Source: Norana najaformis (lineage: Eukaryota; Annelida; Clitellata; Crassiclitellata; Hormogastridae). Taken from it: a stretch of 64,000 nucleotides of DNA. Location of the stretch: NCBI GenBank assembly GCA_964023275.1, contig OZ029914.1, positions 45,578,437 to 45,642,436 on the forward strand, written 5' to 3'. Each line of letters opens with the position of its first letter. Positions within the stretch are counted from its first letter, which is position 1. The notes beneath the pieces were generated by a model that saw only the letters and a program-made list of their open reading frames with translations, ran no database searches and was not told the DNA's origin. Both the position numbers and the translations under genes were made by a program. Below are positions 1-64,000 of this stretch, piece after piece.

Positions 1-986
1 CGATCATTGATCGATGGCACTTCGTCAGTCTCTATCGGCTATTATAAGTACTTTCGTTCAGTGGCCATTTCCTAATGGATTGTAATTAGACGGTAGTGTT
101 GACTGCCCCATGCTGTTGGGTTCCAATAGTTTATGGCTTTGCACCCATGCCATGCCTTCCTATCGGGGTTAGCTTAAGAGAATGCTCTACTTCTTCATGC
201 CTAGCCTAGGACTAGATCATGCTCTACAAACTGAGTGTTCAATCTGTTGCTATGCTATCGTAATTCCGAAATTTCTACAGCGCACAACGAAAGCCGCGCC
301 GCGGGGACCAGCTTATTCACAGGCGCTCAGCCAAAACAAAATCGATAGGCAAAAGGGTTCGGTTCCAGGTCAAGTCAGACGGAGAGACAGCGTGGCAGCT
401 ACGGGGTGATGGTGTTTGGGGTTGGAGAGGAGAGAGAGATAAGAGGAACAAGGGGTGTCAGTATAGGATCTCTGAAAGAGGAATGTTTTCAGTTTTGAGT
501 GAAAGACCGAAGCAGAAATTGCAAGCGGTGGAGCATCGATGAGTTTGTGCGATGGGTTTGAAAACTGCGCAAAGAATAAGATCAACGCAGTACTTAGCAT
601 GTCATTAGCCAGACCGTATTATAGTCGGTGTTTTCACTTCATTTATTTACTAAGTTAATTGCATTTAGGAAATCAATAATGATTTTAGAGAAAGTATGCT
701 GTATGCAGACGAAATTCATTTTCATAGTTGTAATTCCATCAATCACGCTGTGCCACTTTATTTTTCTATTGTGTGTGGAATCTGATATAACGTCCGATCA
801 CATGATGATGGCAAAAGGAAGCAATTTTTTTAGTCATTATGATAATTATGACAACATCAACAGCGAGAAGGAAAACAATATTGCGTCGTGAAAATTAAAT
901 CATTTAACCGAGTATTGTGGGCGCCAATAATCTTCGTGGTGCATATTTGCAAAAGTCGACGTGTTATTGCGCGGAAATAACGAGCA
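1..986. other. Upstream intergenic region of SERINC, repeat remnants
   Basis: No gene is recognisable here. The stretch holds a short SINE-tail-like segment (about 160-195, shared with about 3722-3750 and 23349-23375) and a LINE 3' end in reverse orientation (258-600, listed separately). The last 300 bases are AT-rich without a clear TATA box at a sensible distance. The promoter of SERINC must lie here or overlap the repeats, but I cannot point to it. Confidence 0.5.
258..600 (-). mobile_element. LINE 3' end, family L-FHSK, reverse strand
   Basis: Read on the minus strand it encodes a peptide ending ...FHSKLKTFLFQRSY, the typical C-terminal tail of CR1/L2-type ORF2 proteins (F-K-x-x-L-K-T-x-L-F). 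Sequence-related copies lie at 10990-11400 (minus) and 50390-50690 (plus). All share 'cagcgc..aacgaaagcc', 'ggggaccagcttattca' and 'aaacaaaatcgataggcaaa'-like segments. No reverse transcriptase is retained. Confidence 0.65.
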
Positions 987-1019
987 ATGGGTTGCATTGT
1001 AGGATCTCTGGCCTCCACT
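987..1019 (+). CDS. SERINC: SERINC first coding exon (33 nt micro-exon with start codon)
   Basis: ATG at 987 in context gagcaATGG, eleven codons, then a GTACGA donor at 1020. The peptide matches the conserved SERINC N-terminus, and the phase-0 end joins exactly to the exon starting GTG GCC TGT at 1906. Gene finders would easily miss an exon this small and start the protein inside exon 2, where no ATG stands at the right place. No other upstream candidate was seen. Confidence 0.8.
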
Positions 1020-4000
1020 GTACGATATCTTTTGTTCTAAAAAGAGTTTTCTTTAGTGGTGTTGCGTAAAATGTAATTGTAAATGTACACGGTTTTATAT
1101 AGCGACCGTATGGCCTCGACCCTGGTCATTTTTGAGTGAATTTATCGGATGAGATCGTTCACCGTAGTGTTATGCAGGCCTGATTTAATATGAGTCTTCA
1201 GCCTTAAAAGAATGCTTTTTTAAAAATTGTATATAAATTTCATACATTTCCGCCGTGGTATAAAATAACTGTCTAGCTATCTCTCTCATCTCTCTAGCTG
1301 TCTGTCTATCTCTCTATCTATCTATCTCTCAAACTACTGTCATAATTATGATTTTTACCAGAAGTAAGTTTAATCTCCTCAAAAAAGATAAAATGTCCAC
1401 AGACCATGAATGTTTGGGATGGCTACGTCTCATCGAGTTCTGGTACAGAAGGTACTGCTGGAAATTTTAATGTGAGGTGTTGAAACAGATAGACCATCGA
1501 ATGATGCCTTGGGCATTATGATAATGGCGCTATAGAAGTAATTACGTTAGATTAGTATCTGGATCACGAGATGTTGGTCAGTGTAAACAAGTGTAAAAGT
1601 AATGGAATTAATGCTGAAATAGCAGGATCGTAATTTCCAGACAGATCTAATCTCGTAACTTCTGTAGGTCAGTCTAAAATAATGTAAAAGTAATGGAATT
1701 AAAGGTGAAATAGCAGGATCGTAATTTCCCAATTAATCTAATCTACTGACTTCTGTAGCGCTGTTATTATAATGGATAAGGTATCAGTCGATGGTTGCTT
1801 CAAGCGAAACCATTGTAAAAATAGAAAAGTTGGTTCAAATTCTGATTGGTCAAGGTAGCCAGAATAGAAACGATGTATAGTTCTCCATTTCTTTGGTGTT
1901 TCTAGGTGGCCTGTTGCTTTGGCAGTGCGGCTTGCACTCTGTGCTGCAGCGCCTGTCCATCGTGCAACAACTCAGTCGTTACTCGCATCGCATACGCAGT
2001 GTTGCTGCTGGTGGGAGTCATCGTTTCTTGCATCATGTTGGCACCAGGACTAGCAGCCCAGCTGGCCAAGGTAAGTTATTATTATTACGAAGATTTTTAA
2101 CGCACGAAAAATTGTATAATGCGAAACTATCTGAGGGGTGAGTTGGAAATGGCAGCACTCCAGAGAGGGGATGCCACTGATGATGATTCTGTATGCATAC
2201 GTTGCTTGCAGATAAACTGAGAATTCATGGGTGTATGTTTTTCTTTCGTTTAGATTCCGTATCTGTGTGCGGGATTTGAAAACGTTGTCGACCCTCTCGT
2301 GAATTGTCAGAATTTTGTTGGCTACTTGGCCGTCTACAGAGTCTGTTTTGCACTTGCGGCTTTTTTCTTCCTCTTTACTCTACTGATGATCAACGTCAAG
2401 AGTTCCCGTGACCCTCGGGCCGCCATTCAGAGCGGGTAATTTCACCATATTTTTTTAGTATAGTTCTGCACATATATTTCTCAACAGATATAAGTTAGGT
2501 AAGATGTAATTGTCTCCAAATAAGTTTTTGTGGAATGTAGACATTTGAAAAGTTTAATCAGAGTTTATTATATATAAGTATTAAATTATGTTTTAAAAAA
2601 CTAAGTTGCATGGAAACCTGAGTATAAAAATTTCATCGAAATGCAATGTTTACTTTATAAAATAATAAAATATGTTTTAAAAAATAAATGTGTAAAGGAT
2701 TGACTTGACTGTAGTCGTGTTCAGGTGAATGTTGAAATAAAGTGGGATGTTTATTGTTTGTCTGTTTGTTTATGTTTATTAATGTTTATTCTGTGTTAAC
2801 TTTAATTTATAAATAATTGAATTTATCTTTAAAAGTGGATTGTGTTGTTTACTGTATTTTAGTTTCAGTAATTATTTAATTAATTAACTAACTAATTAAT
2901 TAGTTTCACTTCACCATACTAGTTGATTTAAATTAATTTTGGAAGCTGATTTAACTTTATATTGTAAATGTATTCAGATTAATGTTGCAAAAAGATACAA
3001 AGTGATGAGAATTGATTCAGATTTTTTAGTGATAAGTATGTATTGCTCAAGAGCTGTGTAATTGTTGTTGTGTAGGTTTTGGTTTTTCAAGATCCTGATT
3101 GTGGTTGGCATTTGCGTTGGTGCTTTCTTCATTCAAGGACCTGCGTTTGGCACAGGTCTGATGTTTCATTTCATGTTTTCTTAATAGTGGGTGTGCAGTG
3201 GTCTGATGATTAGAATTCCGGTCTCAACCCAGAAGTTAGGGGTTCAAATCCTTGCCAAGAGAGAGAGATATTCCAAGTCTTCTGTTCTGATATCACCTCA
3301 CAGAAAACTCGGCTATAGAATGAGTGGAGTGATTGCATGCTGTTGGAAATACGATCAGGTTTTAAGTAAGAGATGATTGGTCACCCACCATCATAAGCTG
3401 ATCCTAAGAAAACAAAATCAGCATATCTTACACTGATGGCTAACTGTCTGGGTTTGGTTAAAGGACGGCACTTCTGTTTGCATGGTGCTTTGGAACCCCA
3501 TAGGAGTGCTACCTTAGCAACTACCATGTTGCAACGAGTCTGTTATAAAGAAAATCACATTCCACATTCTGGAATTGAATATGGTATTGTTGTGCCAAGC
3601 TGCTCTTTATCAGAATTCCTGTTATTATAAACTGTGTTGTAAGGTGGCGCCTGTGTACTTAATTTCCGATATTTATGTAGCTTCAGTATAAAATTACTTT
3701 GAGTCAGTGGCCTTTTGGGGTTGGCTTAAGCAACTGCGCTTCTATTGCTATACGCATATTCTTGTTTGACCTAATTTATCTTTTTATTTGACCGATTTAT
3801 CTTCTTGTTTGACCTAATTTATCTTCTTGTTTGACCTAATTTTTCTTCTTGTTTGACCTAATTTTTCTTCTTGTTTGACCTAATTTTTTTCTTGTTTGAC
3901 CTAATTTATCTTCTTGTTTGACCTAATTTATCTTCTTGTTTGACCTGATTTCACCTGTCCTCCTTTGTTGTTTATTGTTTTCTTTATTGTTGTTGTTATT

Positions 4001-7000
4001 CTTTGTTTGTAGCAATGATGGTGATTGGTATGATCGGAGCGTTCATCTTTATTCTCATCCAGCTCATCCTTCTGGTGGACTTTGCTCATGCATGGAACGA
4101 AAAGTGGCTTGGAAACTACGAGGAATCACAGTCCAAGGCCTGGTTTGCTGGTCAGCACAATGAGTTATTATCTCTCACATGTTAAACTGATCTCTCACAT
4201 GCTAAACTGATCTCTCACATGTTAAACTGATCTCTCACATGTTAAACTGATCTCTCATGTGTCAAACGTTGAGGCTGCCATGTCCTTCAGTAGTTTTCTA
4301 AAGGTGTCCTGTTCTTGTTTAGATTCAATGCCTAAAATTAGGAATGATCTCCTGTTTTGATTTTGAATGTGGTCCCTAACTTTGCCTGCTTGATAGTCAT
4401 TGAGTAATAAGATTATTGACAGTAAAATTAAATGTAACAGTGTTAACTGTAAGAATAGCCATGTCCTTCTATAGACTTTTAAAGATGTCCATGTTCTTGT
4501 TTAGGTTCAGTGCCTAAAATTAGGATTAATCTCCTGTTTTTATTTTTTGGGTGTGGTCCTGCTGTTTGCTTAAATGATTGTAAGAATATTGTTAAGAAAA
4601 TTGTTGTGTATGAATATTAATTAATGTATTAAGTAAGAACATTAACAAGGATTGGTGTTATCAGTACAATACAAGCACTCTAGAAGTAGCTCGCTACTAA
4701 CGATTCTACAGTAATTGTTGTCATTACATGACATTACAAGTAGTACTGTCAGAATTACGAGAATTCACTGGACAGCTTTGGACCAGAATTCTTAGTGACT
4801 CATTGATTGGCTGGCTCTTGTATTTCATGGACAAATGATTGCTTATTTGTTAATTAAATTATTGATTCATTTAGTAATTGTTTTATTGAGTGTTCAAATA
4901 GATGTTCATTTATTTGTTTGATTAAGCATCAGATGGATTATCTAATGTTTCTAAATTTTTGCATTTCTGTCATTGCTTAGGTTTGCTGTTCTTTACGACC
5001 TTCTTCTATCTGTTGTCTTTGGGTGCCATCATTGCGTTTTACATCCTCTATGCAAACAGCGTAAGTCTATTTACTACACATGATACAATTGTGTTGTTGC
5101 ATTACAGTGTATTGCATAGATTTAGTAAGTGTGCTTGTGTTACTGGTCTAAACACACGTGCTACGATCAGTTAGATACATTTACAATTACAAAGATTAGA
5201 TAGCTCTATGTTCCATTGTGGTAGCATAGAAACTTTGATTTTATTCTGGCAATAAATGCCATGATTTGAATTTCTGGTTTTTTCAGAGTGAATGTGCACT
5301 GCACAAGTTTTTCATCAGCTTTAACATGATCCTTTGCCTCATTGTGTCAATTGTTGCCATTCTTCCTCAGGTTCAAGAAGGTTAGTAATAACGTGCTTCT
5401 TCCTAGTGCACAGCAATGAGGTACCTTTGGGTTGATTCTGATAATGTCACTATAGAAGTCGTTAGAGTGGATTTGACTCAACATACTAATAGTTTGATCT
5501 GCATTTTTCCAGTAAAGGCATAATGACCCCTTATTTAGGTTTTTCAACAACAGTCAAGGTTGCTATTGAACTAACATCGTTCGATTGAACGAGCTTAGAT
5601 CTAATTACGTACTACAAATCGGTGTACTTCATTGTCTTTCTAGGTTAACTCTTTAACTGTATCAGAATCAGAATTTGAAATCAGAATTTGTAAATAGTTA
5701 AAGTTATACTTAAGAGCTAAGCACAAGGTGCCAGCATATTCACGAGTGTTGCATTCAGTTAATTAATTTAATTAATTAATTCAATTGACTGTTTTTGTTC
5801 TAGTGAATCCGCGTTCAGGATTGTTGCAGTCGTCAATTATAACTTTGTATACGATGTTTCTGACTTGGTCTGCAATGACAAACAACCCAAGTTAGTGATT
5901 CTGATTGTCTCAATTTCTTTCAAACAGTTTTGTTTTTGAGTTCCTGGTTACTTCCACTAGCTAAGCGGTGCTGCAGCTTGTTAGCTTCACTTCTCAGTCT
6001 ATCTTTTCTTGTTCAGAGGTTGAAAATTATTGTGTTCAAAGGTTTAGAGGTGATTCTGTACTGTGAAGATTTGCTTAAAGAAGATTTTAGACTCAGGATA
6101 TGTTTCAGAGTGATTTTAGGCTTTCAGGATGTGTGTGAAGGTGATTTTAAGCTCTAAGGATATGTTTAAAGGTGATTTTAGGCTTTCAGGATGTGTGTGA
6201 AGGTGATTTTAAGCTCTAAGGATATGTTTAAAGGTGAGTTTAAGCTGTCGGGATGTGTGTGAAGGTGATTTTAAGCTCTAAGGATATGTTTAAAGGTGAG
6301 TTTAAGCTGTCAGGATGTGTGTGAAGGTGATTTTAAGCTCTAAGGATATGTTTAAAGGTGAGTTTAAGCTGTCAGGATGTGTGTGAAGGTGATTTTAAGC
6401 TCTAAGGATATGTTTAAAGGTGAGTTTAAGCTGTCAGGATGTGTGTGAAGAGGAGTTTAAGGCAATTCTGTGCTGTCAGGATGTATGTAAAGGTGAACTT
6501 AGGATGTCAGGATGTGTTAAAAGTGCTTTTCATACTAACAGGATGTGTTTGATGGTGATTTTTAAAAAGTTATATGTTGCTGTCAGGACGAGAGCTTTAA
6601 AATTGGTGATATAGAATTGCTTTTATGAGGATAATGGTAACAGGTCTGCCTTTCTTCTGTAATTTGTACTCATATGAAAAACCTGCTACGTAGAGACTTA
6701 AAACTCTCCCATCAGCCTGAGCTTGGCAAAGGAAGAGATAAATACGAGGTGACGTAAAGCATTAAACATTAAATGGAGAAAAATAATTCTTATATGTAAG
6801 GGATCATGTGCGTATTTTGCCGCAGATCACATGTGCAATCCATCGTTTAACGAAATCATCCACGGTGGCCCATCCAGCAATTCCACTGGCCCTGGAGACA
6901 TGAATGCAGCAGCCAGCGTCGATGCAAAGACCATCATCTCTCTTATCGTATTCCTCGCTTGTGTTCTCTATGCCAGGTACAGTCAGTCAACCAGTCACTT

Positions 7001-8977
7001 TAGCTAGAACCAGTCAATCAGCCAGTCAAGCAATGAGTCAACCAGTCACTTGACCAGTCAATATAATTGGCCACTGGGTAGAAAGAGATTTTTGTCTTAC
7101 AGTTGGTTCATCACATACAGTAGGTTTTAAGTTGAGAATGAAATGACAAAAGTGACTGAGCAGCTTTAAAAGTTATAAGATCCGATTACAGGTGATCATT
7201 TAGCCAGGTGATCATCAGTTGGGTTATTATTATATTGCCAGATATTTTAGATTTCATTCTGTCAGTTTTATTGTGATTTTGACTTGAGTTCTCACCCAAG
7301 TGAAATACAGTTGCTGTACGGCACTGAGAATAGTGGAGTGAATGTGACTGCAACCATTTTAGGTTTGAAGGAGCTTTCGCTGTTGGCGATACCTGCTGTC
7401 TATAGCTTCTGTTGCTATTCTTTGTAGCATCCGTACAAGCAGCCACAGTCAAATGGGAAAGATGACTCTGTCCTCCAGTGAGAAGACCATCATTAGCAGC
7501 GGTCAGTTGGGGTCATTACTTTACATTTCCTTGACCTTCCTGTAGCTTACGCATCTGTGCATAAGGGACATCGTCGTTTTAGGGAGGTGCCGTTGCTGTA
7601 GAAAATAAAAACGCGTAGAAAGGTGTGGTAAGACCGCAAGACTCAAATAAATTTTATTTAGCACCAATATTTATCAGTACCTGCATGATGATAGTCTAGT
7701 GGTTAGTGTGAAGGACTGTCGGTCGTATGGTCGGGATTGAAATCGCTGCCATGTACGCTGATCGTAAATTGTCGGTGGGAAGACCAGCATCTAAATAGTA
7801 AAGTTAGAGTGAAGAGCGTTGCTGTTAAGTCGTTGATATTATATTAACTGTTGCTGTTGCTGTCACCTTGTCAATTTTAACGGTCCCTGCTGACCTGCGT
7901 TGCTGAATGGATTGACGTGAGGTGTTCTGATGCGTTAAGACATCTCTTGCAGTCTGTTTATGATGGTTAATAATGTTTCCTGTTGGCCAACTTCAGTGTG
8001 AACTTTTGAACTTTGTAGGGGAGGGACGTTATGAAATTGCAATTGTACTGTAGTGTAATGATGCACTGTATTGTGTTCCAGCTGCTGATGCTGAGGAGGG
8101 TCATCATGTGACGGATGATGAGGCTGATGCCGTCTCCTACAGCTACAGCTTCTTCCATTTCATGCTACTTCTTGCGTCGCTCTATACGATGATGACACTT
8201 ACTCACTGGTACAAGTAAGTGTCGCTTTTCGTAACAGTTGTTTTGTTTGTGATCTTGTTTACATCATGATGTTTGTATTTGTTTAACTTGAAGTGACTTT
8301 TGTAAGTATTCCGTTTCATTACTTTCCTCTACTGACGTCTTATGTATGTGTGTATGCATGTATGTATATGCCCAGACTCTTAATACAACACCTTTAAGTA
8401 CATTATAAAAGTGCGGCCTATGATAGTCTAAATGGTGTTAAAATTTATGAACAAAAAGTGCATCTGTAAGCAGACACTGCTCAGATAACCGGCGAAGTCA
8501 CCAATGGCAGGCAAAACACACACGTAGAGCCCAGCCAAAGAAGTTCTATCGAAAGTTGACAGCAGACGCCATATGTAGAGTTCCTGGTCCATTTATGCAT
8601 TGAGGACAAGGAATATTGATGGCTGAATGAAGTCTAAAGACTAAATTTTGTTTTTTTGTTTTGACCACCTCACGCTACTAATGTCTTTTCCAAATTACTA
8701 ATTGTTTTTGTTTATGCCAAGTACTGACATACACTTTACTGATGTCTTTTCCAAAGTGCAGATTGTGTTTTGTTTATACCAAGTACTTACATCAAGCTTA
8801 CTGACGTCTTTTCCAAAATGCGAATTGTTTTCTTTTAGGCCAAGTTCTGACTTCCAGCATCTGAACACAAACGAACCAGCCATGTGGGTGAAGATAGCCT
8901 CCAGCTGGGCGTGTCTTCTTCTCTACTTCTGGACCCTCATTGCCCCAGTCGTCCTGAAAGATCGGGATTTCGAATGA
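987..8977 (+). CDS. SERINC: Serine incorporator (SERINC/TMS family) multipass membrane protein
   Basis: Joined exons 987-1019, 1906-2070, 2254-2435, 3076-3155, 4013-4150, 4981-5060, 5287-5380, 5804-5890, 6826-6976, 7428-7501, 8082-8214 and 8839-8977 give 1356 nt, 451 aa, close to the roughly 450-470 aa of the family. All borders are GT-AG and the phases agree throughout. The start is a 33-nt exon encoding [11 protein letters not shown], matching the family N-terminus (MG-x-LG...AS). Next come a Cys-rich stretch and about ten hydrophobic segments. Family signatures visible include [33 protein letters not shown], a [12 protein letters not shown] segment, the acidic loop before SYSFFHFML, and the [18 protein letters not shown] end. 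SERINCs are membrane proteins linked to serine-lipid/phospholipid handling and, in mammals, to antiviral restriction; which role applies here is unknown. Introns contain several minisatellites. Confidence 0.95.
1075..1165 (-). mobile_element. SINE tail fragment, family S1
   Basis: Reverse-strand match to the segment found at 11520-11660 and 22500-22660: a conserved run reading 'ccatacggtcgctata' followed by 'gtgtacatttaca'. It lies in SERINC intron 1. Confidence 0.6.
1261..1735. repeat. CTAT microsatellite and a ~90-bp tandem duplication in SERINC intron 1
   Basis: About 1276-1330 is an impure CTAT/CTCT tract. About 1590-1735 contains the same ~50-bp segment twice, starting with 'gtaaaagtaatggaatta' and ending with 'gcaggatcgtaatttcc', roughly 90 bp apart. 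Related 'cttctgtagcgctgttat' motifs flank it and recur at 10395, 16308 and, reversed, at 1530, 5445 and 41635, so this is probably a degraded interspersed repeat. Confidence 0.6.
3185..3450 (+). mobile_element. tRNA-derived SINE in SERINC intron 4
   Basis: Has a tRNA-like head: A-box-like 'tggtctgatgattagaa' and a good B box 'ggggttcaaatcc' near 3240. The body shares 'ctcggctatagaatgagt' with the SINE at 23098 ('ctcagctatcaaatgagt') and a 'gtcacccacc' segment. A tail-like piece recurs at about 3722-3750. Confidence 0.7.
3771..3955 (+). repeat. Minisatellite, ~24-bp unit, SERINC intron 4
   Basis: Seven to eight head-to-tail copies of 'cttgtttgacctaattt' plus 'atctt' variants. The array ends about 55 bp upstream of the acceptor at 4012, and its T-rich strand probably feeds the polypyrimidine tract. 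Confidence 0.9.
4171..4570 (+). repeat. 20-bp tandem repeat and ~180-bp tandem duplication in SERINC intron 5
   Basis: About 4171-4256 holds five copies of the 20-mer 'ctctcacatgttaaactgat'. Immediately after, two diverged copies of a ~115-bp segment (4277-4391 and 4457-4570) share 'tgcctaaaattagga' and 'atctcctgtttt'. No coding role is seen. Confidence 0.85.
6036..6560 (+). repeat. Minisatellite, ~61-bp unit, SERINC intron 8
   Basis: Around eight copies, built from two related half-units, 'aggatatgtttaaaggtga' and 'caggatgtgtgtgaaggtga', each followed by 'tttaagct'. The central copies are almost identical, while both edges are degraded. It occupies more than half of the intron between 5890 and 6826. 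Confidence 0.9.
7690..7800 (+). mobile_element. tRNA-derived SINE head in SERINC intron 10
   Basis: A-box-like 'atagtctagtggttagtg' and a degraded B box 'gtcgggattgaaatcgc'. The head resembles those at 23098 and 38676. Confidence 0.6.
8640..8850 (+). repeat. ~62-bp repeat duplicating the last SERINC acceptor and exon edge
   Basis: Three consecutive copies share 'tgtcttttccaaa', then 'ttgtttttgttta', then 'ccaagtactgac'. The third copy is the genuine acceptor (ttttag at 8838) with the true exon start 'gccaagttctgactt'. The two upstream copies have 'tatg' and 'tata' where the AG should be, so they are unlikely to be used as acceptors. Confidence 0.75.
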
Positions 8978-10379
8978 GAATGATTGGTCAGAATCCCCAG
9001 AACACTGTTGTCTGTTGGTTGCTTAATTTTAGCCGTAAATTAACAAGAATCAGCGACTGTTCAGATCGTGCGATTTAAATGAAACAGTGTGCGCCGGTTT
9101 GTTTCTGAATAAGAAAATTTGTGCAAATTCATTGATTTCAAATTTTAAAGTTTGTGTAACTTTTTCTTACTTTTAAAGTGCATGTCATTGATGGTTTTGA
9201 ATTTAATGTTGTAGCTTGGTGGTTGCTTGAGCACTTTGCTTAGTCCTACTATTGGATGTATATTCTTATTTTTGACCATCAAAGACATTTTTGAAGGATT
9301 TGCATTTCGTTTTTTGGGGCAGATGCATGCGTGCTGAAATCAATGCTGACTAAATCATACAGTGCTAGTTATTTAGGATGTAGTTTAAAATGTTCCAAAG
9401 ATTTCTTTGGATTTGTTATTTTGTTACGAATTTCTTTCTAAAAATGATATAATTGAATTGCAACAGCATTGTGCTGATGATGTTTCTTTTAAATTATATT
9501 TTACCTTAGATTTTTGTATTAGAATTCATTAACTTTAAGTTTGAATGGTGTTGTTGGAGAAAAGTGCGATTCATTGGTTTGAATGTGATGTAAGAGGAGC
9601 TATGTACAAAATGAGCATTGATTATTCCAGGCAGTAAACCTACCTTATGTTCTCATAACAGAAGATTTTGTTGCGTTGTTCAATCGATAGACTTGCTGTT
9701 GATGCTCGAGCAGTTGATATTTTGAGTAAGAAATTTGTGTTTGAGCCATAGGTATTTGAAGTGATTTCTTACTGGTGTGACTTTTGTTGGAATAGATTTC
9801 AAAGTTGTATCAGTTGCCAGCACTGATGTCGATTTGAAATATTTTAGCTTTGAATTTGTATCGGTTGACTGTGATTGTTGAGAAAATCATGGAATTCGTT
9901 ATATCAAAAAATGTTATAAGATTGGATATTTTATAAGGTTTTTTAGAAATGCACAAATATGATGACTAGGTCACAAATACATGTTGTTTTGTATGTTATT
10001 AATTATTAAAAACAGTATGAAATTTATTCAGGTTGATTGAAAAAAAGGTAAAGGAATTGTTTTCCCAATGTTATGATTATTCAGTAAAACTGTTGTCAGT
10101 TTTCCTACTGCAAACAGTGGCTGCTTTTGTCTGGTTTGACAACTGTTGTAGTTAGTAAGATGTAGTTGTAGTTGCATTATCTTGGCCTAGATGTATGTCT
10201 GTCATGTTGTCATTGTATTTCAATTTTAAACGAGAAAGAAGTGTCTGTGAACAAAGTCTGTAACCTTTTTTTAAAAGTCAGGCTAGCAAATGAAGGGGGA
10301 CAGTTGTGGTATGTGATAGTTTTTAATTTTTAGACATGGTGAATCTGCCATTAATAGCATTCACTGCATGTTTTATATA

Positions 10380-10600
10380 ATCTAATCAATTGATTTCTAT
10401 AGCGCCGTTACCATAAAGCTCAAATCTAATCAGTCTTCCTGACCTTGTGAAGAATGCACCATTTCTGGACACATTCAAGTCATAACTGGAGACCCACCAT
10501 TTTAAAATATCACGTGACTGTCATTGATTTTGGAACTCGTATACAGCACCCTTTTTTCGGCCGTGCTACGGCGGTATATAAATCGTCTTATTAACTTCTG
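10380..10600 (+). mobile_element. Truncated CR1/L2-like LINE 3' end
   Basis: A short stretch encodes V-K-N-A-P-F-L-D-T-F-K-S, the same tail peptide as in the LINE at 48149-48690 (V-T-N-A-P-F-L-D-T-F-K-S). It continues into the same 3' UTR pattern, 'tttcggccgtgctacggcggtatataaat'-like. Only about 200 bp remain, and it is broken by a frameshift. Confidence 0.65.
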
Positions 10601-10989
10601 TAGCAAATATGAAAGACCCTCTCCTATTCTGTCACACATATGTTCAACCAAATTACTGTGTATTCTTGAACCGTTTACCCCTTTTGCATTAAAAAAATAA
10701 TATAAAAATTATAAGTAACAACATTCTTGCTTACATAACTAGAAACTCCGAAGAGGCGTGTTCCCAACGAGGTTGAATGATCCTTTCGGTCGAAGTTCAA
10801 ACCAGCATTGGAATAAAGGGTGTGCCTTAAATACACTCTCTGCAGTGCTTTCTAGAGTTGAAGCTGGGATGGGAACGGTGCGTACACGGGGACTATAGGT
10901 GGCGTGGCGCCCATTCAAATAGGCAGAGGTGGTAACGGACTTCGTCAATCAATTACGATTGAATATTATAGTACAATGATTAATTAGGG

Positions 10990-11168
10990 CCACTACATCG
11001 TAATCCCGAGATTTCTACAGCGCCGAACGAAAGCCACGTCACGGGGACCAGCTTATTCATAGGCGCTCAGTCAAAACAAGATCGATAGGCAAAAGGGGTT
11101 CGTTTCCGGTCAAGACCGAAAAGTCAGGCAAAGAGACAGCATGGCAGCTACGATGAGTGGTGTTTGAG

Positions 11169-11252
<84 letters not shown>

Positions 11253-11400
11253 GGGGAAGAAGGGGTGTCAGGATAGGATCTGTGATAAAGGAATGTTTTC
11301 AGTTTTGAGTGAAAGGCCGATGCAGAAATTGCAAGCGGTGGAACATGGATGATGGTTTGTATGATGGGTAGAGTCCTTAATGAATTCATATAGAAAAACG
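10990..11400 (-). mobile_element. LINE 3' end, family L-FHSK, with an internal GA microsatellite
   Basis: Same family as 258-600 and nearly co-linear with it. On the minus strand it reads FHSKLKTFLYHRSY. A (GA)n tract at about 11164-11250 has expanded inside what was coding sequence for a Ser/Leu-rich stretch. Confidence 0.65.
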
Positions 11401-11424
11401 TGTACATTTACACTTACACGTTGG

Positions 11425-11680
11425 CCTGCTTAGCTACTTGGCGGGCGTCAGTGCTCCTCTATGCGCGAGGATGCCGGTTCGCTAGACTATATTTCAGGGA
11501 TTTAAACCCCGGGCTAGCATGGTATGTACACGGGGACCTTAAATGGCGTGGCGCCCATTCAAACGGGCAGCGGTGGTGAAGGATCTCACCCGCTAAATTC
11601 ATTGAAAATGAACAGGGTAGAAGCCATACGGTCGCTTTAGAAAAACGTGTACGTTTACATAATTGTAAAAGGACAATAAA
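11425..11680 (+). mobile_element. tRNA-derived SINE, family S1, longest copy
   Basis: tRNA-like head with A-box-like 'cttagctacttggcggg' and B-box-like 'gatgccggttcgctaga'. The body contains 'cgggctagcatggtatgta' and 'cacggggaccttaaatggcg', and the tail is 'gccatacggtcgcttt'. Partial copies lie at 1075 (-), 10862, 22490, 29570, 35440 and 36340 (-). Confidence 0.7.
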
Positions 11681-12274
11681 TTATTGCTAATAAATATGAA
11701 GAAAACCACGGCGATGATGCATATAGGTTCAATGTAAGCTGATACAATGCATAGTGTACTCTATACTATACAACTATACAACTTATATTTATAACGCGCC
11801 TTAAGAAAACAATGTCTTACTCAAAGGACGCGTTACAACATATAATTATAGTACTCTGAGCGACTTTCCATTATGCTCTGTGCATAGTAACCCGAGTAGA
11901 ATTTCTAAAATAATACGACTATTAATCTTTATACAATGATATCAATTTATTTAAATTGATATCGATTTATTTAAATTATATCATTGATCAAATCTAGTAC
12001 AAATAGTGCAGACAGATGGCGAATCGCGTTTTATTCTTAGTTCATCGGTGTTGTGTTGCTCTTGCGAATTTTTCCATAGACATCTTGAATATTAATATGA
12101 ATGATGTGTATGAATTTTTCGCGGTCCACTTAGTGAACCTATTTTGCTGCGATCTTTTCACCTGGAAGATGTTAGTTGTTGAAAAACATCAGCCGCGATA
12201 CATCTTATTATTTAATTTTTAGCTTTGTATCTTGCTGCTTTTCAAACCAGATAATTACCGGGTAGATTTTGACG

Positions 12275-20741
<8,467 letters not shown>

Positions 20742-20759
20742 ATACTTCATCACCTGACG

Positions 20760-20765
20760 ATTAAA
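20760..20765 (+). promoter_or_regulatory. Possible poly(A) signal of the SDR reductase
   Basis: ATTAAA 19 nt after the stop codon; no AATAAA is closer. Confidence 0.35.
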
Positions 20766-21779
20766 GAAGCACACGATGGTTGTAGTTACTGGTTCCTACT
20801 TTTGCACAATCTCTATGTTTCTTATTCTCTAAGAAGGCTTCATTATGCTTTTCTGCAATCTAATGTGATATTGATTTCCTTATTTAGCTGAGCATGCTTT
20901 GCTGCCGGTTTTAATATTTATGGACGTCTCAAATGCATCAGATGGTAAGATGAAAGATTGTTTTGATAAGATCCTTAAAAAATGTAAATCTGTAATTTTT
21001 CAGCGAGACAAAAAATGTCAGGGAGACGAGTTTATTCTCGAAACAATTCAAAGGCTGTGATTTAAAGGGTAATAAGTGATGTAACAGTTGAGATTATGGT
21101 CTTTATACATGTATATGTTTATGTACCATCTGTATAATTTAGTAAGTGGTTGCTTATTAAGGACATCCATACAAAGAGGGGAGGGAGGGGTAACAATGTG
21201 GACAAGTGGAAGGAGATTATGCAACTTAACGGACGTCCGCATGCAAATTTGATACACCAGTCTGTACCGAGTTGGGTAGATAGTGGATTTTGCTGGAAAC
21301 AGCCTACGCTGTGCTGCATCCTGTATATGTATCACTAGTTTTTCAGTCTGGTGTTGGTGTGCGGAAGTCCGCAACGGAGGAAGGGGGAGGTAATGCCTAA
21401 TGCGGACAATGAGCAATGAGCATGCACGGTATACATTTTGGCACACGTACATTAAGGTCGACCCTGTAAGTTTTCGCCTTGCCAACATGCCCATAAGCAT
21501 AATTTGATGGGTCCTATATTGGTGTTTCATGGGGCATATGGGTGTGCTGGCAGGGACTGTTACCATATGCATGTAAACTGTATGTATCTTGATATTATTT
21601 TATTTAGTACCTTTTAAGAACCTCTCCAAATTTCCTCGTTCGTCGTCTATTAAAACAAAGATCTTCGAACATTCTCTACAAAATAACGATAATTTAAAGG
21701 TTAACTACACCAACTAGGCCTATATTTTCTGAATTCAAAACAGGTCGAAAATCTCATCTACACAATGCACTTGTTAAAT

Positions 21780-22035
21780 TTTTGTTTTGTGCTTGGTTAA
21801 GTTTTTGTTTGTGTTTATGCACTGATATTGATTATATTAATTACTTTTATTATTTTAGATTATTAATTGTTTACTGTAATGTCAGTCACCTGTTTGTAAT
21901 TCATGATGTAAACAGGTGACCTTCGCAGTGGAACTGTTTGTTCCTTTTAGGTCAGCCCATTGGCGCCAATTTATGTGACAGACTGTGATTGTATTTGTTA
22001 ATTATTTTGGTGATCAATAAAAAATTCTCTCTATC
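21780..22035 (+). mobile_element. LINE 3' UTR remnant
   Basis: Contains an 'aggtgacctt...ggaact...ttcctttt' segment and ends in 'gatcaataaaaaattctctc'. A co-linear pattern recurs at 26880-27182, which ends in a (CAAT)n tail, so both look like 3' ends of one LINE family. Confidence 0.45.
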
Positions 22036-22489
22036 AGATTGTCATCCATTAGTAACAGGATGTTTATTTACTTATTCGTACGTGCGTATTTGCGTATTCA
22101 TCGAGTCACATTGTGTGTCGTGCAAGTGGGCCGAGTCATGTCAAAACCTTACCGTGTGATTGGCTGTGTGAATTTAATGCTAAAATAATACGAAACATCG
22201 CTGGTGTTTACGATTTAATCGGCATTGTACGATCGAATATTAGTAGTCAGTTTGCTTAGAAATCCTTTTTCTCTCAAGTCGTCAAAATGGGACTCCTAGT
22301 TCTAAAATGAACCATATGTTGATGTATTCCTGTCTGTTCTGATTTAGTATCTTCCGATGGTATCTTCCATCTTCTACAACCTTTAGTTGTATTCCTGTGC
22401 TGAATTAGCTTCCTTTGTAACCGTAAGTAATCATAATCGTAAACTCGAAATTCTAAGGCGCTACTAAAAAAGCGAGGACGTTGAGTGAA

Positions 22490-22680
22490 CGATTACGTCC
22501 GTACACGGGGACCTTAAATTGCGTGGCACCCATTCGAACGGGCAGCCGTGGTGAAGGATCTCTTCCGATCAATTAATTGAAATGAGCAGAGTCGATGCCA
22601 TACGGTCCCTGTATAACACAGTGTGCATTTTCGTTTACCGAAAGAGTACATTTACAATTGCAGATAAATAAAACGGCCGC
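22490..22680 (+). mobile_element. SINE family S1, partial
   Basis: Carries the family's 'gtacacggggaccttaaatt', 'cgtggcacccattcgaacg' and 'gccatacggtccctgtata' segments. The tRNA-like head is missing. Confidence 0.65.
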
Positions 22681-23097
22681 TGAGAGGCGATAAAATTTAA
22701 GAGGCAGCTATCTGTTTACTCAGCTCATTTAGCCGCTGCCATTTTAGACTAGTCTTGGTTTTGGCCAAAGATTTGAAGTGGGGATCTTTGGTTTGGTCTT
22801 TAAATTTTGAACGATATTAAGCCAGTTTTACGTGACTTTTGTGGTAAACGAAGATAATTTTTTATTAGGGTTGGTGCAATTAAAATAGGTTTCAAAATTA
22901 AACGAAAAATTGTGATAAAAACTCAAATTGGTTTATTCATCTACAGCTTAAGTCATAGTAGGATATTAATTTATATGTATTGTTTGCATTGAATATCAGA
23001 TAGTTTAGGTTTTGCGAAAACCCGGTTGTACCCAAAAATTGCAAAGGCAAATGAACCACTCTGATCATTTTCGTATGAATCGCATTAATAACTGGAG

Positions 23098-23375
23098 TGG
23101 ACAATAGTCGAGTGATTAGTGTGGTAGACTGTCAACCCAGAGGTCAGAGGCTCAAATTCTTGCAAGGACAAACAGCTATTTCAATAGCGCCCCTGGGGAA
23201 CTCAGCTATCAAATGAGTACAGTGACCATAATACTGTCGTTGGGTAGATCAGATGGTGAGAGAGAGGACGGGCCACCCGCCCTCATATGTTGAAGGTAAG
23301 AAAATAGAGTCACTAGCAGTTTATCCACTTGGTTTCCTCAGGATATTAGCTTAAGAAAGTGCTATTCGTCTATAA
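23098..23375 (+). mobile_element. tRNA-derived SINE upstream of SIRT6
   Basis: A-box-like 'atagtcgagtgattagtg', B-box-like 'gaggctcaaattcttgc', a body with 'aactcagctatcaaatgagt' and 'gggccacccgccctcata', and a tail 'ttagcttaagaaagtgct'. Same family as 3185-3450. Confidence 0.7.
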
Positions 23376-23645
23376 TAATACTGATGACTCTTAATTCTTG
23401 GGGTTGACTGCGGCCTTTTGACCATCTCTCGAGAGTCACATGAAGTAATTTTTCTTTTTCAGCACCCTTCCATCAGTTTCAAGTCCTGCAGTGCCATAGC
23501 ATTTTCGAGGCATGTTTACTAAAGCTGAGGAAGACAAAGCCTTATTTTTCAGATTCCTATAACAGCTCTTAGGCTTAATTTACAGTTTCTGAGGGATTGC
23601 ACTAGCCTTGAGTAAAGAGCGTTTTTAATGTTAATCTTTTGTTAG

Positions 23646-26600
23646 ATGTCCGTGAATTATGCATCCGGTCTGTCACCTTATGAGCACAAAGGGAAATGTG
23701 GGATGCCGGAGATATTCGATTCCCCTACAGAGCTGGAAGAAAAAGTGACAAAACTGGCACAGCTGATTCTGGAGAGCCGACACATGGTCGTCATCACAGG
23801 AGCTGGTATCAGCACTGCCTCAGGGATTCCAGACTTCAGGGGACCATCTGGTAGCAAGTTTTTGCCAAATGGAGCTTTAAGTGCTCACTGACTTTCACAA
23901 TTGATCAAACGATACTTGATTTTTGAGTAATCAAAAGATACCTAAATAATCAATAGACACCTAAATATTCAACAGATACCTAAATAATGAAAAGATACCT
24001 AAATGTGCCCATAAATGACAATAGCGGAAATATTAAAATTAATCAAATCTTTTGCCACTCAGTTTGTGTTTTCTTTTTCATTTTCTGTGAACATTTGAAT
24101 CTCTTCTTTTATGCTTTTTGCTCTTTTACGACATGCTTGAAATAAGCATGATGGGTCTGCAAGCCAACGATAGCTGGTTTGAGACTGCTGTGCAGACTCT
24201 GTTTTACAACCATGGTTAAACAGGTTAAACAGAATTTTTTATGCACAGATGTCACACACCTCAGTTTCAGATTTACTGTTCTTGCAATGACTGTAGGAAA
24301 TAAATAAATAAATGATGTAACACAGATCTACAAACAAATGTCGATAGGACCCCACTTTCACTGAAAGACTTAAACCCACGTACCCTGCTTGTTCTATCAA
24401 TAGGACCCCATTTTGCCTGAAAGGCATTACCATCACATACTCAGTAAATTCTTTCAGTAGCCTACCTTCTGAATTCTGTGACACAATGTTAAAAAGTGAA
24501 ATTGGAAATATTTAGATAATATGGTACTGTTGTTCATGTGATGGGAATTCCATACTCCTCCTCCTCCTCCTCCTCCTCCTCCTCAGTTCCTTTTAGCACC
24601 GGTGGGTATGAGTAAACGATCTCCATTCTTTTCAGTTATTTGTCAGAGTCTGTGGTGCTCTCCAGTTTATTTCAAGTCTTGTTACGTCCTTTTTATATTG
24701 TGCTGTTAGTCATGTGAAGGGAATTTCCATGCTGTTGGTCACGTGAGGAAAATTTCCGACATATGCTGTGTTTTCAATGTTTCAGGAGTCTGGACGTTGG
24801 AACAGAAAGGTGAAGAACATAAAGGCAGCATCACGTTCGATTTGGCCAAACCGTCAGCAGCGCACATGGCCTTAGTTGCACTTGAGAGTGCAGGTGAGGA
24901 AATTTGCATTTTACATATTTTGAGTAATGACATCCCTTTCAACTATCGGAATGTCAACAGTCAACTCTTTGACAAAGAGTTGAATTTTGACAGTGTTGTG
25001 AATAAGCTGGTTTTCGCGACTTTGCTTTCGCTGGGCACTGTAAAAATCTCTATTGCAATAATGAGTACCCTTTCAATTAGTTCATCTCTGTGGTTGAGGA
25101 CACTTCGATGCTCAAATTCATGGAAGCCACTCATATTTAACCACCTTAGTGTCCATTTTTTGGTGTTAACTTTGGTGGACCAGACCTTCTCATAGATCTC
25201 TTTGTATTCCCTGTTACTGACTCTGCTTTCAAGTATGCTTAAATTTGTTTTATTTTCCCAGGTACTTTACATTTCTTGGAGTACTTGGTGCATTTCTTTC
25301 TGGGTTTTCAAACTAAGGTTTTTTATGTCAGTTGAACTTTATCGCTTCTTCCTTATTCCTGGATTTTTCAATTGTCTGAAAGTTTTCTTTAATGCCTGAA
25401 CTAGGTGAAATTTCTTGGGTTAACCAAGTTACTTAAATTTTTTATTTTACTGGATGTTCTTTAATTTTTTCCAAACAACTTGAAATAGTTTTGCTTTTCC
25501 TATGTTACTTAAAATACTTGAATTTTTTTCCTAGGTTATTTGAAGTACTTGATCAGTCAGAATGTAGATGGGCTTCACCTTCGATCTGGCTTTCCTCGTG
25601 CCCGTCTGGCAGAACTGCATGGAAATATGTTCATCGAGGAATGCGATGTCTGCAAAACTCAGGTCTGCAAGTAATGCAGATGTTTTTGTTAAATGATTCT
25701 CTTTCCACATACATCAGAATGTTGTTAGAAGGTGTGTATTTGTATGTGAATTCTGATATCTGATAGAATTCTGATTATACGGATCCTAAATATACTTTAG
25801 AACATGAACTCAGATTACTGCAGCCTCATTGTGACACTTCCACACTTGAAACTCTTTAAATCGTGCTTCATTTTAGTTCACTTGTAGAAAATAAACTCAT
25901 TATAATATAATCTCGACTTCATGTGGATCCCAAAGATAGCATCATAATGAGTTTACAGTGTATGCAGTTATGATTATAAAGAGGTTCTAGTGTATTTATG
26001 TTAAAATTAAATGAAATTAGAGATGTAAATAATTTATGCAGACACATTGTTTTATTATCATGTGATTATAATAATCATTATCATATAATTATGATAATCA
26101 TTTTCTTATGGTTATAAATGTCATCGTATAATTATAATCATCATATAATTCTAATAATATGATCATTATTCTAATAATCATTATCATGTAATCATGTTAT
26201 CTGTGTCTAGTGCTACAATGCTGTTGCATTTAATGGAACCTTCCTGGATTCTACTGAGGATGACGTCTGATTTTTCACAAATTTCCCTTTTGCTTCTAGT
26301 TGCTTTTTTTCTACCCCAGAGGGATCATTGCTACCTTGGGTAAAAACATATAAAATCACTATTGTGTAATACATTATCAGTCATTCTTTGTGTTCCAGAC
26401 AATTTTTTGTTTCCTTTTGGTAGTATATTCGCCAGAAGTCTGTTCCAACGATGGCCAGGAGACCGACAGGTGGAATATGTACGCAGGCAAAACACAGAGG
26501 AAATTGCAGGTAACTTTGCATTTGCTTGGCACTTGTTGTTTTCATTGTTTCTTATGTATTTGATTTATTTAAAGCAGTTATTATAGATGGAATGTCAGTA

Positions 26601-28214
26601 GATCTGAACCTGGTGCACTGATGATGAGTGTTTGTCTAAGAGTAGATTGTGCAAAAGAGTTGTCTCATTGTAGAGTTGGTCTCGTGTACTTAGGGGGAGT
26701 GGAAAAGAAATACCAGATATAATAATGCAGCTCTTGACAAAGCTTGGGATTTGACGTGAGCTGAAAATGTATGCTGAGCTGAGTCAGTGTGGGTGTGTAG
26801 CATATGTTTCTTGGCATTTATATTGTGCTTTTTAAAACCTATTGTACCCTAATGTACCATTAGTTTTTTGCTTCTTTTTTCTGAGTTTTTTGTTATATAG
26901 GACTGTGTAATGCAGCGGACTTCTGTATAGTTTTATTTTTAGTTTCATTTGTGTACGGACTGTACATAACTTATTTAGTTTGCTTATAAAATGATATTTG
27001 CTTTGTTTACATTTCGATTGCCATCTTACGTCACTGATGTTAATAGGTGACCCTATTTAAGCAGGACCCTGGTCCCTTCTGGGTTTGCCTTTTGTATCCT
27101 GGCAAACTGTATGTTTTATGTGTAACCTGATATGTTGAATTTGGGATCAATAAAGAGTCAATCAATCAATCAATCAATCAATGATGTGTACAATTTCTCC
27201 TTCACTAAAACAGAATGAACTGTTGAGTGTTTTATTTTAGTGTGAAGCACAGTAACTCTTACGGTATATAATTCTGGCATATTTCTTGATGGCACCATAT
27301 AAATAATTTGATACGTACATATTTTTGGTGTTGTGCTGTGTGACTAGGGGCCACCTGAGAGACACCATCTTGGACTGGGAGGATGTGTTGCCGAAGAAGG
27401 AGCTGAACGACTCGGAAGATAACTGCAGGTATTTGGCTTATTTAACTTATTAAACTTATTTATTATGTATGTGTACATGTATTGCTCCACTTTCTCATGA
27501 CAAGGCTACAGTTGATGGTGTTAATTAAGCAACTGTGGTCAAGGTCTCTTCGCAGTGACTATTTATCTGGCGATTCAGCCTGCAACGTGACTCTTTCAGT
27601 AACAACTTCAAATTGAAATTTAATTTTTTAAAAATTAAATCGAAGCAGCGTACTGTGCTTCACAAAAGAAGAACCCAACCAACGATCCCCTGAGTTGATA
27701 TCTTATATGGATGCTCTCTAAAAGTAATGAATGAATCAACGATATACTTTGTTGCTGGTGAGGGGGCCAAATGTGACGTTAAAAGGAAGGCTTTGTTTGT
27801 CCTACAGGAAGGCAGATTTGTGTCTGTGTTTGGGGACGTCCCTGCAGATCCTTCCCTGTGGAAACATGCCCCTGCTTTCAAAGAAAAACGGAGGCAAGAT
27901 CATCATAATCAACCTTCAGACGACAAGGCTCGATAAACAGTGTGACTTGCGTATACATGCATACGTCGATAATGTCTTGAACGAGGCAAGAGCTTTATGT
28001 TTTTAAATACTGCTCTTAGAAATTGTTTTTTTTGTATATTTCTATATGCTAGATGTTTTTTGGGGAAATATTTAATCTGGAATTTACAATCTTTCATAGT
28101 CAGTCCTTCCAGATCGAAAGTAAAATGATGAAATTATTCCAGTGTAGTTATTTCTGTGCAAGTTTTGGAATTTTACTTTCTCTGATTTGCATCAGTAGGT
28201 CAGTTTGATGTGTA

Positions 28215-28290
<76 letters not shown>

Positions 28291-29010
28291 ATATTTATAT
28301 AGCACCTTTTAAGAACCTGTGCAACTTAGATAAGCTAATGTTTCTTGAGGTGTCTGTGCCTGCTGGTGTAGATTTAATTTAGTTTAATTGAATACTGTAA
28401 TGTAACTTTACATTTGTGTTGTCATCAGCTAGGTCCAGGCACCACACGGAATCCGCGTAATGTATGTTCTTTTCCATGGTCGGCCTTTTCTTACAAAACA
28501 ATCTGCAGTGCAACCTGCATCATGAACTTCTCTGTGTTTCTGTTTTGCCAGCAAATGACTGTTCAGCTGTTGTTTGGTATGGTCAGGTCAGGAGTTCTCT
28601 TAAAAGGCGCTATATAAATGTGCAGTTATGTTTATGTGTGTCATTTGCTTTAGGTTTGCAAGCGACTTGACTTGACTGTTCCGAAATGGGAAAGACCTGT
28701 GATTTTGCTGAGGTCCCAGCACATGCGACAGACGGAGAGATTGGCAAAAGCGATTGTTGACGCTGCACTTCTTCAGCAGGAAATCTCTTCTTCAGAAGTG
28801 AAACACGAAAAGCTGGACGAGGAGGACGGCCCGGCAGCAAAGCGACTCAAAACAGAAGAGTGTTTAGAAACAAAGAATGAAGTAAACTTGGAAAATGACG
28901 AAGAAAACTGTTCAAAGTCTGATACAAAATGCAAGGAAGAAGCAGTGCAACAATCGGATCTAAAGAATAATGTCGACAATTATGAGCCAGACATACAGAC
29001 CCAGGAATGA
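23646..29010 (+). CDS. SIRT6: SIRT6-type NAD-dependent protein deacylase (class IV sirtuin)
   Basis: Coding exons 23646-23850, 24786-24893, 25535-25662, 26424-26509, 27348-27428, 27808-27985 and 28654-29010 give 1143 nt, 380 aa (human SIRT6 is 355). The protein opens [19 protein letters not shown], nearly the vertebrate sequence. NAD-binding motifs [16 protein letters not shown] and SQNVDGLH are present, as are the catalytic His in ELHGNMF and the zinc pairs C-x-x-C (EECDVCK) and C...C ([14 protein letters not shown]). TILDWED, LGTSLQI and NLQTTR-x-D complete the fold. The last exon holds the C-terminal tail, acidic and Lys-rich, with a possible nuclear signal around PAAKRLK. SIRT6 enzymes act in the nucleus on histone H3 and in DNA repair and metabolic control. 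The intron after 27985 uses a GC donor. Confidence 0.96.
24553..24583. repeat. (CTC)n microsatellite in SIRT6 intron 1
   Basis: About ten CTC/TCC triplets in a row. Confidence 0.9.
26880..27182 (+). mobile_element. LINE 3' end with (CAAT)n tail in SIRT6 intron 4
   Basis: Ends in 'gggatcaataaagagtcaat' followed by five to six CAAT units, the usual terminus of several invertebrate LINE families. A hairpin-like 'ggaccctggtccc' lies upstream at about 27064. No coding part is visible. Confidence 0.6.
28217..28287. repeat. (TA)n microsatellite in SIRT6 intron 6
   Basis: About 70 bp of pure TA, followed by 'tttatatagcaccttttaag', a motif also seen near 13143, 16463 and 21600. Confidence 0.95.
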
Positions 29011-29025
29011 ACTGCAAAACTGCAG

Positions 29026-29031
29026 AATAAA
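29026..29031 (+). promoter_or_regulatory. Possible SIRT6 poly(A) signal
   Basis: AATAAA 16 nt after the SIRT6 stop. It would give an unusually short 3' UTR, so a distal signal may be used instead. Confidence 0.4.
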
Positions 29032-29569
29032 AAGTCAGGTTTCAACAGTCTCACTAGATGGCAGCAGAGTTGCAGAACACGACATAGGACAGCATAACTG
29101 AGATGTTATTAGGCAGCAGTTGTTCAATAGCCACTCAGCAACAGATGGCAGAACGGGTTTTCTTGTAGACACTCGTAATTTGTGAGTGTCAAAAGAAAGC
29201 TATGTTTACCCAGTGAACACTAAGTTCAATCAATTGATGGCTGTCAGTTCAGAATGAGGTCATGTGTAGTCAAATGTCAACGAAGTTGGGCTGAGATAAT
29301 CAATGCCACACTTCAAATTGATTTCAAATTTCTTGACATTTCAGTATCAGACAACCGACATTTTATATAGCCCTGTGTAAAGTAGCACAGAGGTGCACTT
29401 TTAAGAGCTGTGCAATGGGATACATATGAACTGTAAGCAATTAGGAACACGTGTATCATATTTAAAGTGACACCACTCGAGATCTTAGATGTCTTTGATT
29501 CATTGTAGCAGAAGATGCTGGATGACTGTTTAGACGAAGGAAGAGATTGCCACTCCTTTACTGCCCATA

Positions 29570-29660
29570 CAAACACGCAGTGGTGATGAAGGATCTCACC
29601 CGATTAATTCGCTGAAAAATTAGAAGGGTCAGGGCCATACGGTCACTATAGAAAACCATG
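29570..29660 (+). mobile_element. SINE family S1 fragment
   Basis: Shares 'ggtgatgaaggatctcaccc' and 'gggccatacggtcactata' with the copies at 11425 and 22490. Confidence 0.6.
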
Positions 29661-31415
29661 TACAAATTGGAGATTCTTGAGTGGTACTGCATGAATTTCT
29701 GATATTTGTTTGTGCTTCAATGGTTTTTGGCTGAAGCACAAGCGAGACAACAGTAATCTAGTAAAGCAACCTTGCATCACAGATGCTATCTATAATTGTA
29801 GCAGAGAGCTCAAACTATGACAGTTGAAGAAATTTCTGGCAGTTTTGAGTTTACACCATAAAACTCGGAGTGAAACTAAGAATGCGAGGGCTAACAGATG
29901 ACAGTTGATAGTCGGGCAGGATGTTTGAATTTGAAATGATTTGGCATTGAAACATAGCGGGATTCTTTTATGCATTTCAGAAAAGTGCAGCATAGTGAAT
30001 CAGATCAATTATTACAGATTATTGTATTAAATTTTATTACTTTATTATATTATTACAGAATATATATTTTCTATATACATGTTCTTTAGAAATTCAATTT
30101 GTCCACTTCAGTTAGGCCTGTGAATGTTATTTCTGTATTTATATACTGCTGCTGTGTATTCACAAAAGTTTAACAGATGGCACTAAATGTTGCTATAGTA
30201 GCATTTTATTCAATTTAAACTTCTATTTTGCATTCGTCATCTTGTGTGCCTAGCAATACATGTGTTGTTGTGATGGCCAAATTTTTCTATTTGCCTTTAC
30301 ACTAGAACAATGTAGACATACAAAAATTATTCATTTTCTAGAACTGGTCAAAAAAAAGCCTATATCCTGCAAAATTCCATCAACCATTCAGCACGATTTT
30401 TTAAATATTGTTCATGCAGCTGATACTGTGCAAAATTTGGCTGGTTAAACAGTAAACCCTGTTTCAATCATGTGCACGGCTAATGTTCTGCATGGCTATT
30501 AACAGAAACTGAGTGAAAGTTATTGAACAGGTGATCAACTTTAAAGATTCATATGCACTTTTATTAACTTTCCAGTGGTTAATGTTAAAGGTGAACCATT
30601 TGTATGTTACAGTAACTGGATAATTGCAGCTTTGACTTTGTGCAGATGTCTGCGTGTGTTGCTGTAAAAAGCTGTATAATACAAACAGATTAACTTTGTT
30701 ACTGATATACTGATGTATATACTGTACAGTGTAGGCCAGCTATTCTTATATTAGGGGAAAACAATGACTAGAAAGAGTAGTCTGTGTACAATACCCACCA
30801 CAAAGTTCTTATTTTTGGAAAAACACTGACTAGAAATAGTAAAATTATTGTCTGTGTACAAAATCAACCATAAAGTTTAGTGTCTCCCAGAGCAGCCTTT
30901 GTGTAAACTGCCAAATTTTTGTGATTTACATTACGTTACAAGAAGGCAAGTGTTCATCTATGTCACAGTTAGCATTTAGCAACTAATCGCGTTGGTCAAC
31001 TATGCAGTGTAAAGACTTTGTAAACACCGTAATTCTTATTTAGATCAAATAACTTAAAACCACAAGAGGATTATTAATTACACAAAATTAACCTATTAAA
31101 AACAACTGCAACCATATATATAGACTGTATTAATTAACTTCTTACTTAACATGAATAACTTAAAACCACAAGGGTTACTAATTTAAGCAAATTAACCTGT
31201 GAAAACAAATGAAACCATTAAAACCTAGTACTCAAACTGGCCTATGAAACAACAATTCCTTAACAAATCTTAAAACTAATCACAGCCGAAATACCCAAGC
31301 TAAAGTTGCATACAGTAATACAGTTTTCCCAGTGACCAATTATTATGGATGCTTGCCACATAGTCTCTAACTAAGTCCAGAAAGCTAACAAAATATAAGA
31401 AATGCACTTAATTTT

Positions 31416-32056
31416 TAAAAACTTTACACTATAAAAGTTTTAATAATAAATGAAAGCTTTTGAGAGTTCAGGGTTTAACTCCCTACCTCATGCCAGGGCA
31501 GAAAGATGTTTAATAGTGAAGGCAAGGCCTGATCACTATCCACTAACATAAGCCAAGACTAATATACAAGCTACAACTAACAAAATGAAGGCTTTAATGT
31601 AAGACTTCATAGCCGCGGCTATTTCTTGCATTTCTTGTCCGATTATCAATTATGAAAAGGGGTCATCCATAAAGGATGTCCACACAAATGACTTTCTTTG
31701 GAACATCCCTCCACTTAAAAACTTTACACTATAAAAGTTTTAATAATAAATGAAAGCTTTTGAGAGTTCAGGGTTTAACTCCCTACCTCATGCCAGGGCA
31801 GAAAGATGTTTAATAGTGAAGGCAAGGCCTGATCACTATCCACTAACATAAGCCAAGACTAATATACAAGCTACAACTAACAAAATGAAGGCTTTAATGT
31901 AAGACTTCATAGCCGCGGCTGTTTCTTGCATTTCTTGTCCGATTATCAATTATGAAAAGGGGTCATCCATAAAGGATGTCCACACAAATGACTTTCTTTG
32001 GAACATCCCTCCACTTAAAAACTTTACACTATAAAAGTTTTAATAATAAATGAAAG
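31416..32056. repeat. 300-bp tandem duplication (2.1 copies) carrying a SINE head
   Basis: Copy 1 runs from about 31421 to 31720, copy 2 from 31721 to 32020, and a third partial copy ends at 32056. I see one difference between the two full copies (31621 a, 31921 g). Within each unit the reverse strand has a tRNA-like head: 'ttagtggatagtgatcagg' with a B-box-like 'gggagttaaaccctg' about 40 bp downstream. Confidence 0.95.
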
Positions 32057-32704
32057 CCCAGTGCAGGGCATTACCCTCCCCTTTCCCTTTTGCTGACGTC
32101 AGCATTCTAACGCAAACGACTGCTGAAGCTCAGTAGCCAGCAATACAAGGCACGGCACAGCTAAGCTGCTCCCCGCAAAGTCTACTAATGATCCAACGCA
32201 GTAAAGACTGTGCTCTCTTAATGAGAGGCAGAACTGAGATAACCGGTATTATGTAGCAAATTTAGATGTGGACGTTTGCATTACATTTGGACAACTCCTC
32301 CTTCTCCCGTCTGCAGATGTCCTTAATGGATGACACCAAAAGAAGCGACATTACCTGGTATGCCCATTAATATGCCCATTACAACGCAGGTAACAAAAGA
32401 CAATGTTGAACAAAATTACAAACTGCAACATAACAGTTAGTTGCTATGCTAAGAAATGAAAACATGAAAACTGCAACTGTCTCTCCTCAAAGATTTACAG
32501 AATGAATTAACACTCAAATAAAAAACTGTTAAAATGAAACACACCACATTTAACTATAGTGCTTGAGCGACTTGTGCCAAATCCACGGGGAATCATTCTG
32601 AAGTAGTCCAGCACCCAAATGACTTCGGCATCACCAAACTCCAAACACTGCAACCACTTGCGGCAAATGTAGCATGTAATTACATCAAACTTTTCCACTT
32701 CATT

Positions 32705-34230
32705 TTACCCGAATTCTGCAAATCCTTGAATCCTGTGGCCTCGACCACGGCCGACTGGGGTCCTGCCGTGCTTTTTAGTCTGATGTCGGAGAAGATCGTG
32801 TCGGAAACGAAATCGCTTTCCACAGTTCGGATAGCCGCACAGATGTGATGTCTCGTTAATGACGTATGGATTGGATGATGAGGGTTTGAATCGAGCTAAC
32901 GCTGGTGCTGACATTGCCTGACGTCCCCTCATGCCTGGAGTTCCCCTACCTCGCACTGAATGCTGCAATAGAAATTGTAAATTATTTAAGGAATTTTAAT
33001 AACATTTACAAAAATACTAATTACAACTGACTCACTCACAAGCTAACTGTACACATGTATATAGGTACTGCGCCTTAGACAATCTCTCAAAGGCTCTGAA
33101 ACTGGTTTCCTAACACATCTAGAAAGGAGCAACCTGAACAGTTCACCTGCTGCATAAGTCTGCCTCAATACAGGCATGAAATAAATGAGCTGTTATTTTA
33201 CTTTCAAATGGTTCTAACCCATGTATGAAGCATTCATTCTCTTTCCTTTCATTCATTTCTTCATTCATCGATTCACTCATTAATTCAGCAAATCAATCAA
33301 TCATTCGTCCACTTATTTCTTCACTCATTCACTAACTCATTCATTTGTTTATGTACTGACATCAACTAAGGAAACATCATAATGACCAAGTGCAATCGAT
33401 TGATACTAGATTCGATCAGTATTCAGTGGATCAATTTAACTGACCTTAGCCTTACGACCGAATCCATACGCTGACGAGGACCTGGATGCTGGCACTGCTC
33501 CCGCCCACATCACCTCGGTTGGTGTAGGACCCAGCTCAGACTGGTCCAGAGGATGCTGGAAGAGACCATCACCAGATGCAGAGTCCCACGGCATTTCATC
33601 CACCTGTTCCTGAGGTTCCTCCTGTGAATCTAGTCCTTCCTCCTCCTCCTCCTCCTCCTCCTCTTCCATCATCTTAAAAGCCTCCGTTACGATGGTACTG
33701 GCAACTGTTGAAGCACTCGTGCCACTCCCGTACGTCACCTGAGTCTGTCGCATCATCGATATCGGCTTCACTTTTGGGGGCAGTACTGTGTCCTTGACGT
33801 AACCAAATTCGCCAAAGGTCGAAGTGGGGTCGTCATACCCAGCCTCAGATTTTATGTTTGGATTCAGATTGTATGCTTCATTGTCTTCATCCATCTGGTT
33901 CGATCGGTTGGACTGGGAGAACTGTAGCCTCGACACAGGCTTCCTCTCTGGTTGTCTCTTTGGGATGCGCCTCTCATTAACATTCTGGGATGGCCTTGGC
34001 ATGCGACGGTCACCAACTTCAATATGTTCTTGCTTCACAGGTTCAGCTGACTCTGGATGAAAGAGTTCATTTATGTGGATGAGAAAGACGTCACTACCAT
34101 CCATTGTGATTCCAATAAGACCCTGGACTTTGAGCTCGGTTGTGAAACTCAAACTGTTCTTGCACAAGAGAGCAACTGTGTCCAGTAAAATGCTTGAAAC
34201 CCTTTCCTGCTCTGGTGTCATGTTGACTAC
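32705..34230 (-). CDS. Single C2H2 zinc-finger protein, family not recognised
   Basis: Two exons: 34230-33445 (ATG at 34221) and 32962-32705, joined in phase 0 through a GTCAGT donor and a ttgcag acceptor, giving 344 aa. The first ~50 residues (LLDTVALLCKNSL, LKVQGLIGITMD, VFLIHINELF) look like a folded N-terminal domain I do not recognise. The middle is polar and disordered, with KQEH and NIKSE segments that resemble sumoylation sites. A run of nine to ten Glu comes from a CTC microsatellite at about 33637-33666. The C-terminus has one C2H2 finger, C-x4-C-x12-H-x4-H (CGYPNC...HDLLRHQTKKH), between RG/GRG-rich stretches. A nuclear DNA- or RNA-binding role is inferred. An acceptor-like ctcacag just before 34230 suggests an upstream, perhaps non-coding, exon that I could not find. 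Confidence 0.8.
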
Positions 34231-35439
34231 CTGTGAGTTAAGGCAAGATATCTTAATATATTAGTGCCTTTGAACAACAATTCATAGTTTTTACCACTTT
34301 CAAGCCTATCACTACTAAACTCGGTGTTGGCCTAACAATTCATCCACATGTAGCCCTGGATAACTCTCAGAATTGGTAACCAATCCTTCTGTATCTACGC
34401 CATTATAAACCATGCACCAGTAATCATAAGCAATAAAAAGGAAGTCGAGCTGAAACTATTTATATATTCTTTACTAAGATCCAAATAAAATCGCAATCGG
34501 TCGCTCAGCGCACACTGTCCCAAGAATGCCTATTATCACCCACCCAAGTTGACCCATTACAGCCGAACTATTCCAACTGTTTGCTCTTTCTTAAGACAAT
34601 AATCAAAAACAAACTTACTCCGTCCTTATCTATAACAAATACTTAAAGTTTAAACAAGCTATTTACAGCAGAAAAAACACAAATCACAATCAACTAAAGT
34701 CTACTATCATTCGAATATAAGTATTTGGTCAACGGCAGTGAGTGTTTATTGAATGGAGACTATTGACGCTGAGGTCATGCTAATTATAATTATCCTCGAA
34801 AATTCCTCTAAAAATAAGAAGTGTCCTAATATAATATATTAATATAACATTTAATTAATAAATAACCATGTATATAATTCCACGTAAATTACCTTTATTC
34901 AGAAGCGCCATCTATTTCTATAAGGAGTGTTGGAAATTAACTTATTACGTAAATTCTTGCAATGGCCGAGATTTGAATAAGAGACTTCCTTCAGACATAA
35001 TAATTAAATTAGTACAATACATTATGATTATAGTTCAGTGAAATAGGCGCTGTTCCAAAGAAGTGGAATGACTTGAGCTAATCCGATTGTAGTTCCAAAT
35101 CATGACATTTTCATACATTAAGCTCTAATTCAGTACGCACTGACACTCGATCGATCTATGCCAAACGCGGGTTGAACGTCCATTAGGAATCAAGTTTCTT
35201 AAATTCTGGAAACCTTGCAGGACAGATTTCGAGACTAATATAGTATATAACTTTCTAGTCATCCACGCCGTCTTGTAGTTCATTAGGGGCCTTTTCGTAA
35301 GCTTCTTTGGCACGCCCACTCGTGACTTCATAAATGCTCCACCCAGAGACTTTGGAACAGCGTCATCTACTTAGAAATATTGCTATCGGATGGTATAAGC
35401 TGTGTGTTTTTCTTGAAACAGATGAAATGTCTTCTCATC

Positions 35440-35578
35440 ACTTTACTGGCCCGGTTAGCTACACTGGTTAACGTGAACGTCAAGGCATCTCTGTGCGCCA
35501 GGATGCTGGTTCGCATACCAATAGTGGCTATATTTCACAGATTTGAATCTCGGGCTAGCACGGGAGACATTATGGCGT
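35440..35578 (+). mobile_element. SINE family S1, head part
   Basis: A-box-like 'ggttagctacactggttaac', B-box-like 'gatgctggttcgcatacc', then 'ttgaatctcgggctagcac', co-linear with the copy at 11425. Confidence 0.65.
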
Positions 35579-36339
35579 AAGTAAGAGTAAAAAGTAAGAG
35601 GGAAGCTAATAATAACTAGTAACTTCTAGTGGGCCGGTGTCTAGTGCACCAGAAATCAGGAAAAGCAAACTTATCATACAATTCGTTGACGACTGACAAG
35701 CAAATAAAATTCAAAAATACAAATTAGGCCTTTCTCAGATTTACAAATCAGTCTGTACTCGAACGAAAGCAAAATAACCTCAAATCTGACACAGAATTAA
35801 TAATAAAAATGCCTTTAGAAGTTATTAGCAGATCAGTCTCTAGCTGGTAAGAGTTTCATGATCATTAAACTAAATGAAACGATGTAGCACCACAGTTTGA
35901 AGAAACATGTTGCACATTGCTTATTTCGGCTCATGGTATATAGCCTTCAAAAATGTGTAAATTCACAGAACACAATAGGATTTACAGGATGAGACATTGA
36001 TGACTAAACTTAAATTTATTTGCGTATAGAGTTCCATAAATAAAGGAGTCAAATGCTAGTCTCTTACGTGTGATTACACTTTTAACGTAACTTTAAATTT
36101 TCGAAAAAATGCCAGAAATAACTTAAATAATTAATTACAGGGCCCAAGTTTATTTTTTTAGTCGAGCGTCCTGCAGAAACTACTTAACGTGATACGCTTT
36201 GCATCGAAACCAAGACAGCAATTCATTTCGATATGATTGAAAACCACTCGCCAGATGGCAGGACTGATTTATCTTTCCCACTTTTTCCTGAATACTCATA
36301 ACGACATATCGTAATCGTAAGCTCCAGATTTTGAACTAC

Positions 36340-36420
36340 ATTTTCTATAGCGACCGCATGGCCTCGACCATGGTAATTTTTCAATGAATTTATCGGGCGA
36401 GATCCATCGCCACCGGTGCC
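36340..36420 (-). mobile_element. SINE family S1, tail part, reverse
   Basis: Reverse copy sharing 'tctatagcgaccgcatggcc' and 'atcgggcgagatcc' with other S1 tails. Confidence 0.6.
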
Positions 36421-38669
36421 CTTTACTAGTGATTAGACAATAAGCCATACTAGAACATATAGGCCTATAACCATCTTAACAAACGACTGAGCAAGATATT
36501 GATTAAAGCAGCGTGTAGGACTACATCATGTTTGTTGATTATTCGTTTCATGCGCCAACTGCAGTATAGACTGTTGTATCACAGTCCTTTCTCTTTTCTG
36601 CTGTCAAAGTGGGGGCCTTGCTCATCTCTGCTGCTGTAAAAGCCACGGAAAGCATGACACACACTGCTTTTGTTTTTGCACGGAATACCAATGGCATACC
36701 TGTGGACAAACATTCGAGAGAAATGTAGAAAATGAGCGTATTTGGACCAGTTGGAAAACTGGTCACGCCCACCTTCTGTGAAAATCTCGTAGATCTAGCG
36801 CACAACAGAAAGAAATGCAAGCATAATACGATAACACAAGTTTTCTGCTGATGCTATCAAAAGGACAACCCCAAAAGGGTCAAACTTGTCCCTTCCATTA
36901 GAAGCATTTCAGGTGGCCAAGCGATTAAATTTATATCTTTAAATTGCACGTGAACGAATATAACTAAAGAAAATTAATAGAAAATACTTAACGAAACTGA
37001 ACTAACAAGTTTTAAAGTTAACGGAACAGTTGAGTCTTTCTTCCCAAGGGGTCTCAAGCGAGAAACCATTCACACAAACTCCCAGCTATTAAACAAAAGG
37101 CGTCCAAAACTCAGGCTGTTCGCCTAAATCCTCAAGGCGACTGCTCGGGTTACAGTCTCGGTCTGATCGGGGGTCGATGCTTACGGGGCAATAGTGATTG
37201 GACGGCTGGGGAGAAAGAATAAGGGTTTAATAAAATAAAATAAAAAATAAATAATTAAAATGCTAGAAATAAACTAAAGAAAACCCAAAAACTTAATATC
37301 AAACTATTATAGGGGCCTATAATTCTTTTATTATTAAATTAAAATGCTACACATAATTCCTGTCTGCAAGCCTTGTTGCGTGTCCGCTACAACAGATCCC
37401 GCATTGCGTGTGCTGCATACATTGCTGCCTGACTGACCGAAACAGGTGCTTGTAGGGTAGTTTGAAAACGTGGCAATTATTCTCAGTAATATCTTTTCGG
37501 GCAACAATTACTAATAGGCCTTTATCAGTCCACGTCTGTCTGCAGGGTGTCTTGCACACTCTGTCTGCGTGTCTGTCCATAACACTAGATTATCATTTGA
37601 TTTGTAGAATGTCGCTAATAGAATGCGTTTACTACTTCATTCGTTGATTCTATCAATCGTTCATTTGGTTAGGCCCTAATTATTACCGTCTCCATCCAAT
37701 GCGAAGCCCTGAAACATATAATTTTGAATTTAAGCATTTTCTAGCGAATTTCCCTCTAGGGGCGCAGTTGCATCCAAGACACGGCGCTATATAAATTTTT
37801 GATTACAAATTGCATTAAAGTGCATACATGCACATGCGCATACATGCACATGCGCATACATACATCTATAGCCTATTTTCTGGCAACAATTTATGCCTTT
37901 TTACAAATATATAATTCGACAATAGCGTTGCAATAAAAATCTGCATTCGATGTCGAATATTTTTAATACTAATAATGTTGTATAATATCCCACAGGAATT
38001 TATTTATCAATGTTAATAATTTTAAATTTCATTCTTATTATTTTCAAATAAAGAATTGTGAAATAAACATTTAAAATAAAAAAACGAAAAAATAAAAATA
38101 CCAAGGCCTACACATTGGCATTATAAAGATTCAAATACTTTAAAATTATTAACAGTAATAAGAAGTATAATTATCTCATGGATCTTGAATGTGATTTATG
38201 TTCTTATCTTTGGCAGATGAAAAAGGCCTTTTATTTGTAGATTGTTCATTGGCGTACTGAAAGAATTCGAATACATCTGCGAGTGGGACTTTATTCCTAC
38301 AGTCATCCGAGCATGGCAAACTCCTTGTTTCTTCCGGCTTTTGTCTTCAATAATTAAAGCTGTATTCTTGCAACCATTGCGTGTCATTCAGCTGTTGTTA
38401 GCTGCGAAGGTCGATCAGACTGTTGCCGAACTGACTGACTCATTGGACGACTTGTTGATTGAATATGGCAATTTTATTGATTGGCTGATCGGTTGAGAGA
38501 AGTCCTGCATGTGTTAGTACTGATACGGTAGGCCAGTAATTAAGTCTGTTAGATGAGTTGGCTGTGGTTTGGTCTAAATGTAGATGTAAGCAACAGAAAC
38601 TCTAGCATACTTCACTTTGAAAAGAATTCCAAAGAGCCAGCTTTTCCAAAGGCGCTTAGTCATAGAAAA

Positions 38670-38800
38670 GGATGCCCGATAGTCTAGTGGTGAATGTGCT
38701 GGACAACGGAGAGGTCGGGGTTCAAATTCACGCTATAGAGGACAGATAATTTATTATCTCCGTTTCACTGGCGCTTCCTAAGGCACTGTTAAACAAGTAC
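38670..38800 (+). mobile_element. tRNA-derived SINE
   Basis: A-box-like 'gatagtctagtggtgaatg' and a strong B box 'gtcggggttcaaattca'. Related to the 7690 copy. Confidence 0.7.
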
Positions 38801-40649
38801 ATCGGCCTCACGCTGTCGAAAACTCCGCCACTGCCGCCACTGCGGCAGTGCCAGTCCCAAGCCTGGATAAAGGAGGAGGGCGACGTCAACGGCCTTTGAT
38901 ACCATAAGATGTCGTTAGACATTGGAACTTCTACTATACGCTGTCTGTAGGAAGATATACCGCGTAAGAGTTGCCGCCCACGCTCATATGCCGAGAAAAT
39001 GAAATCGTAAACACCTTATGCCGTAGTTGCCTTGCTGGATTGATTTCAGTGAATGCTATTCTAACCAGATAAAGACGATTACAAACGGAGCAACGAGGTA
39101 GTAATACGACGACACCATCAGGGCTAACATGTGAAACTAATGTGCAAGACACCTGGGGCTGGTTCTCGGTCGAGGACAGCATCACACGATTCAAGATCCT
39201 TAGTAGTATTTTGGAGCAACCTCAGAAAAGACCCAGACTAGGAACCTCTGATTTCCCGTCTCGACGATTAGTAAACAAGTAAGAAAATAAGTAAGAAAAG
39301 CACAGGCACAAGTAAAAACCTGCTAAACCTTAACATTTGGTGGGACATGTCCCTTGTATCCCACATGTATCGACGCCTCTGATTGTGTTTACTGGGGTCG
39401 CCTGCTGGTAACGCATGCCAAGAATGTAGGCCTATATTTTGCCATCATTTACGCCAGAGGCAATCTACAGAGGCCTATGCGCGCGTTGGTACAGGCCTAC
39501 GGTGAAACGAAGGTGCAAGCCTAGTTACACTGTGTCCAGAAAAAGAAGTCCCATATATAAAATACATCAACTGAAGGATACTTTTAGAACTTGTTAATAC
39601 ATTATAAGCATCTCGAGAAGACAAATGTTAGGAGTATTTGCATCTATATGGCTGTGTTCTAAATGTACCCCGTTGACCGTACGCACCTTAAAATTATGTC
39701 TTCTTCACTGAAAGCTACTGTGGGTTAGGCAGCGAAAATAATTACGTACTGTAACATAAAGTTGTTAATAGCAAATAAATAAGAAGAGAAATTTTTTAGT
39801 TTAATTAAATTTCTTAAATATTTGCAAAAGTAATTCGAGGTTGACAGAGGGTTCTTCTCTGGACAAAGTGTACAGGCAAAGCTATATAGGACTGCAATGT
39901 GCTTGCTGGTGCACCTGCTAAGCCTTGATTTTGACCGGCAGCCAACTGCGTGGAATTAGCTAATCCTTCATACATGCAATTAAACTCATTATTAATTAAC
40001 TCTGGACCTTTCTGCTTAAGCGCTGGTCGCGGTGGCAGGGCCTAGCGCTGACTTCGCCAAGCACGCGTGTAGCGATGTGTGACTGTCTACTCTACTTGTG
40101 ATTGGGTTGAGGTCCAATCAGGTAGCGAATTGAGACTCTGTAGACGCCCTCTGTCAGTTTTCATAATTGTTTTTCTCATTAAGGGCGGGTTCAGAGGCTA
40201 ATTCGGCCATAGCTTCCTATGTGATTTAAAGGATCCCACGCCACTGAGTTAGCTTCAAAACTGGTCTGGGTGAGAAACTAAATATAGTTGAAAAACTGGA
40301 AATTTAAAGAACGAGCTTTTGTAGACGCTTTTCTTAGAAAGCTAAACTTCGAATGAGATACTGAATTATGAAGGGTCGTATGTATGAAATTAGGAATGAC
40401 GGAGAGAGACCAGAAAATTAAAAAGGTGATTGGAGGTACATCAGTCGGAGATGGGGATAACAGAAGAGAAATGAGATATTGAGAGATGATATAGGGGACC
40501 ACCTAAGAAGAGGCTAAGAGTTTAGTTAAGTACAGATTGTTACAGTATAGGCCAATCAGAAAAAATATAGATATAGCGACAGAAAGGAAGAGTGACAGAG
40601 AAATGTAGAGACATGCAGTGAGAGAAACACACTTGGAAGCACAAAATAG

Positions 40650-40670
40650 AGAGATAGATAGTTAGATAGA

Positions 40671-40714
<44 letters not shown>

Positions 40715-40796
40715 TAGATAGATAGATAGATACATACATACATACATACATAGATAGATAAATAGATACATAGATACATAGATACTAGATAGATAA

Positions 40797-40833
<37 letters not shown>

Positions 40834-40894
40834 TAGACAGATAGATAGATAGATAGATAGACAGATAGATAGATAGACAGATAGATAGATAGAC

Positions 40895-40941
<47 letters not shown>

Positions 40942-40990
40942 GACAAACAGACAGAGACAGAGGGAGACAGAGAGACAGAGACAGACGGAG
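40650..40990. repeat. GATA/GACA compound microsatellite
   Basis: Interspersed GATA, GACA and CATA tetranucleotides for about 340 bp, grading into an AGACAG-rich tract. The long reverse-strand open frames across it encode only Ile/Tyr/Ser/Leu repeats and are not a gene. Confidence 0.95.
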
Positions 40991-42272
40991 ACAGAAACAG
41001 AGACAGAGAGTTATAAAGCACTCAAATACACACCATGAGAACTCCCGCCAATTTTTCTGGCTCATCAGCCTACCAGTGTGTCGTCCATAGCAACGCATTG
41101 TTGACATCAGCATCCGTATCAAAATTAGCGAAGCGTGACGGTCTAATTGGTTCTCAAAGTCTCTGACAGATTGACCAGCGACATCTACCGGTCATTTCAC
41201 CATATTATTAAACAGATGCAGGTAATATTTCATCTTTGTTTCTTCCAAATTAATGGGGCGCCTTTCAAAAGCCTCCAGTATTTGTCAGCATATTTCACTC
41301 GCGAAATTTGGGTACATGCCAGTTTTAATATTAGTATGGACCTCATCACGATATCTTATGCATAACTAGAGCTAATAAATAATTGTTTCCAGCCTCACTT
41401 GCTGCACGAATCAGTGTAGTTGGCCGCATAGTTTGAACAGAGGTCAGTATTGCGAATCACACGTTGAGCCAACGTTTGGAGAACGATGTTTGCTGACATT
41501 CATGTATTCGGAATGTATAAAGCTGAATTAAGCTGGCTGCCTTGGAAGACATCTATTGTCCTGCTATATTTCGCGACTTGGCGTCTGATACTTTTAGGAG
41601 CATCATCTATCAGTGCTTGCGTTTTTAAATATCGGCGCTATAGAAGTTAAGAGATGAACTAGCTTAAGAATCGTTGCTTATGTATGGGTGTAAATATTAT
41701 ACGTCTGTAGGCTTATGCTATTTGAGACGTATTTAGAGGTTACTGTAAAATTTGCAAATGAATTTTGCCAAGCGGATTGCAAGGTTAACTGACTTAAGAA
41801 AAAGATTGGAAGTGTTTGGCCTGTGTAACTATGCAGCCTCGACACTGACGCAAGTGATCTCTGAATGTGAAACATGAAGACTTATTATCGTATAACCCCA
41901 CTGTGTAGGATGTCTGCGATTACTATACAAAATCAGGTACTTAGCAGGCTTATTGCTTCTAATATTGTTTTGTCATGGTTTTCACGATCGAAACCTCATT
42001 TAAAAGTAATAAAATCACAGAAAGGGTGCTATTTCTAATGCACGTACAATGACATTAGGAATGGTTCATCGCTTTGATATCGTTCTGTGGAGTTTAATCG
42101 TAATCGTTAGCTGATAAACTGCTTTTCTTCAGCGCTCTAAAAGCTCGGTGGTAGGTATAAGTTTATTTGCAGGCGCTTTATAGAAAGCAAAGTTGGCGAG
42201 AAAGGTTATCCGTTAGCGTTTCATGATGTTTTATTTGTGTCGTATGCTTTCTGCCACCTGTTAGTTGTTGCC

Positions 42273-44946
42273 ATGGTGGAGAAGTCGAGTGTGATGGAGC
42301 AGCTACAGGAGATCACGGAATGTTGTATCTGTACAGAGATCTACACGAATCCGAAGCTCCTACCATGCGCCCACACCTTCTGCCTGCGCTGCCTCCAGCA
42401 GCTGGGTCACGGCAAGGGACCCGGAGACGAAATGGCCTGCCCAGTCTGTCGCAAGGAGTTCAACATTCCTTCAAAAGGGATGATCGGTCTTCCGAGCAAC
42501 TTCTTCATGAAGAACCTCGTCGAAATCAGCGGCACTCCAAAAGAGGCCCTGACGACGCGTTATCCAGGCTCAGCTGTATGCGACCGCTGTCTGAAACAGA
42601 AACGAGTGAACGCGGCCGATGCGACCGTCCGATGCTCCGACTGCTCCGTCAACCTCTGCACCGACTGCGCCGGTCGGCACAGCGTCGACGGCAAGGGCAG
42701 GGCCCACAGGGTGTCCGCCCTGAGCAGCGCCAGGAAGAAGGAGGTCGACGAGCTGCTGAGGTTGAAAGCAGGGGTCAGCTGCGTCCTGCATCCGACTAGG
42801 AAGATCCGGATGTACTGTCTCGACTGCCGGATGAGCATCTGCATGCTGTGCTTCGCCGAGGGACATCGGTCGCATCGCTGTTCCAACGTTGGAAACGTCT
42901 CGAAGGACATTCGCCGTCAGTTGCAGGTAGAGATCGATCGCATCTCGGCCCGGATAGCGGAAGCCAGGGACCGGCTGAACCGCCTCCAGGGCGAGAAGAC
43001 AGTCGTGGCGAGACAGGTGAGGAACTCGGAGAACTCCGTGGCTCGGAGAAGCGCCGATGTGAAGGCGATCGTCGACCGGCACGCACAAAGTCTCCTCGAA
43101 GAGCTGGATCAGATTCGAGCGAGGAAGGTCAAGGAGGTCGAAACGGAGACGGAGGAGCTGCAGCGCTACATCGCGAGTCTTGGCATCGTCCAGTCACGCA
43201 TCAGAGGCATCAAGGACCGGTCGAGGTTCGGGGGCCTGGACGTTCTCAGAGACGTCAAGGACGTCCAGGTCAAGATCGACGAGTTGGACAGGTCCTACGT
43301 TATCAGACACTACTTTCCGGTTCAGATCGCTTTCAAGGCGAACGACCTCGATGAACTTATAAAGGGTGATCTCACGAACTTCGTCGGAAGAACTGAAGGT
43401 CAGTGGAAGATCATGTGCGTCGAGTAGCAGGCGTCACACGTGTCTTAGCTTCAACTTGGTTGCATAAATCAAGCATGGCGCAATATCTATGCTAGGTCTT
43501 AGAATTTTCAAACTATTAATTTACCTTCTTATATAAAATTTAACTAACTTGATAACATGTTTGCACGAAGAGTGCAATTGAATACTCATAATGACAACTA
43601 TACAAGCAATTATAACAGCAATAAAAATAATACATCTCATATAAGGCTAATTGGCTAATTTCTATTGAAATCAGCATGGCTGAAAACATTTCTCAGATAA
43701 AGTGTTGTTACCTTATGAAGGTTTTGAACGAAATTACAATTTATTTTGTCAGCTGATCAATCAGATTACTAGTTGTTAACCAGAATTGTGGTTTATTGGA
43801 AGGGGAAATTCCACATCCACTTGTTAAGATCATCATCCACTGAAGATACCTTACCAAACAGGTCTTCGCAAATGCTGCTACCAACAAAATGCACCCGGGT
43901 TAGCAATTCTTCTCTAAATCTGAGTGGCACCATCCCACGACCACCGTTGCCATCATAATCCCTTTGCACCTAAGCACCACGCAGTCTTCCCCTCCATGAC
44001 CCAGGATCCTAACCTGGCACCGAAGCTGACGCAACAATCTGGCTCTTTTCCTAATGTTTTTGCCTCTTTCCTTATTTGTCTTTTTACCTTTATCTTTACC
44101 TTGGTACCTGGTGCTTATCTTTCAGTGACCAGTCGTTCCTGTCGACGCGTGGTTCGTCTGACAACGAATGACCGCCGGGTCTACGGCGTTGCAGCTCTTC
44201 AGAGCCGATGGTACGCCATCTGTTGGCAGTCGACTACGATCATCGTCTTTGAAGCCCAGAACCCCTTTACGAGGCTTGCAGATCTGATCGTTCCACGGAT
44301 GAAGTCATCCAGAGACATCGCAGCCTGCGAGCGCTCGTCCTGTCTCTACATCACCGACCACACCAGCTGCTGTATCTGGAAGGTGACGGTGACGGATTCC
44401 GCCAACACCACCCGCTGGATGTCCGGTTTAGGGGAACCGTTCACTCTGTCCGTTTCCCCCAAAGGCCGCGTGGTCCTGCTCACCGAAGGCCGGCCCCACG
44501 TCCTCGAGGTCTTCGCCCCCGACGGGTCTCTCCTTCGACGTGTAAGTCTTCCGGGAGACATGGACACCCCTCACCACGCGGTTGAAACCCCCAGAGGTAG
44601 CTTTCTCATCTGCCACGGCTGGGCCAGTGTCCGCCTCCAACGCGTCCTTGAGCTGGGCCGTGATGGACTGACCATAACCCGAACGTACCCTGCAGGGGAC
44701 GGGGCCCCTCACCTTCTGAACCGCCCCTGCCACTTGGCCCTTGATGGAGACGGGAGGGTGATGGTGGCGGACAGCCTCAACCACCGAGTGGTCCTACTGG
44801 ACGCTCAGCTTTCCCTCGACCAGGTACTACTGACGAGGGACCAGGATGACTTGAATCAGCCGTCGAGGCTCTGCTACGTTCGAAGTACGGAACAACTCCT
44901 TGTTGGTCACAGGAAAGGAATTGATGTCTACAGCTGGACAGAATAA
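42273..44946 (+). CDS. TRIM-type RING/B-box E3 ubiquitin ligase with NHL-like propeller
   Basis: Exons 42273-43398 and 44126-44946 join in phase 1 (GAA G|GTCAGT ... ttcag|TG ACC) to give 648 aa. I chose the ATG at 42273 (gttgccATGG). Residues ~14-60 form a C3HC4 RING: CCICTEIYTNP, CAHTFCLRCL, CPVCRKEF. Two B-boxes follow: CDRCLKQ...CSDCSVNLCTDC...H, then CVLHPTRKIRMYCLDC...C..CFAEGH. A coiled coil rich in Arg/Glu comes next. Exon 2 encodes a repeat propeller of the TRIM-NHL type seen in many marine invertebrates (VVRLTTNDRRVYGV, DIAACERSSCLYITDH, NRPCHLALDGDGRVMVADSL). Probable role: cytosolic ubiquitin ligase with the propeller as substrate- or RNA-binding end. The gene is clearly more GC-rich than its surroundings. 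AATAAA at 44981-44986 is a good poly(A) signal. Confidence 0.9.
43399..44125 (+). other. TRIM intron, 727 bp, with in-frame stop soon after the donor
   Basis: The donor GTCAGT at 43399 is non-optimal. If retained, the frame reads through ten more residues to TAG at 43425 and yields a 384-aa RING/B-box/coiled-coil protein lacking the propeller. The acceptor has a long pyrimidine tract (about 44042-44123) ending ctttcag. Confidence 0.75.
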
Positions 44947-44980
44947 CGGATCTATCGCCAAACTATAAATTTAATTATCA

Positions 44981-44986
44981 AATAAA
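44981..44986 (+). promoter_or_regulatory. Probable TRIM poly(A) signal
   Basis: AATAAA 35 nt after the TRIM stop, overlapping a second AATAAA-like hexamer. Confidence 0.55.
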
Positions 44987-46884
44987 ATAAAAATATGAAT
45001 AAGAAGAAATAATACGTTTAATCACTTGAGCACAGAATTAAAGAAAGTCAGTTAAATGAAATAATATAATTATAATATCAAATAAAAAAGTTAAGAAACG
45101 CTAATGTATATTAAGAAGAAATTAGTAAATATAATCATTCAAAAAGAACCCAATTAAATTAAATAAATCAATGAAACTATAAATAATATTTTGGCGGACA
45201 GGCCACAAGGCTTCCTATGGATTGATTAAGAAATAATAAAAAAATTTAATTAGCCACAGACCCTTGATGGTAAGATTAGTGGTTGGGATCAGCAAGATCG
45301 TAAATGTAGCCACCGAATTTCTTAAGCGCTCGGTGAACCTTACTTGAAACCAGGTTATTCGCAGACTCCTGTTGAAAGACAAAACTGATAATGTAGGTTA
45401 TGTAAATGTAAATCTTTGAAATTTCTCAGCGTCACACAAAAGCCTCGTCAGGGAGACCAGCTCAATCAGGACCCTTTAATCAAATCAAGTCCACAAGACT
45501 GGTTGCTTGGTCAGTTTCGGTAAGGTCATTCGGTTCGAAGTCCATATCTTAAGGTATAAAGGATGAAAGATATACGGTGGACTCATGGTAGACGTTATCT
45601 TTGTGTTTTCGTCCATTACTTCATCTTGTTGACGATCACGTTTGGATCATTCGAGGGAACGTGTGTAAATCATATCGATATCTAATCGACCTTAAGTTGA
45701 TTGATTATGAATTAAGTTGACACTGCATTGCTTGACGCAGAGTTATAGTTTCAGAAGAATTGGTAAGTATTAAGTAGTAGGCCTACTTTTGTTATCGTAT
45801 GCAAAGTGAACTACTGATAAACTTGGTTCTTTTTTGTGAACAATCAAGATCGAAGTCAACTTAGTAAAACGCACATCTAAGGATTAATTTAAACGTCTCG
45901 GTTAAGGACCTCAAAGTTTCGTAAACATCCCTGGTAGGCCGACTTCATTTGTTGTAAACCCACACATCATTCATGCAACAGTGGCCTAGTTGGGTTTTTA
46001 CATCTGTATACGAGTCCTAATCGCTGTCTGTCTGTCTGTTTATCTCAAGGGGTTCTCGGACTGGACAATATCCCAGTAGGAAAATTACTCTCGGACAAAA
46101 CCCCTAACATAAAACCCCATGGGACAAAATTTTATGGTCAGAACCCCAACGGTTAATATGCCCCTCGGACAAGCAATTGACATTGTATGTCTGTTTGTCT
46201 GCTTGGATGCTTACATAACAATGGTCACGTAATTCTCTCATCTTGTCGTTAGCTCTCTGTAGGTCCACTGTGTCACAGTAGAAATATCAGGTGATATCTG
46301 AGCGGTTCACTGTCCGATGCGTACAGGCAACCTATTTATAACGAGACGAGTGATTATTCAAGTTATGATGTGTTCCTATATATGTTCTTTGCTTCTATCG
46401 GCCTCTGAATATCGGTCAAGTCAGCCAAATTCTAGTGCAAACCACTTTGGGCAGTTTGACAATGTACATTATCAGCTTCGATGCAGCTCAGAGGTAAACT
46501 GAATTGCATTTTAAATATCAGTTGATACTGGCATATCAGCGATGACTGGCATTCAATGGACGGATTGTGATAAATGTCTGATTGGCTTCGCGGTAAGAGG
46601 AGATCAAAGAGCGAATCAGAGGGGGGGAGGGAGCATACTTACTCAACGATAACTTAAACAATTTGGGCGATTTAACGTCATTCGTGAACCGCAGCTATCG
46701 CGGTTAGGCTGTTTTTTTTCTAAGCTACACAAAAGGGCACGGCCAGGTATACTTAGTATCCGTACGAAGAAATTGTGTAAAGTAATACAACGTACAAATA
46801 CACACTTTATTTTCAAAATTTCATACACGCACCTATAATTACATTCATGCATACATGTTAGTATAATTACATATAGAAGTGCAT

Positions 46885-47110
46885 GTATGCATGCATATTT
46901 ACATACATACATACAAACATACATGCATACATACATACGTACATACGTACGTATGGCGTATGTACGTACATACGTACGTGAATACATTTATACATACATG
47001 ATTACACATACACATAAACGTACATGCACACATACATGTATACATACATATGTTCGTACGTACATATATTCAAACATACATACATTCATATATACTTGTA
47101 CATATGTGCA
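46885..47110. repeat. CATA/CGTA simple repeat with palindromic core
   Basis: Tetranucleotide tract. Its centre (about 46930-46980) reads 'cgtacatacgtacgta', a six-base gap, then an approximately inverted copy, so a hairpin could form. Confidence 0.85.
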
Positions 47111-47202
47111 TGCATATTAGTGTCGGTCAGCGTTTCGAAGATTCCTGCTTCAGTCCATTAGCATCATGCTTCGTCATTCGATTCTTCTAAAGACTTGTTA
47201 AC

Positions 47203-47311
47203 ATGTTGAAGACTTTTTCAGAGATGGCGCTTTTGCTAGTTTTCCTCGTGTGCATGGTGACGATCAGTACAGCCGAGAAAGCTCATGTCAAGTCAGCGGC
47301 TGTCAAAGCAG
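47203..47311 (+). CDS. Signal-peptide exon of the CUB gene
   Basis: ATG at 47203, 36 codons plus one base, GTAACG donor at 47312 (phase 1). The hydrophobic core is ALLLVFLVCMVTI, followed by S-T-A before E-K-A. It is about 2 kb from the first CUB exon. The link rests on phase compatibility and the usual exon order of secreted proteins, not on transcripts. Confidence 0.7.
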
Positions 47312-48144
47312 GTAACGAATAATGTTGATGCGTGTATTCTGAGTAGGTCTAAGCGAAAACAAAAAATCATCAAAGTTTATGTCTCAGTAGATAAAAATGT
47401 AAAGATGCCATATCCCAAGGAGAGGCACTAATTTCCTATTCTTAGACCAGTGAACCGGCAGTGGACGAATCCCAAGATCGTGGACACTGGGCCGATGCGT
47501 CGCAGGACTTGCCCTTTACTTCTCAGCTTACGCCGATACCAAATTATACTGCTTGGTGACAGAGGCACAGTGTGCGCAGAAAACTTGTCCAAGCTCGAAC
47601 TCTCATTAGTCTGATTAGAGACCAGGACGGCTACCGAATATACCACCTTGTCGCAAGCTCCCAGTATACAGTTGCATGTTAAATTGATTTCTGCTCGTTG
47701 TCGCAGAATTATGTTTTCAGAAGTATCTGTTATCAACTGAAAGTTCTTTGGTTTAAATCTAGGACTCGACCTGACTGACCTTAGCAATTCGACTTGAATC
47801 AGATATGACCCTACTTGCGTCATCGATTTTGTTTCGATTGAAATTTGCCAATAAGTTGGCGCAGCTTTTTGTGCGCTGAAAATGTTTGAGTTTACAATTA
47901 CAGTTACGACTACACTATGGATCGAATTTTTTATAGGTCGCATAACGACAATGCGTTTCAAGTTTAAGTGGTACCTCCACAATACCCAAATTATTTAATG
48001 GGTCAATACCCTACTGTCTGACAACAGCTTAGAAAAATTTTGCCTTCAAGTCTAAAAAAGTCAGTAAAGGCAATTTCAAGCGTGGATAAATTATCTACCA
48101 CTGCAAAGTACTTCAGATTTCTCAGAGATTTATAGTAGCATTGC

Positions 48145-48204
<60 letters not shown>

Positions 48205-51200
48205 GTAAGCTAATTTATATAGCGCCGTAGCACAGCCAAGGCCGAAGAAAAGAGCGCTGTACATGGGTTCAAAAATCAGCTACAGTCATAAGATATCCTA
48301 AAAAGATGTGTCTTGAGTCGTGACTTGAATGTGTCCAGGAATGGGGCATTCGTCACATTCTCAGGAAGACTGTTCCACGCAGTGTGTCCAGCGACAGTGA
48401 AGGAACGTTCGCCGAACTTCGTGGAAGAACGCGGGACATGCAGTTGATTCCTCGATGAGAACCGTAGCCGATGTGTGTTCTGGTTGTCGGCTGTTCGAAT
48501 ACAGAAGTCGGATATATAGTCTGGTAGAAGACCATTAAGAGCCTTGTATGTAATTAGACACAGTTTGTAGGTGATCCGCTGAGGAATACGCAAGCAGTGC
48601 AGGTTGTCGCGCAGCATATCAGTGACGTGATTGAATGGTGTCCGACCATAGATGAGGCGGGCAGCAGAGTTTAGCACTGACTATACCCGCTCTAGCTGAC
48701 AAGTCGGCAGATCTGCCAGCAAGCTATTGCAGTAGTCAACCCTGGACTATGAAGCTGTTGACCAGAGTGACAGCGGTTGAGGTGGGAATGAATGAATGAG
48801 TTACCTGAGATATAGCCAGATCGTCGAGTAAATAGCTTTATCTAGGATTGTAAATCATTTTAGCAAGAAGCTGCCTGTAGGGCCAGGCCAAAGATAAATT
48901 GCATGGAAGTCTGTGACTGGCTGTTTAAATACCCGAGTGTCCGAGAAAATAAAGGACTTCAAGGCCCTTGGTAAACTAATTTTAAAGTTTGCTTAGTTGA
49001 ATTCCTCCAGTGCCTCAGTCTGCGATGACCTCTCAAACTACTGGCCATTTTGGATTCGTAAGTTCACCCTCTATCACGGCAACTGTTAAAACAGTATTGC
49101 AAATGTAGCCTGACCACTGATTTGTAAAATATCACAAAATTATTGTTTTCAACGTAAGTGTTGTAATGAAAAACATTTTCCTTAATTACTCTTACATTAC
49201 GTATTTTTGTGAAATATCTGGCAGTGCAGTTAAAATATATTATTTGATTGAACTGTTTTGTTGCCACAGTCTGCGATAACACCTCCTACTTCGGTCCGTC
49301 AGGGGTCATCAGTTCTCCCAACTACCCTGGCAATTACTACGACAATCTCTACTGCGATTACAACATTTACGCTTCAACCGGAAGTTCGTTCTCGATCATC
49401 TTCGAATCGTTCAACATAGAAGATGGCTACGATTTTCTGACGGTTAGTATTCGATGATTTTGTTGCAGGTTAGTTTCTGTTGTCGGCTTACGTTGGAAGC
49501 TACTTTTAACGTGCTTCATAGTCACTATTCTTGTCAGCTTCATTGCCAAACCATTGGAGCGATATGTTATTTCTAAATGTGATACAGTATAAAGTAAGTC
49601 GTTACGCTGTTGCAGAGTGACGTATGGTTTCACGTGACGCTTCGCATGTGGACCTATCTTGTAGGCATGCAAGCGCAGATCTGTTTGAATTCGTTCATTG
49701 GGAAGGGCAAGCCGTTGTGTTATGGTTGTGGTTTTGGTAATGGCTGCTTGCTAAACTTGGAAAGTTAAGATCATGAAAAAACTTCTTTTCCCGCAGCTTC
49801 ATAATGTACAGATTGTCTAAGTCCACGAGACTATAGTATGCTTTCATACTTTTAAATGGCTGGTGTTTCATAGTCACTCATTATAACAGTTGCTCAGAGT
49901 TTTCACATTTTACTGTTTGTGTTTTGAGTTTGCTCATGATCTGTTCGCATTTAAAGTTTGCAAAAAACTTCTATTAGCTATACTTTTCCTATAATGAATT
50001 TAACCCAAAAATTTGGATTTGGAAGCTGTTTATTTTGAGCATAATGTAATAATTTGCAAAATTAAAAAGGAATAGAAACAACTTGACTTTGTACGACAGA
50101 TCAGTTGCCCAACCAACGCGAGTTTTACATCAAAAGAATATACTGGATATTCATTACCTGACCCAGTATCGATTCCTTGGTGCAGCCAAGGAAGAGTCAA
50201 CTTTCAAAGTGACTACTCTGTGGCCTACAGTGGATTCAGCCTCGATTATTATATCAGTGTAGGAGGTAGGGGTTTTCTACAGTGCTTCGTATAATAAGTG
50301 ATGTTTGGAATGCTTATTATTACATAGAAGCAATGAAAAAGATAGTGCAGAGATGCTGACCCATCATACAAACTCACCTATGCTCTACTGCTTGCAATTT
50401 CTGCATTGACCTTTCACTCAAAACTGAAAACATTCCTCTTTCACAGGTCCTATCCTGACTCCCCTTCTTCCTCTTATCTCTCTTTCCGCTCCAATCCCAA
50501 GCATCACCCACCGTAGGTGCCACGCTGTCTCTCTGCCTGACTTTTGGGTCTTGACCTGGAACCGAAGACTTTTGCCTATCGATTTTGTTTTGACTGGCGA
50601 CTGTGAATGACCTGGTCCCCGTGACGAGGCTTTCGTTTGGCGCTGTAAAATCTCGGGATTACGATTAAGATAAAGAGACGGAACGTTCGGAATGAGATAG
50701 TGGCCACGGATGGCTTGACGAAGGTAAGAACAGTTAGATATTTTGCACCCCGGAGCGAGTGATAGCAATCGCCCCCACACTTCCATAGAAATTTTGAATG
50801 TCAAGGAAAAACAGCAATTTAGAGAAACGTCTTTGTGTTGAACATTAATTGATGGTATTATAGGAGAACACCTACCAAAACTCATTATACAATTTTTCTA
50901 ACTTTGATAGCTGGAAAATCTTTGAAAACTTCACCGAAATTGTTGTTAGCGGCTGCTTCATTATCAGTGAAAACAACAGCAGTTTGTTGGCCTCTCTTGT
51001 GACACTGAACGCTCTAAATAGGATTTGACAAGTTCTATTTTGCTGTCTATACTGAAACTGACAATGTCAAAAGAATCTGAAGAAGTGAGGCCAAAGTCTT
51101 TTATGCCCCTAATGCCACTGATGAATTGTAGGCCTTTTGAGCAGTCCAGTTGGAGAATTCTTCAATCTGTCCTCTATAAGGCTCTTTTGATCTTTGGGAC

Positions 51201-54200
51201 CCAGGCTCTTGTTGACCCTTAAGTTAACACAATTAAAATGTTTGGTGCAGATGAATAAAATATGTCTTAAATATTTCATTTTGCCACCCTCTTTGCTGCC
51301 TCTTGAACAGTGCCGCCCGGGGCGGCCGCAAGATTCGTCCCTACCCCTAACTACGTCATTGAAAAAGAAGGCACTGTTGAATATTAATTTTAGTAGAAAT
51401 GAACAAGATCATGATTGTAAACTCTGCATTTCTTCGCCGCCCAAGAAAAGTTAAATTTCGGGAATCAGCTTAATCACAGGCGCTTCATCAAAGCAACATT
51501 TGCCAGGCAATTATGGCCAGGTTTGGATCCGAGTCAAAACCCAAACCTTGTGCTTCTACGATAGATGATGTTTTATAGCGGACAGTTTTTGGTTTTTGAA
51601 TGACGGGTATGTAACAGGTAGATGCAAAAGAAAGCATTGTCCTTTTAATCGCTTTTGTTGGAATTTAGTGTTTAAATCCAGGATTTTGAGGTTTAAGAAC
51701 TCGGTTTATTTAAATGTAATCGCTCATAATAATTATAATAAAATTTTGCTGGAAGTGATATAAAATTCATTTTAAAGAGTCCATAGCGTCTTTAGCGCCA
51801 CCTATTGTCTAAATTGTTCATGATATGTTACACATAATAACGGTTTCTTCTCGTGTTGCCTGTGTACTACAGCTTAAAAGGTGGAATATGATTATTGACT
51901 GCAGGTTGTGGAAACACAGTATACAGTGGTTCCAGCGGGTATGTCACGTCTCCGAATTGGCCGAATAACTACGTATACAATCAGAACTGCTCCAACATCA
52001 TCTGGTCTCCACAGCGAAGCACGTTCCACCTCTATTTTCAGTCTTTCATCCTAGAAAGCTGCTGCAGTTGCGATTGGCTAGAGGTATAATACCTGTAATT
52101 AGTTGCATCACCTAAAGGTAGATGGGAATTTTAGCGGAAATGTTAAGAGTCGGGTCGAGTGCCAACCGGTCGGTGCAGTAGTGATTGCACCTTCCTCACT
52201 GGTCGTCGCTGGGACAGAGTATGTAGTTCAGGGCGTGAAACTGGCACGTACCATGGTCGTGGGGGCTGCGCAGTGGTGCCCGTCTGGGGATAGGTGCCTG
52301 GTGGTCCCTAGTCGAACTGGAGGGTGTCGGAGCGGCCGCCTGTAAAGCAAGTGAAGGGCTCGAAGTGTGTCGCCCTGTTGCGCGCAGGGTGAAAACCCGG
52401 AACCCCCGACCCAGGGGCGACGGGCGAGGGCATACAGCAGACTCTGAACTGGTGACGGAAACTGTATCGATACACTTGATGGACGAGTGCCCCGTGCACG
52501 AGTCCGCCTCCGGGCCACTCCCGAGAGGGAGGAGGTTTTGCCCAGTGCTAACTGAATAAGTCAAAGTGAAGAAATTCAAAATGCGACGGGCAACGGCCTG
52601 GAGTGACTAGTACTCTCTTAAGGATAGATGGGAATTTTAGCAACCGTAATATACCAAAACAATGATCTGGCTTTGTCTTTGCTTCACATTTTTTGCATAA
52701 TACTGCGACACAGTGGTCTGTTTGGTAGCGCGTTGGAGTTTAATCCAGCGATTGTGGGTTCGAACCTGCTGAGTGCACTCCGTGTAACGACCCTGGACAA
52801 ATTGCCTGCGCACAATTGTATCGCTAATCAGATTCAGGTTTGCTGACCATGCAGATGAGTTCCACAACAGAGGTGTCAAACAGCTTTATCTTTCTTTGAA
52901 AAGAGATAATATAATAATTAATGTTCAACAACCATTGTTCTCTGATAAAAGGTCACTCAATGGGGATTTCGCACAACAAAGAGTCACTATATTCGCAAGA
53001 TAACACATAGGGTTCAGTATATAGTTCATTGCATTACTCTCGCAATCGTGATAAATGTAATAAAGTAAAATAAGCCAAATAGTAATAAAAATAATTAAAC
53101 ACCCCGGCCACGGACCTCTAACCACTGAGACTATAAAGAATGATCCATCATAAAGTTTGCATATGTGAAGTATACTCTTGAGGCAGGAGATATAGGATTC
53201 ATAAGGTTCGTGTGTCATAAAAATCAGCAATTAAAGACAATGGATGAAGATAATACTATTTGTCTGCTGACATTTGTTCTAGATTAAATGTCTGGACAAC
53301 TCGAATTATGGTCCGTATAGATATTGTGGAACATATAATTCCCACACCCTGTACATCTACGAATGCAGTCAAGTGCTCTTGTGGTTCCACAGCGATGCTT
53401 CTAGAAACTACCAAGGATTCAACATCCAGTACAACGTCTATCCGGATGGAGGTCGGTCGGTGTAAACTCAATTCGAAAAATATTGCAGTGCTTTTGATAG
53501 GTACATGACGGAATATTCAGAGTCAATGCAAACACATATAAAAACATATATACCCACATACATACATACATACATACATACACACACATAAATACATATA
53601 TAAATACATACAAACACACATACATATAAAAATACATACACACATAAATACATATATAAATACATACACACATAAATACATATATAAATACACACACACA
53701 TATATATATATAAATACATACACAGATAAATACATATATAAATACATACACACATAAATACATATATAAATACATACAAGCACACATACACAGTCTAAAC
53801 CTACCACTACCGACAACATATTTTAGGTGTTGTAGCTGATGATTTTCGAAGGGCAACTAGTTGCTATTTTAACTAAAGTAATTTATTGCCTCTATTTATT
53901 GCCGGAGCTTCTACAAGTGATTACCTATTGTGATCGTATTGTAATTATAATTTAAAATTTGTATAGCGCCTCTTAAAAAATAAACTCATCACAGATGCTC
54001 TTTGAGCTAACGGTTTTAAATGTCATTAAGAACGGAGCATTCGTCCATTAGTAAACGTTGCTCAGATGACTAAAAGAGTCACCAGACTAGACAGCTATGT
54101 AAAGCACTTCTGACCATCAGAAATGTTACATAAAGAGTTCGAATCTCCTATGAGGTATCCACTGTCTTAGGACTTTGAAGAATTCATTCTCGCTGTTACT

Positions 54201-57200
54201 TTTCACGATAGCTGTCTTATTATAGGGTCATGAAAGCTATTCGGGAAATTGTTTCCCTAAGCTTCCTGTCTCGCCAGGAAGGCGTGGGATAGCTGAATGT
54301 TTGCTTTGATATAGGTTAATACGCTGTTGAGATAAGTCGTCCTGTCGAATTTATCTGTCTGGTGTTTACCCGTAGCCTTCACCCTCTTCAGAGGTCACCA
54401 AATAGGGAGTTGGGCCCAGGATTATTGAATGACAGTGTGTAATTGACATGTCAAAGCACTTACTTAAGGTGTCTGCAGTACCTTAGTAGGGTGCGGGGCC
54501 ACTCGCCTTCCAACAGCAACCTGAGGGAGATGCTACCGTTGATCCGCGACTCCTTACACGTCGGGGAATACCGGCTTATTTCGCAGCTAACCTCCATAAT
54601 GGAGGTTGCTCTACCATCTGACAACCGTGATGCATCGGGTTGAAGTTACAGCTCTGCACAGATTCGCAGATTATATGATCTTCTTCTTTGGCGCGTCCCC
54701 AACCTGAGCATTGCTTTCCCAAAACATATAACCACAGGCCTCTACTCTGTGCATCTCTCAAGGCTGTATGTAGTCGGAAGTTCAGTGGGCGCAGGTTACA
54801 CTCCACAGCTCTTGTCCATGTAATGCGAAGGCGTCCAGTTGGTCTTTTCCAGCCTTTTGAGGGTTAGACTTTATAACTCGCACAGCTGTGGCGTGGTACT
54901 GTTCGCTGTTGCAACGCGCGATGTGTCCAGATAATCGGAACTTCCTCTATTATATCATCCCATACACTGAGAGATAATGACGACGCAAAGATATAATCAT
55001 ACAGCGATGTTACACTGAATAAATACTAAGATTTTTATCATCAACGTTACCACCATCGCCATCATTACAATCATCGTTACCACTTTAAAAAAATTACTCA
55101 AACAGTGCTCATACCATGCCATTTCAAGTTTTGCATTTTCTAGTTTATTATGCATTAGAAAACAAAAATAATTCGCAAATACTTAGTCTAAAATGGTAAT
55201 GCTGTGAAACTACTACTGATATTATTTGCGCAGTTATGACTAAACAGGCAGCAGTCAACGGAATTGGAAAAAGCCTTATTTTAAAATGAAAAAAAAAACA
55301 TTGTTGCAGGGACTCCGAGTCAGCCTACACCGACGCCTCTTCCGACGACGACGCCTACTCCACCAACCTCTTCAATTATCCAAGGTTAAAATTAATGTCT
55401 ATATTTACATGTACATTTGTTCAGAAAGTAGTCATAACATTATCAGTAATTAATGGCATTTATTAAGCACCATAACGTAATGACTAACTGTGTAGCACAC
55501 ATAATTATGAGAATTGAAAAGTGCCTTATTTTTTAAATGAAAAAATAACATTGTTGCAGAGTCCACGAGTCAAGCTTCTCCAACGCCTCCTCCGACGAGC
55601 ACTCCTTCTCCGCCACCCTCTACAATTATCCCAGGTTAAAAGAAATTTCTGTATTTACATGTACTTTTTAATGAAAGTAGTCAGTTAAGTTTCAGTAATT
55701 AGTTGCTTTCATTAAACGCCATTATCTATTGACTAAGCAGGTAGCAGTCGAAAGAATTGGAAAGAGCCTTATTTTTAAATGAAAACACATTGTTGCAGAG
55801 GTTACGAGTGATGCTTCTCCATCGCCTCCTCCGACGAGCACTCCTTCTACGCCACCCTCTACTATTATACCAGGTTAAAATAAATTTCCATATTTACATG
55901 TACTTTTTAATGAAAGTAGTCAGTTAAGTTTCAGTAATTAGTTGCTTTCTATTAAGCGCCATTATCTATTGACTAAACAGGTAGCAGTCAAAAGTATTGG
56001 AAAGAGCCTTATTTTAAAATGAAATAAAATTGTTGCAGAGGTTACGAGTCAGGCTTCTCCAACGCCTCCTCCGACGAGCCCTCCTACTCCGCCACCCTCT
56101 ACTATTATCCCAGGTAATAAAATAATTTCTGTATTCACATATACTTTTTCTAAAAATAATCACTAAACAATTAGTTAAATTTATTAAGCGCCACTACCGA
56201 ATGACTAAACAGGTAGATAAAAGACTTGGAAAGTGCTTATTTTTAAATGAACAAAATGTTGCGGAAACTGTGAGTCAACCACTTCAACGGTTTCTCCGTC
56301 AAACACACCTACGTCTCCAGCTTCTACAATTATCCAAGGTACTAAAGCAGTTTCTCCATTTTCATGTACCTTTATACAACAGAAATGTTTAGACTCAGTC
56401 TCTGTATTACTGACATTTATAAAACGCCGTTACCTATTGACTAAGCAGTTGTAAAAAGTATTACAAAGAGCCTTATTTTCGAATGAAATAACATTGTTGC
56501 AGAGGTTACGAGTCAGGCAACTCCAACGCCTCCTCCGACGAGCACTCCTTCTCCGCCAGCCTCTACAATTAACCCAGGTTAAAATGATTCCATATTGACC
56601 TGTAGTTCTTAATGAAAATAGTCAAGTAGGTTTCAGTGATTTGTGGCTTTTATTAAACGCCACTATCTGATGACTTAGCAGGAAGCAGTCGAAAGTATTT
56701 GAAAGAGCCTTATTTACTAATGAAAACACATTGTTGTAGAGGTTACGAGTCAGGCAACTCCAACGCCTCCTCCGACGGACACTCCTTCTCCGCCACCCTC
56801 TACAATTATCCCAGGTTAAAAGAAATTTTTATAATTACATGTACTTTTTAATGCAAAATGTCAGTTAAGTTTCAGTAATTATTTGCTTTTTTAGACGCAG
56901 TTATCTATTGACTAAACAGTTAGCAGTCAAAAGTATTGGAAAGAGCCTTATTTTTAAATGAAAACACATTGTTGCAGAGTCCACGAGTCAAGCTTCTCCA
57001 ACACCTCCTCCGACGGACACTCCTTCTCCGCCACCCTCTACTGTTATACCAGGTTAAAAGAAACGTCTGTATTTAACTGTACTTTTTAATGAAAATAGTC
57101 AATTAGTTTATAATAATTAGTTGCTTTAATTAAACGCCATGATCTTTTGACTAAGCAGTTAGCAGACAAAATTATAGGAAAGAGCCTTATTTTTAAATGA

Positions 57201-60200
57201 AATGAAAAAAACAATTTTGCAGAGGCGACGAGTCGGGCTTCTCCAACGCCTCCTCGGACGAGCATTCCTTCTTCGCCACCCTCTACAATTATCCCATTTA
57301 TAGAAATTTCTTTATTTACATGTACTTTTTAATGAACGTAGTCAGCTTTTATTAAACGTAAGTATTGGAAAGAGCCTTATTTTCAAATGAAAACACATTG
57401 TTGCAGAGGTTACGAGTCAAGCTTCTCCAACACCTCCTCCGACGGACACTCCTTCTGCGCCACCCTCTACTATTATACCAGGTTAAAAGAAACTTCTGTA
57501 TTTAGCTGTACTTTTTAATGGAAATGGTCAATTAGGTTATAATAATTAGTTGCTTTAATTAAACGCCATGATCTATTGACTAAGCAGTTAGCAGACAAAA
57601 GTATTGGAAAGAGCCTTATTTTAAAGTGAAAACACATTGTTGCAGAGGTTACGAGTCAGGCAACTCCAACACCTCCTCCGACGAGCACTGCTTCTCCGTC
57701 ACCCTCTATAATTATCCCAAGTCATAAAATAATTTCTATATTTATATATACTTTTTAGTGAATTAGATTTCAGTGATTAGTTGTTTATTAAGCGTTACTA
57801 TCCAATGATTAAGCAGGTGGCAGTCAAAAGTATTGGAGAGAGCCTTATTTTTAAATGAAAACACATTGTTGCAGAGACTACGAGTCAGGCTTCTCCAACG
57901 CCTTCTCCGACGGACAGTCCTTCTCCGCCGGCCTCTACAATTATCCAAGGTAAAAAAATAATTTCCATATTTACACGAATTTTTTTCTGAAAATGGTCAT
58001 TAAAGCTCCATTGCTTAGTGGTATTTATTAAGCGCCACTATCTAACGACTAAATATGTAGCATTCATAAAAACTAGAAAGTGCTTTATTTTTAAATGAAG
58101 TAACGTTGTTGCACGGACTACATGTCACGCTGGTGCAACGGCTCTTCCGCCGACCTCGCCTACTCCACGCCCCAGGAGATTATTATCTGAGATTTCGGGT
58201 TTTCAGCGTGGTGGAACATGTGTTTTACTCAATATCAAAGAAATCTTATTACGGCTGCACCTCAACTCTCAGACGATTTCCCTCCTGAATTTCGCAAAAC
58301 TCCTATTCCTCTCTCTCCTGTCGTTCACACAGCACCGTCTTGAGCCCTCCTTTCTATTGCTCTTAAGGCATGCAATTCCAAACTGAAGTCTCAACGTTTC
58401 ACAAAATATACCCTGCCAATCTTCCGCCTTCCAAATTCTTTCAGCCTAAATACAACCCACCGTAACAGCTGCTTCACCCCTTGCTCCCTCTGTTTTCTCT
58501 CAATTGGATTTTGTTCTTCCAACAGCATCTTTGGACAACCCTTCCGACTTGCCGCAAGGCTCGTAAATGAGGCGAATAGCATTAAAGTAGCGCTTTTAGA
58601 AATTTTCGAGAGTACGGTTGCGACTACTTACTTATCGAGGAATTTCCGCTTACTTCACATCTACCTTCTTGATTGTCGGTTCTTCAGCCATCCGCTACCC
58701 ATGACGTTCTCGGTTGGAGCTACAGCTTTACACAGATTCCTTGCTTATATAATGATTTTGAGATATAAATATAATCAGCGTCATTCTTGTCCTTTCCATC
58801 ATCATTATTTTTGTAATCATCATAATTAAATTCATCATCAGTAATACCTGAGACAATTTTGCGATAATGTAATACTAAAATCAAGCCATGTCATATAAAA
58901 TTAATTTTTGCAATTGTGTAACAATATATAGTTTATATATATATGCCTCTAGCGGAGATGTATGGTAGAATTTGACTAGAATTATTGAAAGGTGTTATGC
59001 AAGAGTGATGCTTTCATATATCATTTCGAATTCTAAGCAGCTAACTACAATGCCCGGTTTGTTAGTGAGTAAAATGCACACGTTAGCTTTATATATGTGT
59101 AATCAGAAACCCTTCAAAGCCCTAAATAAGATAATGTTAGAAAGACGACGAATTAGATGAGATGCGGATGTTGCTTGTATTGCAATTTTCGCAGACTCGT
59201 GAAGATCTACCAAAGAACTCCCTTGTAAAGTTGGCAGCTGATGCATATGGAAATATTAATTTGTAACATGCATAGATTGGAATATTAATGTACATCTGTA
59301 CACACGTACATGTTTCTCGTTTTTGTAGCCACCGACGTCACTCAATCTCCCACAACTAGAACAACCACGGGATATGTTCCCACAGGCGAGTACTCTTCAA
59401 TAGCATTGAATAAAAGTACCACACGTTCAGCCGAATGACCTCTGAATTGAATTGATTTGAAACACAATTTACAGGTTCCATAAGTTTCTGCCTTGTGCTT
59501 TTGACACCGGCGCCATATTATATACGTTCTGTTTAATGGCAACAGTAGTACCTCGTATGAAAGTGCTTACGATTAAAATGCTGTTTGCCGAATTTGCAAA
59601 TGCAAGCATACTTTTTGGAGCCAGCTGTGCCTACACGCTCAAGTGTATAAGAACGCTGGTATATATTTTATAATATATTATAAGATATTCATAATACATA
59701 CCTATGTTACAAGGGTTTTAAAACATCAAATTTATAATGCGGATTAACGTTACATTAACAACTTGCAATTGTCATTTGAGGAGCAATAAAAGAAAGATAC
59801 ACAATGTTTATTTAAACGGCTTCTTAGAAACTGTTCAGAATCTTGAAATTTTTGTTTAATCGCCTCCATTCTTCTCACAAGGGTGAATATGACATTGAAA
59901 TTATATGTAAACGCCTCCATGGAAACTCGTCAGACTCGTTGTCGTTATCATAAGCTCGAGCTTTTATACAGCGTACAAAGAAAGCTAAATCGCAGGAACC
60001 AGCTGGTTTATGGGGCGCTGATTCATGAAAAATCGACAAGCAAGCAGGTCAGATTCAGTACCGGATCACAATGCAAAAATAAGGTAGCATGACAGACAGT
60101 TACAATGGATGGTGTCTAGAATTAAAGAGGTGTGGTACCGAGGTCAAAAGTTCATTCGGCTGAGGAGAGAATACAACCTCAGCAATCAAGCGCCGGGCCA

Positions 60201-63200
60201 TCTTAACGCCAGTTGAATTTCAGGAGTTCAGCGGCATCAGTTGGTTCGGGACTTAAACTACTGGTGTTTGTAAGAAACAAATAATTACCTGAATGACTCA
60301 CTTCTTTTCACTGAAATGCTACATTTGTGACAATGCAATATATTTTGTTGCATTATTGTATCTTCATAGGCTGCGGTGACAGTTCATACTACGGTCCGTC
60401 TGGAGTCATCAGTTCTCCCAACTATCCCGGTTTCTACTCTAATAATCTCGACTGCGATTACAACATTTACACTTCATCGTCGTCTAGTTCCATTGGTATA
60501 ATTTTCCAAGCATTCAACACTGAACAGGACTACGATAACGTGACGGTTAGTATTTTTCAGCAGTTTGTATTTTGTAGAGTATAATTCTCTTAGTCAAAAG
60601 TGATCAATCTAAACCGTTGACTTCTGTATCACCCGTTAAGAGTTCCAGCGATACATTAGTCATTTTAAGGCAGGCGTCAAAGCTTAAACCAGGGCTAGAA
60701 AAGTAATGTCACCTTACTACTTCTCTTTTATATATTTGTATTTACAATTTGTAAACGTGCTCGTTGAACTGTTGTCAAACTTTGAAGTGTTGTGATGGCC
60801 TTATTGCCCAATCAAAAACCGATTGTGTGTCGCTTGATTTTTTGATACCACACATCCAGGCGCAGTGGAGTTTACCAACATCGATCGGGCTTAGTACACG
60901 GATGGTTAGCCGTCCATGGAATACCACGTCACAAGCAATTCAACTTTTGTGTTCGGAACTTGATTCCAATACAGTTTTGGAAATTAAAGGGGTGTCCTAT
61001 TGTTGGGTACTATTGTAATTTGAGATTTTTGTAATTGTAATTGTAATTTGAGATTTACAAAGCGCCTTTTAGAGAATAAACTCAACAGAGATGCTTCCGA
61101 CCCGAAAGAGTAAAATCACTGTTAAACAGTACAGTCTTCAGGCGCCTGCGGAACACTGAGAGGGGAAGAGAAAGGAGCTCAAGTGGCAGTGGTTATATAT
61201 GCGTCCCGACTCGGAATCACGCTTTTAAAGAGTTTCTGTAGAAGTGTCTAAACAAGCTACCCTTCTACCCTTATGATTATTTGGCATGTGCTTAGTGCAG
61301 TAAGGTTGTTTTGCCTATAAAAAATCAGATTGCTGGATGTAAACTCAATAAGCCAATTAAACAGGTCAGTTTTGAGTCCTGTTCTGATAGACACCAGAGA
61401 CATCATAACGTTCCTATGTTGTCATAATCTTAAACGAAGCGATCTAAACTCTGATGTTTTGAAAAGTATGTGTAGCATCAAAGTTTTGGAAAGTTGCCAT
61501 AACAATACTAAAATAATTCGTGATATTGCATCGACCAGTTAATTTGCTGATTCTTCATTTTATTTTCCGATAAATAGATCAACTGTTCGACAAACTCGAG
61601 CTTCCCTTCAGTGACATATTCTGGATCAACACTACCTCAGCCTCTTTCCATTCCTTGGTGCAGTCAGGGAAGTGTCAACTTTCTCACCGACAAGTCAGTA
61701 TATTCCACTGGGTTCAGCCTGGATTACCAAATCAGCCTCGGAGGTGAGGATCATCAAACTCACGCCACAAGCTCATCGAGTCATATATGTGTAATTGTAA
61801 TTGTAATCGCAGATTTACGCAGCGCCTCTTCAAGAGAAATTCCTCAAAGGTTCTTCTAACAATACAAGATCACAATTAAGCAGATTTGCTTTCAAGTGCT
61901 CACGGAAAATAGGCAAAGACAGACTGCGAAGGTTATTTTGTCGTCGCGTCCAATGGTAGCCTATTACGAAATTATGGATCGACCGCATCGAAACTTATAT
62001 GCTTCAGCGCGAAGCCTGGGCCAGCGGGATAATCAAGTCGCCCTGAGCAGCAAAGTGGAGGGATCCGCGGCCAGGAATGGATGATGTTGTGATGCATACC
62101 TTCCTAGAGTAAGACGGAGCACAGCCTGTAAAACAATTTTATTTTGCGATGGCATTGTGTCTCCATTTTATTGTATTCAGGTATCAGATGCAAACAATGG
62201 AGGGTGAAATTACTCAAAAGATTAGTAAATGATAAAACAATTAAGAAGAGAATAAAGAAAGGAATATTCCATAAGCAAAGGAACAATCGGAAGCAAGTTA
62301 TGTCAGTACAGAGTCAAATTATAATTGAAAGAGGCTGTTGAATTTGTAAATAACGCCTCTTAAAGAGCCTTACACAGGTTCTCATAGATCATATCAGATG
62401 CTTGGCCTATTCTTTCGCTTCGTTTTGATTAAACTAGTGATTTAAAATCTCCAGGTTGTGGTGAAACTGTGTATACCGGGTCACACGGATACGTTTCATC
62501 TCCGAATTACCCCGGGAACTACAGCAACAACCTAAACTGCTCTAACATCATCTGGGCCTCTCAACGAAGCTCATTTTCTATCCACTTTCGATCTATTCAG
62601 GTGGAGGGATGCTGCGATTTTGTTGAGGCAAGTGGTTTAATCTTGTCGAGCGCTGAAGAGGCCAGACTCATACTTTTGAAGGAAAGTCTGTGCAGTGATA
62701 GGCACAATAGCTTCAGACAGATGATAGGTAATTAACTGGCTGTGGATCCTACTGCTTTAAATCTGGCGCAGGGTATTTCAATCGATTTCCACTATTCTTC
62801 AAAAGATTTATCCGCTATATTTTTCTCATTTTCACATGCTGTCTATCAACGTTTTCTCGCAGTTGCTAATTATCATGCTTCGAAATGTCCGCCTCCCTAC
62901 TTGTAGCGCAACTATAAGTCGAGTGAAGCACATAGTCTTTGATTTTATGAAACCGAAAATTTTTCGGTTAAAGACCAAGACCATGTAATGTAATGTTAAC
63001 CTCCAATACACCAGCAAAGCGTCATCAAGAAGGCTATCTTAATATTATAATCACCGTCCACCCAGATAATTGCCAATTTAAATTGCTTTTCACCTTTACT
63101 AGAAAATTTGATTTGTTGGTGTAATGTAGATCAGTTGCCTAGACAACGCTGAGTACGGTACGCATCGATTTACTGGAATCTTCCTTCCACCTGAGCAGTA

Positions 63201-63899
63201 CATTCCTCGATGCACTCAAGTGCTCGTCTGGTTCTACACCGATAGCTCTAAAGTATTCCAGGGATTCAACCTCGAATACTATGTCACTCCTGAATCAGGT
63301 GAGTAGAAGGAATGATTTGTTAGCCATCGAGTTCTACGAAAAATGTACTTGACCTTTCATTGTGGTAATGTATTGTAAATTTCTAATGTTTTTCACCGTG
63401 TTACAAAACGAGTTTCGAATAGACCACTTTATTCAACGCGTCTTAGCAAATCAAACGCTCAAAGTCGCTGATTTTGAAATTCAAAATTTCCGCAAGGTTC
63501 GAATCTTGGAAAACTATGCTCAAGACTTGGAAAGTGGCTTATTTTTAAATGAACTAACATTGTTGCAGAGGCTACGAGTCAGGCTGCTCCAACGGCTCTT
63601 CCATCGATCACGCCCACTCCACCAGCCTCTACAGTTAACGAAGGTTAAAAATGATTTCTCTACTTATATTGTACTTTTTTATGACAAAAACTTGCCGTTG
63701 AAATACCACGAACAGTAGCTTTTATTAAGCGCCTCTTTCTATTAACTAAGCAAGTTGCAGTCAAAAGATATGAAAGTGCGTCATTCTTAGGGCGAAATGA
63801 AATAACATTGTTGCAGAGACTACGAGTCAGGCTGCTTCAACGGCTCTTCCGTCGATCACGCCTACTCCACCGGCCTCTACAGTTAAGCAAGTGTACTGA
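47203..63899 (+). CDS. Secreted modular protein: signal peptide, four CUB domains, Pro/Thr-rich tandem exons
   Basis: Proposed coding exons: 47203-47311; CUB-A1 49270-49442 + 50100-50265; CUB-B1 51905-52083 + 53283-53451; ten intact 75-nt PT exons between 55310 and 57949; linker 59329-59385; CUB-A2 60370-60545 + 61578-61743; CUB-B2 62455-62627 + 63130-63298; PT exons 63569-63643 and 63817-63899. The sum is 2445 nt, 814 aa plus stop, with consistent phases: every module border is phase 1 and every CUB is split once in phase 0. The N-terminus MLKTFSEMALLLVFLVCMVT is a signal peptide with likely cleavage after ...ISTA. There is no transmembrane segment or GPI signal. CUB domains bind partners in extracellular matrix and complement-like proteins, and the PT linkers are mucin-like and probably O-glycosylated. 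Specific function unknown; exon usage is predicted without transcripts. Confidence 0.82.
48149..48690 (-). mobile_element. 5'-truncated CR1/L2-like LINE with (AAT)n tail
   Basis: On the minus strand 48677-48276 stays open for 133 codons and reads as the C-terminal end of a non-LTR reverse transcriptase: LNSAARLIYGRTPFNHVTDM, then KALNGLLPDYISDF, FGERSFTVAGHTAWNSLPEN and LKTHLFRISYD. A short 3' UTR with 'ggcgctatataaat' follows, then a (TTA)n tail at 48205-48148. The uninterrupted frame suggests a fairly young insertion. It lies in intron 1 of the CUB gene. Confidence 0.9.
49270..50265 (+). CDS. CUB domain A1 (two exons)
   Basis: Exons 49270-49442 and 50100-50265. Typical CUB features: C..., GVISSPNYPGNYYDNLYC, SFSIIFESFNIEDGYDFL, then C...WCSQGRVNFQSD and GFSLDYYI. 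Four cysteines allow the two standard disulfides. The E (FNIED), D (GYDFL) and D (FQSD) positions suit a calcium-binding CUB. Closest relative in the window: CUB-A2 at 60370-61743. Confidence 0.9.
50390..50690 (+). mobile_element. LINE 3' end, family L-FHSK
   Basis: Forward-strand relative of 258-600 and 10990-11400. It encodes FHSKLKTFLFHRSYPD, then a Ser-rich stretch and a 3' UTR ending near 'aaaatctcgggattacgatt'. Confidence 0.65.
51905..53451 (+). CDS. CUB domain B1 (two exons)
   Basis: Exons 51905-52083 and 53283-53451. Features: GSSGYVTSPNWPNNYVYNQN, CSNIIW, LESCCSCDWLE, then YCGTYNSHTLYIYECSQVLL, WFHSDAS and YQGFNIQYNV. It has extra cysteines (C-C-S-C) compared with the A type. Its intron (52084-53282) contains the GC-rich 28S-like insert and a SINE. 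Confidence 0.9.
52121..52641 (+). mobile_element. GC-rich retro-insert with 28S-rRNA-like 3' end, flanked by direct repeats
   Basis: Direct repeats 'agatgggaattttagc' lie at about 52121-52136 and 52626-52641 and bound ~490 bp of strikingly GC-rich DNA in an AT-rich intron. From about 52535 to 52624 the sequence follows conserved eukaryotic 28S rRNA: 'tgcccagtgct', 'gtcaaagtgaagaaattcaa', 'actctcttaagg'. It stops at the point where R2 retrotransposons insert. The upstream ~400 bp are not recognisable rRNA and hold no convincing protein. The insertion target 'aaaggtaga' resembles the R2 cut site (AAGG/TAG). Confidence 0.65.
52708..52850 (+). mobile_element. tRNA(Lys-like)-derived SINE
   Basis: Head 'tggtctgtttggtagcgcg', anticodon-arm-like 'ttggagtttaatccag', B box 'gtgggttcgaacctgc'. 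This is the best-preserved tRNA-like head in the window. It is not a functional tRNA gene, since the acceptor stem and 5' part do not pair. Confidence 0.7.
53535..53790. repeat. ACATA/ACACATAAATACATATATA simple repeat
   Basis: About 255 bp of ACATACAT-type repeat with a higher-order ~26-bp period ('acacataaatacatatataa'). All reverse frames are open with Tyr/Ile/Cys/Val low-complexity peptides, which is a repeat artefact. Confidence 0.95.
53935..54050 (-). mobile_element. LINE 3'-end fragment (GCGCC-TATA tail type)
   Basis: Starts with a TTGTAATTATAA-type tail, then 'tttgtatagcgcctcttaaa' and 'aaactcatcacagatgctc'. The same layout recurs at 61020-61200, 61785-62080 and 62335-62400, all in this orientation. 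Confidence 0.5.
54576..54960 (-). mobile_element. Degraded LINE fragment (post-RT region)
   Basis: Reverse translation gives RLSGHIARCNSEQYH and, after a frameshift, GWKRPTGRLRITWTRAVECN, resembling the conserved 'GHVxR...RPxGRPRxxW' region after the reverse transcriptase of RTE/CR1-type elements. It then reads LRDAQSRGLW ('A.DR..W' in the family). Stops and frameshifts break it. Confidence 0.55.
55310..57949 (+). CDS. Array of 75-nt Pro/Thr/Ser-rich exons (ten intact copies)
   Basis: Intact copies: 55310-55384, 55560-55634, 55799-55873, 56039-56113, 56503-56577, 56740-56814, 56978-57052, 57407-57481, 57646-57720, 57875-57949. Each is exactly 75 nt, phase 1-1, after an acceptor 'ttgttgcag' (tgtag in the sixth) and before a donor GGTTAAAA-like GT. 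Typical translation: EVTSQASPTPPPTSTPSPPP then STIIP. The introns (about 150-175 bp) are also repeated, with 'gagccttatttttaaatgaa' before each acceptor. The product would be a mucin-like linker of about 250 aa, unstructured and rich in O-glycosylation sites. 57720 ends in A instead of G, giving a weaker donor. Confidence 0.85.
56265..56338 (+). pseudogene. Decayed PT exon (copy 5): acceptor lost, 1-nt deletion
   Basis: Aligned to its neighbours, the acceptor AG has become GG ('ttgcgg'), and the exon is 74 nt instead of 75. Inclusion would shift the frame. The donor (ccaag|gtacta) is intact. It is probably skipped, fusing the introns on both sides. Confidence 0.8.
57223..57297 (+). pseudogene. 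Decayed PT exon (copy 9): donor lost
   Basis: The acceptor and 75-nt length are kept, but the expected donor 'ccag|gttaaa' reads 'ccattta', with no GT. Read-through would meet a stop in the following intron (TAA near 57333). The downstream intron is also ~60 bp shorter than usual. It is probably skipped, or makes a truncated isoform. Confidence 0.75.
58115..58185 (+). pseudogene. Decayed PT exon (copy 13), end of the first array
   Basis: The acceptor is 'ttgcac' instead of 'ttgcag', the second half is rearranged, and no donor stands at the expected place. It resembles the type seen in the 3' array ('gtgcaacggctcttccgcc' against 'gctccaacggctcttcca'), so this edge copy is the closest relative of the 63569/63817 exons. 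Confidence 0.7.
58186..59328. other. Intron between PT array and linker exon
   Basis: About 1.1 kb. 58290-58600 is a C/T-rich stretch that could be an old LINE fragment, but I cannot identify it. The rest is AT-rich and featureless. Confidence 0.4.
59329..59385 (+). CDS. 57-nt Thr-rich linker exon before the second CUB pair
   Basis: After acceptor ttttgtag the frame reads ATDVTQSPTTRTTTGYVPT, phase 1-1. The donor would be ACAG|GCGAGT, a GC-type site; no GT in the neighbourhood keeps the frame. It is not a copy of the 75-nt PT exon. Without transcripts it may be optional. Confidence 0.55.
60370..61743 (+). CDS. CUB domain A2 (two exons)
   Basis: Exons 60370-60545 and 61578-61743. Nearly the same layout and residues as A1: YYGPSGVISSPNYPGFYSNN, CDYNIY, FNTEQDYDNV, then WCSQGSVNFLTD and GFSLDYQIS. 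The donor GTTAGTATT and the position of the internal intron are shared with A1, so they arose by duplication. Confidence 0.9.
61020..62400 (-). mobile_element. Three LINE 3'-end fragments in the introns around CUB-A2
   Basis: Fragments at 61020-61200, 61785-62080 and 62335-62400 each begin with TTGTAATTGTAA or a similar tail and continue 'agatttac..agcgcctctt'. The span also includes the second exon of CUB-A2 (61578-61743), which is not part of the element. They resemble the fragment at 53935. Confidence 0.45.
62455..63298 (+). CDS. CUB domain B2 (two exons, GC donor)
   Basis: Exons 62455-62627 and 63130-63298. Counterpart of B1: GYVSSPNYPGNYSNNLNC, SNIIWASQRSSFSIHF, VEGCCDFVE, then CTQVLVWFYTDSSK and FQGFNLEYYV. 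The internal donor is GAG|GCAAGT, a textbook GC donor; the next GT would break the frame. Confidence 0.88.
63569..63899 (+). CDS. Second, short PT-exon array and terminal exon
   Basis: 63569-63643 is a complete 75-nt PT exon (EATSQAAPTALPSITPTPPA, then STVNE). 63817-63899 is a second copy in which the donor has been lost ('caagtgtactga' instead of 'gaaggttaaa'). The frame runs three codons further to TGA at 63897. This makes a plausible terminal exon ending ...STVKQVY. No poly(A) signal is visible in the last 100 bases of the window, so the 3' end is not confirmed. Confidence 0.65.
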
Positions 63900-64000
63900 C
63901 AGAATGAGTTTGCTGTGTCCGTCTGCGTCGACTGAAGTATTCGCAAGCGAACACAAACCTTGGTTTCAGTGCTTTGTGGCAAGCGGTGCTAGTATAATAG

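Follow-up and report, generated by a model that had tools for sequence, protein, structure and literature searches.

Within a window of 64,000 nucleotides from the annelid Norana najaformis (assembly GCA_964023275.1, contig OZ029914.1, positions 45,578,437 to 45,642,436), a unit of about 240 bp is repeated in tandem. This locus raises the question of whether the array belongs to a protein-coding gene, with a whole exon and its intron as the repeated unit, and whether the number of units changes. A profile of the 75-nt exon identified 12 units at 55310-57949. TRF reported a period of 239 at 55237-57345 (8.8 copies, score 2087) and of 229 at 57360-57973 (2.6 copies). Each unit, termed PT unit in the following, consists of a 75-nt exon with phase 1 at both ends and an intron. 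The exon is 75 nt long in 11 of the 12 units and 74 nt long in one; acceptor AG, donor GT and the length of 75 nt are all retained in 10 of the 12. These are PT exons 1 (55310-55384), 2 (55560-55634), 3 (55799-55873), 4 (56039-56113), 6 (56503-56577), 7 (56740-56814), 8 (56978-57052), 10 (57407-57481), 11 (57646-57720) and 12 (57875-57949), all on the plus strand; the donor of exon 11 is weak (CAA|GTCATA). The exceptions, on the same strand, are broken unit 5 (56265-56338), where GG replaces the acceptor AG and one base is lost (74 nt), and broken unit 9 (57223-57297), where TT replaces the donor GT and the next exon is 109 bp away. A decayed plus-strand unit 13 (58115-58189; profile score 18.2 bits) has lost both splice sites, with AC at the acceptor and AG at the donor. 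The preliminary description had placed 13 copies within 55310-57949; 12 are found there, and the number 13 is reached only by counting the decayed unit. Self-comparison of the array gave 12 off-diagonals, the ladder that 13 units should produce. The start-to-start spacings of the 13 units are 250, 239, 240, 226, 238, 237, 238, 245, 184, 239, 229 and 240 bp and thus range from 184 to 250 bp.

The array lies in a gene that starts at 47224 on the plus strand. Its first coding exon (47224-47311; MALLLVFLVCMV...) is signal-peptide-like, as judged by eye, and ends in phase 1. It is followed by three modules, each consisting of CUB a, CUB b, a number of PT exons and one Thr-rich closing exon, and then by a fourth CUB pair. 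In module 1, CUB a is encoded by plus-strand exons at 49270-49442 (first half, phase 1 to 0) and 50100-50271 (second half, phase 0 to 1; alternative donors at 50256 and 50265), and CUB b by plus-strand exons at 51905-52083 (first half) and 53283-53451 (second half, phase 1 at its end). The linker is closed by a Thr-rich exon of 57 nt (59329-59385, plus strand, phase 1-1, GC donor). PT units occur at six places, and five of these are followed by a homologue of the closing exon. Module 2, likewise on the plus strand, comprises CUB a (60370-60545 and 61578-61743) and CUB b (62455-62627, with a GC donor, and 63130-63298). Next comes a second plus-strand array, which begins with PT exon 1 (63569-63643) and PT unit 2 (63817-63891, donor gone) and continues beyond the window end to 67832. 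The partial model contains 54 exons and 1853 amino acids; it is free of stops and its phases agree at all junctions (AG/GT or GC joining), the exons having been hand-picked with the reading frame in mind. All of its 34 PT exons are of phase 1-1, as are the closing exons, and the model exons flanking the PT array end and begin in phase 1. The unit of about 240 bp composed of a phase 1-1 exon of 75 nt plus an intron, as originally described, agrees with these phases and with the TRF periods.

A protein assembled by hand from the exons of modules 1 and 2, with the closing exon omitted, matches Pfam CUB (PF00431) with an E-value of 9.8e-54 and 180.8 bits, compared to a curated cut-off of 21.4, in four stretches; the best of these spans positions 1-110 of the 110 profile positions. 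Among solved structures, that of cubilin comes nearest to the first CUB pair (E 1.1e-26). CUB was the sole family above its curated cut-off when the plus-strand frames of 45001-64000 were scanned, and neither SRCR nor ZP domains, which together characterize the DMBT1 family, were seen; note that the gene continues downstream. Pfam gave no match at E 0.1 on the minus strand of 50001-60000, Rfam at gathering scores matched nothing within the window, and a tRNA search found none. The gene belongs to a tandem cluster of related genes. DNA homologous to the exon at 47224-47311 occurs at four further places downstream: the peptide recurs at 84923, 143381 and 160832, and the site at about 110300 is a DNA profile match only. 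Since this signal-peptide-like exon recurs, one giant gene across all 164 kb was ruled out; gene starts in the cluster were assigned by eye. No 3' end could be located for the gene: among the matches listed, frames conserved among the four gene ends were inseparable from conserved non-coding DNA. The CUB modules, their repetition in the gene, the gene cluster and the dead exons were absent from the preliminary description.

Across the locus, 42 of 48 profile hits score above 40 bits, and the exon is 75 nt long in 41 of these and 74 nt in one. AG is retained in 41 of the 42 units, GT in 37, and both in 37. Only three indel events fall inside the exon in these 42 units. Counted in windows of 75 bp, there are 23-49 indels in the eight windows mostly off the exon, 19 in the one that lies about half over it, and 1-13 in the four mainly over it. 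The lengths of 30 introns (109-193 bp) leave a remainder of 0, 1 and 2 on division by three in 8, 13 and 9 cases. GC content is 0.557 in exons and 0.293 in introns, and introns are more diverged than exons (0.237 vs 0.197). The right frame contains a stop in 1 of 37 exons, the two wrong frames in 10 and 13 of 32; among all 48 hits, in-frame stops occur in three, at 101981 and 102458 (both decayed) and at 138706 (in gene C, splice sites kept). The 37 exons are composed of 31% P, 24% T and 15% S, as in the Pro/Thr/Ser-rich repeats of a mucin-type PTS domain. At their 18 NCN codons, diversity at position 2 (0.103) is below that at position 1 (0.196) and position 3 (0.187), with a difference of -0.089 (CI -0.159 to -0.007), and P, T, S or A therefore tends to be kept. 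The pooled pN/pS of the 37 exons is 0.83 (CI 0.53-1.27), which is indistinguishable from 1, and that of seven exon pairs of linkers 2 and 3 is 0.56 (CI 0.12-2.60); pN/pS is too weak to be relied on as the principal test of coding. When linker 2 is compared with linker 3, 8 of 448 exon sites and 73 of 2186 other sites differ (Fisher p 0.097). PT exons are protected from indels, and their single residues are barely constrained.

Splice sites were scored with a profile built from CUB exons of the locus (62 acceptors, 55 donors), which are paralogous exons and bias the profile towards themselves. PT donors are mediocre: the commonest, CAG|GTTAAA, scores 6.7, compared to a 25th percentile of 6.1 and a median of 8.4 for CUB donors. 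On this CUB-derived profile, PT acceptors are poor and all score below the lowest CUB acceptor (5.2); for PT units that keep the AG, 17-77% of the AGs in the region reach an equal acceptor score. The weak predicted acceptors, the repetition and similarity of exon and intron parts alike, and a pN/pS that is not confidently below 1 would all suit a non-coding intronic satellite, in which a 240-bp unit was spread by unequal crossing-over and the open frame is incidental. However, the indel depletion is centred on the 75-nt exon, the phase agrees with the model CUB exons on both sides, and the second codon positions of P, T, S and A are preserved. Moreover, the unit was found in this gene cluster only: a 241-bp query spanning roughly one unit gave at least 45 matches in the genome (a lower bound, as the search ignores very common words), all within a single 77-kb stretch of the locus and on the coding strand. 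Because of the indel pattern, the phase and the joint retention of AG and GT, a pure satellite is judged unlikely, with a very low probability of being the right account. By sequence, the tandem unit is a whole exon plus intron, and the exon is symmetric. Indel depletion, preservation of P/T/S/A, matching phases and the full-length CUB match support the earlier proposal of a coding exon-intron cassette, and in all likelihood the PT array codes for a Pro/Thr/Ser-rich linker of symmetric phase 1-1 exons.

The six linkers of the cluster contain 13, 12, 16, 5, 1 and 1 PT units, of which 10, 10, 14, 2, 0 and 1 have AG, GT and 75 nt; linkers 2 and 3 of the gene account for 12 and 16 units, respectively. 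Mean unit divergence is 0.260, 0.269 and 0.264 within the three arrays and 0.254-0.284 between arrays; this comparison, tried as a homogenisation test, shows little difference and does not separate the arrays. The closest two units differ by 13% in the window array, by 7.5% in linker 2 and by 0% in linker 3. Linker 3, which lies outside the window, contains a duplication of about four units with a period of 981 bp that is near-identical over 840-921 bp, with 837 of 840 bases identical (14 windows of 60). Growth by unequal crossing-over, as originally suggested, is supported by this recent duplication in a sister array, which indicates that a copy-number process is active in the gene. High variability of the window array itself is less well supported: its closest units are 13% apart and three of the 13 have decayed, so that it shows no recent duplication. 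Copy-number polymorphism of the window array is, given this distance, less likely.

These data leave about an even chance that the PT exons are real and yet the length of the window array is essentially fixed, its copies being the relic of an older expansion rather than a VNTR. The 13% distance and the decayed units fit this reading, as does the nearest relative of each unit, which lies in the same array for 7 of 12 units and in other arrays for 5; the duplication in linker 3 of the same gene and the equal mean divergence across the three arrays speak against it. The duplication itself might be an assembly error, with two haplotypes placed end to end, since 837/840 identity is found over a size where assemblers can fail. 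Within the assembly sequence, the match is aligned with the unit period, and both of its ends drop sharply, a weak point against such an error, which we consider improbable. It is conceivable, albeit rather doubtful, that weak and similar splice sites let transcripts differ in how many PT exons they include, as has been reported for SmPoMuc. The symmetry of all 34 model PT exons and predicted sites weaker than those of most CUB exons would favour such combinatorial splicing, whereas the low acceptor scores may stem from the biased profile. An extended version, to which we assign little probability, combines both processes in a length-diversifying secreted or surface receptor. Here, variable inclusion of weakly spliced, interchangeable PT exons would set CUB pairs at many spacings per cell or individual, germline gain or loss of exons would add to this in linker 3, and dead exons would be harmless as the symmetric phase makes units skippable.

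We consider it probable that the array is a spacer between CUB pairs of a large secreted or cell-surface protein, that its copy number shifts by unequal crossing-over, and that skippable units are tolerated. A sugar-coated stalk that separates binding domains is the most likely product of the repeated exon-intron units. Judged from their composition, the PT exons may be O-glycosylated and form stiff mucin-like stalks, the length of which would set the distance between CUB pairs. Selection would act on frame, composition and rough length and not on the exact residues. Unequal crossing-over between similar exon-intron units would add or remove one or more units at a time, each of 25 residues; a recent change is seen in linker 3 and not in the window array. 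Because all PT and closing exons of the model are of phase 1-1, the reading frame is kept whatever number of them is included or left out. Units with a lost splice site would be tolerated since skipping them preserves the frame.

Coding repeats made of exons and introns are already known from SmPoMuc, spider Flag and MaSp2, and LPA KIV-2, and the general architecture is not new. SmPoMuc of Schistosoma mansoni has a unit of about 1 kb in its 5' region, more than 93% identical and present in up to 20 genomic copies, and its transcripts carry 1 to 100 repeats (PMC2576457). In contrast, the exon described here has 75 nt in a unit of about 240 bp and forms spacers between CUB pairs; CUB domains are not mentioned for SmPoMuc in the available text of PMC2576457. 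In Flag (Nephila) and MaSp2 (Argiope), which encode repetitive structural proteins, exons and introns are likewise iterated within a single gene, which was attributed to intragenic recombination (PMC1885213). However, their introns are nearly identical and their repeats long (Flag ensemble about 440 aa), whereas here the P/T/S exons are short and the introns more diverged than the exons. LPA kringle IV type 2 is also a protein-coding repeat of exons plus introns, whose alleles carry from 1 to over 40 copies, but its 5.6-kb unit contains two exons and encodes a folded domain, and its allelic variation is established (PMC6314250). DMBT1 shares CUB domains and binding domains spaced by short Ser/Thr-rich spacers (20-24 residues), with heritable variation in repeat number; its spacers alternate with SRCR, whereas here 10-14 intact spacer exons stand in a row between CUB pairs (PMC3100851). 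For the gene itself, no description was found among the matches listed for a few terms in open papers, which is no claim of absence.

The repeat unit of this locus is a spacer and not a folded domain. With 1 to 16 units at six places, the cluster provides a natural series that shows exon-intron units arising and decaying next to each other, and it points to symmetric exon phase as a buffer for both expansion and decay. If the arrays are polymorphic, they would constitute a protein ruler that varies by steps of 25 residues.

The tandem repetition of the PT unit, a 75-nt Pro/Thr/Ser-rich putative exon plus intron of about 240 bp together, was recovered by TRF with a period of 239 over 55237-57345 and of 229 over 57360-57973. 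The preliminary description had counted 13 tandem units in 55310-57949; a profile of the 75-nt exon located 12 there, and the thirteenth is a decayed, dead unit outside the interval, at 58115-58189. Self-comparison likewise produced a dot-plot ladder of 12 off-diagonal lines, as many as 13 units should give. Acceptor AG, donor GT and a length of 75 nt are intact in 10 of the 12 units; in the unit at 56265 the acceptor and one base are missing, and in that at 57223 the donor.

The window was placed at C2:45578437-45642436. A 241-bp query of about one unit (window 56740-56980), searched against the 608-Mb genome (17 contigs), gave 45 matches, all on a single strand within C2:45.634-45.710 Mb; very common words were skipped, and counts are lower bounds. 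Elsewhere in the window lie a 525-codon open frame (13722-15299, minus strand), which resembles a Tigger-type DDE transposase, and two long open frames (42141-44946, plus strand), resembling a RING/B-box protein and an NHL-type half. There are also 2.1 copies of a 300-bp unit (31415-32057, 99% identity) and a 62-bp minisatellite, with a 31-bp period too (6092-6461, 5.9 copies, 96%).

The window and 100 kb downstream, 164 kb altogether, were scanned, with the window numbering continued (extended coordinates). CUB domains flank the array on both sides. The 32 CUB first-half exons, all on the plus strand, form 16 pairs with regular alternation of CUB a and CUB b; 31 second halves exceed 40 bits, the last pair being truncated where the scanned DNA ends. 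Signal-peptide-like exons recur at 47224, 84923, 143381 and 160832, with a further match, by DNA profile only, at about 110300. The locus therefore has the appearance of five or more genes in tandem, the fifth of which is interrupted by the end of the scanned DNA. In gene A, PT arrays follow CUB pairs 1, 2 and 3 (linkers 1 to 3, the first being the array at 55310-57949 with its decayed unit) and comprise 13, 12 and 16 units; AG, GT and 75 nt are all retained in 10, 10 and 14 of these, respectively. Gene B has one linker with 5 units, 2 of them passing this test. Gene C has one unit at each of two places, 0 and 1 passing, and the passing unit contains an in-frame stop. A Thr-rich closing exon (57 or 60 nt, phase 1-1, GC donor; five aligned, three measured) follows five of the six PT-bearing places.

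Eight of the 32 CUB first-half exons, all of type b (62455-62627, 70422-70594, 79699-79871 and five others, in extended coordinates), end without an in-phase GT; GAG is followed by GC, read as GCAAGT, GCATGT or GCAGGT. The introns that follow them are likely a paralogous GC-AG set; closing exons likewise carry GC at the donor position. In gene C, the successive CUB pairs at 115820-118286 and 120592-123058 (extended coordinates; spacing 4772 bp) have all four half-exon peptides identical, which points to a further duplication of a module, also very recent.

When joined, 54 exons from gene A yielded 5560 nt, or 1853 codons, with no stop and every phase matching: 34 PT and 3 closing exons are 1-1, 8 CUB first halves 1-0 and 8 second halves 0-1. 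Because homology, frame and splice dinucleotides guided the choice of exons, the model tests consistency and does not stand for a transcript. Pfam CUB matched four stretches of the joined protein of modules 1 and 2 (closing exon omitted), the best spanning all 110 positions, whereas individual exons cover half of the profile; the CUB junctions are therefore supported. The 3' end of gene A was searched for in the 164 kb and not found.

The strongest evidence for a coding PT unit is the indel pattern. Among the 42 aligned units (those above 40 bits of 48 profile matches; 6 dropped), three indel events fall in the exon, and 75-bp windows that slide out of the intron upstream, across the exon and into the intron downstream contain 25, 25, 29, 29, 30, 23, 9, 1, 12, 13, 19, 35 and 49. 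Exon length is 75 nt in 41 units and 74 in one; AG is retained in 41/42 and GT in 37/42. Thirty PT introns range from 109 to 193 bp, with remainders modulo 3 of 0, 1 and 2 in 8, 13 and 9. At 18 NCN codons, diversity at position 2 is about half that at positions 1 and 3. Other tests were weak or negative: pN/pS of 37 PT exons was 0.83 (0.53-1.27), equal-length CUB-half subsets giving 0.56, 0.35, 0.42 and 0.29 (n=10, 13, 8 and 9 sequences); linkers 2 and 3 differ at 8/448 exon and 73/2186 other positions (p 0.097); pairwise divergence of 32 regular units was 0.197 in exons versus 0.237 in introns; and predicted PT acceptors scored poorly with a profile whose source was the paralogous CUB exons. 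In our reading, constraint on the linker probably concerns its frame, its length class and its P/T/S/A content, with little besides.

The three arrays could not be distinguished by mean unit divergence (0.260, 0.269, 0.264). In linker 1 the closest unit pair is 13% apart, the closest relative of a unit lies in its own array in 7/12 cases and in another in 5/12, and unit-by-unit divergence revealed no recent duplication. Linker 3, downstream of the window, contains one of about four units (74023-75924, extended coordinates): 74060-74899 recurs 981 bp further on with 837/840 bases identical, and the full match, 74023-74943, has 13 differences in 921. The offset corresponds to four units. Three unit pairs differ by 0-1.1% and the fourth (74862 versus 75843) by 9.3%, which would place the crossover ends within units. 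Non-exon sequence of linkers 2 (63300-65960) and 3 (71626-74286) diverges by 3.3%; the block duplication would therefore be younger than the module duplication, barring gene conversion or misassembly. Array variability is therefore better sought in linker 3, whose duplication is the most promising candidate for a VNTR that is still live.

Symmetric exon units, unequal unit numbers in paralogous linkers and a near-perfect block duplication are established at sequence level, as are units with lost splice sites next to a gene whose frame is open elsewhere. Unequal crossing-over may have changed unit numbers, and dead units would be skipped. The PT linkers may be O-glycosylated and serve as spacers.

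Coding repeats with an exon-intron unit are a known design. SmPoMuc has the same gene design (PMC2576457); its authors likened it to spider silk genes (PMC2576457; silk genes: PMC1885213). In the well-known coding repeat LPA KIV-2 the unit is likewise exon plus intron (PMC6314250). DMBT1 has comparable short Ser/Thr spacers, their number varying by inheritance (PMC3100851). The twist on this design is nested repetition: exon in array, array in CUB module, module in gene and gene in cluster.
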